The translations under genes and the position numbers were made by a program. 64,000 nt of DNA from Phellopilus nigrolimitatus (lineage: Eukaryota; Basidiomycota; Agaricomycetes; Hymenochaetales; Hymenochaetaceae). Below, in pieces: positions 1 through 64,000 of this stretch. The stretch spans positions 1 through 64,000 of the forward strand of contig JAJOHG010000068.1 of the NCBI GenBank assembly GCA_021029095.1. The letters run 5' to 3'. Every line of letters starts with the position of its first letter. Positions within the stretch are counted from its first letter, which is position 1. The notes beneath the pieces are model-generated. The model saw only the letters and a program-made list of their open reading frames with translations, did no database searches and was not told the origin of the DNA.

Positions 1-135
1 CCCGTGTGCGGGCGCGCCCAACATCGAGTACGGCGTCGCGTCCATCAGCATGCCTGGCGCACCGGACTGTGCAGTGCCCGGCTGGAGGTTTAGGTGCAAC
101 ACCTCTCTCAACTGAACCAAAAAAATACGTCGGAT

Positions 136-740
136 TTATTCCTCCTCGTCCTCGTCAATCTCCGCTTCGGCGCTCCTGCCCGCCTGGAACGTCTTGAACT
201 TCGTCTGGATGTTCTCGACGCACTGTTCGTGTGTGAGACGGTGTGTCTTGTGCTTGAGGCTCTCCGCCTTCCAGTCCTTCGACTTCTCCGTCGGCTTTGA
301 ATGTCGGGTCCTCGCAGATCGCAGCGTACGCATTCGTGTAGATCTCCTCCATGTCCTCTGAGCCAACGCCATCCGCGAGGTACATCGCGAACTGCTTCTT
401 GAAGCGCTCATCGTCCTCCTCCTCGAGCGACTCCATGTACTCCGCGACGTGCCCGCTGAAAATGTACTTCTTCAGCACTTCGGCGTCGAGCGTCTTCGCC
501 TCTGGGTCGTAGCCGGGGAAACGCTTCTCCGAGTGCGGAATGAAGATATTGCTGTGCAACGCACCCTTCATCGCGCCGAAGACGCGGGAGCCAGTCGAGG
601 TAGCATTTGAAAGGGCGGGGCACATCTCCCTCGTCGAGCGCCTCGGTGAGAGTGAGTTCACCATCAGGCTCGACGACACTCTCGTACTTGTCAGCGAGGC
701 CGAGTTTGGTGAGGGCGCGACGTGCACAGAGAAAGACCAT
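136..740 (-). pseudogene. RPL5: 60S ribosomal protein L5 (uL18) pseudogene, 5'-truncated
   Basis: Reading the minus strand gives the C-terminal half of the large-subunit protein L5, which carries 5S rRNA. Recognisable blocks are ALTKLGLADKYE, RVFGAMKGAL, FPGYDPEAKTLDAEVLKKYI, EIYTNAYAAI and the acidic tail ending at 136. The blocks lie in three frames. Near 600 a block is cut short (FKCYLD runs straight into TGSRVFG, losing about seven residues), and a second frame change falls near 300. Nothing resembling the N-terminal half is seen upstream of 740, where an unrelated sequence begins. A working L5 would be intact, so this is a degenerate partial copy. No introns are visible inside it. Confidence 0.82.
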
Positions 741-787
741 TAGCGTAGGCTATCGAGCAATGTATATTAGAACCAAAAGTTATTTTT

Positions 788-3740
788 TCAGAGTCTCGAA
801 AGGTCGGGCTCACCAGCAGACCAGTACCAGTCGTCCGCATTCTCTGACTCAATTTTCGAACTCATCTGATGTTCGATATAGTCATCTGGTTCGGCCTTAG
901 CGCGATAGTTCAGAAAATCAATCAAAATCAGGGTAAAATACTGTCTCACCACTACATCCAGAATACTGAACATGTCCGATACGGAGCTCAACCACGCGCG
1001 GATGATAGTCCTCGTACGATAACCAAGAGTCATATCCACACTAGATTGCCGCATACTCAAGAAGACAGCCAGTTCGGATACCAGAGCTCGTCGGTAGAAT
1101 ATGGACTTCGAAGACCGCGGGAGATATTCTCTTGGGGAGCGAAGTAGTAACTCAAAAAATGAGGCCGTTGACTGCACTTGGTGTATATCCCATGTGATGG
1201 CCACTTTCTTCGGCTTGGACTCGACCTGTTTCATTAGCACGGAGAAATCGACCCAGCGGCCATGCTCTGAAGTTTCTTCAAGAATGGATGTCATCGCATC
1301 TAAATGGTTTTTGGTAAACCACTGCAAATATCATTCGGAGGGGAAACATTATTTTTACCTCTCAAATTTGTCAGCTCCCAGAACTCGGCCGAGCACATTG
1401 CTCGTCCTACAACCCAACTAAACATTATGCTTTCCGAACATGTATCACTGCTCGTGATTGTTCGCGATACGCATAGCCCTGCGAGGGATTTTAAACGCTC
1501 CGCTGAGGCAATTTCACTGGTTGATCCAATTGGAGACGGGCAAGACGTATTGGGTACGACATAACACATACTCAATAATCGAAAGCCAGCGGTCTAATAC
1601 CAGATGCCGAACAGTCAGTGCGCCTCTCCCGTGCCCGCCTGGCTCTGAGAAGTCTAGTGAACTTGATGACGCGTCCCACTTCATGCGAGCCGCATCTCAG
1701 TTCGATCTGCTTAAAGCCTTTGTTAGATGCGTCGGCTACGCCAAGTTGGTATATAGGTAGGCGAGCATAGCCTTGATGATAGCATCTTGCTCTTCGGGGT
1801 CGGTGACCCGTAGGTTTTCATCAAAGAAAGAACGAAGCTGAAAATCAGGCGTGAGCGTGAATTTTACAGGTCAAACAGAAGTGGGTGTACCAGTTCGACG
1901 ATCAGCTTCTGGCGTTGTTTCTGCGAAGCGTATTAATCCGGCGGTCATCCCACAGGGAATCATCCTGGCGTCTAGAGTATTCAAGGAGCGCAGCGAAGAG
2001 CATGTCGCAAAAGCATGGCGGATACGCAGCGTCGCAGCAGTCACAATCTGATCCGTCCAGCAGGGTGCATTGGTCTTCTCGCTGAATGCCGACTGAGCAG
2101 CGTTTCCCAAGAACTTTTCCCAAGCTTCAGAGATGCTCGAACACACAGTAGCATATGATGATTCAGGAAGAGTCGAGAAGGGAAGGGATGGGAGGATGAC
2201 GGCGACAGCGCGTGCAACGAAAGAGTACGAAAGAGCTGCGCGTTCCTTTGGGGACATGGGTACAGCTGGCTCGTCAGTTTTTCTTCGTTTCTGCTTTCTA
2301 CCATTTGCCGACTTCGTATTAGAGGCTCTATCGTTCGCGTCCTCGTCGACATCCATTGTATCATCACTGCCAGAACTATCGGCGTACGTTATCCAAACCG
2401 CTTCCAAAGCTTCGAGGACAGCCTGGACAGTCTCAGGTGTCTGTCCCGGTGTGAGGAAACCCTTGATGGCCCGAGACAGTCCTTCCAGATGAGCGAGACT
2501 GAGAAGAGGTCCTGATGTACACGCTCGGTGTGCTTTTTGTACCTCAGAAAAGTCGCCGCTAAACTTCCCGAAGAGTTCGATAGGCAATCAATCAACACCG
2601 CGAGGAACACCGGAATCGTCCTGGTTTTCGAGTGGAAGTCGAGGAGTTCGTGTAGAAGTGATTGACTAGCAGGTAAATCCGAAGGGTTCATCTGCGGGGA
2701 ATTATCGTGTCAATAAGACGGTAAGGAGACCATGTACTTATGATCAAAGCGTACAGTTATAATGTCTGAGAGAATCTCTCCCGTGAGGGGGCTGATAATC
2801 TCGAGGTCTATGTGAGTTAGTACGCATATTATTTTGAGAGCGGCTTCGGATTTCTTCGGAAAGGCTGAAAACGTACGGATGTGTCAACATATATACTATT
2901 CTAGGAGTAAGACGATGATTACCTGTTGATGTACTAAGGGCATTGACGGCCCAAGTCACAATGTCGTTTAGAACATTCGCTGCTTTCGGACAGGCCGAAA
3001 CCAACCAGATTTGCCTCCTCTAAGACCTCCAACAAGGACAACACGCTTTGCCAGACTTCCAGCTCATCGCCGTATACACGGAGCGTTTTATAGCAGGAAG
3101 TGAATGCAGACATTCCCGTATCCCTGACTTTATTCTGAACCGTCTGCTCCTGAGATTGACTTGAGCCGGACCCAAAAATGGCGAAACGATGTTTACGCGT
3201 TTCTTGGACATACACTTTGTACAATTGGGGCAGGACTCGAAGTTGTGCTTTTTGAAAAATTGAAGGCGTGAAGTAATCTGTGAGGAGAGTCTCTAGAGGA
3301 TCTGCGGAGCCTTTCAGAGACTCGACGGGAAAAAGAACTTCGATGCCGGTCTGAAGGACTTCGGACTTCAGAGACTTCTCGTCGCGTTGCTCGGGAGTTT
3401 CTGTCGCATGTTCTGCACATATAAAGCGCACTCAGCGCGTAAAATTGTACTGAGTGAAAGTGGAGAACGTCTGCAACCGAAGATATTAGCAAAGCTCGGT
3501 CAAAATGAACACGAAACCGGCATACCTTTTTTCTATTCGACGAGTTGCCAATCGACTGACGGAAGGAACGGACGACTAAAACGCAGACAGACGTAAACCC
3601 GTTTGGGAAAGCTAGGTCAGAGGACATGTATGCCAGTACAGAGCCAAAGCACTCCGATAATGCATCGAGGTTCATTCGAGTAGCTGCTAAAGGCCACAGC
3701 ACGAGCATCCACCGAACAAAGTCTTCCGCCAGCTTCTGTG
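788..3740 (-). CDS. Large multi-exon gene, possibly Urb2/Npa2-like pre-rRNA processing factor, probably 5'-truncated
   Basis: Successive minus-strand exon-like segments (about 3617-3740, 2990-3430, 1871-2690, 1380-1560 and 788-1320) read as helical, leucine-rich protein without obvious transmembrane stretches. Blocks such as LLHELLDFHSKTRTIPVFLA and FFELLLRSPREYLPRS resemble, from memory, the Urb2/Npa2 family of nucleolar 60S-biogenesis factors. The segment at 1871-2587 carries a nuclear-localisation-like basic patch after an acidic stretch. The 5' end cannot be found: upstream of about 3740 the strand changes into a MADS-box fragment. Exon borders were not resolved, so intactness is uncertain. 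The family call rests on remembered pattern only. Confidence 0.4.
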
Positions 3741-4190
3741 GTTGATGCGGGGCTCGGCGAGGTTGGGCCGCCTGCGTTTTTGGAGGCGGACGTGCGGCAG
3801 CGAACGGAGCTGCGCTTCTCACCCTCCGTCTCGACATTGTCGCCGTGGTCGCCACCCGCGTCGTCCTCCTGGCCGGGCCCGCCGGGCGGCGTGCCGCTGA
3901 TGGAGAGCCCGGGGAAGTTGCGCGTGCCGCCTGTGGCCTGCATGCTCGCCATCTGCGGCTGGTTGGGACTGTTGCCGGCCTACGCGGGGGGTGCCTGCAT
4001 CTACCGGGGGGCCGAGAAGTCGAGCGGCGCGCCAACGGGCATGTTGGAGGGGAGCGGGCGGTGCGGCACGTTGAGACAGGCCTGGATGAGGTTCTTGCCT
4101 TCGAGCTGCTTGACGAGCGGCTGCAGCTTGGCGATGGTGAAGGTATACAAGAGCCCGGTCTCGGAGACGACGAGCAGGAGCATGATCAGG
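3740..4190 (-). pseudogene. MADS-box (SRF/Mcm1-type) transcription factor fragment with two stop codons
   Basis: The minus strand from 4183 begins LLLVVSETGLLYTFTIAKLQ, the end of an SRF-type MADS domain, followed by KNLIQACLN and the glutamine/proline-rich tail usual for fungal Mcm1-like regulators. The DNA-binding first half of the MADS box is missing, so the copy is 5'-truncated near 4190. One frame continues to about 3740 but is interrupted by two TAG codons at 4001-4003 and 3980-3982. Both lie in a glutamine-rich context and look like CAG-to-TAG changes. The fragment abuts the 5' end of the Urb2-like segment with no gap, as in a mosaic of captured pieces. Confidence 0.7.
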
Positions 4191-4269
4191 ACTTAAGCAA
4201 ATTTTCTTTCGAAATTGTGATATGTCACAAATGTAACGGTTACATGTTGAACTTGACTTTTCTTGCCAC

Positions 4270-4790
4270 GTCTTTTTCTTGCTTCCCCAAGTACGTCGAG
4301 TAGTTCTCGAACGGCGTCACCATCGTCTCGCTCTACCTCAACCCGCTGCCCGCCACCCCCGCGGGCGTCCCGCCCATCGAGCACGCCATCGTGCAGGTCA
4401 TGAAGGAAGCGTCCCTCCTCTTCTGCCTCCCCGCGAACCCCTTCTTCCGGCGCGCCGACGGCGCGCGCGCGGGGCACGCCGTGCAGGAGGCGACGTACGC
4501 GTACGCCGGCTGGGCCTTCGCGCAGCACTTCTGCAACCGCCTCGGCCCCGCGTACCTCGCGTTGCGCAACACGCTCGACGCCGCGAACCCCTCCCATGCA
4601 GAGGTCCTCAACGACATCAAGCGCCGCTTCCGCGAGGAGACCTTCACGCGCGAGAGCATCATGGACCTCGTCGCCGCGCACCCCGCGCTCGTGCGCCATT
4701 TACATCAACTTTGCTATGACGCACTACCCGCACGCCGCGGGCAGCGAGCTCGTGCGCGTTCTTTTTTATTTTTTTACTTAGCTTCTCAGG
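4270..4790 (+). pseudogene. GDH2: NAD-dependent glutamate dehydrogenase (large GDH2 type) fragment
   Basis: The plus strand encodes an internal stretch of the large fungal NAD-GDH, which deaminates glutamate to 2-oxoglutarate: FSNGVTIVSLYLNPLP, IEHAIVQVMKEASLLFCLP, NPFFRRADGA and AYAGWAFAQHFCNRLGPAYL. The first exon is broken by a TAG at 4300-4302, where a tyrosine codon is expected (KYVE-stop-FSNG). A later frame change near 4690 moves INFAMTHYPHAAGSEL into another frame. The whole protein is normally about 1000 residues; only some 150 remain and no catalytic core is present. The surroundings are also gene fragments. Confidence 0.82.
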
Positions 4791-5350
4791 GATCTGCGAG
4801 AGGTTCAGGACTTACCTCGTCGCACAGCACAAGCGTCCGGGCATCCTATAGGCAGAGGCACCCATTACGGGCCACATGTCGCTCCCTCCAACGGGTATGC
4901 AGAGTGAGGCATATCGCAAGCATGCGCGCGCGGTAGGCCAGAAGCACTGCGCGTCGCCCCGGACTCGATTATGGAACTCGAGCAGCAAGAGTTTGTGAAG
5001 GCAGCGCAGAAGAACCTCTCATCCTGCAAGTCTCTTCCTTTTTACCTCATCCGTCTTGCAGCCATAATCTTTATCAACTAGTAAGTCCTTCAAATCTCTC
5101 GCCATTGCTTCATCCTCGCATGATGCTTCCATCCCTCCGCAATGATGCTGACCCTCCTCCCACACCTCCCAGTTTCAGTACGCGACTTCCTCATGTCCTC
5201 CTCCACAGCCGTCACGAGCTTCTCCACCCCCTGCCTCAAATCATCGCTCGTCAGTTTCCCTCGCTCGCCAAACAAAATCATATGACTGGGCCCAGTCACA
5301 CGAACTGCTAGAAGGCCCCGAGGGACTCGAAGTATGTATTAGCCCTGTCT
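4790..5350. other. Unassigned stretch between gene fragments
   Basis: No gene is recognised here. A short plus-strand reading near 4960-5030 (IMELEQQEFVKAAQKNL) and a minus-strand reading at 5090-5299 (DDLRQGVEKLVTAVEEDMRK) are helical and could be remnants of exons, but neither has a start, a partner exon or a family I can name. Confidence 0.3.
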
Positions 5351-5354
5351 TCTA

Positions 5355-8130
5355 GTGCCCTCTGTTGATGCGTCTTCGTTAACTTGTCAGCGCCCTCATT
5401 CGCAGGAACGCCCATCCCCAAAGGACGCTGCGCCTTCCCAATCCAGTCGTCGATCGGGCACGGTCATGCAGAAGCTCGCTTATTCACCGTCGCCGCTCGT
5501 CATGTCCAATCAGCCGAATGCAGATTACATGAAGACGAACCCGAAGTCAGCTGCGCCGCTCGAGCCGTATGTGCGCGACGGCGCATCGGACGAGGCAATC
5601 GCGAACGGGCTTCGCCGCGCTGGCAACCGATGGAGTTTTAACGGCTCGGAGCCCAAAATCGCGAATTGGGACATTGGGACCTCGCCGACGAGATCGGCAA
5701 ACTCAGTATCTCTAACGGCGCGAGCGATGGCACGGACGGTTCGACGACGCCTTCCAAAAACGTGCGGGATGTGCTTCAAATTCACGAGACGAGTCCGCTT
5801 GATACGTCATCGTCGGACACCTCTCTGGACTCTGCTTCACCTCAAAACGTTGATGGTTTGAACTTGTCGTCGCACTCACGGGGCTCTTCAACTGACACGC
5901 TGAGCTCGGAAAGCTCTGCGCGAAGCAACGCCCACCTGAACTCCTTGAAAGCGTCTCCTTTCTCGACAGAACTGACGAAGGATAGGCCACGGTCGTTTAG
6001 CGGCGCAATCTCAGACGTGGAGCTGCGCCGCCTCCAAAACATCCATACCCCTTCTCAGCTTCCTGAATCTCTCCAGGATAGAGGTTCACCCCTGACTAGG
6101 GATGTTAACGGCGGCGGAGATAGCATGCCGCCGTCTTCGACACCAAGTGGAGAGAATATCAGTGGTCCGACACAGCCCATGTTCCCTTCTCTAGCCGCAT
6201 ATCCTGATGTCCAGCAGCCTACTGTTCGTTCTTCTATTCACATTCACGCGTGCTATGACACTGACCATCTTCTCTTTTTCCCGTAGTTTGTTGGTCTACC
6301 TGCGCAGGGCTTCGCTCATCAAGGTCCCGCAGCGCGTCATGATGAGCTACAAGTCGATCCTACGATTCAGCCTCGTCAATTCGTCAACGGCGGCCAAGGC
6401 CGTGGAGCACCGTTTGCTCAAGTCCCTACGAACGGGCCGATGCGCCACGTTCAACCAGATGCGTACCGCCAACAGATGCGTGGCGTGAACATGTTCCATC
6501 AGCGATGCAGATGTCCTCGCAAGCACCGCCGACACTCCTCCCCAGCCCAACGAACTTCGGGTATCCGGGCATGCCAAATGCCCATGGGCACCACAATGCA
6601 TTCCCGCTGGGAAACTCGCAACAAGTATACGACGGTCCCGCTGGATCCCGCCATCGGCCGTACGCAGCAGACATTCCGCCCTGGTCGCCAGTACTCTGCA
6701 TCCGATCCAGCAAGCCTGCGCGACGCGGCCTCTCTGCTACTCGGTGCGGGTATGCACAACATGCAGAGCATGCTGTTCCCGCCGACACCTGGCATGTACC
6801 CCCCGATGGTAATGACTCCTCCTGGTTATCCAAACCAGTACTTTCCTGGCGTGGGTCCGCAGCCTCAGTACGGTCAGGAGATGATGGGTGCGCTTCAGCG
6901 GACGGTGCCACAGTATGGTGTCTCGAATGGCGTGCCGACGACCCCACAATCGTCACAAACCAATGTTCCCCCGCCGGTGGCAGATGGGCGCGCTCGCTCG
7001 CTGAGCACGAACAGTGACCCGAACGACGCACAGGCGTCGCTACTCGCGCGTATTACTGCGAAGTGCAAGCACGAGGAGGGCACGTCCAGTGCGACGACAC
7101 CCACCGCTGCGTCGGTAATGGAGAGTGGTGCGAGTGGCGGCTATCACCAGTTCAGTGGACACAAGCCGCCGGGTGGCGCGCTACGTGTTGACACGAATGC
7201 TGAAGCCCCTGTTGCGACGAAGCAAAACAAGTCGGCATACCCGATGTTCGCGAACACCTCGATCCAGGCTCTTTCCCCGGATCCTGTCACTGCAGGTCCC
7301 GAGTTTGGGAGGCACATGGCTGCAAAGAACGCCAACGTAGTTGACATGAACCAGGTGCATTTACTCCGCTGTTGCACACATTTATTATATTGATTCCGTC
7401 TCAGAGAATGGGTAGCAGCACCGCCAGCGCGAATCCCCGCCACTCGTCTACAAGTTCGGAAGCAAGTATTAACTACGCTCAGCAACCTTGCAATGCTTCG
7501 GGCAGTTCCTCGCCGTTTGGTATTTTGTCTGGGCAGACGGAAAGCTCAACGAACACGCTAAGCGGGCATGGCCATGGTGCACTCCTTCGCAATGGTGAAC
7601 GGCTGCTACGCCCCCCTATGCCCCTTGTGCCAGAACACCGTCAACCTGAACGACTTTTTCCCCCCACAACAGGGACCCCCAGAGCGCACAGCACAGTGCC
7701 GCCGCCTTGCGCTGCCTAGCACAAAAGTGTGATGCGTCACAAACGTGATGCGCCGATCTCTCCGCACCTGGGTCTGCAGAGGAGATTATGAGTCTCAGCA
7801 CGGAGGAGGTCCTGTCGCGAATACGACTCATCGAGAACAATATAAAGGTGCGGCATAAGCTCATTGTCGCCGGACACGAAACTCATGGGATTCAGGTGAC
7901 GTGCAACAGGGGCTTCCGAGTGCACAGCACAGCGCCTCCTTTTGCCGCCTGGCACGTCGCCGCTTGCCCCTGACACATACTACGCCGCCGAGCCCGCGCT
8001 TTACTTCCCGCCCCCGCCTGCCTCCGCTCCACCCACATCGATGTTTCCCCTGAGCTCAGGTTTGCCCCGCGCTCGTGCTCCGTGTCCAAGTTGGGCCCCT
8101 CGAGCGCTTCGGGGTCAGCCTTAGGCACTA
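5355..8130 (+). pseudogene. Low-complexity Ser/Pro/Met/Gln-rich protein gene with several frameshifts
   Basis: A long plus-strand gene of unknown function. Reading across frames gives NGLRRAGNRWSFNGSEPKIANWD, then LADEIGKLSI, a serine-rich acidic part to about 6225, an intron about 6225-6290, and then a Pro/Met/Gln-rich part (GYPGMPNAHGHHNAFPLG, PPTPGMYPPMVMTPPGYP) to 7350. A second intron about 7351-7405 and serine-rich sequence follow. At least three frame changes break it: an exact 8-bp tandem duplication at 5665-5680, a probable 1-bp loss near 6496, and another near 6640. The composition suggests a regulatory or RNA-associated protein, but no domain was identified. A downstream part (7788-8130) may be its 3' exons. 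Confidence 0.5.
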
Positions 8131-8412
8131 TCTCGGGCCCGGGCAAGAGTAGAGCCATGGATAGGGGGAGCAGAAATGTTTACGATATCTTGTATCTAGG
8201 TCTCATGGGTTCACGATCTTAGGCCTCGCCGCCTCTTGAGTATGAGGTGAGTGCCTATCCTGTATGTTCCCATCGCATTTCCCCCGCTTTCTCTCTCATA
8301 AAGCTTCTCCCTCCCCTCCCTCCCCTCCCCCTCTTTCCAGAGCTACCCATATGTAGTAGCTTCTCAGTGTACCTATGTAGAGCTGCAATATAGTGCATTC
8401 CTTACAATAGCA

Positions 8413-8431
8413 CCCCCCCCCCCCCCCCCCC
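8413..8431. repeat. Poly-C tract
   Basis: An uninterrupted run of 19 cytosines sits at the left edge of the CTACA minisatellite zone. It is probably variable in length. Confidence 0.9.
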
Positions 8432-8469
8432 AAGTTTCTGAATGAGCAAAAAAAGTGAAATATCCCTCT

Positions 8470-8895
8470 CCGCACTACAGTGCTACAGTGCTACAGTGCT
8501 ACATGCCTACAGTGCTACGTACCTACGATGCTACATGCCTATAGTGCTACGTACCTACAATGCTATGTACCTACAATGCTATGTACCTACAATGCTACGT
8601 ACCTATGTACCTACAATGCTATGTTGGGCAATATAGTGGGTAGGTATCTATGAACCACTACAAAGCTACAATGCTACGTACCTACAATGCTACGTACCTA
8701 CAATGCTATGTACCTATGATGCTATGTACCTACAATGCTATGTACCTACAATGCTACGTACCTACAATGCTACGTACCTACATCACTATACAGCTACAGC
8801 GCTACATGCCTATAGTGCTATGGAACTATGGACCACCCACACTATGTTGGGCAATATAGTGGGTAGGTATCTATGAACCACTACAAAGCTACATG
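8470..8895. repeat. CTACA-rich minisatellite 1 (about 16-bp unit)
   Basis: The unit is close to TACCTACAATGCTACG, repeated with point changes. Embedded in it are two near-identical 47-bp blocks (8623-8670 and 8846-8892) that begin GTTGGGCAATATAGTGG and run into AACCACTACAAAGCTACA. The open frames through it arise from the periodicity and are not genes. Confidence 0.9.
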
Positions 8896-8959
8896 ACCTA
8901 TATTGTCCTATATAGGAGTGTGTAGCGTCGGAAAATTTCCTGATGTAGCACGAAGTGCA

Positions 8960-9190
8960 CGCTTGGGGATTGTGATGTGGAGTCGGCAGTGAGCGCGAGC
9001 ACCACGGGCAGCGGCAACGACGTGCGCCGCTCGCCATCGAAGCGGGCACGCACCGAGACACCCCGCACTCGCAAGCCACCGTCTCCGAAGGCGAAGACGG
9101 GCCCGAGCATCATCGACAATGACCTGTCCTCGCTCTCGAGCCTGTTGGACGTGGACTACAAGTTCTTGTCCGGCGTCGCTGCAGGATTGA
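8960..9190 (+). other. Coding-like fragment trapped between two minisatellites
   Basis: About 70 codons read as ordinary GC-rich protein (ESAVSASTTGSGNDVRRSPS, then KRARTETPRTRKPPSPK and SIIDNDLSSLSSLLDVDY). Base composition differs sharply from the AT-rich repeats on both sides. The basic SPSKRAR...RKPPSPK stretch resembles a nuclear-localisation region. There is no start codon in context and no stop before the repeat begins, so it looks like an exon piece caught inside the repeat zone. The source gene is not recognised. Confidence 0.45.
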
Positions 9191-9249
9191 ATCATACAAT
9201 ACAATTACTATACATACTATACATCTACTATATATTTCCCAAGCTGCCA

Positions 9250-9725
9250 CGCTATGTACCTACAGAGCTACAGGAAGCTACAGATGCTACAGTGCAACCC
9301 AGCTATGTACCTATAGAGCTACAGTAAGCTACAGACGTCTACAGTGCAACCCAGCTATGTACCTACAGAGCTACAGTAAGCTACAGACGTCTACAGTGCA
9401 ACCCAGCTATGTACCTACAGAGCTACAGTAAGCTACAGAGCTACAGTAAGCTACAGACGTCTACAGTGCAACCCAGCTATGTACCTATAGAGCTACAGTA
9501 AGCTACAGACGTCTACAGTGCAACCCAGCTATGTACCTACAGAGCTACAGTAAGCTACAGACGTCTACAGTGCAACCCAGCTATGTACCTATAGAGCTAC
9601 AGTAAGCTACAGTAAGCTACAGTAAGCTACAGTAAGCTACAGATGTCTACAGTGCAACCCTGCTATGTACCTATAGAGCTACAGTAAGCTACAGTAAGCT
9701 ACAGACGCTACAGACGTCTACAGTG
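9250..9725. repeat. Minisatellite 2 (52-bp unit)
   Basis: A tandem array of a 52-bp unit starting GCTATGTACCTACAGAGCTA and containing CAGACGTCTACAGTGCAACC. About seven units are present, some expanded internally by extra AGCTACAGTA steps (9600-9640, 9680-9705). The shared CTACA/CTACAG words suggest a common origin with minisatellite 1. The array runs to within 100 bp of the gag gene of the first retrotransposon. Confidence 0.9.
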
Positions 9726-9820
9726 CTACAAGTCAACACTACAATTTTGCTACAATAGCTATGTGACGCTACAGATGTCTACAGACGTCTACAAACCAAC
9801 GCTGAAAATCCATTTTCCTG

Positions 9821-10864
9821 ATGCTCACCCAAACTGTAACCAACCTGGCTGCAGCCCCTCATCCACCACCCGTAATCATGCCAGCACCAGCGGCAGCGGC
9901 TCCCTCACCCAAAATGCCAAAGGTGGCTCCACCGTCGTACTTTGAAGGAAATCAGGAAGAGTCTGAGGGGTGGTTGTTAGAAGTTCGGATCTACCAGGAG
10001 ACACATGCGGCTGAATTCCCAGATGTGGGATCACGTGTCAAATTTGCGTTATCATACATGCGAGGAGAGATGGTGCAGGAGTGGAAGAGGATACACGCGC
10101 AGAGCGTCTATTACACATACGAGGAGTTTGTGACGGACTTCAAGGAGCGATTTGGTGATCCCAACCCGGTTGCCACAGCCATCTCCAAGCTGGACAACAT
10201 GCATCAAGGGAAGGACACCATGGACGCATTCGTGGTAAAGTTTCAGGATGTCGCTTCGCGCACGGGTTACAATGACACTGCTTTGATTGAAGTCTTCAAA
10301 AAGAAAATTAATGGTCAGCTACTTGCGCGTATGTACGCACTACCGACAATGCCAACCACTCTTTCACGTCACCACGGCATCAACGGATGGTACGAATGGG
10401 CACAGCAACTCGACCGACAGTGGAGGGAGGGCGAAGCCTATCGTCGTGGTGCAACGGAGCAAAAGCGGGTAGCTCCAGCACAGCAGACAAATGCAGGGAA
10501 AGCGACGCAGACACAGAATCAGACAAGAACGTATCAGCAACCACAGGTGCAGGTACAACCAAATTATGGAAGTTATGGACAGGGTAGGGCTCAGCCGAGT
10601 GCGTCTGGGACGTCGACTACGGGAGCGCCAAAAGACCCTAATGCTATGGATGTGGACCGGACGGGCCGGAGACCACCAGTGAAGTGCTTCAAGTGCGGTC
10701 GACTTGGACATTATGCGAGGGACTGCAAAGTTGGCCTCGATGTCAGGGCGATGACGTACGACCAGATGCGCGATTATTTTGCTCAGGAGGCTGCTGCGCA
10801 GAAAGATAAGGAGGCTCTGGAGGCGAAAGCTAAGGAGCAGGGTTTTCAAAGCGAGTCCAAGTGA
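9821..10864 (+). CDS. Gag of element 1
   Basis: A protein of up to 347 residues forming the virus-like particle. The retrotransposon gag domain spans about residues 35-205 (SYFEGNQEESEGWLLEVRIY through EWAQQLDRQWREGEAYRRG). A glutamine-rich linker and one CCHC zinc knuckle follow (CFKCGRLGHYARDC, about residues 288-301) for RNA binding. The start could be the ATG at 9821 or the one at 9878. The stop at 10862-10864 lies 31 nt inside the open pol frame, which is -1 relative to gag. Confidence 0.9.
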   Translation: MLTQTVTNLAAAPHPPPVIMPAPAAAAPSPKMPKVAPPSYFEGNQEESEGWLLEVRIYQETHAAEFPDVGSRVKFALSYMRGEMVQEWKRIHAQSVYYTYEEFVTDFKERFGDPNPVATAISKLDNMHQGKDTMDAFVVKFQDVASRTGYNDTALIEVFKKKINGQLLARMYALPTMPTTLSRHHGINGWYEWAQQLDRQWREGEAYRRGATEQKRVAPAQQTNAGKATQTQNQTRTYQQPQVQVQPNYGSYGQGRAQPSASGTSTTGAPKDPNAMDVDRTGRRPPVKCFKCGRLGHYARDCKVGLDVRAMTYDQMRDYFAQEAAAQKDKEALEAKAKEQGFQSESK

Positions 10865-13800
10865 ACAATCTCCCGCTTGTGACTCAGAATCGATTTTCTT
10901 CTCTTGATGATGATGTAATATTAGATTGTAAAGGTTCAGGGGGGTCTCTGACTGGCTCGGAGCTCGGCGCCAAAAGGGCGTGCTTAATTCCCCATTCCAA
11001 TATATATTCTGGTCCAGATTCATCATCGGAAAAGGAAGAAAAGGGAGATAAGAAGTTCATTCGATCAACCAACAATCGCCATGTCGCTATACGCATCACA
11101 CTGCAGACTAGTGACACCAATGAAAGGTTGGACGTGGAAGCATTGTTAGACAGTGGTGCTACTGGCCTCTTCATCGATACCGAATTTGTTAAAGCAAATC
11201 GCCTGAAAACACGTAAACTTACACGGAGTATACCGGTTTACAATGTTGATGGCACCAAGAATCAAGGAGGATCGATAGAAGAGGAGGTAGATCTGATTGT
11301 GCAGTTTAGCGAACATCGGGAGAAGGCAACTTTTGAAGTTTGTAACCTGGGAAAGACAACCGTAATTCTTGGTCACCCATGGTTAAAGAGACATAACCCA
11401 GAAATTGACTGGAATTCTGGGGAAGTCAAGTTAACTCGATGTCCAAAAAGGTTTCACGAGTTCTTAGACGTATTTGATCAGAAGACGTCAGAACGACTTC
11501 CAACCAGAAAACCATGGGATCACGAGATAAACCTGAAACCTGATTTTGTTCCCAAGAAGTCGAAGGTTTATCCATTATCTCAGGACGAAGATGAAGAGGT
11601 GGGACGCTTCATTCAGGAACAAGAAGCCAAAGGGTATATCCGGCCCTCTAAATCGCCAATGACATCGCCTATTTTCTTTATCAATAAGAAGGATGGGAAG
11701 CGCAGGATGATTACAGATCACCGGTACCTAAACTCAGGAACTGTCAAAAATGCGTACCCACTTCCCTTGATCTCAGAAATTATTGATAAACTTAAGGGCG
11801 CCAAGTACTTCTCTAAGATGGATTTGCGATGGGGTTATCACAATGTTCGAATCAAGGAAGGAGATGAGTGGAAGGCAGCCTTTGCAACGAGTAGGGGAGC
11901 ATATGAACCATTGGTCATGACCTTTGGATTGTGTAATGCACCAAGCACTTTCCAAAATATGATGAACGATATCTTCAATGATCTCATGATCAAGGGAGTT
12001 GTTGTGATCTACATCGACGACATATTGGTTTTCACAAAGACTATGGAAGAGAATGATCGCATTGTCAAAGAGATCTTAAAACGACTCCGCGAAAATGATC
12101 TATTCCTAAAACCCGAAAAGTGTGTGTTTGGAGTAGAGGAAGTGGAATTTTTGGGGATGATAATCAGAAATGGCGAGGTCAGCATGATGAAGGAGAAGGT
12201 GGAAGCAGTAAAAGACTGGCCAGTTCCCAAGAAAGTCAGAGACGTTGAATCGTTCTTAGGATTTGCAAATTTCTATCGTCGCTTCGTCAAAGACTTTGCA
12301 AAAATCACCAGGCCTTTGAATGATTTAAAAAAGAAGGAACACTCTTGGGAATGGGGAGAAAGAGAACAAAAGGCATTTGACGAGTTGAAGACACGTTTCT
12401 GTGAACAACCAGTTCTTGTCATTCCTGATCCACGAAATGAATTACGTGTTGAATCGGATGCATCAGACTTTGCAACAGGAGCAGTACTCTCCATGAAATG
12501 TGACGATGGATTATGGAGACCGTGCGCATATTTGTCCAAGTCGCTCAGCGATGTGGAAAGGAATTATGACGTCCATGACAAAGAATTATTGGGCATTATG
12601 CGAGCACTTGAAGCATGGCGCCATCATTTGGAAGGCTCAACCCATAAATTTGAAATATGGACTGATCACAAGAATTTGGAATACTTCATGAAGGCGAAAA
12701 ATCTTAATCGTCGACAAGCTCGTTGGTCCCTCTACCTGTCTCGCTTTGATTTTGTAATTCTTCATAAACCTGACAAAACAATGGAAAAGACTGATTCCCT
12801 CTCGAGACGTTCGGACCTTAAAGAGGGGGTGGAGAATGACAATAAAAATGTAGTCTTGTTGAAACCAGAATTTTTCAAAATCAAAGCGACTCAACAGGGT
12901 CATGTCTTGTTAGATGGAGAAGAGAAAGAGTTGTTGACGAAGATTAGGAAAGCAAAGGATTGGGATGAGGCGGTGGTGAAGGCGGCGGATGAATTGCGGA
13001 AGTCAGGGACAAAGAGGTTGAGAGGCGAAGAATGGGAAGAGGAGCAAGGCTTAATCCTATACCGAGGAAAGGTGTATGTCCCGAAGGATGGTCAGATCAG
13101 GAGAGAAATTGTCAAACTACATCACGACTCGGTAGTAGCAGGACATCCAGGAAATTGGAAAACTTTGGAATTGATTGCGCGAAACTATTGGTGGCCAGGG
13201 ATGACAAAGTTTGTACAAGCTTATGTCAAAGGTTGTGATACTTGTGCGCGTCATAAATCTTTACCAGAGAGGCCTGCTGGGAAATTGATGCCTAATCCTA
13301 CTCCTACTGCACCTTGGGAAGATATTTCAGTGGATTTTGTGACAGGACTACCAGAAGCACAAGGGTTTAATGCCCTACTGGTGGTATGTGATCGCTTCTC
13401 GAAACAAATCCATGTGATTAACACCAGAGAGGAGACCTCGGCGTTAGGATTGGCAGCACTGTATAGGGATCATGTGTGGAAACTGCATGGACTACCGCTA
13501 ACAGTAATCTCGGATCGAGGTCCACAATTTGCATCGGCGTTCATGAAAGAATTGAACAGCATTTTGGGAATCAAGACCAAGCTGTCCACAGCATATCATC
13601 CACAAACAGATGGACAAACAGAACGGATGAATCAAGAGATCGAGCAGTATTTGAGGATGTTTGTTGATCATCGCCAGGAAAATTGGCCATCCTGGACTGC
13701 TATGGCTGAATTCGCATACAACAACAAAGTACAGACAGCCACAAAGATCTCCCCGTTCTTCTCTGTTTATGGAAGAAATCCACGCATGGGTTTTGAAGTG

Positions 13801-14475
13801 CGAAGGGATGCTAAAGTAGAAGCGGCAGATGACTTTGCAAATCGGATGAAAGGAATACATGAGGAAGCAAAGTCAGCATTGGAAAAGGCAAAAGAGGAAA
13901 TGCGGAAGTACGCGGACCAAAGGCGAGGAGATGCTCCAAAATACAAAGTAGGAGATAAGGTCTGGTTAGACACCACAAACCTCAAAATAAACCGACCTTC
14001 TAGGAAACTCGCTGAAAAAAGAATTGGTCCATACCCCATAACGCGTATCATTTCTCCAAATGCTGTACAACTTCGTCTCCCAAATACTATAAAAATACAT
14101 CCTGTTGTAAATGTCTCGCGCATTCACCTGCACACCGCTGCCAGTATCCCTGGACAAAGAGCTGCTCCACCTCCACCCATAGAAGTAGGAGAAGAGAAGG
14201 ATTATGAAGTAGAGGAAATTTTGGATGCTAGACGACGCAGAAACAAGTTGGAATTCCTAGTCAAATGGAAAGGGTATACGGATGAAAACAATACTTGGGA
14301 ACCAGAGGAAAACTGCAAAGGGTCACAAAAACTTATAAAAGAATTCTATAAACGATACCCAGCAGCGCCACAATCCATCAGCCTAGCTGATTTCCAAGCC
14401 TTGAATTTCCGCCCTTATGAGAATTTCACATCCACTCCAACCAACTTTGTTAATCGTCTGGAAGTCGATCCTTAA
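10834..14475 (+). CDS. Pol polyprotein of element 1 (protease, RT, RNase H, integrase, chromodomain)
   Basis: About 1200 residues. Counting from the codon at 10861: aspartic protease with DSGA at 97-100; reverse transcriptase with YIDD at about 384-387; RNase H (ESDASDFATG, DKELLGIMRALEAWRHHL); integrase with the HHCC finger (HDSVVAGHPGNW ... CDTCARHK, about 754-800) and the D-D-E core (SVDFVTG, ISDRGPQFAS, MNQEIEQYL, about 825-927); a GPY/F-like module (KRIGPYPITRI); and a C-terminal chromodomain (YEVEEILDARRRRNKLEFLV ... TWEPEENC, about 1115-1170) that in this clade directs insertion to marked chromatin. There is no in-frame ATG near the gag end, so translation as a gag-pol frameshift product is likely. 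No internal stop is present. Confidence 0.95.
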   Translation, partial: GAGFSKRVQVNNLPLVTQNRFSSLDDDVILDCKGSGGSLTGSELGAKRACLIPHSNIYSGPDSSSEKEEKGDKKFIRSTNNRHVAIRITLQTSDTNERLDVEALLDSGATGLFIDTEFVKANRLKTRKLTRSIPVYNVDGTKNQGGSIEEEVDLIVQFSEHREKATFEVCNLGKTTVILGHPWLKRHNPEIDWNSGEVKLTRCPKRFHEFLDVFDQKTSERLPTRKPWDHEINLKPDFVPKKSKVYPLSQDEDEEVGRFIQEQEAKGYIRPSKSPMTSPIFFINKKDGKRRMITDHRYLNSGTVKNAYPLPLISEIIDKLKGAKYFSKMDLRWGYHNVRIKEGDEWKAAFATSRGAYEPLVMTFGLCNAPSTFQNMMNDIFNDLMIKGVVVIYIDDILVFTKTMEENDRIVKEILKRLRENDLFLKPEKCVFGVEEVEFLGMIIRNGEVSMMKEKVEAVKDWPVPKKVRDVESFLGFANFYRRFVKDFAKITRPLNDLKKKEHSWEWGEREQKAFDELKTRFCEQPVLVIPDPRNELRVESDASDFATGAVLSMKCDDGLWRPCAYLSKSLSDVERNYDVHDKELLGIMRALEAWRHHLEGSTHKFEIWTDHKNLEYFMKAKNLNRRQARWSLYLSRFDFVILHKPDKTMEKTDSLSRRSDLKEGVENDNKNVVLLKPEFFKIKATQQGHVLLDGEEKELLTKIRKAKDWDEAVVKAADELRKSGTKRLRGEEWEEEQGLILYRGKVYVPKDGQIRREIVKLHHDSVVAGHPGNWKTLELIARNYWWPGMTKFVQAYVKGCDTCARHKSLPERPAGKLMPNPTPTAPWEDISVDFVTGLPEAQGFNALLVVCDRFSKQIHVINTREETSALGLAALYRDHVWKLHGLPLTVISDRGPQFASAFMKELNSILGIKTKLSTAYHPQTDGQTERMNQEIEQYLRMFVDHRQENWPSWTAMAEFAYNNKVQTATKISPFFSVYGRNPRMGFEVRRDAKVEAADDFANRMKGIHEEAKSALEKAKEEMRKYADQRRGDAPKYKVGDKVWLDTTNLKINRPSRKLAEKRIGPYPITRIISPNAVQLRLPNTIKIHPVVNVSRIHLHTAASIPGQRAAPPPPIEVGEEKDYEVEEILDARRRRNKLEFLVKWKGYTDENNTWEPEENCKGSQKLIKEFYKRYPAAPQSISLADFQALNFRPYENFTSTPTNFVNRLEVDP
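10840..10846 (+). promoter_or_regulatory. Candidate -1 ribosomal frameshift heptamer
   Basis: G GGT TTT, read in the gag frame, fits the X XXY YYZ slippery pattern. It lies inside the 31-nt overlap between the last pol-frame stop (TAA at 10831-10833) and the gag stop (10862-10864). A -1 slip here leads directly into pol. A downstream stimulatory structure was not tested. Confidence 0.5.
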
Positions 14476-14483
14476 AGAGGGGG
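14474..14483 (+). other. Polypurine tract of element 1
   Basis: AAAGAGGGGG overlaps the pol stop codon and ends directly before the LTR start TGATGTTATG. This fixes the LTR 5' border at 14484. Confidence 0.85.
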
Positions 14484-14815
14484 TGATGTTATGACACGTA
14501 TTTTAATTTTCCCTTACCTTGTCTTGAACTTGCGGCCTCTCAGTATTTAGAGTCACATGATTGCCTAGAGTGTTCTACAATGACGTCATCATGACATCAT
14601 AGTCTAGACCATGACATCATAGTGACATCATCGACGGTGACATCATCTATGACATCATTAGCTCCACTCGCTCCACTAATGTAACTATATTAGGTAGTGT
14701 ACTGCTTGGTCTGTGCGCACTAGGTTTTAGTATATAAAGAGGCAATAAACATCTGGGAAGCTCAATCGAGTTCTCTTAGAATCTCCACCATAAAGTGTGA
14801 TCCCTTTCTAAGTCA
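14484..14815 (+). repeat. 3' LTR of element 1
   Basis: The LTR runs from TGATGTTATG to about AAGTCA, roughly 330 bp. It holds a TATA box (TATATAAA, 14731-14738) and an AATAAA signal (14744-14749). A cluster of six TGACRTCAT words lies at 14581-14658 in the U3 part. The right border is where the minus-strand pol frame of element 2 begins, so it is known to within a few bases. Confidence 0.8.
14581..14658 (+). promoter_or_regulatory. Array of six CRE/ATF-like sites in the LTR
   Basis: TGACGTCAT occurs at 14581 and TGACATCAT at 14592, 14612, 14623, 14638 and 14650. TGACGTCA is the classical ATF/CREB bZIP site, and the others differ by one base. Their position in U3, about 75-150 bp before the TATA box, suggests an upstream activating region for the element. 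Confidence 0.6.
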
Positions 14816-17795
14816 GCTCAGCATTCTCTCTTGTCGTCTTGTGCTTTGGAGTTTGCGCCTCAGCCTTTTGGTTTGTGGTGTGCTCTAACAGGGAGCGAAG
14901 GCGTTCTTCTACCGAGGGGTGATCGGAGTTGGGGTCTGCAGCAGGGATGGCGATTGGTTCGTACCCCATAAGGAGTGAGAATGGAGAGCGTTTTGTGGCA
15001 GAATGTTCACGCTGATTGTGTGCGAACTTGATATCAGGCAGGTGATCAGCCCAGGTTTCGGGATGGCGTCCACAATAGATTCGAAGGTATGCTTCAACTT
15101 CTTGGTTTACTCGCTCCGTTTCTCCGTCTGTTTGAGGGTGGAATGCGGTGGATAGGGCTGATGTGATATTGAGCTTCTTGCAAAGCTCCTGGAATACTTT
15201 GGAGGCAAATTGGGGTCCTCGGTCGGAGATGAGTTTCTGGGGTAACCCAAAGCGCCGGTAGACGTTGTCGTGATACAATTGGGCAGTTCCAAGGGCATCA
15301 ATGGTTTTGTTGCAGGGAGAAAGGACGATGCCTTTGGAAAGGTTGTGATCGACGGTGACGAATAGGGAGTCGTAGCCATTTGATTCGGGGAGTCCAGTGA
15401 TAAAGTCCATGGAGACTGTGGAAAACGGATGCGCATTGGGTTCAGCAGGGATCGGATGGAGGGGTGGGATGGTGGGATGTGTGTTGATCTTCATTTGTTG
15501 ACAGATCGCGCAACCATTGACGAATTTCTTGACAAAGATGTACATTCCTGGCCACCAATAATGTTGTTTGAGCAATGCGAGGGTTTTGTAAATTCCAGGG
15601 TGTCCCATGACAGGGGTGTCGTGGTACAGTTGTACTGCATGTCGGCGAAGTTCGATGTCATCTGGGATGTAGGCCTTCTGTTTAAAGAATACAATGCCAT
15701 CCTTCTCTGTCCAATCGGCAAGGGAAGACCGAAATGGTGGAATACCGGCCGATCGGATGATATTGAGAGCTTCATTGGCAAAGTTGTCTTCCTTGGTGCG
15801 AAGAATTAGACGGGTCTTAAAGTCGAATGTAGTTGTGGCCACGAAAATGGATTCGGGTAAGAGTGGGGGGTCATCGGGTTCTGATTTGCCATCAATCAGG
15901 TAGTCAGAGCGTCGAGACATGGGATCTGTGGTGTTGTCTTTTCCTGGTGCGTATTGAATGTGGTGGTCGAACTGGGAGAGAAATAGACTCCATCGTGCTT
16001 GGCGGGGTGAAAGACGGCGGGCCGCACGGAAATAGGTAAGGTTCTTGTGGTCGCACCAGATGGTTATCTTATGGGGTGCACCCAATAGATAGTGTCGCCA
16101 GGCCTCAAGTCCGCGGATGATCGCCAGGAGTTCTCGATCATAAATCTCATAGCGTCGTTGGGTGTCGTCAAACTGTTTGGAGATGAAACCACAGGGATGG
16201 GGTTCGCCGTTCGAGTCGAGTTGTTTAAGAGTGCCAGCCGATGCTACACCAGAGGCGTCGGTTTCCAGGATGAATGGTCGAGTTTTGTCAGGCATCTGGA
16301 GAATGGGTTTCTCAAGGAATTTGCCTTTGAGCCGTTGGAATGCATTCTCATGTACGTCTGACCATTCCCAGGTGGTTTTCTCCCTTTTTAGTACGTCCAA
16401 TGGTGCCGCAATTTCTGCATAATGGTCGATGAATTGGCGATAGAAGTTGCAGAACCCTAGGAAGGAGTGGACTTGGGTTTTGTTCGTCGGTGTGGGCCAT
16501 TGCGAGATTCCAGCCAGTTTGACAGGGTCCATGGAAACTGAGTTTTCCGAAATGATAAGTCCAAGATATTCTACCTGTGTGGCTTCGAAAACACATTTCT
16601 CCGGTTTGAAGTATAAGTCGGCATCTTGACCAATGGCGAGGACTTTGTGGGTGCGTTCGCGAAGTGTAGGAATGTCTGAGGCCATGATGAAAATGTCGTC
16701 CATGTAAATGAGGACCCATCCTTCCAGCAGAACGGTTCGGAAGGTGTCGTCCATGAATGCTTGAAAGGTCGCCGGTGAATTGCAAAGTCCAAAAAACATG
16801 ACCATGGGTTCGAAGAGTCCTCGATTTGTTTTGAATGCTGCCTTCCATTGGTCGCCGTCTTTGATCCGAATATTGTTGTATCCCCATCGTACATCCAGTT
16901 TGGTGAAGTATTTTGCGCCCTGAATTTTGTCTAATAGTTCAGATACGAGGGGAATCGGATAAGCGTTTTTGACTGTTCCTTCGTTGAGTTTGCGATAGTC
17001 CTGGCATCCACGCAATTTTCCGTCCTTTTTTCCGACGAAGAAGAAAGGTGAGGCCATGGGGGAAGAGGATTTGCGAATATAACCTTTCTTCAAGTTGTCG
17101 TCAAGGAAGTCATCCAGAGCCTTTTGTTCCGTGGGTGCCATGGGATAGACTTTGCAGTCTTTAGGTTGGAAATCGGGTTTTAGGACGATGGCGTGGTCAT
17201 AGGTCCGTACTGGAGGAAAACGTTCGGATGCCTTCTGTTCGAAAACCTTCAGGAACTGGTGGTAGTGTGCTGGTACAATTTCTTCAAGGGGTTTCTGTTC
17301 CTTGGCAGCATTGGCACGTTGTGCAAGATCCATGGCGGTGTTTACTTTTGCGTGGATGTTGAGAGTGATTTTTGCGACAAAAGATCGCTCTTCGGGTGGG
17401 GCATAGGATTCGCATCGGGCAAAAGATAGGGATCGTGGATTTTGCTTAGGGATGTCCAGAGTGCGTTTCTCCCAATCGATTTTGGGATTGATGCGACGTA
17501 GCCAAGGAAGGCCCAGGATAGCGGTTTCTCTTCCAAGGGAGGTAACAAGAAAATAAATTGGGATGAGTTCTTCGCCGATCGCAATGAATCGCCAAGTGAA
17601 ACGACTGATTTCTCCTTCGGAATTAGGAGTTCCATCAACATTAAGGACTTGAATGGGTCGACGCAGAGGTTTGGTGGGGATTTGGTGTATGTCCACAAAG
17701 GTGGAGTCGAGGAATTGTCCTTCTGCGCCGGAGTCTATGAGGGCTGTGGTTTCGACGATTTCTTTTCTCGAGTGGATGCCAATGGGAATTTTCAT
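14808..17795 (-). CDS. Pol polyprotein of element 2, C-terminally truncated
   Basis: 995 residues from the first ATG. Protease with DSGA at 21-24; reverse transcriptase with YMDD at 364-367; RNase H (LETDASGVA, DRELLAIIRGLEAWRHYL); integrase HHCC finger (HDTPVMGHPGIYKT ... CAICQQMK) and D-D-E core (SMDFITGLP, ISDRGPQFAS, VNQEVEAYL). The frame is also open upstream of this ATG to the gag stop. It ends in TAG at 14808-14810, which appears to lie in the LTR of element 1, so the stop is accidental. The missing part would hold the GPY/F region and chromodomain. Confidence 0.93.
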   Translation of the reverse strand: MKIPIGIHSRKEIVETTALIDSGAEGQFLDSTFVDIHQIPTKPLRRPIQVLNVDGTPNSEGEISRFTWRFIAIGEELIPIYFLVTSLGRETAILGLPWLRRINPKIDWEKRTLDIPKQNPRSLSFARCESYAPPEERSFVAKITLNIHAKVNTAMDLAQRANAAKEQKPLEEIVPAHYHQFLKVFEQKASERFPPVRTYDHAIVLKPDFQPKDCKVYPMAPTEQKALDDFLDDNLKKGYIRKSSSPMASPFFFVGKKDGKLRGCQDYRKLNEGTVKNAYPIPLVSELLDKIQGAKYFTKLDVRWGYNNIRIKDGDQWKAAFKTNRGLFEPMVMFFGLCNSPATFQAFMDDTFRTVLLEGWVLIYMDDIFIMASDIPTLRERTHKVLAIGQDADLYFKPEKCVFEATQVEYLGLIISENSVSMDPVKLAGISQWPTPTNKTQVHSFLGFCNFYRQFIDHYAEIAAPLDVLKREKTTWEWSDVHENAFQRLKGKFLEKPILQMPDKTRPFILETDASGVASAGTLKQLDSNGEPHPCGFISKQFDDTQRRYEIYDRELLAIIRGLEAWRHYLLGAPHKITIWCDHKNLTYFRAARRLSPRQARWSLFLSQFDHHIQYAPGKDNTTDPMSRRSDYLIDGKSEPDDPPLLPESIFVATTTFDFKTRLILRTKEDNFANEALNIIRSAGIPPFRSSLADWTEKDGIVFFKQKAYIPDDIELRRHAVQLYHDTPVMGHPGIYKTLALLKQHYWWPGMYIFVKKFVNGCAICQQMKINTHPTIPPLHPIPAEPNAHPFSTVSMDFITGLPESNGYDSLFVTVDHNLSKGIVLSPCNKTIDALGTAQLYHDNVYRRFGLPQKLISDRGPQFASKVFQELCKKLNITSALSTAFHPQTDGETERVNQEVEAYLRIYCGRHPETWADHLPDIKFAHNQREHSATKRSPFSLLMGYEPIAIPAADPNSDHPSVEERLRSLLEHTTNQKAEAQTPKHKTTRENAELT

Positions 17796-17876
17796 AGAAT
17801 TGTGGGCATGTTCGGCTATGATTACAGGAGAAATCGAAATACTAGGCAGTGCAGACAGTCGATGCTGGCTGCCTTC

Positions 17877-18926
17877 TTAAAAACCCTCGAGGTCCAGGTT
17901 GTCGAATGCGGATTTGCGTTCTTCTTCAGAGAGGTTGGCCAGGATGGCGCGAATGCGGGCCGAAGGGGGTTCTTTAGCGGGTGTCGAAGATTCGGCATGC
18001 TGGGCAGGCGCTTCTGTGGCTGGGGTGCTGCGGATGCTGCGCCTCGGGGGGTCGCGATGGAACATGATCTTGTAGTTGCTGCCAGCCCTTGTGGTTCGAT
18101 TGTCAAAGGCGAATCGTCGACTGTTGGGAGTGTCGAATTTCTGACGGCATTCGCGCGCCAGATGTCCCTTCTTCCCGCAATAGAAGCAAAGTCCGTCTGT
18201 CTTGCGACGATCTCTCTCCTCCTTAGAGACTCGTCCAATTTCCATGGCGTTGGGATCGGTTTGCTTCCCAGAAGTTGGTTCCCAGGCTGCGCCGCTGGAG
18301 CTGCGTTGGAAGCCTTCAGGGTCAGTCTTCTTCGTCAGGTTGTTGCCTGGGCTGGTACCAAAGCCCCAGACCAACGCTTGTCGCGCGTGCTTGAGCTCAG
18401 CTTGGCGTCGTAGGTTCTGTTGGGCTTTGCTGGCTTCGGTGTACCATCCTTCAAGTGTAGTAGGCTCGCCTCGATTGTAGATCTTGTCTGCAATGCTGGA
18501 TTTGAGACCTCGGCGGAAGTACTTGATGAGGGGTTCCTCTTGGGTGAACCCGGCTTGGAGGGCGAGACTCTTGAATGTAGCGATGAAGCCGTCGACATCG
18601 TCGTCCTGTTTGCAATTGGCGATTGCAAATGACGCATCCTGTTTGGCATTGACAGGGAGGAACTGGGCGTCGAAGGCTTTGGCGAAGTCTGCCCAGGTTC
18701 CGTATTCTGCCGTGTCCGTGTATGTCTTGTACTTATTGCTGGCGAAAGTAGCGGCTGAACCAGTCTTCATGAATGAAAGGACGAACGTGATTTTGTGCAG
18801 ATCGGTCTTGTAGATGTCCTTGTTGCCTCGTAGATAGGCCTGGCAGGCATCCCAAAAGTATTGGGCATTGCTGCGCTTGCCATCGAAGTCAGGGGGCTTG
18901 GCGAATGCGATTTCTTTGGTGCTCAT
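17877..18926 (-). CDS. Gag of element 2
   Basis: About 349 residues from the ATG at 18926 (MSTKEIAFAKPPDFDGKRSN, a typical gag start). The open frame extends 138 codons further upstream without a good ATG. The gag domain runs about residues 8-180; the single CCHC knuckle is CFYCGKKGHLARECR. It ends LDLEGF at a TAA (17877-17879). Pol continues in the same frame immediately afterwards, so expression of pol would need stop-codon readthrough or an independent start. Confidence 0.85.
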   Translation of the reverse strand: MSTKEIAFAKPPDFDGKRSNAQYFWDACQAYLRGNKDIYKTDLHKITFVLSFMKTGSAATFASNKYKTYTDTAEYGTWADFAKAFDAQFLPVNAKQDASFAIANCKQDDDVDGFIATFKSLALQAGFTQEEPLIKYFRRGLKSSIADKIYNRGEPTTLEGWYTEASKAQQNLRRQAELKHARQALVWGFGTSPGNNLTKKTDPEGFQRSSSGAAWEPTSGKQTDPNAMEIGRVSKEERDRRKTDGLCFYCGKKGHLARECRQKFDTPNSRRFAFDNRTTRAGSNYKIMFHRDPPRRSIRSTPATEAPAQHAESSTPAKEPPSARIRAILANLSEEERKSAFDNLDLEGF

Positions 18927-19361
18927 GGTGGGGCTTGGTGTGACGGTCGGTACTGTGGTCTGTGGTGGAGTATTTGGTCGAGTAGGAACGTGAGGTGGTG
19001 CAGTGGAATTGTCGTCAAGCAATGTTTGAGATAACGATCGAGTGATTACGTCAACAGGGTCGATATGCTGTGGTGGCGTTGGTATTTCGATAGGTCGGCT
19101 TGAGTGTTCGCGGGGTCGGACGTTTTGGAGGATTCCAAATTCGTGGTAACGGTATAAAAGCTCGGTGTGTGGATCGCTTCCTTCAAGAAATACTTTCCAG
19201 GCAATTCGTCCGTCCGATCTCCTTCTGAGGGTGAGTGGATAGGTTCCCGCAGTTGGGTAGGGTTGATCGGTGGGCCAGACCACGTTAGCGGGGAGTTTGG
19301 GTAGGGTAGAAATTTTGTCTAGACGTTGATACGTCGACAATCAAAAGAGAGCTTGACCTAA

Positions 19362-19866
19362 TGTTACGGAGTAACAGGGTCTTGCCTAATGGAGCGAGGA
19401 GCGTGACTGTGGACAGTGACGTGACGAGTGACGTGAGGCTTGACTGTGACAAGGCGACGATGACTATGGCAAGACTGTGAAGCGCAGGGCGCAGGACTAT
19501 GAAGAGCAAGGCGATGAATAGCAAGACTATGCTAGCTACTGAACAAGGAGGTCAAGCTGGGGCTTAAGGTCCCAGCGATGTACCTATATATACTGTGAGA
19601 CTGACTATGATGTCAGTGGAGCTATGGAGTCATGCGCAGCATGACTAGAGTGGAACATGAGAGAGAGGCCCGTAAGGGGCGTGTACTGTGGAGCGAGGAA
19701 TGAGGTAGTGGAGCGTGGAGCGGGGAACACCCAGGAGGGGCGCATACAATAAGGAAGGGGTCAGGCCATGAACTAAGGGAAAGGTAATGGAAAGGTGAAG
19801 GGCCTGACTAAGCGAGGAAGGAATGATGTAAGGGGGGTCGTGAGGTAAGCAAGGTAAGTTCTAACA
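19362..19866 (-). repeat. 5' LTR of element 2
   Basis: A 505-bp LTR bounded by TGTTA and TAACA inverted termini. On the minus strand it starts TGTTAGAACTTACC and ends CCGTAACA, about 20 bp before the gag open frame. A TATATATA-type box lies near 19585-19594. Many TGAC-type words occur within it. The sequence following the LTR on the minus strand does not start with the usual TGG of a tRNA primer site. Confidence 0.8.
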
Positions 19867-19965
19867 GTTTTGATCACGTACTAATTTGTGCATTTCTCGT
19901 AGTGCATAACCTCTCGTAATGCATACAAAACCTTTCCACCAAACTCTATGCATTAGCAGAAGTTC

Positions 19966-21495
19966 GACTGTATTTTTAAGAGAGATGCCGAGCTTGCCGA
20001 AAACACTAGCCTGCGATCGTTTTTCTCGATTCTCGATTCTCGAGTCCGCCCTCTGAGTTATCACAACAATGAACCTCTGCATCTTCAGCTTAAAAGTCAT
20101 TTCTATGCCGAAATTATAAGTGAGGTCGGCTACGCAATTTGATTTGCTTCTGGCTTCCTATCAAGTCGTGGGAGGCGATGGATGATCGCGCTAATCGCTC
20201 CAGCTTGAACTCGTCGACGATGGCAGAATACGATGTCTACTCTGAACAGCTGTTCTCCCTTCGTAATGGGCATGCTCTCTACGAGCCTGATCCTGCTTTT
20301 CAATATTACGATAAAGCGCGCATTGGAGATGTAGGGTATGTCCAGTATGGTGTTTTCCATCGACTGTTCAACATCTGCTATGATGCACACGATCCGATCA
20401 ACAAACTTGGGGTACCAGAGTACTTCGAGCCTATCCACGTTGACGACAGAAAAGAGTACAACAGGACCCCACTACCGCCGGGCGTGATGAGCTCTTCGAG
20501 TGTCCGACGTATAGGTGGAAACATTGGTGCTTCTGGACCATAAGTTTGTTCATCTAATATTCCAGTCCGTTTTATTGATCATTGATGATCCGTAGAGCTG
20601 CAGTAGAGGTAGGAGCGAATATCTCCCTCGCATGTTCCAGGAAGCAGGGAGCTGCGCTGCTCATCAGCAATCACGCGTACCGTTTCGACGAAGGACCTTC
20701 ACAATCGCGACGTCGCTCTGCTCAATATCGTGCTCGTCGTCACCGGGTGCGACTTGACCGCGAGTGGGAAATGGAAGTGTTCGACGAAAGTGCGCGCGGG
20801 GCATCAGTTAGTTTCGAGGTCGGCCAGGCACCATTTGGCTCCGGGAACTTCAAACTGTGGGAAGAATGGACCTCGAACGTCCACGTCCCGCATCGCTGCG
20901 GTCCGATTCCAATTCTTCCTCCTGCGTCTCGAGAATCATTGCTGGTCACTGGCGGCTCACCGTCTTCCGGACAAGCTAAGGACAACTATAATCAGTGCAT
21001 TTTCATTCGCGGTTATAAGATCTTCAGTCGTATGTGGCTTGTTCCAAAAAAGAAAATCAAGGGTGCTGCAGAGCCCAAGGACCTAGAGAGAGAGAGCCAC
21101 CGCCACCGTCAGACGGACAAGCGAGTGTAAACTCCGAGTACGAGCAAGCGGAATTGGAGTTGGCTGAATTGTCGTTACCACTAAAGCAAGTGAGAGATTT
21201 CATATTTAGCCTATAAAATGAAGATGCTGAGTCCGTTCTTATTCTTCGCTTAAAACAGCCAAACGTCTACGATATACTGTCTGGATTTATTTTCGAAGTA
21301 AGTGAAGGAACATTGTGCTGTTCGATTTACAAATAATCGACATCTGTTTTACAATGTACAACAAGAGTTCCGAAGCAGACATAGCGTTAATTCATGACGA
21401 TGATACTTCCCACGTTCTATCTGTAAGTTGTGTTTCTATTTCTTCTAAGTGTTTTATTTAATTTATTTTAGAAAGCGTGGGACATGTACAACATG
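19966..21495 (+). repeat. Left arm of inverted duplication A/A'
   Basis: This segment is the near-identical reverse complement of 57100-58681. It covers the 5' flank, all exons but the last, and introns of gene A. Homology begins at CTGTATTTTTAAGAGAGATG (19968) and ends just inside the last exon. Confidence 0.9.
20178..21495 (+). pseudogene. Gene A: decayed copy of A'
   Basis: Begins MDDRANRSSLNSSTMAEYDV and keeps the blocks GYVQYGVFHRLFNICYDAHD and NRTPLPPGVMSSSSVRRIG. It is broken relative to its inverted partner A' by two clear lesions. The first-intron donor, GTAAGT in A', is ATAAGT at 20541. About 65 bp are missing after TACCGTTTCGACG near 20690, which shifts the frame (there is also a 3-bp GTC gain near 20738). 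The final exon replaces the A' ending with unrelated sequence. The family resembles a broad group of Agaricomycete hypothetical proteins; its function is unknown to me. Confidence 0.75.
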
Positions 21496-21665
21496 ATGCA
21501 GACGAGGACGACACTCTACAGCTGGGAGATCTGTCCCCAAAATTTATCGAGCTTCATATCTCGAACCTGCTCATCGCTCCTCATACTTGCACATCAGTCT
21601 TCTCCTCGTCTCAATGTAAGGTCAATTTTGGGAATAACCTTCTCTGCATGTACATGCATGGATAT

Positions 21666-22238
21666 CTAAAGATGATAGTGTCTTCCACCTCTTTCGAAAC
21701 CTAGGCAGCGCGAAAGTCTACCCCCCTGCTTATCTGTCTTCACCAATGTCGAAATTGGAATGACACCCACAGTCTTTTCATCATTCCCATATTTCAATAC
21801 TGCTTCTGCATATTCTCCAAGGCCGGTCTCAGTAACCTCGAGATATTGTTCAAGCCACTTCTTTTCCGAGTCCACGCTAGTGTAAGTCAAACGAGTCGTT
21901 CTTATCATGATACCATTGAAGTCTTTCGTGTCCAGTGGCTTTTCGTTGAGCCGGATGGCACTTCGGAATCGAGCTGACTTGATGTTAACATCAAGGCGAG
22001 CACCTGTGTTGTACTTATTCAGTCCTCTGGTCGCCTCGCTACGCTCACTGACAATGGGATGGAGGATGCCTTTGGTGTCCGACGCGACCAATATCCCCAT
22101 TTCTTTAACGCCTTCTGATGTCTCGATCCCGAAGATAGCATAGACATTGAGCCGTTTCCGAGATTGAGATGCATTTGACATCTTGAACCCGAGTCTTTCG
22201 TGTATAGACGAAGACTTAGGTTGTTTTTTAGATGCCAT
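21666..22238 (-). CDS. Gene D: small protein of unknown function
   Basis: A single coding exon of 190 residues, starting MASKKQPKSSSIHERLGFKM. No signal peptide or membrane segment is seen. It is a paralogue of D' (59887-60330): both share VYAIF, a GILV.sDTeGIL-like block, FR(S/G)AI(R/Q)L and a long C-terminal part. The start is supported by a conserved 5'-leader intron: GTAAATCGTACAG at 22291 down to CCTAG at 22241, just before the ATG, matching the same arrangement in D'. The last residues (LSRCLGFERGGRHYHL) have no counterpart in D'. No family is recognised. Confidence 0.6.
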   Translation of the reverse strand: MASKKQPKSSSIHERLGFKMSNASQSRKRLNVYAIFGIETSEGVKEMGILVASDTKGILHPIVSERSEATRGLNKYNTGARLDVNIKSARFRSAIRLNEKPLDTKDFNGIMIRTTRLTYTSVDSEKKWLEQYLEVTETGLGEYAEAVLKYGNDEKTVGVIPISTLVKTDKQGGRLSRCLGFERGGRHYHL

Positions 22239-22299
22239 TTCTAGGCATTATAATCAGCGCTGTAAAGGCCAAGACTGTCTGTACGATTTACTTTAGGCT

Positions 22300-23960
22300 T
22301 TTGTGGGTGTTTTTGTTTTAATGACTGGGCGTCCTGTGCGAATTTACAGTGCCTTGCTTTAACATTGCAGAATGTGACCATTGTGATGCGAGTTAATGAT
22401 GCTGTGAGTTAATTAAAATGCGTGGTTTGCCATGCCATCGCCCATTTGGACGATCGCTGATCGACACTTTCGACGGCTTGAAATCCTGTGAGAGTTTATA
22501 ATTCCTTACCATGAGATCGCAGAGAATCACCGACGTGCTAGGACTGCCTCTAGTTATCATTGGAGGGATTCCGATGAGTCAATAGTAGCTTCGCGAGGTT
22601 GGGCCGATTACTCGGATGTCATATTTCCGACCATTGCAGAGGTTCCAATGCAAACTAAAGAAGACACACAGCATCAGAGGCACAGCCACGCTAAAGGGAT
22701 AGACAGCATATCTATCATCTTTGCGGCAGAAGCAAAATAGATCTGTTCTTGGTAGATGCAAAGGGCGCTGGTCACAGAGACGAAGAGAAATGTTAAGATA
22801 ACTTTGCGAGAAGAAAACATAAGCTTCGCTCGATGGCGGCAATTTTAGCAGATTTAAGAATTAAGGCACTAGTGTAGTTTTCTACTGCATATCTGATGGC
22901 AAAGTAGGCAATGTACAGGATACCAGAGACGATGTTACCCACCTTTCTAAAGGCAGTTCGGAACTTGCTCCCTTTACTATTCCTTAGCTCTGTGCTGTCG
23001 ACTCGGAGTTGTTCATGGACGAATAAAACGAGAGAAAGCTGAAAGCCGGCCCGCCAGAACAGCGCACCCCGGGCCTCTTCTCCCCGTTCCACGTCGCTGT
23101 CTCTTCCAAGACCACAGGCACCATCAAGAGCGGGCACGGCGCCGGAAAACACAGAAAGCAGACAGCAGAACGCAGAACCAGCACGCGTTGCGCGGTGCGT
23201 CGCGTGGATGCGGCTGACGTACAATGCTTACTTGAGCGACCGGCCCTGAACTGGTCGCCATCCAGTGTTGTGCGTCCCACGGGGATCCCATAATACCATT
23301 CCCACAGGAATCCCGCATCACGCAGGGATTGATCGGGATCCCATCCAGGACCCTTTACTCACGCAGGTCGGCGCACGTGCAACACCACATCTTTTTTTTT
23401 TTTTTTTTTTTTTTTCCATCTACAGCAGCTCTGTCCCATCTTCAGCAATGCCCTGCCTCTTCGCATATTTCAGCATAACTATCTTTTGGCAACTCCGGCC
23501 CTCTTGCGCTGGTCCTACTCTACTCATTCTACGGCTGGGATGCACCACTTTTACCAGGATGCGCAACTGGAGGCTCGGAACTCGGGTGCGCTCTTACCAA
23601 GTCGAGCTCAGTTAGGCAGCTTTTGTTTCTCTTCCTTTTCCTTCCTATCTTTCGGTTTCGTCTCATAGTCTCTTCCTCCTCTCCTCATCTCACTCTTCGA
23701 ATGTATGTATATCAACTGACCCTGTGTGACAGTGTGTGTGTAACGCTCCCACCAATAACCATCCTTTGTTATGAAACCTCCAGAGCCTCTCCTGGACGCT
23801 CGCAAGTCTTCGCGCCCCGTGAGATGCAAAGGTGCGCAGACTCTCCGACCCCAAGCCAAAAGTCTGACGACTAGAAATTATCTTTCACTTACATGTAGGA
23901 GCTGCAGAATCTCTATCTCTGGTAGACATGTAAACGACTACTAGTCAGCTATATCATGTA
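22300..23960. other. Upstream region of gene D, partly duplicated at 60390-61045
   Basis: About 22340-23050 is a diverged direct copy of 60460-60970 (shared words GAGAAAGCT, TTGCAGAATRT, CGACCATTGCA). No intact gene was found in it. A minus-strand frame at 22793-23224 reads KVGNIVSGILYIAYFAIRYA, which might be a membrane-protein remnant. From 23816 to 23875 a 58-bp block recurs in inverted orientation at 60980-61042. Confidence 0.5.
23392..23416. repeat. Poly-T tract
   Basis: An uninterrupted run of 25 T. It may be the tail of a retroposed sequence on the minus strand, but no flanking duplication was recognised. Confidence 0.85.
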
Positions 23961-24480
23961 GCTGGTGCGCGGACATAGAACGCAGAATGGCGACGGGGCC
24001 GTTGATTTCCTCAAGTGCAGCGAGGCTCGCGGCGAGCCCGTCATGGACGACACGTCGCTTCTCGCGTTCTTCGAGGACGCCATGCGCGTGGAGGCGCTCC
24101 TGCGCGACCCCGGCGGTAGCCTACGCGTCGTAAAGGTGATGTTGTATACGGAAGACGTGTATCTCTTTTTTTGTATTCTTTTTCCTCCTTTGGACAGCTT
24201 CCTGGCATGGGATGATGCACACATAGACGAGGTGGAGGCGACGGCGGCGCTCCTCGGGCTGCTCGTCGCACCGTATCCCGCGCCTGCGGGCGCGCCGCCC
24301 CACGCCAAGCGCCATTGTCGTGGTGAGCTGCGATGAGCAGCTCGTGCATCACCCCGCAAGTCTAGGCCTCCGGGAACACAGCAAAGAGGCGAGTTTTAGA
24401 ACTTTTTTATTATTATCTTTCATGCTGACGTTTTGAATACCAGACGATCACGGACGTCAAGACCATCATGATCGAGTGAC
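23960..24480 (+). other. Coding-like fragment of unknown origin
   Basis: The plus strand reads as GC-rich protein (DDTSLLAFFEDAMRVEALLR, RDPGGSLRVVK, then after an intron-like stretch at 24135-24197 LAWDDAHIDEVEATAALLGL). A start in good context and a continuation are both lacking. It has the look of the captured gene pieces at the window edges, but I cannot name the source. Confidence 0.35.
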
Positions 24481-24549
24481 TTAATGAATATTAAAGCACA
24501 TGAAATTGCTCTCGGAGCACGTCCCCATGTTCTGCGGCGGCATCTCTGA

Positions 24550-24713
24550 TTAGCATACTCCGTGGATGTGCTTTCCTTCGATGTGATTGGGCATCGTTGC
24601 TCTCTTTACGGATTTTTAGATAAATCCTTGTCTTCTTTCAGTTTGTGGTATACGGCGAGCGGGGCGTAGAAACGTTGATGTAAGAAGAACATGCACAATG
24701 TCCTGGATTTATA
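24550..24713 (-). pseudogene. Relic of gene B: promoter plus start of exon 1
   Basis: The TATA box (TATAAAT, 24707-24713) and the ATG at 24594 have the same 119-bp spacing as in gene B. The first codons read MPNHIEGKHIHGVC and then stop; gene B has MPQSREGKHIHGVHDYAEF. Similarity ends at the GTATGC after HGV, where an unrelated sequence is joined. The upstream homology continues to about 25190, including one copy of the 150-bp repeat. Confidence 0.75.
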
Positions 24714-25027
24714 CGCAGTCGCGAGTTCCACTTTGCTCCTGTCGCCGGATCCAGCACGGGAAATTTCCCGACGATGCTGTGGAATCTGCCCCGGGAGATA
24801 CTCCGACGAACTGCATCCGTGGCGCGCACAAATGCGCTTTGTCCGCCAAGTACCGGAAAGCAAAATTGGAAGCAGTTTCCAACTGTCTAGGGCGCGCACC
24901 CGCCCGCGGCCCTCCACGGATTGTCCTGGAGACTATTATGCTCCACTCGGTCGCTCTACCTGCTCCTCTGAACAACGAGGAGAGAGGACTGCTGCGGCTG
25001 GGGAAAGCGCTCGGGGTACTAGTTTGA

Positions 25028-26085
25028 GAACGGCAGGTCGCGCGCCGGTCGCCCTGCGCACGCACATTGCAGGCGTGCGCGGTGACATGCGCCTCCCGTG
25101 GCTACTGAAAACCGTGCTCTGCATCGCCAGCACGTCCTTTGCGTTCGCAGTCATCTGCAAGGGGACACGGTTTACGAGACCCTTTCGGGCAAGTAGCGCA
25201 GACGGTCGAGGACAGCCCACAGGGTTCGGGGAATCTACAGTGCCTTGATCAAGAAGAGGGGAAAGCCAACAGGGGACTCAACACTGGGACGACGCGACGC
25301 TTACTCACTCCCTCTCTATCGATGCTGTCGAGACGGCGACCCAGTGAGGTCGTGGCCGCGGACCGTTCGAGATGGACGACGGTGTCGAGTAAGGTTCAGA
25401 AGTGAAGACGGTGTCGAGAAACGGATCAAGTGTCGATCGCGAAGTCAAGAAGAGCGAACGGGAGGTCGAGAAGAGAGAAGATGAGAAGTGTGTGTCAATC
25501 CTATTCGGTGCCGTGATCGCGAAGGGGAAGCCCCTACGATCGCAAAGGGGCCGGAACTCCCCAGAGGGGGGGAACCTCGTACAAGATGCCTCTATCTCGA
25601 TTAAATACCGAATCAATGTTCTGTCTACGGTCCGTGCGCGATCCCTGTAAGGAAACTGATCAAGAGTGCTCCGTGATGTCTCCGCGACCCTACTCATCAT
25701 CCCTGTGTCATCTGCGTCGATCCTCGATCCTTGATCCACGTCCGCGTTCGCGCTCGATCCTTGATCCTTGATCCATGTCCGTGTTCGTGCTCGATCCTCT
25801 CTGCTCGTCCTTGATCCTTGATCTGTCTCAGTGCTCAACCGCGATCCTGTACCTGCTTCGCAACGATATCGGAAGGTAGCCAGTGGTACACTGGTACAAC
25901 GGTTAGACGAGTTGAGAGTGGCAGGCCGCGTGCCAGTTGTCTCCTGCGCACACACATTGCAGGCATTTACGTCGACATGCGCCTCCCGCAGCTGCCGCAA
26001 ACTATCTACTGCATCGTCGTTAGCGTGCCCTTTGAGTTCGCAGTCGTCTGCCATGGGACGAGGTTGGGCGGTTCGAGAATGGGAA
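25028..26085 (+). repeat. GC-rich upstream repeat, two copies in the left flank
   Basis: Two copies of the roughly 150-bp repeat (anchor word GCACATTGCAGG at 25061 and 25951) flank an unrelated low-complexity stretch. Each copy runs from CGGCAGG..GCGCGCCGGT to GTCCTTTGCGTTCGCAGTC followed by CTGCAAGGGGAC-like sequence. The first belongs to the relic promoter at 24.7 kb. The second runs straight into the truncated H' copy. Confidence 0.75.
25250..25880. repeat. Low-complexity stretch rich in GATCCTTGATC and TCGAGA words
   Basis: Between two copies of the upstream repeat lies sequence with irregular short repeats: GATCCTTGATCC-like words at 25725-25825 and CGGTGTCGAG words at 25378-25450. Long open frames here result from base bias. 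No gene is seen. It has no counterpart in the right half of the mirror-image cluster, so it looks inserted. Confidence 0.5.
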
Positions 26086-26270
26086 GGCCCACTTTGTACA
26101 CGATCAAGTACAGCAACTTCAGCGCTGGAAGGTCCGTGCCCCCGGCAACCCGCGTCAGCGCGACCCAGATTGCGAGGCGTGTGCACAACACGCTGGACGG
26201 GCTGCCCGTCGTGCGCGCCGTGGACGCCCGCGCCGTCGCGGGGTTCCAGGACATGGTGTCCAGGCCGTGA
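26085..26270 (+). pseudogene. H': 5'-truncated inverted copy of gene H
   Basis: Reads TLYTIKYSNFSAGRSVPPAT ... VVRAVDARAVAGFQDMVSRP-stop, nearly identical to the last 60 residues of gene H (41231-41622, minus strand). Exon 1, the intron and the motif after the junction are gone; the copy is joined directly to the 150-bp repeat. Homology continues beyond the stop to about 26430, matching 41070-41230. Confidence 0.85.
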
Positions 26271-26439
26271 AGGGTGTTGCATGACGTGCAGCACCGCGTA
26301 TGAGTTGAGTGAGGTGGGGTTCGGCACCTGCGGCGCGCGGTTGGTTAGAAAAAGTCAGGGCGAGCGCAGCCCGACGTATGTACATGTACGAGTGAACGCA
26401 GCCCGGTGGCTGCAAATGAGTTGTCCTTAAGTTCTTGAC

Positions 26440-26800
26440 TGAAGATCACTGTGAACCCGTCGAGGACGACGTGTGGCATAGACGATAGACACGGCGGCTT
26501 TATTAACTTACGTCCCACACAAGAAACCAAAGATAATGAAGAGCCCTGTAGGGAACTTCTCACGTACCAGCCCGCTGTTTTTCGCTATACTCAGAAAGAA
26601 TATAACAGGGCATCTAATGTTTTCCTTAATGCACCGACTGGGCGGGCAAATGTCATTTGGCTGGCCGGAAATGAAAGCACTGCGCTGCGTAGACCTGCTT
26701 TCTGAAATTTACGGTGCTGCCGACTTCGGGGTTCTACGGAACAGACACAGCTATGCTCTATGGTCATGTGCAGAGATGCATTATTATTGTGATTAATCCG
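26440..26800. repeat. 3' flank of gene B (inverted copy at 40180-40525)
   Basis: This flank is nearly the reverse complement of the 3' flank of B'. Convergent open frames through it (for example TYQPAVFRYTQKEYNRASNV) are conserved in both copies simply because the DNA is. A shared tail containing CATGTGCAGAGATGCATT also follows C (31900) and, more diverged, F (29155), so it belongs to the repeated module. Confidence 0.7.
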
Positions 26801-26851
26801 GCAAGCACACAGTCATACATTGTTGTACATGTACGTATACGGCGGTGTCGT

Positions 26852-27494
26852 TTAGTTCGGGTCATACAGACAATCCTTTAACAATTCAAATGCTCGTTCA
26901 TTTCTATTTTCTTCAGGGACATAACTTCCGTTCCCCCTCTCTCCACTGCCAATCTTCATGAGGGAAATGTGATACTTCTTATGACTAGGGTGCGAGACCG
27001 TAAACAAGTTAAAAGCCCTTGCATGAGCATCTGTCGATGCAATCCAATGTGTCAGCACTCTATCCGTTCTAGCTAACGTGAGTGTTACAAACGACGTACA
27101 AGCATTCAATTCCTCTGAGAAGACATCATTGTCTTTTGGAGGACATGCCACATTGGGCTTATCGCGCAGCATCCTGCGCATTTCTGCGTCAAAGTCAGCG
27201 GGCTCGACCTCGTTAGAGTTCTCGTGTTCTTCCACGAAGGCGCCAATCCTATAGAACTGGAAATAATAATATCCCTGTTTACTAGTTGATGGGTAGACTC
27301 TAATGTTGTATCCCTTCGACCAGCCATCTGGTATCACATGTTCAATATCAGTAGTCGGTCCTTTCAGCAGATGGCATTGCTGACTTACAATCCCTTTGTT
27401 CTTTACCGAATTGTTCTTCAGCGATTAGTTCTTTATGGAACTCGGCATAGTCGTGTACTCCGTGAATGTGCTTCCCTTCGCGGCTCTGGGGCAT
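26852..27494 (-). CDS. Gene B: small-family protein (193 aa), two exons
   Basis: Exon 1 is 27494-27389 (MPQSREGKHIHGVHDYAEFH...), the intron 27388-27328 (61 bp, GTAAGT...CAG, phase 1, branch-like CTACTGAT), exon 2 27327-26852. The junction creates YGWSKGYNIRV, the family motif. YYYFQFYRIG follows, then an acidic region and a C-terminal extension (about residues 95-193) that the shorter relatives lack. No signal peptide or membrane segment is seen, so a cytosolic or nuclear protein is likely. TATA (27607-27613) is 119 bp before the ATG. It is the inverted partner of B' (39482-40124), differing at few positions. Function unknown. Confidence 0.8.
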
Positions 27495-27539
27495 CGTTGC
27501 TCTCTTTACGGACATTTAGAAAAATTGTTGTCTTCTTTC

Positions 27540-28440
27540 AGTTAGTAGTATACGGCGAGCGGGGTGTAGAAAAGTCAATGCAAGAAAAACATGCGCGGTG
27601 TCCTGAATTTATACACGTTCGCGAGTTCCACTTTGCTCGCGCCGCCGGATCCAGCGCGGGAATTTTCCCGGCGAAAATTGTGGACTCCGCCTCGGGAGAT
27701 ACTCCGACGAGCTGCATCCGTAACGTGCAAACCAGGATTCCCGTATTTCGCCTCATCTCGTCGTTCCAACGTTGCGTCGGTGCAAATCGCAACGGTCAAA
27801 GTGCGCAATGCACACCTCCTTTTGAGTTCTAGTCCTGCTCTTCATGGGTCTATGGCTTTCTGTCTCCATTGCAGCGATGCTCCGAGGCTCGTGCGAGAAC
27901 GTATCGTGATGACTCTGCGTTTTTTTTTCCTTCTTTGACAGTCAATGTATTTTCCTTTTGCCAGAGCTACGAGCTGTTCGCTTCTGCGCTACCTCCCAGA
28001 GTCGGGGACCGGCCCTCTTACCGCTCCAATTTGCCCCCGTTACAAGATCCAGGGCCTTGATACCATGCGGAGAACAATATGCTTTACGCACCAAGCCAGC
28101 ACCGGCGTGCAAAACAAAAGTAGTTTCCAAGTGGCTAGGGCGCGCAACCGTCCGCGGCCCTCCACGGATTGTCCTGGGGACTGTTATTCTCCAATCAGTT
28201 ACTTTGGATGCGCTCTGCATAGCGAGGACTGTGCTGCGGCTGGGGAGGGTGCCCGGTGCTAGTTTGAGAACGGCAGGCCGCGCTCCGGTTGTCCTGCACA
28301 CGCGCATTGCAGGCGTGCGCGTCAACACGCACCTCCCGTAGCTATTGCAAACCATCCACTACGTCGTCAGCGCGTCCTTTGCGTTCGCAGCCATCTGCGA
28401 AGGGACGAGGTTAGGCCTGGGCGAGCCTGGGTCCGTCCTG
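27540..28440 (-). promoter_or_regulatory. Promoter region of gene B
   Basis: Contains TATAAAT (27607-27613), an upstream block with GCTGGATCCGGC and CGGGAAAATTCCCG shared with the promoters of F, C, C', B' and the relic at 24.7 kb, and one copy of the 150-bp GC-rich repeat (anchor at 28301). The whole region is mirrored at 38290-39470. Confidence 0.65.
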
Positions 28441-29160
28441 CAGCCTCCAGCACGAAGCACAGAAATACCTACAACACTATATATCTCTTCCTGGACGTAT
28501 TTTGCGCATTAGGTATGGAGGCTGGACGACTCGCCTCGCAGCTCCGGCAGAAGACGTCGTTTGAAAGAAAGACGGATGTCGGGCTGGATCGCTCGCGCGG
28601 CGGCTAAGAAGAGAATCGACGCGACTCGCATGGCGCGTAATCGAGGCTTTATTTCGTTCTGGGAGATCGCAGCGACACTGGAGTCTGGACTGGCAGGGTG
28701 CGGAGAGCGGAGAGTGCGGAGGGCGCGCGCCCGACATTCCGACAACAAGCTGAGAGAGGACGGGCTGAGCGATGCGAAACAAACCCCAACAGCCAACGCA
28801 GCAACAGCTTTGCCACGGACGGCCCTACCGGATGCGGACTCAAGAGCCGATAGAGTCCAGACCGCGCCCGCGCCCGGGGGCGGGCTGTGTAGGAAGCAGG
28901 TCAGGCACCCGCGCCTGGGGGACGGCAAAGCGTATATCGTAGAATATTCGTGTATATATATAATTTTGTACTCGTACAAGCCACGTGACGCAACGTCGGC
29001 ACCGAGTCCATCCAGCCTCGGCACAACAAATATATCTCTCATTTTCTCAAAAATGGAAAAGCTACGTCGCTCAGGCCTGTTTTCCGAAATTTCATTTTAC
29101 TGCCAACCCGACAGTGCTATCGGACCGACATAGTTGTGCTCTAAGGCCACGTACAGCGAT
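28430..29160. repeat. Module linker between genes B and F
   Basis: Holds no gene. It includes a block around TCGTTCGAAAGAMRAGACGG (28555) that recurs near 30890, 33345, 35880 and 38160, and, at 28860-28960, the 3' flank of the tetraspan gene M (compare 33780-33900). At 28995-29160 it carries the 3' tail also found inverted at 37430-37560. It is what remains where an M copy once stood. Confidence 0.55.
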
Positions 29161-29181
29161 GTATTATCGTGATCAGTGCTT

Positions 29182-29511
29182 CTACAAGTTCCGAATGACA
29201 CCTCCGACAAAAGACTGCGTATTCAAAAACATTATTACTTCCTCGTCGATGTCCTTCTTGTCGCGGACGCAATTTCCTTCTTGTCTCTTGTCATCAGTTT
29301 TGAGACTGTTAAGCTCAACGTAATACAGCTGAAACCCTTCCTTAGTAGGCTTGACTTCAATGTTGTATCCCTTTTCTATTGCACCTGTCAGTACAATCGA
29401 TCTGTCAGTCTATAGATTCGGCACGAGTGTTCGAGTTGCTGACTACTTACTTTTGGACACTTTCTCTGAAACAAGAGGGTCTTTTTTATACAGCACGATT
29501 CCGTTTGGCAT
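29182..29511 (-). CDS. Gene F: small-family protein (87 aa), two exons
   Basis: Found by splicing; neither exon alone looks like a gene. Exon 1 29511-29451 (MPNGIVLYKKDPLVSEKVSK), intron 29450-29385 (66 bp, GTAAGT...CTGACAG, phase 1), exon 2 29384-29182. The junction gives SAIEKGYNIEV, then FQLYYVELNS and an acidic helix ending NTQSFVGGVIRNL. It matches B, C and C' in intron phase, motif and promoter (TATA 29634-29640, 129 bp before the ATG). It is the shortest member and has no mirror copy on the right. Function unknown. Confidence 0.75.
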
Positions 29512-29599
29512 TGTTGCTCTCTTTGCTGCTTTTTCTGTTTAGGCTGATTTCTTGTCTTCTTTCGCTTTTGTGGTATTGAAACGTCGATGAATTGATGCA

Positions 29600-30770
29600 G
29601 GAAGAATGCGCGCGGTCTCCTGGATTTATACTCGCCCGCAGGCGCGCGCCACTTTGCACCCCGTCGCCGGATCCAGCACGGGAAATTCCCCGACGAAATC
29701 GCTGGAAACCACCTCGGGAAATACGCCGACGAGCCGCATCCGTGGCGCGCGCAATGTGCTTTGCGCGCCAAGTACCGGAAAGCAAAATCGGAAGCAACCT
29801 CTCCAAGTGGCTAGGGCACGCATCCGCCCGCGGCGCGCCGCGGATTGTCCTGGAGACTATTATGCTCCACTCGGTTGCTCTACCTGCCCCTCTGAACAAC
29901 GAGGAGAGAGGACTGCTGCAGCTGGGGAAAGCGCTCGGGGTACTAGTTTGAGAACGGCAGGCCGCGCGCCGGTCGTCCTGCGCACGCACATTGCAGGCGC
30001 ACGCGTCGACATGCGCCTCCCGTAGCTACCGCAATGTAGCTACCGCAAACCGTTTTCTAGGTCGCCAACGCGTCCTTTGCGTTCGAAATCGTCTGCAAGG
30101 AAACGGGGTTGGGCGATTCGAGAATAGCAGGCCGCGCTCCGGTCGTCCTGTGCACGCACAAATTGTAGGCATGAACAATAAGGCTTCCCGGCATTTTGCC
30201 TCACCTCGCCGTCCCAACTTTGCGTACGTCGGGTGCAAATGCGCAACGCATCAAAGTGCGCGTTGCATACTTCCCTTTTTGCAGTCTAGTCCTGTCCTTC
30301 ATGGGCGTATGGCTTGCTGTCAACGGCAGGCCGCGCTCCGGTGGTCCTGCGCACGCACATTGCAGGCGTGCGCGTCGACATGCGCCTCCCGTAGCTACCG
30401 CAAACCGTGCTCTGTGTCGTTAGCGTGTCCTTTGCGTTCGCAAACGGGGATGGGCCAGTCGAGAATGGGCGGACCGCACTCCGGTTGTCCTGCACGCACA
30501 TTGCAGGTGCTTCACGTCTCCCGTATCTATCAAAAACGCCCACTGTGTCGTTGGCGCGCCCTTTGCTTTCACAGCGACACGTAAGGAAACGAGAATGGGC
30601 AAGTCGAGATTGGATTGGGCATGCCGCGCTCCGGTTGTCCTGCACACGCACATTGCAGGCGTCCCACGCCTCCCGTAGCTATCGCAAACAGTCCGCTCTG
30701 TCGTCATCAGTGCGTCCTTTGCGCTCACAGCCGTCTGCGCGGGGACGAGGCTGGGCGAGTCTGAGTCTTT
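29600..30770 (-). promoter_or_regulatory. Promoter of gene F with five upstream repeat copies
   Basis: TATA at 29634-29640 is followed upstream by the shared GGATCCGGC block and then five copies of the GC-rich repeat, with anchors near 29984, 30154 (variant), 30351, 30494 and 30647. Between the second and third copies is a piece of a B-type promoter (CATCAAAGTGCGCRTTGCA, 30248-30268), which points to recombination between modules. This is the largest number of repeat copies in the window. Confidence 0.65.
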
Positions 30771-31679
30771 TTGCAGCTTCCAGCGCGAAGAACACGAACA
30801 CCCGATAATGCTGTACTCTTTTCGCTTTAGCATATGGTGTTAAGCATTAGATACGGAGGGCGGAAAACTCGGAGCTCACTCGAAAGACGTCGTTCGAAAG
30901 ACAAGAAGGATGTCGCGTTGAGATAAGGGCAAGGGCTGGGTCGCGCCGCTATGAATGATAAGAATCGACGGCCGCCGCCTCGTGACTTGAATAATGCTGA
31001 ATCGAGTCTTTATTTCGTTCTGGGAGGTCGTAGCGAGCGATATTAGACTGGCAGGGCGCGGAGAGCGGAGGGCGTATGCCCGACAACAGAATGAGAGGTC
31101 TAAGTGTAAGTTCTGCTCGATGCGAAACAACAGCCTAACCCCAACCTCGCCTGCTTCGTCAGGACACGCTTTTTTCCACGCGCACGCGCGCGCCGCCTCG
31201 GCCCTCTTCGCGCACAGGCGTAGAGTGCCACGGGCCTTTCGTTTAGATCACACGCCGCGCGGACCGTGCGGACCAAACATATTTGCGATTTGCGCCGGCG
31301 TCCTCCCTTTTTTTTCTTTCCTATTTTCTTGCGCCGATCGGGATGCAGAGGAGAAAGGTAATAAGGGCCGCCTGCATATATAAACCGCCCTGCGCGAGCA
31401 CTAGCGAGAGCAGAGGGCATGGACCGTGGAAGCGGCGGGCGCGCTGCGTAGGAAGTCGGCCAAGCCGCACGCGCGGAGCGGTAAAGCGTATATTGCAGAA
31501 CACGTATGTATATAGTTTAGACCACGTATACGTGCAGAGTGCAGCAGGTGGAGAGAAAAAAAAAAATCAGAAATCGAGAAAAAGCGGAGAGCGGCGGCGG
31601 CGGTACATGGAGCAGCGGAAGAGAAGACAGGATATGCGGGATACATGTACTTGGGCAAAACAAAGGCAGAGGAAAGAGG

Positions 31680-31810
31680 AAAGGAGTGCTGCACTCAGAC
31701 TGCACCGGCGCCGTTCACACCGGCGCCCGCGGCGGCACCCGCACCCACTCCCCGCACTCCATCGCGGCAAAGACCTTCACAAGGACGAACAGGCCGAAAA
31801 TGAAAGAGCT
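31680..31810 (-). pseudogene. Fragment of the tetraspan gene M (last exon)
   Basis: The minus strand reads FGLFVLVKVFAAMECGEWVR, close to FGLLTLAKALAAMEYAALRA in M1, and continues into the GCCGGTGTGAACGGCGCCGG tail of M1. The frame is shifted and stops early, and no upstream exons are present. Its downstream flank (31390-31670) matches the flank of M1 at 33720-34045. It shows that an M copy once preceded gene F. Confidence 0.7.
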
Positions 31811-31984
31811 TCGCCGCTTGAGCTTGTTTTTCTGCTCTTTTACCGTGGTGCCTATCTGAGAGTTTTACTGAACAGATATAGGCTTGCTGAGTCCAAGCTC
31901 ATGTGCAGAGATGCATTGTCGTGATCAGTGCTACTACTAGGACACAGTCATACATTGTAGTGCTATGCAATGCGGCTACATAAT

Positions 31985-32365
31985 TTACCGCATTGGTTTC
32001 TCGTACTCCGGGAGTTTTTCTTGTGCCTTGCGGTCGATAACTACCACGCTTTCAAGAGTCTTTCGTACTACCTCGGGCAGTTCTTTTAAGGAACATACGC
32101 TATGGTCGGTATAGAATATTCTCTTGCTCACATCAGAAGGAGCAGCGACCGAATAATAACGGACCACATATTTATCGTCTGGCGTGTTCTCGGTCTTGGA
32201 GAGTTCGATGTTCACTCCCCTCTCCCATCCGACTGTCAATTCAATCTGATAGTCAGTCGACCCGCCCGCTCTAATCCGTGCGAGTATCACTGACGACTTA
32301 CATTCGGCTACATCAAGTGGGACATCTTTATCCCGTTTCTCTCCGTAATATTTAGGGCCGGTCAT
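31985..32365 (-). CDS. Gene C: small-family protein (103 aa), two exons
   Basis: Exon 1 32365-32302 (MTGPKYYGEKRDKDVPLDVAE), intron 32301-32233 (69 bp, GTAAGT...GACAG, phase 1, CTGACTATC branch), exon 2 32232-31985. The uninterrupted reading frame through the intron is accidental. Splicing gives FGWERGVNIEL, then KYVVRYYSVA, and the protein ends EYEKPMR. TATA-like TATAAAC (32462-32468) is 103 bp before the ATG. C' has the same exon 1 length, intron length and QYKKPMR-like end, so the two are mirrored but strongly diverged in protein. No signal peptide. Function unknown. Confidence 0.75.
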   Translation of the reverse strand: MTGPKYYGEKRDKDVPLDVAECKSSVILARIRAGGSTDYQIELTVGWERGVNIELSKTENTPDDKYVVRYYSVAAPSDVSKRIFYTDHSVCSLKELPEVVRKTLESVVVIDRKAQEKLPEYEKPMR

Positions 32366-32399
32366 TGTTTCTCTTTTGTTGTCTTTTCAGTAGTTTCTT

Positions 32400-33240
32400 T
32401 CGCTTTTGCGGTGCTGGGGCGTGGACGAATTGATGCAGGAAGAACATGTGCGGCGTCCTGAGTTTATACGCGTCCGCGAAGTTCCACTTTGCTCCCGCCG
32501 CCGGATCCAGCACGGGAAATTCCCCGGCGAAATCGCTGGAAACCACCTCGGGAAATACGCCGACGAGCCGCATCCGTGGCGCGCGCAATGTGCTTTGCGC
32601 GCCAAGTACCGGAAAGCAAAATCGGAAGCAACCTCTCCAAGTGGCTAGGGCACGCATCCGCCCGCGGCGCGCCGCGGATTGTCCTGGAGACCATTATGTT
32701 GCTTTGCCTGCGCTCCTGCATAGCGAGGACTGTGCGGCGGCCGGGGAGCGTGCCCGGTGCTAGTTTGAGAACGGCAGGCCGCGCTCCGGTCGCCCTGCGC
32801 ATGCACAATGCAGGCGCACGCGTCGACACGCGCCTCCCGTAGCTACCGCAAATCGTTTGCTAGGTGGCTAGCGCGTCCTTTGCGTTCGCAGACATCGGCG
32901 AGGGGACGGGGTTGGGAGTCGCGAGAGTGGTAGGCCGCGCGCCGGTCGTCCTGCGCACGTGCATTGCAGGCGTGCGCGTCGACGCTCGTAGCTACCGCGT
33001 GCACTGTGTCGTCAGCGCGTCCTGTGCGTGCGCAGCCATCGGAAAGGGGACGGAGTTGGGCGAGTCAAGAATGGGCAGGCCGCGCGCCGGTTGTCCTGTA
33101 CATACACGTCCCACGCTTCCCGTAGCTACTGCAAACTGTCCGCTCTGTCGTCAGCGCGTCCTTTGCGTTCGCAGTCGTCTGCGCGGGGACGAGGCTGGGC
33201 GAATCTGGGTCTTTCTGCGGCCTCCAGCACGAAGCACAGA
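32400..33240 (-). promoter_or_regulatory. Promoter of gene C with three upstream repeat copies
   Basis: TATA-like box at 32462-32468; the shared block at 32500-32660 is nearly identical to that of gene F. Three GC-rich repeat copies follow, with anchors near 32801, 32957 and 33096 (the last one variant). Confidence 0.65.
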
Positions 33241-34045
33241 CTCGGAAATAACCAATAATAATGATATATATTTCTTCCTGGTCGTATTTCGAGCATGAAG
33301 TACGGAGACTGCGCGACTTGGGAGTGCACGGGAAAGACACGTCGTTCGAAAGACGAGACGGATGTCGCGGTGGGTGGCTCGTTGAGGTAAAGGAAAGGGC
33401 TGGGTCGCGCGCGCGCGGCCGCCAAGAAGAGAATCGACGCGATGAGCGGAGGGCGTGCGCCCGACACCCCGACAACGCCAAGCTGGGAGGACCGTCACGG
33501 GCTGCGCGATGCGGAAACCACTCCCCCAACAGCCAACAGCCCTCCGGGAGTCCGGAAGGACCGCCGTGTTTCGGTCATCAGTCCTGCACCGCCGCCACGG
33601 CCCTGCCAGGTGCGGACTCGGAGCCGACAGAGTCCGGCCCGCGCCCGCGCCCGGGGTGGCGACGCGTGTCTTACGCGCCACAGTAAGGGCGTCTTGGCTG
33701 GGCACGAAATAGCGCGGCGCGCGGGTTAGCTGAAGCTACATAACACGCCTTGCGCGCGTACGAGTGAGAGCAGTGGGACGGAGCGCGCGGGCGGCGGGCG
33801 CGCGCCGCACAAGAAGCAGGTCAGGCCGTCCACGCGCGCGGGGGGAACGGTAAATCGTATATATATCGCAGAATATGCACGTATATCATATAGCCTAGAT
33901 CGTATACACGCAGCGCGCAGCAGGCGGCGAGAAAAAAAAAATCAGAAAGCAAGAAAAGGCGGAGAGCGGCAGCGATACGAGAAGACAGGATAATGTGGGA
34001 GAATACATGAGCGAAAAAAGCAACCACAAAAAAAAAGCAAAGAAA
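33240..34045. repeat. Module linker between gene C and gene M1
   Basis: No gene is seen. It carries the TCGTTCGAAAGA block (33345) and the 3' flank of M1 with CGTATATATATCGCAGAATA (33858) and an A-rich stretch, all repeated near 31390-31560 and partly near 28860-28960. Confidence 0.5.
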
Positions 34046-34071
34046 AAGCGGAGAGAAAGAAAACGCTGCGT

Positions 34072-34927
34072 TCAGACCGCGCCGGCGCCGTTCACGCCGG
34101 GGCCCGCTCCATTCACGCCGGGGCCCGCCGCCGGGGCGCCCGCGACGCCCTTCTCCCCCACACCAGCAGCGCCGACGCCCGCCCCCGCACCGCGCGCGCG
34201 GAGCGCCGCGTACTCCATCGCGGCCAGGGCCTTCGCGAGGGTGAGCAGGCCAAAGGCGATCCACGCGAGCGCGACGATCGCGCGCAGGACGTGGCCCTGC
34301 TTGCCTGGGGGCGTCTGGAGGCTGTTCGGCCACTTGTTCTGCATTTTTTTTTTTTTTTTGGGGGGCGTCAGTTTTCCCGCGAAAGGAGAGGAAGGGGGAC
34401 GCACGGTCGCGATGGCGCCGCCGATGAGCCACATGAGCCAGAGGACGAGGTTGAGGAAGGTCTCGCCGTGCAGCAGGGAGAAGCCCGGGCGTGCGCCCGC
34501 GCCTGCACCTGCACCAGTGTTCGCGGCGGCGCCGTCACCTGCGCGCGTACCCGCACCGCGGTGGTGGAACAGGATCGTGAACGGGATCCAGAGCAGCGTG
34601 AGCAGGGCGGTGACGAGCAGCTCGGCGACGATCGGGTCTACGCGCGGTGCGTGAGTGAGACACGGCGGGTCTGGGGGAGAGACGGCGGGGCGGGGGGGGG
34701 GGGGGGGGGGGGGGCTTACCGTAGACGCCGGCGAGGGAGCGGGTGTGGTGGATGCGGTAGCCGGTGAGCCCGAGCTCGGCGAGCGCGAAGAGCCACTGCG
34801 TGCGCGGGGCGGGGCGGGGTCAGTACAGGGTCAGGGCAGGGGGCGGATGCGAGTGGGGGACGGGACTGACGAGGAGCGCGTAGATGCCGGTGCGGTGGGG
34901 GACGTAGGACGTTGTGTCTCCGCGCAT
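34072..34927 (-). CDS. Gene M1: tetraspan (MARVEL-like) membrane protein, four exons
   Basis: Spliced reading: MRGDTTSYVPHRTGIYALL | WLFALAELGLTGYRIHHTRS... | DPIVAELLVTALLTLLWIPF...WLMWLIGGAIAT | NKWPN...HVLRAIVALAWIAFGLLTLA. Four hydrophobic segments fit a small four-pass membrane protein of the type usually annotated MARVEL-like in basidiomycetes. Two donor sites are unusual (GTCAGT and GTGCGT). Intron 2 starts GTAAG and runs directly into a 23-base C run (34692-34714 on the plus strand). The C-terminus repeats GPGVNGA. It sits at the centre of the mirror-image cluster. Paralogue: M2 (51510-52213), with the same exon borders. Confidence 0.75.
34692..34714. repeat. Poly-G/poly-C run at the 5' end of M1 intron 2
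   Basis: 23 consecutive G on the plus strand (C in the transcript), starting five bases inside the intron. M2 lacks it. Confidence 0.9.
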
Positions 34928-34929
34928 CG

Positions 34930-35530
34930 TGGTCGGTGTCGGGGTTGGCGGGAGTTGGTGCGGGAGTTGGTGTTGGTGCGGGGCGGCTGGCGGCTGGCGA
35001 TGGAGGTGGAGAAGAGACGAGGGGCGAGAGACAACGCAGAGCGGCGCCGGGTGGTTTATATAGCGCGAGCGAGCGTGCCCGCCGCGTTGTACCGTGTCAG
35101 CCCAGGCATGACGCCCTCGATGACGCTGCGCGTGACGCGCGGCCGGCGGGGACAGCAGGCGCGCTGCCAGATTCTGGAGGCAGCGCGTAAGAGACGACGT
35201 CACTCCGTCACTCCGGGCGGGGCCTGAACTCTATCGGCTCCGACTCGGAGCCCGCATCCGCATCCGGTAGGGCCGTGGCCGTGGATGGACTCGTGGCAGT
35301 ACACAGCCTAACGCAGATCATCGACCGACGACCGCCCGACTCCTCCAACCAGCCGACCTTGCCAATGCCGCGCGCCGTCCGCAAACGGAGCATCCGCGCG
35401 TCTGAAAGCGGGGAGTGCGTCTACGTCTGCGGGGTCGAAAACGCGCTTGCAGTCGCTCGCCGGCGCGGACGTCGCGGTCGATAGAAGCGAACGGTGTGAG
35501 TACGAGGCTGCAACGTCTGCGACGGGTTAG

Positions 35531-35568
<38 letters not shown>

Positions 35569-36000
35569 TGTGCCGCTGAGTTGAAGCAGATGGCGCTGGG
35601 GTCCAGCGCTCGTGACGACTGTGAGCCGGTTAGCCCGTTTCACGTGACTGAAGCCGAGTCCGATGCGCCGTCACGCTGCTCCCAGCTTGGCGTTGTCGGG
35701 GTGTCGCGCGCACGCCCTCCGCGCTCTCCAGTGCCGCTACGACCTCCCTGAGCGAAAACAAAGCCTCTATTGCGCGCCACGCGAGTAGCGTCGATTCTCT
35801 TCTCAGCGGCCGCGCGCGCGATCCAGCCCTTTCCTTTACCCCAACGAGCCACACACCGCGACATCCGCCTTGTCTTTCGAACGACGTGTCTTTCGAGTGC
35901 GCTCCAGGTTGCGCATCCATCGTACCTAATGCTCCAAATACGTCCAGGAAGAAATATGTAGTGTTGTGGGTATTTCTGTGCTTCGTGCTGGAGGCTGCAG
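34930..36000. other. Upstream region of M1 and linker to the right half of the cluster
   Basis: No gene is seen. A TATATAA-like word lies at 35057. A (CTTT)n microsatellite occupies 35533-35569. From about 35640 the sequence is the inverted counterpart of the linker blocks at 33250-33530 and 28500-28750 (TCTTTCGAACGACGTGTCTT at 35874). The mirror axis of the cluster therefore lies in or next to M1. Confidence 0.55.
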
Positions 36001-36620
36001 AACGGACACAGACTCGCCCAGGCCCAGCCTCGTCCCCGCGCAGACGACTGCGAACGCAAAGGACGCGCTTACGACGACCGAGCGGACGGTTTGCGGTAGC
36101 TACGAAGCTACGGGAGACGCGCAGGACAACCGGCGCGCAGCCTGCCCATTCTCGACTCGCCCGAGTCCGTTTCCCCTTGCAGATGTCCGTCAAAGCAAAG
36201 GACGCGCTAGCGACGCAGAGCACGGTTTGCGGTAGCTGCGGGAAGCGAGTGTCGCCGCGCACGCCTGCAATGTACGTGTGCAGGACAACCGGAGCGCGGC
36301 CTGCCGTTGGCAGCAAGCTACAGACCCATGAAGGACAGGACTAGACTGAAAAAGGAGGTGTGCATCGCGCACTTTGACACGTTGCGATTTGCACCCGACG
36401 AGCGCAAAGTTGGAAATGCCGGGAATCCTAGTTTGCACGCAGCACGCCACGGATGCAGCGCGCCGAAGTATCCCCCGAGGTGGTTACCAGAGTTTTCGTC
36501 GGGAAACTTCCCGTGCTGGATCCGGTCTGACGGGGTGCAAAGTGGTGCTCGCGGACGAGTATAAATCCAGGACACCGCCCATGTTTTTTTCTGCATCAAT
36601 TCGTCGACGCCCCACACCGC
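36000..36620 (+). promoter_or_regulatory. Promoter of gene C' with inverted upstream repeats
   Basis: TATAAAT at 36560-36566, 103 bp before the ATG. Upstream is the GGATCCGGTC block and two copies of the GC-rich repeat in the opposite orientation to the left half (near 36118 and 36263). A B-type promoter segment (GCATCGCGCACTTTGACACG, 36361) is fused between them. Confidence 0.65.
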
Positions 36621-36662
36621 AAAAGCGAAAGAAAGTATCAGAAAGACGACAAAAGAGAAACA

Positions 36663-37058
36663 ATGACCGAGTTTGGATTTATCAAGAAACACCGGTACCC
36701 TGACGTCCCACTTCATGTAGTCGAATGTAAGTCGTCAGCGATACTCGCACTGACTAGATCGGGCTGATTGACCGATTGTCGGATTGAATTGACAGTTGCG
36801 TGGAAAAAGGGACGGAACGTCGAGCTCATCCCGAAGAGCAAAGAGAACAGGGCGCAGGTCAATCGCCCTTGGTATACGATCCATCTTTATATTATTGGCA
36901 CCCCCGTAACGGACCCCAGGAACCGTCTCACCGAGTCTGACCCGGTGCACTTGGATGGTGTATTCGACCAAGTGAAAACTATGCTTCAAGATGAACCTGA
37001 CGTCGACATCAACAAAGACGGCCGAGCGGGACAATACAAGAAACCAATGCGTATGTGA
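36663..37058 (+). CDS. Gene C': small-family protein (108 aa), two exons
   Basis: Exon 1 36663-36726 (MTEFGFIKKHRYPDVPLHVVE), intron 36727-36795 (69 bp, GTAAGT...GACAG, phase 1), exon 2 36796-37058. A stop inside the intron separates the two frames. The junction gives FAWKKGRNVEL, then PWYTIHLYIIG and an acidic helix (HLDGVFDQVKTMLQDEPDVD). It ends QYKKPMRM. It mirrors C in position, exon lengths and promoter. Splice borders are supported by exact conservation of intron length between C and C'. Function unknown. Confidence 0.75.
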
Positions 37059-37059
37059 G

Positions 37060-38280
37060 AAATGTCTTCGGTACCCCTAAAGAAAGGAAGGCCTGTCCCG
37101 TTTGCGCAGTGCACGGCTCGGCGTTGTTTCGCGTATGGTACGCTGCCAGTTCAAAGTTTCTCATATGTATCTAGGGTAAAGCCTTGCATAAATACACAAC
37201 ATTGTTTGACCTTTTTTGTGTGAACAAGAGCCACCTTCTTTTCTTTTTTTGGGAGGGGCGAATACTTTTCTGCCTCACCTATACATTATATGACTGCTCT
37301 AGAGGTACCAACCACGACAAGGAACCTCAGCACATGGCCTTAGAATAGAATTAAGTACAGCCGTTTTCTAACCATAAAATTGCCGAACATGCTGATCAAG
37401 CTTTCTGCCTTCGAAGAAAACAAACGCATTCACGGTAATACATCGCTTAGAGCATAACTATGTCGGTCCGATAGCACTGTCAGATTGGCAGTAAAGTGAG
37501 ATTTGACGTAGCTTTTCCATTTTGAGAAAATGAGATATATATATTTGTTGTGCCGACTCTGCCGAGCCCGCATCCGGCAGGCTTGCGTTGACTCACGCGG
37601 CTTGTACGAGTACAACTTCTGCTTGGGCGGGCGCCGTGTACCTCGAAGCGGGGGTGTATTCAGCGAACGTGTGCGCCGCGCTGTTTCGTTCCCAGCCCAG
37701 TCAAAGCGCCCTTAATAGCAGCGCCACCCATGCGCGCGCGGGCCGGGACTCTGCATCCCGATCGGCGCAAGTAAAAAGGAAAGAAAAAAAGGGAGGACGC
37801 GCAAATCACAAATATTATTTCCGTCCGCAGGTCGTAATATACAGGCACCGCGTCCTGACGAAGCAGGCGAGGCTGGGGGAGGGCCGTTGCGAGTGGCTGT
37901 TGGGGGATGTTTTGGCATCACTCAGACCGTCCTCCCAGGTTGTTGTCGGGGTGTCGGGCGCACACTCCCCGCGCCCTCCGCTTTCAGCGCCCTGCCAGCT
38001 CAGTGTCGCTCGCTATGACCTCTCGGAACGAAATAAAGGCTCGATTCAGCGTTATCCAAGTCACCAGGCGGCGGCTGTCGATTATTTTCTTAGGGGCCGC
38101 GCGCGCGCGACCCAGCCCCTTCCCCTTACCTCAACGAGCACCCACCGCGACATCCGCCTTGTCTTTCAGACGACGTCTTTTGACGGAGCTGCGAGGCGAG
38201 GCGTCCAGCCTGCGCATCTAACGCTTAACATATGCTGAGGGAAAGCACAGCATTATCGGGTATTCGCGTTCTTCGTGCTG
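37060..38280. repeat. Linker between C' and the B' promoter
   Basis: No gene is seen. 37430-37560 is an inverted copy of the 3' tail of gene F (28995-29160). 37740-37830 is an inverted copy of 31270-31390 (GATCGGGATGCAGAG word). 37905-38280 is the inverted linker with TCGTTCGAAAGA-type sequence. The mixture shows that the right half derives from more than one left-half module. Confidence 0.55.
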
Positions 38281-38289
38281 GAAGTTGCA

Positions 38290-39470
38290 GCAAGACCCAG
38301 GTCGTCCCTCCCCTCGCAGATGCCTGCAAACCCGAGGGGCGCGCTGACGACAGAGCGGACGGTTTGCGGTAGCTACGGGAGGCGAGTGTCGGCGCGCACG
38401 CCTGCAATGTGCGTGCTCAGGACTACCGGAGCGCGGCTTGCCACTCTCGACTTGCCTAGCCTTGTCCCCTTGCAGATTGACTGCAAACGCAAAGGGCGCG
38501 CTATCGACGCAGAGCACGGTTTGCGGTGGCTACGAGATGCGTGGGACGCCCGCAATGTGCGTGCGCAGGGAGACCGGAGCGCGGCCTGCCCAACCCAATC
38601 TTGAATCACCCATCCCCGTTTCCTTACAGCTCGCTGTGAAAGCAAAGGACGAGCTAACAAAGATGCAGTGAATGGTTTGCAATAGCTACGGGAGGTGCAT
38701 GTCGACGCGCACGCCTGCAATGCGCGTGTGCAGGACGACCGGAGCGCGGCCTGCCGTTCTCAAACTAGCACCGGGCGTCCTCTCTGGCCGTAGCACAGTC
38801 CTCGCTATGCTGGAGCGCATACAAAGTAGCCGATTGGAGAATAATAGTCTCCAGGACAATCCGCGGCGCGCCGCAGGCGGGTGCGCGCCCTACTTGGAAA
38901 CTGCTTCCGATTTTGTATGCCGGGAATCCCGGGCTTGAATGTCGTAACGGGCGCGAATTGGAGCGGTAAGAGCGCCAGTCCACCGACTCTGGGAGGTAGC
39001 GCAGAAGCGAACCGTTCGTAGCTCTGACACATAGAAAACACTACGGCTGTCAAGGGGGGGAACAATAACGCAGACACGTTCTCACACAAGCCTCGGAGCA
39101 TCGCTGCAATGGAGACAGCAAGCCATAGGCCCATGAAGAGCAGGACTAGAACTCAAAAGGAGATGTGCATCACGCACTTTGGCCGTTGCGATTTGCACCG
39201 ACGCAATGTTGGGACGACGAGATGAGGCGAAATTCGGGAATCCTGGTTTGCACGTTACGGATGCAGCTCGTCGGAGTATCTCCCGAGGCAGATTCCACAA
39301 TCTTCGCCGGGAAAATTCCCGTGCTGGATCCGGCGGCGCGAGCAAAGCGGAACTCGCGAACGAGTATAAATTCAGGACCGCGCATGTTTTTCTTGCATCG
39401 ACTTTTCTACGCCCCGCTCGCCGTATACTACTAACTGAAAGAAGACAACAATTTTTCTAAAAATCCATAA
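38290..39470 (+). promoter_or_regulatory. Promoter of gene B' with three inverted upstream repeats
   Basis: Mirror image of the gene B promoter. TATAAAT at 39365-39371, 117 bp before the ATG. Copies of the GC-rich repeat lie near 38401, 38551 and 38713, so B' has two more copies than B. Confidence 0.65.
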
Positions 39471-39481
39471 AGAGAGCAACG

Positions 39482-40124
39482 ATGCCTGAGCGCCGCGAAG
39501 GGAAGCACATCCACGGAGTACACGACTATGCCGAGTTCCATAAAGAACTAATCGCTGAAGAACAATTCGGTAAAGAACAAAGGGATTGTAAGTCAGCAAT
39601 GCCATCTGCTGAAAGGACCGACTACTGATATTGAACATGTGATACCAGATGGCTGGTCGAAGGGATACAACATTAGAGTCTACCCATCAACTAGTAAACA
39701 GGGATATTATTATTTCCAGTTCTATAGGATTGGCGCCTTTGTGGAAGAACACGAGAACTCTAACGAGGTCGAGCCCGCTGACTTTGACGCAGAAATGCGC
39801 AGGATGCTGCGCGGTAAGCCCAACGTGGCATGTCCTCCAAAAGACAATGATGTCTTCTCAGAGGAATTGAATGCTTGTACGTCGTTTGTAACACTCGCGT
39901 TAGCTAGAGCGGATAGAGTGCTGACACATCGGATTGCATCGACAGATGCTCATGCAAGGGCTTTTAACTTGTTTACGGTCTCGCACCCTAGTCATAAGAA
40001 GTATCACATTTCCCTCATGAAGATTGGCAGTGGAGAGAGGGGGAACGGAAGTTATGTCCCTGAAGAAAATAGAAATGAACGAGCATTTGAATTGTTAAAG
40101 GATTGTCTGTATGACCCGAACTAA
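39482..40124 (+). CDS. Gene B': small-family protein (193 aa), two exons
   Basis: Exon 1 39482-39587 (MPERREGKHIHGVHDYAEFH), intron 39588-39648 (61 bp, phase 1), exon 2 39649-40124. The spliced protein carries YGWSKGYNIRV and YYYFQFYRIG and then the long C-terminal part, ending LLKDCLYDPN. It differs from B by only a few residues (for example RR for QS near the start, G for D in MLRGKPN). The identical exon structure and full-length frame in both copies argue that both are, or were recently, functional. No export signal is seen. Function unknown. Confidence 0.8.
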
Positions 40125-40179
40125 ACGACACCGCCGTATACGTACATGTACAACAATGTATGACTGTGTGCTTGCCGGA

Positions 40180-41070
40180 CTAATCACGATAATAATGCAT
40201 CTCTGCACATGACCATAGAGCATAGCTGTGTCTGTTCCGTAGCACCCCGAAGTCGGCAGCACCGTAAATTTCAGAAAGCAGGTCTACGCAGCGCAGTGCT
40301 TTCATTTCCGGCCAGCCAAATGACATTCGCCCGCCCAGTCGGTGCATTCAGGAAAACATTAGATGCCCTGTTATATTCTTTCTGAGTATAGCGAAAAACA
40401 GCGGGCTGGTACGTGAGAAGTTCCCTACAGGGATCTTCGTTATCTTTGGTTTCTTGTGTGGGACGTAAGTTGGTAAAGCCGCTGTGTCTATCATCTATGC
40501 CACGCGTCGTCTCGCAGCGAGCCTCGCCGCAAGCGAGGCAATAAGCGGTGTGCGCATTATGGTCCCGCCGCCTGCGTTCTGCGCCCGCATACCAGCTACA
40601 TGTAACTGATTGTGCGGCGCACGGGGCTGGCTTCAGTGCAAACAGTGATATCGGCCTCTGGAGAATTAAATTTAAAGATCGACTGCGAGGAATAGCACCT
40701 GTCTCACGTGACCGAAGACGCTGCGAGACGCGCGATCTCCCTCTGGCGTGCTGCTCTGCCGCCCTTGCTATATCTGAAACCGAGACCACTTGCGGTGATA
40801 CATACTTTCTAAACACGCTCCCTCCGCAGACGGTTTTTCAAAAAGGAACGTTGCAAGCATACGAGCGTCACGGCACACAGCTAAACCAGCGTGCTCCGCG
40901 GCAGACTCTCGACTGTTTTCGACTGTGCGCGTCATGCGTCTGACCGTGCGCTGTCTGCTTCTTCATTGACTGGACGCTCAAGAACTCAATATGACGAGCT
41001 ACTGGTTGGCATCGTCACTCACACACGAAGGCGGCATCTGCACCGCTCGCCCTGATCTTCAGTCAAGAAC
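40180..41070. other. 3' flank of B' and unique spacer
   Basis: 40180-40525 is the inverted copy of 26440-26800. 40525-41050 has no counterpart in the left half and no convincing gene; open frames here lack splice partners and family resemblance. From 41070 homology to the left half (26270-26430) resumes. Confidence 0.5.
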
Positions 41071-41230
41071 TTAAGGACAACTCATTTGCAGCCACCGGGC
41101 TGCGTTCACTCGTACATGTACATACGTCGGGCTGCGCTCGCCCTGACTTTTTCTAACCAACCGCGCGCCGCAGGTGCCGAAACACACCTCACTCAACTCA
41201 TACGCGGTGCTGCATGTTACGCAATGCCGT

Positions 41231-41622
41231 TCACGGCCTGGACACCATGACCTGGAACCCCGCGACGTCGCGCGCGTCCACGGCGCGCACGACGGGCAGC
41301 CCGTCCAGCGCGTCGTGCACACGCCCCGCAATCTGGGTCCCGCTGACGCGGGTTGCCGGGGGCACGGACCTTCCAGTGCCGAAGTTGCTGTACTTGATCG
41401 TGTACAAAGTGTTGTCGTCCACCTGCCGGTAGAAGTCGAGCTTGTATCCTTTCGCGTATGCGACTGTCGGCATGATCAAACGTGTCCGCGTCAGTTATAC
41501 CGCGCGCGAGCTGGCGATGCTGGTGACTTACATAAAGTCAGGTCTTGGAGTGGGTCGGGATTCGTCTCGAATGCGAGTACGTCAGCGCCGTGATTTGGCG
41601 CGCCGGCATGTGGGGCAGGCAT
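41231..41622 (-). CDS. Gene H: small-family protein (107 aa), two exons
   Basis: Exon 1 41622-41532 (MPAPHAGAPNHGADVLAFET), intron 41531-41464 (68 bp, GTAAGT...GACAG, phase 1), exon 2 41463-41231. The junction gives FAYAKGYKLDF, then LYTIKYSNFGTGRSVPPATR and a C-terminal helix ending VSRP. A TATA-like GATAAAA lies at 41721-41727, about 105 bp before the ATG. Intron phase, spacing and motif place it in the same family, although the rest is strongly diverged. H' at 26085-26270 is a truncated mirror copy. Function unknown. Confidence 0.7.
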
Positions 41623-41639
41623 TTCGTGTTGTCTTCTTT

Positions 41640-42590
41640 TCTCGTGAGTGCGACAAGTAACTGTGTAGATGTAGACGAACCGAAACGAGCTGCAGGGACA
41701 TTTTCCCCAAACGCCCTGGCTTTTATCCGCGACTATCAATTCCGGCATTTCGCGGAACGCCGACGCCGATCTAATGCTTTGCACACCGCGTCTTGCATTG
41801 CGTGCAAAACAACGAGCAGCTTGAGCTCGTAAGTGGCAAATCGGCTCCCGGTCGCATTTTGCTTACTAGCGCTTGCCTCCTTCGGGCTCGTCTGGTTTGC
41901 ACGTCTACTGCAGGCCGACCAGTTTATCTTGTCTCCATGAATATTTGGCTTCTTTGTGCTTTGTGCTTTGTGCTTTGTGCTTTGTGTGTTTGCTTTTGCG
42001 CCCAGTTCGTTCCACCTGCGGCGAAGGATGCGTCGATTCGTTGCCACCGATGTCGACGTCCGGCCCGTGCTGTCCTCCGCAAACCGACTGGAAGTGAAGA
42101 TGAAAGAGAATACACGTATTTACCGCTGTGCGGAGAGAACGCGAAGCGAGAGGACCCGGACTCGGGCGCAGATGTTGACACAAGTCAATACGGCTCATAA
42201 GAAATTGGTTTGGAGAAACCTGCCGGGAACGCAGGCGAGAATGGCCCAGAAAGTCAAGAGCGCGGGTGCGGGCGCACGAAAACAAAGAATCAAACGCGCA
42301 AGCAAATTTCGCCCGGTCAGGCTCCAGCGTGGTCTGCGCTCGCGTCTCGCGGCAAGCCTCTTCAAGCGCAAGCGCCAAGTAGCACTCGCTTGCTCATATA
42401 AGCATGGATTAAATTTGCATCGCCGTAGCGTGCAAACATGATTAGCTTCCAACGCCATGGTCGCACTAAGCACGCTAGAAAAGCGGGTGCGTATAAAAAC
42501 CCAGGAGGATCGACTGTGCCTTTTTAACATTCTACAATTTGTCCTGCTTAGCTGTGGAAAAGAAGGGCAAAGCTCCAGAAGAGCGATACC
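41640..42590. promoter_or_regulatory. Divergent intergenic region between H and E
   Basis: H (minus) and E (plus) are divergent relatives sharing this 970-bp region. It has TATA-like boxes for each gene (41721-41727 and 42492-42498), both 103-105 bp before the respective ATG. Unlike the other members, the GC-rich 150-bp repeats are absent, so these two genes may be regulated differently. Confidence 0.55.
41948..41990. repeat. Short TGCTTTG heptamer array
   Basis: About five copies of the 7-bp word TGCTTTG in a row between divergent genes H and E. Confidence 0.8.
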
Positions 42591-42594
42591 GACA

Positions 42595-43023
42595 ATGTCT
42601 AGCTTTCTCGACCTCAACGAGACCTCGCCCAACGCCGGACCGCCCAGTCTGCGCCCCATGCCCCCGAAAGACAAGCCCAAACAGATTATCTCAGACAAGT
42701 CCATCAAATGTAAGGCACGACGTTGAAGCGGGATACGATTATAAACTGATTTTTATAATATGACAGTGGCAGGAAGCAAAGGCTTCAGGGTCACCACCGA
42801 CAGCGAGGACAAGGAGAACCTCGTATGGAGGCTCCACTTCACGCCCATCAACACGGACGACAAGCTCGTGCGGAAGACATTTTACAAGGTCGCGCTCAAC
42901 GAAATTGACGAATTTGTGGAGGAGTTTTGCGAACAGTATCATGATGCGGTGAGTTATGGCGGTCTGTTTATCTGTCGGATTCCTTTCACTCACTCACGTA
43001 CTGTAACGGCACGTATGGCATAG
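42595..43023 (+). CDS. Gene E: small-family protein (about 123 aa), two or three exons
   Basis: Exon 1 42595-42709 (MSSFLDLNETSPNAGPPSLR), intron 42710-42766 (57 bp, GTAAGG...GACAG, phase 1), exon 2 from 42767. The junction gives LAGSKGFRVTT, then LVWRLHFTPI and the helix EIDEFVEEFCEQYHDA. TATAAAA at 42492-42498 lies exactly 103 bp before the ATG. The frame can run to a TAG at 43021-43023. Alternatively a second intron (GTGAGT after HDA, to CATAG) would give a slightly different tail. It is the most diverged member and lies outside the mirrored cluster. Function unknown. Confidence 0.65.
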
Positions 43024-43024
43024 G

Positions 43025-43717
43025 TTATGATCCCAGGAAGGGCCCGGACGTTGCCGCGTGTGCCGTGAACAGCTGGACACACGCTCCGTAGGTTGACCAC
43101 AGCCTTTTGCATATGCTAATGAATATGGCCGCGAGTTCAGGTGTATCCGTCCTCTTCGAACCTGCTTCGCCCCTCTTGCTTCCGCGCATGTTAATATACC
43201 ACGAGCATGTGCATGACAGATTTGTGGTTAGGGAAACAATGTTTACCACTTGAGAATGAGAATGAGAATAGCCATAAAACAAGCAGGTTTGGGTGCCGTG
43301 TGGTCCGGCGGTACGTGTGGAGGACCAGCAAAATAAGAATATACGACCGAGTGCCCTTCATCTTGTGTCTTGCATATCTGCATTCTGTTTAGCTTTTACG
43401 GATCCAACGTCTTTGTTTGTAACTCTGACAAGGTCATTGCTTGTATTACTTACTGTTCAGCTCATAGACCTCCGAGGTTTCTCCTCTTCGTTCCAAATTG
43501 TTCATGCTTTTTACCGGATACAACCAGGCTTCAGAGAATATAAGAGGCCTCCTCTAGTTCGCGTATGCGATTATAATAATCATGGACTTTCGTTTGGCTG
43601 TGATGTCACAACACACACCAAGAAAAACGAAAAGATGAGCATTCACGAATAAGTTTGAAATTGTGTATTATCGATTAGCAAGCTAGTGCGCGCATTTATA
43701 CGGTGCGTAAGATACAC
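43025..43717. other. Intergenic region between E and LPD1
   Basis: No gene is seen. It must hold the 3' ends of the two convergent genes. Open frames are short and unspliced. Confidence 0.5.
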
Positions 43718-45608
<1,891 letters not shown>

Positions 45609-45609
45609 C

Positions 45610-46440
45610 GGGAATGGTAGGAAGACAAGAAATATTTCGGACGAATTATTGCGATTATTCATTGGAACGGCTTTACCCGTCTGGGTTTGAAAGCTGAGAT
45701 ATAACCGGCCAGTGGCAATGCTCGGCTATACTCTGCTCTCGACTGGCTGAAGTCATTCTCAGTTCTACATTGCATTCGAGCTTGTTTATAGACTAGAACA
45801 TTCGGGTCCTCTATGCGACGATTAAAATAATAATAATGGCGTGCTTGCAACACGCATTCTGCACCGTGGAGAAGGCTTTGGTGCTCTTAACCAACAGCCT
45901 AATTCTCTCAGTTGCCGTCTCTGGAACTCTGCATGTAAAATCATCGAATCGTGTTTTAGACCACCAGAGCACGCGATATACGGTGTGGATTTACAGCGAA
46001 TAGGCATTCGGCTGGGACACTGATTTCGAGGCTTTTTAGCTTTACCAGTTTCCGTGGTCAGTCATCGTGCTGTCTCACTGTCAATTTGCACTGGCCGACG
46101 GCGTGCGCTACTCAGATTCTTATCAGATGTGCTAGATGGTCCAATATGTTAGCGCGCAAGTGAAACATTTCAGGTATGGCGCTAATCTCATGAGATTCTT
46201 TTTTAGAATGAATAGGCAGGACTGGAACGTGTCCCCTATGTGATTACCTCCAAGAACATCAAGATTTTTTGAAAATACGCAAGTCGCGGAATCCCGAAAT
46301 ATTGCCAGTGATAGGCAGTCAGCGTGCTAACGGCTCACTCATCGTCTTTCGCTGCCCACGCCATACGTTGACGTTGGTTGAGCTTGTCACTCCTCTCGTG
46401 CCGGCTCAAAACTTTATGGCACCGTAAGATCAGTATTGCA
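45610..46440. other. Intergenic region
   Basis: AT-rich sequence upstream of LPD1 and of the DUF6533-like pair. No gene or structured repeat is seen. Confidence 0.5.
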
Positions 46441-46746
46441 TCAAAATAATGATTATTGATTAGGATTTTAAGGTTTCTTCGCTGCTAGGCACATTGGCAA
46501 CGAGCACGAGGTCGACGACATGGAAGCATTTAAAAAAACCGCCAGTTCGCCGACTGCCTATCACTTTCGAATTTCCGAGAGATCCGGAACAAATTTGAGG
46601 ATTTCTGAAAGCGGCGCTATCATGAAAAACAAAAAACTCGCGTCTCTTCAAATATATCGCGTGGGCTTTAGTTTTTCCGTGTCATCCTTTCGCCCTTTAT
46701 CCAAGTACTTACAGCGTGCGATCGAGCTTCTATCTACATATACATT

Positions 46747-48372
46747 ATGCTTTCAGGTCCTTCCAATGTTGAATTCCTGGACCAGGCGGATGCTTTCTCT
46801 CCAAGAGCTCGCCAGGATATGTACTCCCAGATGGCTATTGCGACTATCTTGGTCTATGATACTAGTTGAGTGTGCCTATAGATTCCCGCCTGTTTTCACA
46901 CAAAAGGGCTCACTGAATCTCAGTCATTGGGTTCGATAAAGAGGTGCAGTTCTCCGCAATCTTGAAGCACGTCTTGAAGCACGACTTACTGTTTATTGCG
47001 CCAAAACTAAATCAGGTCAAATACTTCTGGGTGAGTGCGTACCTCTTGTAATATCGATCCTGAGCTCAAGCTTTGGCTCCAATAGAGCTCTCCTTGTTCG
47101 TTTGTCAGCGTGGCGTATTTTTTGGTGAGTGATCACCAAACCCAGAGCGAATTTACAGTCACTTACAGAATCACAACTGTAAGCTCCGCTATATCGGGGT
47201 TATTGGTGTCCTTGTGTCTTTCTGCCGTGCGTAAGATAAATTTTGAGACCTTTCAATACTTTATTTGAAAAGACAAAATTCACAGTTTACATCCCCATGA
47301 ACGAACCAATGTGAGTGATACTTGTTTAACCAAGTAATCTGCTTACAATTTTCCAGACGTGAGGGTATTGGAATATATGAATGTGTGGATTAATGTTTGA
47401 CGAATAGAGTAGACTGTGTCATCCTTTGGATTGCACATTTTGCTGGTATGCTCTTTAGCGTTACCTCTAAGATTATCCCTTTCTAAACATCATTCTTATA
47501 GATTGGATAGTTGTTCTGCTCGTTGATTGTAGGTGCTGATGAACTTATTTATAGCATTTCCATAACCATTCTTCTATTTTGACTCAGATGTATTTTATAT
47601 GAGAGTCGTCGCTTTATTTTCCCAAAGTATGTGCTTCCTACATCTTCTAAATTATTCTCTAACTACTTATCAGAGAGAAAATTAGCCATTTGCCTCCGAT
47701 GCTTGTTGGCTTTGGAAGCTGCTTTCATGATGGGTATTCTCATTTATGGTCATCTGCATGAAAAAGGTAAATGCTATACTCGCACAACTTCTTTGAATCG
47801 ATAGAACTTGATGCCTTCTCAGCCACTTTAGGAGGCCTTGAAAATGGCGCCACTGTACAAGATGAAACATCGCTTCCTTTAGTTTGGCAAACTTTATTTT
47901 GGTCAAATTTACGCTGCTCATCCGACATTCGCTACTAATAGTAGAACATTTGTAAAGGGCTGCACCGGTGGCATATGAACTTCTATTGATATCGCTGGCA
48001 CTGTACAAAGCTATCGATTTCTGGAAGACATCAGCCGGCTTTCGAGGTTTCACACTCGTCAATATGCTTATTCAGGATCAAGCGATTTATTTCATTTTGT
48101 ACTTCATATTTCCATATTCCTCTAATAATTACAAATGGTCTAACTTTGTCGATAGGATCGTGACTATCAGCATTATAAATGTCGCGGATTACCAAATCAC
48201 CAATGCAGTGCTAGCCACCTTCGTGGACACTGTAATTACAAGTTCCTCTATCTTCAGTGTCCTGGGATGTTGGCTGTTGTTCCATCTGAAGGAAGCAGGT
48301 GGAAGAGGTATCGATTATGGCGTAGGTTATAGCCTCGGGGCAAGGTCCATGAGTAACATGCGGTTTGTATAA
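46747..48372 (+). CDS. DUF6533-like multi-pass membrane protein, copy 1
   Basis: Multi-exon plus-strand gene. Exon 1 reads MLSGPSNVEFLDQADAFSPR...MAIATILVYDT, then an intron (GTTGAGT...CTCAG) and IIGFDKEVQFSAILKHVL, matching the start of the basidiomycete DUF6533 domain, where a hydrophobic segment is followed by FDKEV. Later exons include KLAICLRCLLALEAAFMMGI-like membrane segments. The last exon (47968-48372) reads YELLLISLALYKAIDFWKTS ... IQDQAIYFILYFIFPYSSNN and ends SMSNMRFV. Such proteins have about seven membrane helices and no known function. Internal exon borders were not all resolved. A tandem copy follows. Confidence 0.65.
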
Positions 48373-49063
48373 TAGTCGTTTGCGGTTCTATTTGACGATG
48401 TCTATGGGATAATCGGAACATCAGGATAGAAATGCGGCTAACGGCGAGTCGGACAACGGAACCCTGATTTAGTCACCTAAGGCCACTAAGGCTCCGATTT
48501 TTTCTCAGGATTTGGTCTTGGACATCTCGACTGAAACGACAGTTACCATCGATTATGCGGCGCTTTAGACCAGTTGTATAGCCTGCGTGCGATGACGCAT
48601 TCATAAATTGAGTGCACTAGACGCTCATAAACGCTTTGTCAAATGCACATTTGTTCTCGATACGCACCACGGAGTTCAAGACACTAAGCATTGACGGTGG
48701 TTGAGGGAATACTCACCGTACCGAATCAGATTCTCAGATGCGTTAGACGGCGTATGGCTGTAGTGTAACAACAACATACCATCAACGGATAACCAAAATC
48801 ACCGACTGTACCTTGAAGTTTCTGTGCTGCTTGGCACACTGGCAATGAGCACGAGGCCGACGACATGGAAGCATCTAACCCAGGCTGCCAGTACGCCGAC
48901 TGCCTGATTGTTCCGGATTTTTGAGACCCGGAACAATGCTCGGGGGTTTTTGAAAGCAATACAAAACATATCTCTTAAATATATCGCGTAGGCTTTACTT
49001 TTTCTGCATCCTTTTCTCGCCTTCCATCCAAGTATTAGAACGTGCGACCGGGCTTCTATCTTT

Positions 49064-50669
49064 ATGCTTCCAGGGATTTCCAAGGATGAGTTGCTCGACC
49101 AAGCAGATGCTTTCTTTCCGAGAGCTGCCCAGAATATTTGCGCTCAGTCGATTATTGCGACTATCTTGGTCTATGATACCAGTTAAGCTATAACACCTTG
49201 ACTGTTCTCAGATAAAATGCTCATTGATTCTCAGTTATTAAGTTCGATAAAGAGGTGCAGTTCACCGCAGCTTTGAAATACGTCTTGCCGCTAATTATGC
49301 TAAAACCAAATCAGGTCAAATACTTCTGGGCGAGTGCATACTTTTTCTACTGTAGAAGTCCTGCTCATATTGTGACCGGAGTAGTCGTCTCCCCGTGTTT
49401 TTGTCAGCGTAGTGTATTTCCTGGTGAGCGACCACCAATCCTAGCCTAGGAGGCCCAGTTCTACACTAACCATGTTACAACTTTGAACTGTAAGCTTCGT
49501 TACGTCGGGCTTATAAACGCCCTTGTACCTTTCTACCGTGCGTAAAATGAATTCTAAGAGTGGTTCATTTGTTCTTTTTTAACAACGATATACACAGTCC
49601 ACGCACACATGCACGAGACCTTGTAAGTGATACTTCTCTAGTCAAGTAGCCTACTTACATATCCGTCAGACGTGAGGACTGATATTTTTATAACCGTGTC
49701 AATTATGTGTTGACAAATTGAGTAGATTGTTTCGTTACCTGGTTCTCGCATCTCGCTGGTATACACTCCTTTTGGCTTTCTACAATACCATTTCTTCCTG
49801 ATCATTACATCAATAGATTGGATACTTGTTGTACTCGTTGACTGTAGGTGCTGGTGATCTGGCATATACCGTTCCCATAACCATTTTTCTATCTCAACTC
49901 AGACATCTTTTGTATAAGAGTCCTCGCTTTATATTCGCAAAGTACGTATTTCCATCTTTTTCATTCCATTGTTATTTACTAATAATGTATTAGAGAGAAA
50001 ATTGGCCATTTGTCTACGGTGCTTACTGGCGTTAGAAGCAACTTTAATGCTGGGTGTCCTTATATATGGTTACCTTCATAAAGAAGGTGAATATAATAAA
50101 CACTCGAGTATTTGCAATGGTGAAATTGGAAGTATTTTCAGATACTTTAGAAGACATTTTTCAAGGTGGAATAAAACTTCCTTTAGTTTGGGAAGGCTTA
50201 TTTTGGTCAGTTTTCGATAGCAAATACTGTACTTACTATTGACAGTTTGTCAAGGGCTGCACCGGCTACCTATGAGCTTCTCCTTATGTCTCTGGCATTG
50301 TATAAAGCCAATGATTTCTGGAAGACATCAGAAGGCTTCGAAGGATTCACGCTCGTCAATGTGATAATTCAGGATCAAGCAATTTATTTCGTTGTGTACT
50401 TCGTATTTCCGTTTTCCTCTTATAATTTTAACCGGTCTAACTTTGTTGATAGAATGATGACTTTCAGCATTGTTAATGTTGTGGTTTACCAGATCCACAA
50501 TGCGGTAATAGCCACCTTCTTGAACACAGTAGTCGCAGGTACCCCTAGCTGCAGTGTCGTGGGATGTTGGTTGTTGTTCCATTTGAAGGAAGCAGGTGAA
50601 AGAGGTACCAATTCTGGCTCAAGCTACAGCCTCAGGGCAAGGTCCATGAGTAACTTGCGATTTGTATAA
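49064..50669 (+). CDS. DUF6533-like multi-pass membrane protein, copy 2
   Basis: Direct tandem duplicate of the preceding gene, offset by about 2.3 kb, promoter included. Exon 1 MLPGISKDELLDQADAFFPR, intron GTTAAG...CTCAG, exon 2 IIKFDKEVQFTAALKYVLPL. The last exon at 50247-50669 reads YELLLMSLALYKANDFWKTS and ends SMSNLRFV. Copy 1 and copy 2 differ throughout, so the duplication is not very recent, yet the ends are conserved. Both may be functional; one lesion that would break either was not found, but exon borders were not fully checked. Confidence 0.65.
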
Positions 50670-50689
50670 TATTCTTTCACGGTTTTATC

Positions 50690-51500
50690 CAGACATTGTC
50701 TATGAAGTATTCGGTTCATGATGATGGAAATGTGGCTAACGACAAGTCAGAAATGATGAGAATACACTGATTAAGTCGCCTCAGTCCTCAAAGACTCGGG
50801 TTCTTCGTCGATACTCGAGCTATGCTCATCTTGACACCGTCAACTCTAAAATGCTTTGGATCGGGTTATCTAGTCTGCGCTCGAAGCGCATTTGTGAATC
50901 ATGAATACCGCTTTAGATTGGAGGCGGCCGACGTTCATGAACATTTTGTAAAACACGCGTTTATTTTCGATACGAGCCACGGTACGAGCCACGGTACGCG
51001 CCACGGTGTTCGAGAAGCGCATCATGTTGCCGCGGAAAAAAGAATGGTGGAAAAAGAAAGTATTGACACACCCTCAAACCAAACCTTGATCCTCTAGGTA
51101 TTTCCTGGGAAATCCGTCGTTAGTACCAGTATTTTGACGAACTGCGTATGCCATTGTTGACTGAGTCGTGATTTGAAAAGCCCTTAGCCAGAGAAGATAA
51201 GCCAATCTCGTCAAATACCGTATTACAAAAAATACAACAACACATTATAGCAAGAGGAAGAACGAGAAACACCAATCAGTCGTGCAGAATCGTGAAGTCA
51301 GAAGACCGAGCATGAAAGATATTAAAGCGACCGTAAGCAAGTCGAGTGCGCGCGGAGACGGGGAATTCAGAAGGCAGTATTAAACGGAGTATGAGAGGTA
51401 AGGTCGGGAAAAAAAGGAAGAATCTCGTTCGGCTCGTAGCGTTTCGTGTCCCGAATATTTGTGAATGGGACGTGGTTGGCGTTGGCGAGAGTGGAATGGG
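50690..51500. other. Intergenic region with a short tandem repeat
   Basis: Apart from a small array of GAGCCACGGTAC words at 50983-51007 nothing is recognised. It separates the second DUF6533-like gene from M2. Confidence 0.5.
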
Positions 51501-51509
51501 AGGAGGCGG

Positions 51510-52213
51510 CTACGCGTTGCCGTTACCGTTGCCGGCCTTCTCGTTGATGGGCGCGTGCGAGCTGTGGGACTCGGCCTTAAGAGCAGCGTACTGCATAAGC
51601 GTGAATACCTTCACAAGCGAGAGCACGCCGAAGGGGATCCATGCGAATGCGACGATCGAGAGGAGGACGTGCCCCTCCTTACCTGCGCCTGCGAACGCCG
51701 GAGACGGCCACTTGTGCTGAAGAGGCCAAAATTCGAGAGTCAGACCGAAGGGCGGAAGGAGAAATAAGGCAAAACGGGCTTACAGTAGCGATGGCGCCGC
51801 CGACGAGGTACATCACCCAGACAACGAAGTTTCCTGCAGACTCGCCGTGCAGTGGCGCATAGCCGGAGCCGCCGTGGAGGCTTTTCGCCTTGCGGACGTG
51901 CGCGAAGACGGTGATCGGGATCCAGATGAGAGTCAACGCGGCGGTGACGAGAAGCTCGACAACGATCGGGTCTGAAAGTCAGATTGAAGTTGAGCGATGA
52001 TTATGTTGGCGAACGTAGGATAGTTGCTTACCGTAGAAGCCAGCGCTGGTCTTGGTGTGTCGTACACGGTAGCCAGTCAGACCGAGTTCAACTATAGATG
52101 AAGCCCACTGTTTCAATCCTACAATCAGCATCGCCTATTTTCCCAGCAGAAACTCAAGCGAGGCTTACCAGCAGGGCGTACAGAGCAGCACGGGGAATGA
52201 CGTAGGAGGACAT
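51510..52213 (-). CDS. Gene M2: tetraspan (MARVEL-like) membrane protein, four exons
   Basis: Spliced reading: MSSYVIPRAALYALL | WASSIVELGLTGYRVRHTKT... | DPIVVELLVTAALTLIWIPI...MYLVGGAIAT | HKWPS...HVLLSIVAFAWIPFGVLSLV...NGNGNA. Four hydrophobic segments, exon borders identical to M1, and a cleaner sequence with consensus GTAAG donors. It is probably the ancestral-type copy. It stands alone here, without a small-family gene next to it. Function unknown; MARVEL-like proteins usually sit in the plasma membrane or vesicles. Confidence 0.8.
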
Positions 52214-52214
52214 G

Positions 52215-53290
52215 ATCGTCTGTGAAGCTCGTATTGCAGAGGCTGAGAGCTGCTAGGCTTTGGGTGGATCCGCTTTGGATTTGCGAGGTGAAATGCGCAG
52301 TAGAGGATGTGCTGGGGATGGAGTCAGCAAGTATCCACCTCCCGCCTTTTATTGAGCTCGCATGTTCCGTCGGCGCACGGTCAGACGGACAGACACGAGG
52401 ATATGGTAAGTCCTATCAGTTTCTGCCATGTTCCGCATCTTAGGCTTCTCCTTTCCTTCGTCTCGCGCCCAACGAGGCTTCGCGGGCACGCAGGTGACAA
52501 AGTGACACAGATGCAACGTCGGGGAGACTCGCGTCTGGCGTTCGAAAATGCTAGATCCCGTTCGACCTCGGACTTCGGCGGCCTCTAGCGGCAACTTTCA
52601 ATAAGCAAAGTAGTCAGCGCTATGCGGAAGGATGGATGCGCTCGGAGTGCGCTGATGAGCCGTTCAATAGTTTTAGAGTTTGATGTCGTGACTCATAAAA
52701 TGGATGACCAAAGCCGAGGAGTCAAGCGGCGAGGCAAATGCATTTTTTAAAATTCGACACAATTCAGAAACAATCATTTGATTCCGCAATTGTATCAACT
52801 TGTAAGCTTGAAAATGACATTCGAGTATTCAGGCATTTTATTTAGAATTTATGGGTGATTTTTATGGATTTATTTTGCTGCCGGCCACATTCCGGTATCT
52901 TCCTTAACACCCGATTCTCGGAATCGGTCTTCAGTCCCGATACTCCGACATCCAGCCTCGAAACTCGAGAACATCTTATACTCGTCCGTATTATCCACGC
53001 ACCTTCATGTAATGCCGTATTTTAGGTTAGCAGCGCGGAGAAGATGTCCAGCAGAAGCCAGAGCACGAGTCACATCGAGGTCTGTGTTCAATGTGTTTTT
53101 GCTTTTGTGAAGGGTACTAATATATGTTTTTGATGATCACGAATCGCGGATTGCTTCGATTGGACAATACAATGGGTATACACGGACTACAACACTAAAG
53201 AGAGAATAAAAACCAAATAAAATTTGAAAAGCAAACAACCAGTTTATCTGAGACAAAATACCGGGCTACGGGAATCCTCGCGTTATGGAT
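52215..53290. other. AT-rich intergenic region
   Basis: It holds the upstream region of M2 and the 3' side of the coiled-coil gene. No gene or repeat is recognised. Confidence 0.5.
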
Positions 53291-53295
53291 CTTCG

Positions 53296-55826
53296 CTATG
53301 ACGCAAGTCTATACGGGTTATTGGATGCGAACACTTTGAGTTGCGGTTGGCCCCGATCCGAGGTATCCAGCACGCTCGCGAGGTTCGGCGAGCAGGAGCG
53401 TGATCCTGATCGTGATCGCTCAGCAGGACTCGGACCGGCAGCAGCATCGGCAGCAGGCGCACGCGAAGTCGAAGCAGCAGCCCGAGTGTCCGTGTCCGAG
53501 GCGTCCGACGAGAGCTTCTGGTCGAGACCTATCTCTTTCCCAGGCTCAGCTCCGGACGCGGGTGGCGTGTGACACACGTTGGCGCTCATGTCGGGAGGAA
53601 GAGGCGAGTGTGGGCGAGAGGTGAAGGACGGCTCTGGCATCGCGACCGGCACGTGTATGGATGGGCTCCTACTGAATGTCGACAGCGATTCTGGGAAGAG
53701 CGGCGGCGGAGAAGAGGCGTAGATTGAGAGAGACGGCGAATGTCCCGGTGAAGGCGTGTATGTCCTCTGCAATTTAGACTCTGGATTTGAAATGGATGAA
53801 ATTATCGGAGGAACGGGAGGTAGACCCGACGGAGGCGTGTATGCTCGTCGATCCTCATAGATCACTCGTGATGAAGTTAAATTGTGCGAATGAGCGGGCG
53901 GTGGACCGGGCGGCGGAGCGTATCGTAGTGGCGTTCCGGACCTCATTGACGAAAGCGTTCGCGAAAGTACCGGCTCGGCAGCCTCTCGAGACAGATTCTC
54001 GCCAGGCAGATTATGGGCGCACATGCCCACAGGCGCTGGCAGTACCGGAGACTCCGATGGCTCATACCGCGGCGGCGCGCTTTGCCTCCCCATCGTCAGC
54101 ACTGGCACTGTCACCCCGCCTGCCGGGATCGGCGACTGCGAACGCGCAAGTACTCGCGTGCCCATTTCCGGCTGGGGCATGTACAAAGGCGGTGCGGGCG
54201 CATGCGGTGCGTCCCCGCGCGCGTGCAGGCTGACACCGCCGTCCTCTTTCACGCGCTTAAGGATCTCGCGGCGCACGGCGACGAGTGCGCGACGGCGCGA
54301 CTTAAGGAACGAGCGCGCGTCCGTCGCATCGCGCTCGTGACTTTTCTTGCGCTCCTCGCTCGCGGCACACTCCGCGAATATTCCCTCTTGGAAGCGCTGC
54401 ACGGCAGCGATGGATTGCTGGATCTTCTCTAGAGAGAAAGGAAAAGTCAGCACCGGACCGGAGTCATAGAGAAGGGCCAAGCATTTACGTTGAAACATGA
54501 AATCCTAATAAACGAGGCAATTGTCAGATATGACTCCAAGGTTGCGGTAAGAACGCAAATTTACCGTGTACATGTTATCAAACACGATGTTTAGCCAATC
54601 GCTGCGCAAATCCCGCGTTTAGGTTCTCTCGTTACATAGCTTGAATTAATGACTCACGGTTCCACGATCTTGCCGCATGGTATATGGTTCACCAGTGGCT
54701 GGGCTCCGCGTGCACGCTCGAGGTGCCTCTGCGCCTGCGCCGCAAGCGTCTGTGCTTTGATCAAGCTGTCACTCTCTGCCATCTCTGCCCAGAGTCCGCC
54801 GATGCCGAACGTGTCGTATGTCGCTGACATATTTGCCTGTACATTCAGAATGCGTAAGATGTATAATCCGATGCGAGTCGGAGCGTACGCTTTGCAAGGC
54901 GGACTGCGCCCCATTTGCGCATGCCGCCGCCTGATTAAGAATTCCGAAAACAGTATCCTCGTGGCTGAGCAGCGTTTGCATCTAATGATTCGCTGTAAGT
55001 TGCGCATCTCGAAAAGAAAGAAGGGGGAGGGGTTATCTAACATGTTCGAAATGCAATTCTGCAGCTCCGACTTCATCTTCTGCAGCATCCTCTTCCGGAA
55101 AATCTGTGTATGAAATGTTATCTACTGCGGGAAGAAACCAGGTGGTTGAACAATTACCTGGGGATGGCCCTTCAAAGGCTGATGCGTGCAAGTCTTTAAT
55201 CTGTTTTAGCATCTCCTTGCGTTTCTTGACTTGTAATTCAAGATCAGCTTTCTGAAGATAACTTCTCTCAGCTCTTTTTCTTCGTGCGTTTCTCATAAAT
55301 GTAATAATACCTTCGTCCTTGCGTTCTTCTCTGCTTCCCTAAGCTCAGTAATCGCCTGGCTTTCGTTGTGTTCGGCCTGCGCCGCCTCGATGTACTCGCG
55401 CTCTTCTTTCTCCAGCTTGCGTTCCAGGCCTTCTTTCCCGCCATGCGTAACTCTGAACAAAAAGCGCCGCGAGCTGCTCCGTTGAAGTTTATCTAGGTCC
55501 TTGTGCTCTGATTTCCTATGGAATCAGTACTTGTCAGTTTGCACGATTTAAGTGGCAAGGGGGAATGTCATAGTTATATTCACCTTTTGTTGATTAACTT
55601 CGACATTCGCGACTCCCGCACATATAGATCCTTTTCCAGGGCCTCTAAAAGGTCAGTTGTATCGCGGAGTTCCGCGGGTGCGTTATCGTAGGTTGCGACG
55701 GTCTGAAGAAGCCTGGCGTGCTAAGATACATTTCTCGTCGCGTTAAACGCGTCTCCGTAGCCGAGTGGATGTGTTTAGAAACCAACCTCATCTGCAATTC
55801 GGGTAAGATCGACTGCGCCCGCCATT
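53296..55826 (-). CDS. Coiled-coil and proline-rich protein of unknown function, multi-exon
   Basis: Exons on the minus strand start MAGAVDLTRIADE (55826-55788), then HARLLQTVATYDNAPAELRD, KSEHKDLDKLQRSSSRRFLF...KLEKEEREYIEAAQAEHNES, KADLELQVKKRKEMLKQIKD and a segment with TYDTFGIGGLWAEMAESDSL. A long last exon (to 53296) begins with a charged helix (LKSRRRALVAVRREILKRVK) and turns into a 300-residue Pro/Ser-rich tail. The helical part is predicted to form a coiled coil. The layout matches a common group of basidiomycete hypothetical proteins; no function is known to me. Exon borders in the middle are approximate. Confidence 0.65.
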
Positions 55827-55929
55827 GATACGTATTGATGGCGCAGAAATCTCTAGTTCGCAGAAGTAGACAAGAGCAAAGGCAAACGTCGATGTGTGGA
55901 ATTGCTCCAAATTCGTCCTCCAGCGCGAG

Positions 55930-56530
55930 GTTGTCCGAGTTTTATAGATATTGCGCACTGTAATCGGAACACATACTACGATCGATCATGAAGCAGTTCT
56001 TGTTTTGCACCGCATAGCCTTGATGTGTCGGAAGACCGAGTGCACTGGAATTTGAAACTTGCGTCGCCTCAGCTGAGTTAGGCCACGTGTGTATTCGTCG
56101 GAGTTCGCAAAATGCCGCATAGCCTTCGGCATACATGACGTAAAAGCAAACAAAGGCAGTCCGTCCAGGATGAAGTCCGCACCAAACAAGAAACGCACAA
56201 GCTAACTGTCCTTTTTATCAACAAAAGCATATTTGAAATTATAATACAAAAACGGCCTTGTTCTCAGATCCAAGGTAAAGGAAGCTTTTACTTTATGTAC
56301 GCATCGGTTTAGTTCGCCTCGTCCAACATGATTCAGCATGACCCACGTCGCTGGAAGAGGTGGACACTGCTTCATGTGGCACTTCTGAAGTATTCAAACT
56401 TCTATCTCCTATTTTGCTGAGTTAGGCACCGCTGTTTATGAATTTATCCTGTGTTTGGAGGTCGAGCTCCCTTCAGGCGACGTCGCTGCGTTCCCGAGAG
56501 TTCTCTGTTAATTCGAAATTGATTGAATAA
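55930..56530. other. Region between two minus-strand genes
   Basis: No gene is recognised. Short open frames lack splice partners. Confidence 0.4.
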
Positions 56531-56534
56531 ATTT

Positions 56535-56924
56535 TCAAAACGCTCGATACAGCAAATGCATTAGTAAGCTCACCGAGAATTTTGCATTCTGACCAGACTT
56601 TTCTTTAGGATCCGAGTCACCTGCTGACGAATCCTGTTTCGGAGTCGAACGAGCAGGTTTAGATGAGCTCGCGCTCAGAGGCTCCAAGCCCCTGCCGACT
56701 TGCGTGGAAGAGACTGGTGAGTCCTTCGACACTTGAGAATCCAGCTGACTTGGATCTCTCATAAGACGGGATCGTCGAATAGGAGTACCTGAGCTATTGA
56801 CGTCCTTTCGAAGAACTTGCTCTAGTCTGAGTTTGCTCGGTGGATTCGTAGGAGACCCAGGGTCTATAACACTCTCTTTAGTTCCTCTTATCACGTACTG
56901 TGACGTCAAGCCGGCGAAACGCAC
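56535..56924 (-). CDS. Possible small protein or exon, Ser/Pro-rich
   Basis: 129 codons starting MRFAGLTSQYVIRGTKESVI, with a hydrophilic serine-rich middle. A donor-like site may cut the frame after QNAKFS. It lies directly downstream of A' on the same strand (36 bp apart). It could be an independent small gene, a 5' exon of something else, or chance. Confidence 0.3.
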   Translation of the reverse strand: MRFAGLTSQYVIRGTKESVIDPGSPTNPPSKLRLEQVLRKDVNSSGTPIRRSRLMRDPSQLDSQVSKDSPVSSTQVGRGLEPLSASSSKPARSTPKQDSSAGDSDPKEKSGQNAKFSVSLLMHLLYRAF

Positions 56925-56960
56925 CGCCTGGCATCCACAATTTCCCTATTTTCGTCATTT

Positions 56961-58468
56961 CTATCCAGACCTCATTATGAGCAAGATTGTCGTTGTTTTC
57001 CCCAAAAGATTAGATGACAAACCTCCTGATTTCGAAAGATGGTCTTCAACTGCAACATCAAATGAGCGTTCATGATAAAGCTTCTTTTTTAAGTCGTGCA
57101 TGTCCCGCGCTTTCTGAAATAAAGTAAATAAAATGCTTAGGAGAAATAGAAACAGAACATACAGATAGAACATGGGAAGTATCATCGTCATGAATTAACG
57201 CTATGTCTGCTTCGGAACTCTTGTTGTACATTGTAAAACAGATGTCGATTATTTGTAAATTGAACAGCACAATGTTCATTCACTTACTTCGAAAATAAAT
57301 CCAGACAGTATATCGTAGACGTTTGGCTGTTTTAAGCGAAGAATAAGAACGGACTCAGCATCTTCATTTTATAGGCTAAATATGAAATCTCTCACTTGCT
57401 TTAGTGGTAACGACAATTCAGCCAACTCCAATTCCGCTTGCTCGTACTCGGAGTTTACACTCGCTTGTCCGTCTGACGGCGGCGGCGGCGGCTCTTTCTC
57501 TAGGTCCTTGGGCTCCGCAGCGCCCTTGATCTTCTTTGGAACACGCCAAAAACGACGATAGATTCTGTAACCGCGAATAAAAATGCACTGATTATAGTTG
57601 TCCTTAGCTTGTCCGGAAGACGGTGAGCCGCCAGTAATCAGCAATGATTCTCGAGACGCAGGAGGAAGAGTTGGAATCGGACCGCAGCGATGCGGGACGT
57701 GGACGTTCGAGGTCCATTCTCCCCACAGCTTGAAGTCTCCGGAGCCGAACGGCGCCTGGCCCACCTCGAAACTAACTGATGCCCCGCGTTCACTTTCATT
57801 GAACGTTGCCATTGCCCATTCCGCGGTCAAGTCGCACCCGGTGACGAGCACGATGTCGTGCAGAGCGACGTCGCGATTGTGAACGTCCTTCGCGAACGCA
57901 CGCCAAGTGCTATAGTTATCTTTCATGCACTGAGCGAATGCGCGCAGGCTTCTTGCGTCGAAACGGTACGCGTGATTCTTGATGAGCAGCGCAGCACCCT
58001 GCTTTCTGGAGCATGCGAGGGAGATATTCGCTCCTGCCTCTACGGCGGTTCTACAGATCATCAATGATCAAAAAAACGGACTGGAATATTAGATGAGCGA
58101 ACTTACGGTCCAGAAGCACCAATTTTTCCACCTATACGTCGGACACTCGAAGAGCTCATCACGCCCGGCGGTAGTGGAGTCCTGTTGTACTCTTTTCTGT
58201 CGTCTGGGTGGATAGGCTCGAAGTACTCTGGTACCCCAAGTTTGTTGATCGGATCGTGTGCATCATAGCAGATGTTGAACAGTCGATGGAAAACACCATA
58301 ATGGACATACCCTACATCTCCAATGCGAACTTTATCGTAATCTTGACCAGCAGGATCAGGCTCGTAGAGAGCATGCCCATTACGAAGGGAGAACAGCTGT
58401 TCAGAGTAGACATCGTATTCTGCCATCGTCGACGAGTTCAAGCTGGAGCGATTAGCGCGATCATCCAT
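56961..58468 (-). CDS. Gene A': fungal hypothetical protein (421 aa), five exons
   Basis: Exons 58468-58107, 58050-57396, 57326-57288, 57219-57163, 57113-56961; all introns have GT-AG borders and phases add up to 422 codons with the stop. The protein starts MDDRANRSSLNSSTMAEYDV, contains GYVHYGVFHRLFNICYDAHD, NRTPLPPGVMSSSSVRRIG and GANISLACSRKQGAALLI, and later SEADIALIHDDDTSHVLS. It resembles a widespread Agaricomycete family of about 400 residues with no assigned function. No signal peptide. It is the intact inverted partner of pseudogene A (20178-21495). The last exon differs from A, so the C-terminus may have been acquired at the duplication border. Confidence 0.75.
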
Positions 58469-58681
58469 CGCCTCCCACGACTTGATAGGAAGCCAGAAGC
58501 AAATCAAATTGCATAGCCGACCTCACTTATAATTTCGGCATAGAAATGACTTTTAAGCTGAAGATGCAGAGATTCATTGTTGTGGTAACTCAGAGGGCGG
58601 ATTCGAGAATCGAGAATCGAGAAAAACGATCGCAGCTAGTGCTTTCGGCAAGCTCGGCATCTCTCTTAAAAATACAGTGGC
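57100..58681 (-). repeat. Right arm of inverted duplication A/A'
   Basis: Near-identical reverse complement of 19966-21495; the borders are at AAGCGCGGGACATG in the last exon and at CTGTATTTTTAAGAGAG upstream of the gene. Confidence 0.9.
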
Positions 58682-58689
58682 TCACATAA

Positions 58690-59880
58690 GTATTATGTAA
58701 GTGGCCTGAACTCGCACTCAGTGCTTCGAGGTTTGTGTGAATGATGTTTGTTTTATTTCTTTCGAATGTTTTTCCATTCACGTCTTTTCTTTTTGACTCT
58801 AGACTTGTTACCTTCTGTGCTAACTTCTTGGGTCCGGGATCTGTGCTACGATTTACTTCAATGTGCCTGGCTGGCCGGATGTCACGCGCCCGTGGGCAGG
58901 CTACTGATGTGCGTACGCGATCCCCACATCGACCGCGAGGAGTAAAGGAATGCCGAAGGGCGCGGAAGACGAAAAGGGCGAGAGACGTTGCTGAAAGCAA
59001 TGCTGCTGCTGCAGATTAGACTCGCGATTTCTTTCTTCTTTCTCTTGCACTATTTATCGTACCACAGTATACAATACAGTCAACCCTAGGCCCTAAACTT
59101 ATCGACGCCACACAGCATGCAAATACGCCGTGGCTAGTCTAGGTTGTTTCCTTTTACCTGTCCAGATGGACGTAGGCATAAGACCACCGGTTCAGCGCAG
59201 CGCTTATAAGCTGACAATGCCCCTCATAAATTTCAATCTTCACGAGACTCAATCTATCCCAGAAACGCACTCACCATGCAAGCGCTCTTCCCTCACCTTG
59301 CTTTCCTCCCAGCTATTGATATCACCTCTCCTGCAGCCGAGGCGTGCCAGAACATAGACACTTGCGTGCACTGCGGGACATTCGACGCTCTCGACTTTTG
59401 GTCATACATATTCTTCCTCAACCACAGTTCAGCGCAGCAGACCCCCACATGTCGGCCTTGAGCTGGACGATGGATGTGTGGACGTTGTGCAAACGCCGAG
59501 CAGCAGCCGAGTCGCTCTATAATGTTATCCAGCTGTACTATAAGTATCATCCATGGCAGCTGCCCTTTTCACGCTGGAAGTACTTCTCAAAGCATGCAAG
59601 CTGTTTCAAACGTTCCCGAGCTGAATATCTCGAACCTACTCATCGCTCTTCACACTTGCCTATAGCTGTAAATACGATTATGTACAGCACATCAGTTTTC
59701 TCCTCGTCTCAATGCAAAGACAACGTTTGGAATAACCTTCTCTGTATGTACATTCGTGAATATGCATAGTAACTAGCGGAGCAGGGATCGCACATAAAGA
59801 TGATAGTATTTTCTGCCTCTCCCGAAACCTAGACAGAATCCCAGTGCCGGAATTTCAAACGCTTCCAAAGACCATATTAT
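58690..59880. other. Unassigned region between A' and D'
   Basis: A plus-strand frame at 58741-59019 ends in a basic/alanine-rich tail (RARKTKRARDVAESNAAAAD) but no family is recognised. 59620-59830 is a diverged direct copy of the 3' flank of gene D (21540-21715), sharing TCTCCTCGTCTCAATG and AAAGATGATAGTRTYTTC. Confidence 0.4.
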
Positions 59881-59886
59881 GTGTCT

Positions 59887-60330
59887 TCACTTCGTGGTCA
59901 AGAACACATCGTGTGTAATCCGCAATGCTTGAAGCTTAATGACAAATTCAGACACTTGACTTGTCCCATAATCGAGTATTCTTCCTGCATCTCCACCGAA
60001 ACCGAATTTCGCAAGGTATGTGAAAAGCCACTCTTTTTGTGAAGGCATATTAGCAACAGTCATACCATTCAGGTATGAAATGTATTCTAAGATGTCGTCT
60101 TTTCTCTGTGGCTTGTCATAGAGCTGGATGGCACCTCGGAAGTTCAGTCGAGTAATGTCACCTTCAATGTGTTGACCTGTTTTCCATGTCCCCCCTTCAG
60201 ATTCACATGGATAGAGGATGCCTTCGGTATCCATTTTGACCAGTATCCCCAAAGTTTTAACACCTATTTCTGTCCCGGTGTTAAAGATAGCATAAATAGA
60301 CCAAGGTGCAAGTTCTGCTCTAGGCGCCAT
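59887..60330 (-). CDS. Gene D': small protein of unknown function (147 aa)
   Basis: Starts MAPRAELAPWSIYAIFNTGT and ends HDVFLTTK. It is a paralogue of D (21666-22238), with aligned blocks IYAIF, LGILVKMDTEGILYP, NFRGAIQL and a related C-terminal half. A 60-bp leader intron (60391-60332, GTAAAT...TTCAG, CTGAT branch) ends one base before the ATG, as in D, which supports this start over the in-frame one four codons earlier. TATAAAT lies at 60455-60461. No signal peptide or known domain. Confidence 0.6.
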   Translation of the reverse strand: MAPRAELAPWSIYAIFNTGTEIGVKTLGILVKMDTEGILYPCESEGGTWKTGQHIEGDITRLNFRGAIQLYDKPQRKDDILEYISYLNGMTVANMPSQKEWLFTYLAKFGFGGDAGRILDYGTSQVSEFVIKLQALRITHDVFLTTK

Positions 60331-60979
60331 TCTGAATATCACAATATCAGTGTTGTAACGACCGAGACTGATATGCTTCTGTACAATTTACCTTATGTTT
60401 TTGTGGGTGTTTCTTGTGGGTGTTTCTGTTCGGACAACTGGAAGTCTTGTACCAATTTATAGCGCCTTGCTTTTACATTGCAGAATATTGCCATTGTGCG
60501 GCGAGTTAATTAATTTGCATGATAGATATCGCGGAGGGAGGGCCAATTACTCGTTCTGGGTTCGGATATCATATTTCCGACCATTGCAAAGATTTCAATG
60601 CAAAGTAAAGAAAGCGGAATGCACGGCCGTGCTATGGGATAAATAGAATTTGCATCACTTTTGCGGCAAAAAGCAAACTAAGTCCGTTTGTACCGGGAGG
60701 AAAGGACGCTAGTTACAAAGACTAAGACAAGTTTGAAGATAAATTTGCGCCAAGAAAAGAAAAGACAAGCTTCGGTCAATATCGGCAGATTTTTATCGCA
60801 CTTTGGAATTAAGGCACTAGTGCAGTTTTCCATTGCATACCTACTGGCAAAGTAATCAACGTACAGGATACCGGAGACAATCTTACCTATGCTTCTAAAG
60901 GCGACTCGGATCTTGCTCTAATTTCTACCCGTTGATGGGTGAACAAAACAAGAGAAAGCTAGAGAAAGCCGACCATCGC

Positions 60980-61042
60980 CCTCTAGTCGTCAGACTTTCG
61001 GCTTGGGGTCGGAGAGTCTGTGGGCCTTTGCATCTCACAGGG
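60980..61042 (-). repeat. Inverted copy of the block at 23816-23875
   Basis: Shared words GTGAGATGCAAAGG, AGACTCTCCGACCCCAAGCC and AAAGTCTGACGACTAGA. It marks a rearrangement border beyond the duplicated upstream regions of D and D'. Confidence 0.75.
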
Positions 61043-61089
61043 CGCGGAGTTTCGAGAGCGTCCAAGAGAGGTTCTGTAGGTTAAACAGC

Positions 61090-61830
61090 GAAGCATAATT
61101 ATCATTGGGAGCGCGGCGCGGCGTCCGTCGTGCTAAGGTTCGTGACTTGAGCGCCCGCGCGGTAGCACAGGCCGGTGTAGTGTGTCTGCGCGGGGTCGAC
61201 GATGTGCGTGCCGGACTCGTAGCAGAAGACCTGGAACGGGAGGTGCTGCGCGTAGCACGCGGCGGGCCTGCCAGAATTGGTTGTCGTTGATGTCGCGCGT
61301 GCGCCAGCGGTCGGAGAAGATGAAGAAGCCGATGTGCTTGGCCCAGTCCATGCCGCACACCATCGCGGCGTCGTTTGCCTGGCTGACCATGATCGTTTCG
61401 AAGATGTCGTTCGGGCACGTGAAGCCCTCGAGCCAGATGATGTGGTGGAACTTGACTTTGCGCTTCTTGTAGAACTCGTAGAGCGGCCCGAGGACGAGGT
61501 TGCGTGTGTGCGCCTCCTCGAGGGGATAGTACGCTGCGGCCGGGTCTTCCGTCATGGGCGGGACCTTGCATATGCGGAAGGGCGCGCCGAGCAGAGTCAG
61601 AACGGCCTCTCTCACAGGTCTAGGAGCGTCTCGGTGGAGTCCGACGAGTCGTAGTCCAGCATGGACACGAAGATGTTCTGCGTGCCGATTCGACTGGCAA
61701 TCTGGACGATGACAGCACGCTGGTCGACCAGGAAGTGGCCGCAGAGTGGATGACCATGCCGACGAAGTACATCTTGTTCAAGCGTACAAGCTCGTCGTAC
61801 GCGTGTCACTCTGACCAAAGGGACGCGGGA
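61090..61830 (-). pseudogene. CAP59-type alpha-1,3-mannosyltransferase (CMT1-like) fragment
   Basis: Minus-strand blocks match the fungal capsule-type mannosyltransferase family: YDELVRLNKMYFVGMVIHSA, ASRIGTQNIFVSMLDYDSSD, LLGAPFRICKVPPMTEDPAA, KVKFHHIIWLEGFTCPNDIF, ETIMVSQANDAAMVCGMDWA, FCYESGTHIVDP. They lie in shifting frames: a GA dinucleotide gain after LLDL near 61617, another shift near 61740, and one near 61255. The N-terminal membrane anchor is not seen. The enzyme normally adds mannose in the secretory pathway; this copy cannot be functional. Confidence 0.85.
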
Positions 61831-61984
61831 GGGTCGGGCAGAGTGCGACTACCCAGCCGTTCAAGGTGAGCAGATGTTCGATGCCGGCCAGCACGCTCTG
61901 CTGGTCCAATGAGATGCCGCTTTGCACGTGATGCTGCCATGCCATGTACATTATACTATAATTTATACAACTTCAAGTCCTTGA

Positions 61985-62950
61985 GAGCACTGAAAACGGG
62001 TGTAAGACATACCATGCGCGTCAGACTTCGCGAAGACGGCAACAGCGAGCACAAGGAGTTTGTCGCGGCGAGCAAGACAAACTTAAGGCTTTGAGCTTAA
62101 CCCGACGAGCTGTTGCGCGCGGAGCTCCTCACGCTCAAAAAGAAGCGCAGGCCCTGAAGAGTGCGTGTCTCGTGCTCATCCCGCTCATCCGACTGACTGA
62201 TGCCGCCCAGACTTCCAGCTCGCGTACGTGCGCAACGCATGGCAGGAGGAGCGTGCATCCTGGCGCGGCGGCGGCTCGGCAGCGGCGCGGAGGAGCCCGT
62301 GTCCGTTGCTGGCTGCCCGCCGACTGTCGCCGCGCCCTTCGACGCCGCTTCCTCCGCTGCGGTGGGCGCACGCCGCCCGCAGGAGTTCTTCGTGCGCTCG
62401 TCGACGGGCTGGAAGAGCGCGCTCGACCGCCTGCACTCGCGCAGCAGCTCCGCGGGCAGCCGCGAGGAGGCGTAGGAGCGCACGCGCCACGAGCGCGACG
62501 CGGAGGAGTCGACGGCGATCATCGCGGGTTGCTGCGAGGACATGTACGCGCTGTGGACGGACAGCGTCGTGCGCCAGCTGCTCACCGCGCGCCGGCTGCA
62601 CCTCGAAGAAAGCGCGGGCTTGTGAGTGTGCTCCCCTTTTTTATACATCTCCCCTGAGACGCGGCGCTGACGCGGATGGTGCCCGCACTCGCAGCTTCCT
62701 GGACGACGTGCAGCGCGTCGCGACGCACGACTACGAGCCGACGGACGACGACATTGTGCGCGCGCGGCTGCGCACGATGGGCGTGCAGTAGCACCACTTC
62801 CTGTTCAAGCGCGGCGCGGGGGCGGGGCAGGAGTGGCTGATGTACGACGTCGGCGGGACGCGCTCGCTGCGGCAGGCGTGGGCGCCGTTCTTTGACGACA
62901 TTAACGCGATCATCTTCAGCAGTGTCCCGCTTTCCGGTTCGGCGGGGGGA
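61985..62950 (+). pseudogene. Fungal heterotrimeric G-protein alpha-subunit fragment
   Basis: Plus-strand blocks, in changing frames: DFQLAYVRNAWQEERASWR; FFVRSSTGWKSALDRLHSRS; then, across an intron-like gap (62622-62694), FLDDVQRVATHDYEPTDDDI and RARLRTMGVQ; then YDVGGTRSLRQAWAPFFDD (switch II region, DVGG) and INAIIF. Stops interrupt at 62473-62475 and 62788-62790; the second sits in GVQ-stop-HH, where glutamate is expected (GAG to TAG). No P-loop (GxxxxGKS) is present where it should precede DFQLAYV. The piece belongs to the group of fungal G-alpha proteins with long insertions. Confidence 0.8.
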
Positions 62951-64000
62951 TGACGGACGTAGGTGGCGGCGTCCTACCATTGCTGCCCGGTACACCTGTG
63001 CCGTTGAGTCCGGCCGCGGGCTCGCCTGCCGGCCTTGCTGTGCCCGCCCACATCCAAGGAATGCTGTCCACGACGAGCCTGTGGTCCTCGAACAACAGCC
63101 TTACACCCTCCGCCCCGGTGAATAGCGCCACCGCGCCCAGTGGCAGCGGCGCGGCGTCCACCACCGGCCTGCCGCCGCTTCCCGCGAACGTGCAGGTCAA
63201 CCCGTCCGTGACGTGCATGTCGGCGGTGCCGCTCGCGCAGGCGCATCCCGGAGCTGTCCGCGGGCAAGATCCCGGAGGTCCAGGAGTGGATGGTGCCGGA
63301 CCGCGCGTACGAGGCGCGCTTCCGTGGGATGGCCAGGTGCGCGAAGGCGGAGCTCGCTGCGGGGCCTGCGAGCATGCGCGCGCGCTGGTGGGAGATTGAC
63401 GTACTAGTCGAGGCCGGGGTCGCCGCGCGCCGTCGGAAGGAGAAGTTTGATCTTGTGCACCCGCACGTCCCGGGCTCGTGCGAGGGCGACAGTAAGAATG
63501 TGAGGAGTCGCGAGAAGTTGAAGGAGGCGAAACGCGTGGAGCAGCTCGCCCCAATACGTCTCGAGTTAACTTGAATGGTGCGAAAAAATAGCAGTCTCAT
63601 TCTGTTCTCTTCTTTTGCTGATCTCGCTTATTATTGTTGCTGGCAGACCCGATCGTAACGCCCGAAGCCTTCGTGCAGTCGGTCATAGACGACTATGGCC
63701 TCTCCTCGAGCTATCACGCAACCATCACCAAGTCGATACAGAAACAGCTGGTCAGCAATGACGTGTCCGTCGCACCTACAGAAAGCACGCTGGAAGTTGC
63801 GCGTGGGTCCCTGCAGGGCCCCGACACGGAATGGTGGGCGTCCTGGCGGAAGCATCTGCACAATAAGGATAACTACGTCCGCACGCACGCGCTGTCGCAG
63901 AGCGTGCCGGAGCCGCAGGGCCGCGCGGAGAAGCGGCTCAAGTTTGCGTCGGCGGAGGATGCAGCGAAGGACACCCGGGCGTCGCACGATGAGGATTCGT
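62950..64000 (+). pseudogene. SNF5/SMARCB1-like chromatin-remodelling subunit, frameshifted, runs off the window
   Basis: Blocks PLPANVQVNPSVTCMSAVPL, KIPEVQEWMVPDRAYEARFR, ARRRKEKFDLVHPH, EQLAPIRLE and IVTPEAFVQSVIDDYGLSSS match the Snf5/Sfh1 family, which anchors the SWI/SNF or RSC complex through a repeated SNF5 domain. A one-base frame change lies near 63240. The first SNF5 repeat is damaged: after APIRLE the expected continuation to the NDP-IVTPE block is absent and a stop at 63572-63574 follows. From 63645 the second part is clean and open to the window end, so a working 3' exon cannot be excluded. Confidence 0.7.

Follow-up and report, generated by a model that had tools for sequence, protein, structure and literature searches.

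Control DNA that stays alike beside fast-changing proteins is a pattern of gene families in biological conflicts. In the Hessian fly, the SSSGP-1 family comprises seven clustered genes over 15 kb, one of them inverted among tandem copies, with highly diversified coding sequence beside a conserved promoter, conserved UTRs and a conserved intron (PMC2955719). In snake three-finger toxins, short coding stretches are radically replaced between paralogues, a process termed accelerated segment switch in exons, or ASSET (PMC2711939). Agaricomycete mushrooms have defence proteins that are kept in the cytoplasm and are in some cases induced by attack (PMC6238071).

The window, by which we mean the whole 64,000-nucleotide stretch of Phellopilus nigrolimitatus DNA analyzed here, also holds seven clustered genes with similar noncoding DNA beside diverged coding DNA. 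The trait common to ASSET and SSSGP-1 is present, as noncoding DNA is more conserved than coding DNA between paralogues, with the caveats that the 3' flank of C/C' is strongly diverged and that the module exon is often alike over its first 36 nt. The SSSGP-1 proteins are insect effectors that are secreted and have conserved signal peptides, while the fungal proteins have no apparent signal peptide; a saprotrophic fungal host, a module that looks like a 1-1 exon and an upstream repeat are further differences. Unlike the ASSET toxins, the fungal proteins contain zero to three cysteines and no hydrophobic N-terminus. With the mushroom cytoplasmic defence proteins they share the lack of an apparent signal peptide or membrane span (by Kyte-Doolittle scan only), but neither Pfam nor the fold search ties the module to those proteins. 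A non-exhaustive literature search returned no fungal intracellular case of conserved noncoding DNA around fast-changing exons or of segment replacement.

Module, introns and members of the family

The anatomy of this orphan family, that is its module, introns and members, is firmly established. A sequence-only reading had proposed that seven genes of the window form one family, with a GT-AG intron in phase 1 immediately ahead of a common motif, and this was confirmed throughout: splicing was reproduced for all seven, intron 1 is in phase 1 in each of them (61 nt in B and B', 69 nt in C and C', 66 nt in F, 68 nt in H and 57 nt in E), and a homologous module of about 60 residues follows it. In leave-one-out profile searches, where the sister module of B or K stayed in the profile when the other was tested, and likewise C' for C, 10/10 modules scored above all 2000 shuffles and above all 949 window ORFs outside the cluster. 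The narrowest margins were those of H (11.2 bits, with a shuffle maximum of 6.4 and a background of 8.1) and E (12.8 bits, with 9.7 and 6.4, respectively).

A single module is used in F (29182..29511, minus strand; exons 29451-29511 and 29182-29384; 87 aa), C (31985..32365, minus strand; exons 32302-32365 and 31985-32232; 103 aa), C' (36663..37058, plus strand; exons 36663-36726 and 36796-37058; 108 aa), H (41231..41622, minus strand; exons 41532-41622 and 41231-41463; 107 aa), E (42595..43068, plus strand; exons 42595-42709, 42767-42948 and 43024-43068; 113 aa) and G. A tandem pair is found in B (26852..27494, minus strand; exons 27389-27494, 27100-27327 and 26852-27030; 170 aa; phase-1 introns of 61 and 69 nt), B' (39482..40124, plus strand; exons 39482-39587, 39649-39876 and 39946-40124; 170 aa) and K. 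G and the two-module K are further members beyond those recognized earlier, and both lie outside the window. Across the nine genes, 12/12 module-preceding introns are in phase 1 and directly 5' of the module, and all of these except that of G match the branch-point consensus CTRAY. The additional phase-0 intron of E has no CTRAY match; it ends the protein at 113 aa, as in the database protein P0001. Note that P0001 (113 aa), P0002 (107 aa) and P0003 (103 aa) of the same species are identical to spliced E, H and C. From alignment we infer that the contigs C38, C106 and C533 represent the other haplotype; 9/9 genes and the 6/6 alleles present on C38 have kept intact reading frames, start codons and splice sites. 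The cluster also contains a large inverted duplication with degenerate relics. H' (26090..26270, plus strand) is the 3' half of an H-like gene in inverted copy, and a third B-like gene (24556..24774, minus strand) is reduced to its promoter and the start of exon 1.

B and B' encode another, diverged module that follows a second phase-1 intron, which had escaped the earlier reading. In K, each of the two modules is likewise preceded by a phase-1 intron, the second of these measuring 57 nt. Provided that intron 2 is spliced, this arrangement gives the module of B, B' and K the appearance of a symmetrical 1-1 exon. A reading in which intron 2 is no intron in B and K appears rather unlikely to us; B would then be a single-intron protein of 193 aa with a longer linker before module 2. 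Such a protein would match the database model P0005 (193 aa), which is the B allele of the other haplotype, spliced at intron 1 but not at intron 2, and in B, B' and K the length of intron 2 is a multiple of three and the frame is open when it is retained. The intron interiors argue otherwise. The intron of C resembles intron 2 of B at z 5.9 and the latter resembles intron 2 of K at z 6.6 (both z 5.9 with the branch site also held fixed), and seven pairs that include intron 2 of B or of K stand at z 4.0-6.6, or at z 3.3-5.9 with the branch site fixed; within genes, neither introns 1 and 2 of B' nor those of K reached z 3 as a pair. In addition, intron 2 carries GT-AG and CTRAY signals, and the identical phase of the 57-nt intron in K likewise speaks for a true intron. 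Of the protein sizes given previously, 87-193 aa, the upper value is thus the reading with intron 2 retained, while B and B' with two phase-1 introns measure 170 aa.

Structure prediction of the common 60-residue core yielded usable confidence for module 1 of B, which is predicted as a beta-beta-alpha fold with a pLDDT of 80. A Kyte-Doolittle scan of the nine proteins detected no hydrophobic N-terminus, in line with the export signals having been reported as lacking, and no membrane-like stretch; the proteins are apparently intracellular and soluble.

Common upstream DNA and diverged exons

The core promoter of B' (39349..39481, plus strand) reads cgaacgagTATAAATtCAGGA ... TTTTTCTTGCATC ... 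TCTACgCCCC, and a similar element is found upstream of B, C, C' and F, as well as of G and K outside the window. With B omitted because it nearly duplicates B', promoter similarity reached z≥3 in 18/28 pairs of eight genes, including 15/15 among B', C, C', F, G and K. The TATA-to-ATG spacing, previously stated as 103-129 bp in all genes, is corrected to 103-119 bp, and H has GATAAA at 105 instead of a TATA box. At 358-778 bp from the ATG, a repeat of about 115 bp is present in one to five copies in all seven of B, B', C, C', F, G and K, with 0 matches in 18 control loci. In the window there is one copy at B (28272..28385, plus strand; 778 bp from the ATG), five at F, one of them partial (29956..30725, plus strand; nearest 445 bp), three at C (32773..33169, plus strand; nearest 408 bp), two at C' (36053..36305, minus strand; nearest 358 bp) and three at B' (38329..38755, minus strand; nearest 727 bp), and two copies lie beside the B-like and H-like relics (25032..26038, plus strand). 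H and E lack the repeat, and their promoters resemble the others only weakly. Repeat and common promoter are both additions to the sequence-only reading.

Promoter and intron DNA is often recognizable where coding DNA no longer is. Introns reached z≥3 in 18/45 pairs (16/45 in a second run with the branch site held fixed), compared with 3/28 for exon 1, 11/45 for the whole module exon and 6/45 for the module exon after nt 36; the first 36 nt of this exon, which are coding, are alike in 24/45 pairs. Fast evolution with duplication, as proposed earlier, is supported by the B/B' and C/C' pairs, with 3/170 residues differing between B and B', and 125/245 exon-2 sites between C and C' versus 11/69 intron sites. 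The C and C' promoters differ at 25/129 positions in one alignment and 17/128 in another, and in exon 1 a stretch of about 35 nt is replaced between conserved DNA on either side. As the C/C' 3' flank (92/175 positions different) is as diverged as exon 2, part of the contrast between coding and noncoding DNA is a 5'-to-3' gradient that could equally result from conversion of the 5' half. The C/C' codon counts show no positive selection, since dN/dS is 0.68 (dN 0.70, dS 1.03) with synonymous sites near saturation. Constraint does exist, as the module motif is kept among members whose exon DNA for the most part aligns no better than shuffled sequence.

We tentatively favor, while granting it somewhat less than an even chance, a co-regulated family of small, soluble intracellular binding proteins that is restricted to one lineage and diversifies rapidly in biological conflict. 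The unit would be one beta-beta-alpha module encoded by one exon, which a phase-1 intron precedes. The KGxNI-beta hairpin may form the constant scaffold, and the helix and the stretch after it the variable contact face. The proteins could act as variable binding modules, be it as inhibitors, decoys or recognition partners, that are made together under one programme. By analogy to the mushroom cytoplasmic defence proteins, the likeliest conflict would be the chemical defence of the mycelium against attacking animals or microbes.

A serious though somewhat unlikely competitor is an ordinary young orphan family, copied by local inverted repeats and only weakly constrained, with no arms race at work. 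The likeness of promoters and introns would then reflect recent duplication and gene conversion in those parts, and the large inverted duplication with its relics, the diverged C/C' 3' flanks and the dN/dS value fit this picture, as do the short, flank-homogenizing conversion tracts proposed for the comparable insect family (PMC2955719). It accords less well with the intact structure of all genes and of their alleles on C38, with the replacement in exon 1 of C/C' between conserved DNA, and with the constraint evident from the motif.

Differences between the two haplotypes

Gene C is hypervariable between haplotypes. Its alleles differ at 19/103 residues, 14 of which fall into residues 70-93, a 24-residue stretch over the predicted helix. 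In this segment, which was picked post hoc, nonsynonymous differences (17/53.8) exceed both synonymous ones (1/18.2; Fisher p 0.03) and those in noncoding DNA (19/198; p 2e-4), while for C as a whole the nonsynonymous excess is not significant (p 0.31). No allele of C' was found on C38. Differences in the other genes amount to 5/170 residues in B, 8/170 in B', 2/107 in H, 0/113 in E and 0/87 in F; allelic dN/dS is below 0.5 for B, B', H and E, and F is without change. Whole-gene positive selection for B, B', F, H and E is unsupported by the allelic codon counts. From 31.7 to 36.5 kb, 9/16 steps of 300 bp differ by at least 5% between haplotypes, compared with 1/30 aligned steps from 22.4 to 31.7 kb. 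The earlier reading had not covered the haplotypes.

The binding-protein family that we favor may also be read, with more doubt, as a fungal intracellular system in which one beta-beta-alpha exon lies between phase-1 introns that are kept alike. Copies of this exon would have arisen inside single genes as well as from gene to gene, with a multi-copy upstream element peculiar to the family in front, and its helix region would have diversified between paralogues as well as between both nuclei that share a mycelium. Co-regulation would rely on the conserved blocks of promoter, repeat and intron, and so would recombination, in which whole genes such as C' may be gained or lost.

A role in fungal self/non-self recognition or antiviral immunity, of the heterokaryon incompatibility type, appears unlikely to us. 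Here, haplotype-specific variants would be recognized once unlike nuclei share a cell, and the missing C' allele, the concentration of differing steps from 31.7 to 36.5 kb, the divergence of the C alleles and the intracellular appearance of the proteins are in line with this. Nevertheless, a Pfam scan of six neighbouring ORFs revealed no HET, NLR or other recognition domain, both unlike haplotypes coexist in one assembled genome, and B, B', H, E and F are little different between them. If the family does belong to a defence or recognition system, both haplotypes can be compared within this wood-decay fungus, which also combines hypervariable C, presence/absence variation of C' and a common control element, and the link between conflict, exon module and noncoding homogenization would therefore be directly testable.

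Searches for relatives

The statement that no named family has such a signature was upheld. A Pfam scan of eight family proteins, with B' standing for B, gave 0/8 above the gathering cut-off (best E 0.015), and protein database searches, which depend on shared 5-residue words, returned no named relative outside Phellopilus nigrolimitatus and one further match, P0004, without a named source. The fold search gave no confident match for the predicted module. DUF1508/YegP-type domains have a small beta-beta-alpha arrangement and occur in tandem copies; the Foldseek rows of this type are weak (TM 0.48-0.49, E 0.24-0.36), and the module has no Pfam match.

The census of the fungus's own genome consisted of single-protein searches with loose first looks, so that diverged members may be missed; a weak match lies at C13:884941 (E 0.43). 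A genome pattern for module-preceding introns, set against 23 known introns over both haplotypes and by its design unable to match intron 1 of B/B' or the G intron, produced 40 matches, 17 of them known introns and 23 at other places. Eighteen of these 23 were examined and none reads as a module; in the remaining five, the matched letters agree fully or almost fully with those of one of the eighteen. As the reversed pattern gave 39 control matches, this approach has little power for new members.

Finally, an origin of the module in a mobile element or virus, with the genes as domesticated or passenger copies, is highly improbable: two retrotransposon-like stretches do lie near the repeat-rich cluster, but no relative of B', the one protein searched, was confirmed in viral contigs, the best PHROGs E value over nine modules was 0.076, the genes contain spliceosomal introns, and 34/34 matches of a 201-bp query containing the upstream repeat fall on the two allelic cluster contigs.

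Gene models and membership of the family

The seven genes B, B', C, C', F, H and E splice as the sequence-only reading had claimed; in each of them the KGxN-like motif is preceded by a phase-1 GT-AG intron. Spliced E, H and C are identical to three database proteins, and a fourth, P0005, is the allele of B on contig C38 with an intron 1 of 888 nt spliced out; all four are assigned to Phellopilus nigrolimitatus. C38 aligns along the cluster as its allelic partner, and judging from sequence two haplotypes appear to have been assembled apart in the 56.4-Mb fungal genome of the window; a published table lists 56.7 Mb for the saprophytic Phellopilus nigrolimitatus (Hymenochaetales) (PMC10410303). 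The 888-nt intron contains an insertion of 827 nt (C38 about 22992-23816; L023, record coordinates), which the P0005 model removes together with it. The inserted stretch sits between A and T, with TC at its 5' end and a hairpin followed by CTGG at its 3' end, and we take these ends to be Helitron-like.

Against profiles built without the module under test, all ten modules outscored 2000 shuffles of themselves and the 949 ORFs of the window outside the cluster, with narrow margins for H (11.2 bits vs 8.1), E (12.8 vs 9.7) and the second module of B (13.3 vs 7.2). A further member, G, lies 7 kb past the window end (C601:70.9-71.2 kb) and has an allele on contig C106 with identical coding letters. 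A genome-wide pattern search returned 40 matches, 17 of them at introns already known to precede a module and 23 elsewhere; no new module was found in the 18 of the latter that were inspected, and the pattern adds little because its backward control gave 39 matches. The earlier statement that no named family is known was borne out, as protein searches gave no named relative outside Phellopilus nigrolimitatus; P0004, a C-like protein, is encoded on a short contig. Relative to the libraries searched this is a new gene family, and the original observation is confirmed and enlarged.

Second module, promoter and upstream repeat

In B and B', a 69-nt phase-1 interval is followed by YAHARAFNLFTVSHPSHKKYHISLMKIG, in which module 1, YGWSKGYNIRVYPSTSKQGYYYFQFYRIG, is repeated in diverged form. 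The same build is found in K, a member on contig C37 with an allele on C533, where the interval is 57 nt, again in phase 1. From its sequence the interval looks like an intron: GT-AG and CTRAY are both present, and seven pairings with introns of other members reach z 4.0-6.6 against shuffles (z≥3 counted as alike), or 3.3-5.9 with the branch site also held fixed. It is these signals and this likeness that speak against retained coding sequence without an intron, a reading to which the database model, by retaining the interval, lends support, as do the open frame upon retention in B, B' and K and the comparison of introns 1 and 2, which stays below z 3 within B' and within K. If the interval is spliced, the module would be a symmetrical 1-1 exon, present once or twice.

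A recognisable promoter, from the TATA to about the ATG, is common to B, B', C, C', F, G and K. Counting eight genes, without B as a near-copy of B', z≥3 is reached in 18/28 promoter pairs, namely in every one of the 15 pairs that B', C, C', F, G and K form with each other, and in C-H, C-E and C'-E at z 3.1-4.1. The TATA-to-ATG distance is 103-125 bp across nine genes, H having GATAAA. Upstream of all seven promoter-sharing genes, 358-778 bp from the ATG, stand one to five copies of a ~115-bp repeat, throughout in a single orientation relative to the gene; the window holds 16 copies, two adjoining relics. K and G have one copy each, at 423 and 622 bp, and both were matched by a single-copy query before joining the profile (E 1.5e-6 and 6.2e-5). 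H and E lack the repeat, and no copy was found elsewhere in the window or in a control set of 18 loci totalling 21,895 bases. A 201-bp query holding the repeat, too strict for K and G, gave 34 matches, all on the two allelic cluster contigs.

Divergence between paralogues and haplotypes

C and C' differ at 25/129 sites in the promoter and 11/69 in the intron, as against 24/64 in exon 1 and 125/245 in exon 2 (Fisher tests with promoter and intron pooled as reference: p 0.002 for exon 1, 4e-13 for exon 2), a contrast into which a 5'-to-3' gradient is mixed because the 3' flank has diverged as much as exon 2 (92/175). The state of this flank argues against an arms-race reading, as does a dN/dS of 0.68 with near-saturated synonymous sites. 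By codon position, differences amount to 0.50, 0.44 and 0.50. Two replaced stretches lie between conserved blocks, one of ~35 nt within exon 1 and one covering most of exon 2 beyond about nt 36; similarity returns in the final codons (KPMR). Family-wide, z≥3 is reached by introns in 18/45 pairs (16/45 with the branch site fixed), by exon 1 in 3/28, by the whole module exon in 11/45 and by the 3' flank in 1/28; when the module exon is split, its first 36 nt do so in 24/45 and the remainder in 6/45.

B' and C, although unlike in their coding parts, resemble each other over the 120 nt that follow them (z 12); this shared 3' block is seen behind B' and at 26757-26826 and 31892-31961. The inverted arms with B and B' (26465-27905 and 39073-40511) are 94-98% alike, and the arms around C and C', compared over upstream repeat and intron, 81-82%, one inverted duplication with uneven homogenisation.

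Measured in 300-bp steps against C38, haplotype divergence is 0-2.4% at 22.4-31.7 kb save one step at 8%, with ~25.2-25.9 kb lacking an aligned partner, and 0.7-10% at 31.7-36.5 kb with one step at 26% and at least 5% in 9/16 steps. The ~2.1 kb with C' has no allele on C38; just past this stretch, divergence is 8-21% (38.3-39.2 kb), and 0-3.3% at 39.2-44 kb. Left of C', C38 matches C601, the contig of the window, at 97.5% until the C' upstream repeat ends, where it crosses to the B' side. This crossing suggests that C' was gained or lost through recombination between the C' and B' repeat arrays, although the join is not sharply placed because the right-hand match is only ~80%. A second raised stretch (3-14%) occupies 45800-47000, beyond a pyridine nucleotide-disulphide oxidoreductase gene.

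Alleles differ at 19/103 residues in C, 5/170 in B, 8/170 in B', 2/107 in H, 0/113 in E and 0/87 in F, whose C38 allele ends three residues later. In C, 14/19 changes fall within residues 70-93, a segment picked after the data were seen, where nonsynonymous differences (17/53.8) exceed synonymous ones (1/18.2, p 0.03) and a noncoding yardstick (19/198, p 2e-4); over the whole gene the nonsynonymous excess is not significant (p 0.31).

Possible role and surroundings

The modules, introns, promoters, repeats and divergence pattern were demonstrated or computed, and the kind of evolution that they display is already known from elsewhere. Its nearest parallel, in pattern and not in kinship, is the Hessian fly SSSGP-1 cluster, described as seven clustered genes with diversified coding sequence and conserved promoter and intron (PMC2955719). 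The proteins would be small, soluble and produced jointly, an unchanging hairpin being paired with a variable helix region that would form the contact face, and would serve in biological conflict. We hold this role tentatively, as possible rather than probable, the nearest functional model among mushrooms being the cytoplasmic anti-grazer proteins (PMC6238071). That the family is simply young and unremarkable seems somewhat unlikely, and self/non-self or antiviral recognition is an unlikely role.

Related ORFs outside the family flank the region at 20139-22238 and 57369-60342 (e.g. VYAIFGIETSEGVKEMGILV and IYAIFNTGTEIGVKTLGILV); none of three scanned had a Pfam match, and they may form a further small-protein family of this locality. 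The stretches at 9821-14475 (+) and 14808-19340 (-) resemble retrotransposons, apparently of Ty3/Gypsy type to judge from their long ORFs. Between C and C', close to the midpoint of the inverted duplication, there is a probable gene at 34072-35000 (-) with hydrophobic segments by eye and one ORF giving a weak Pfam hint below the cut-off.
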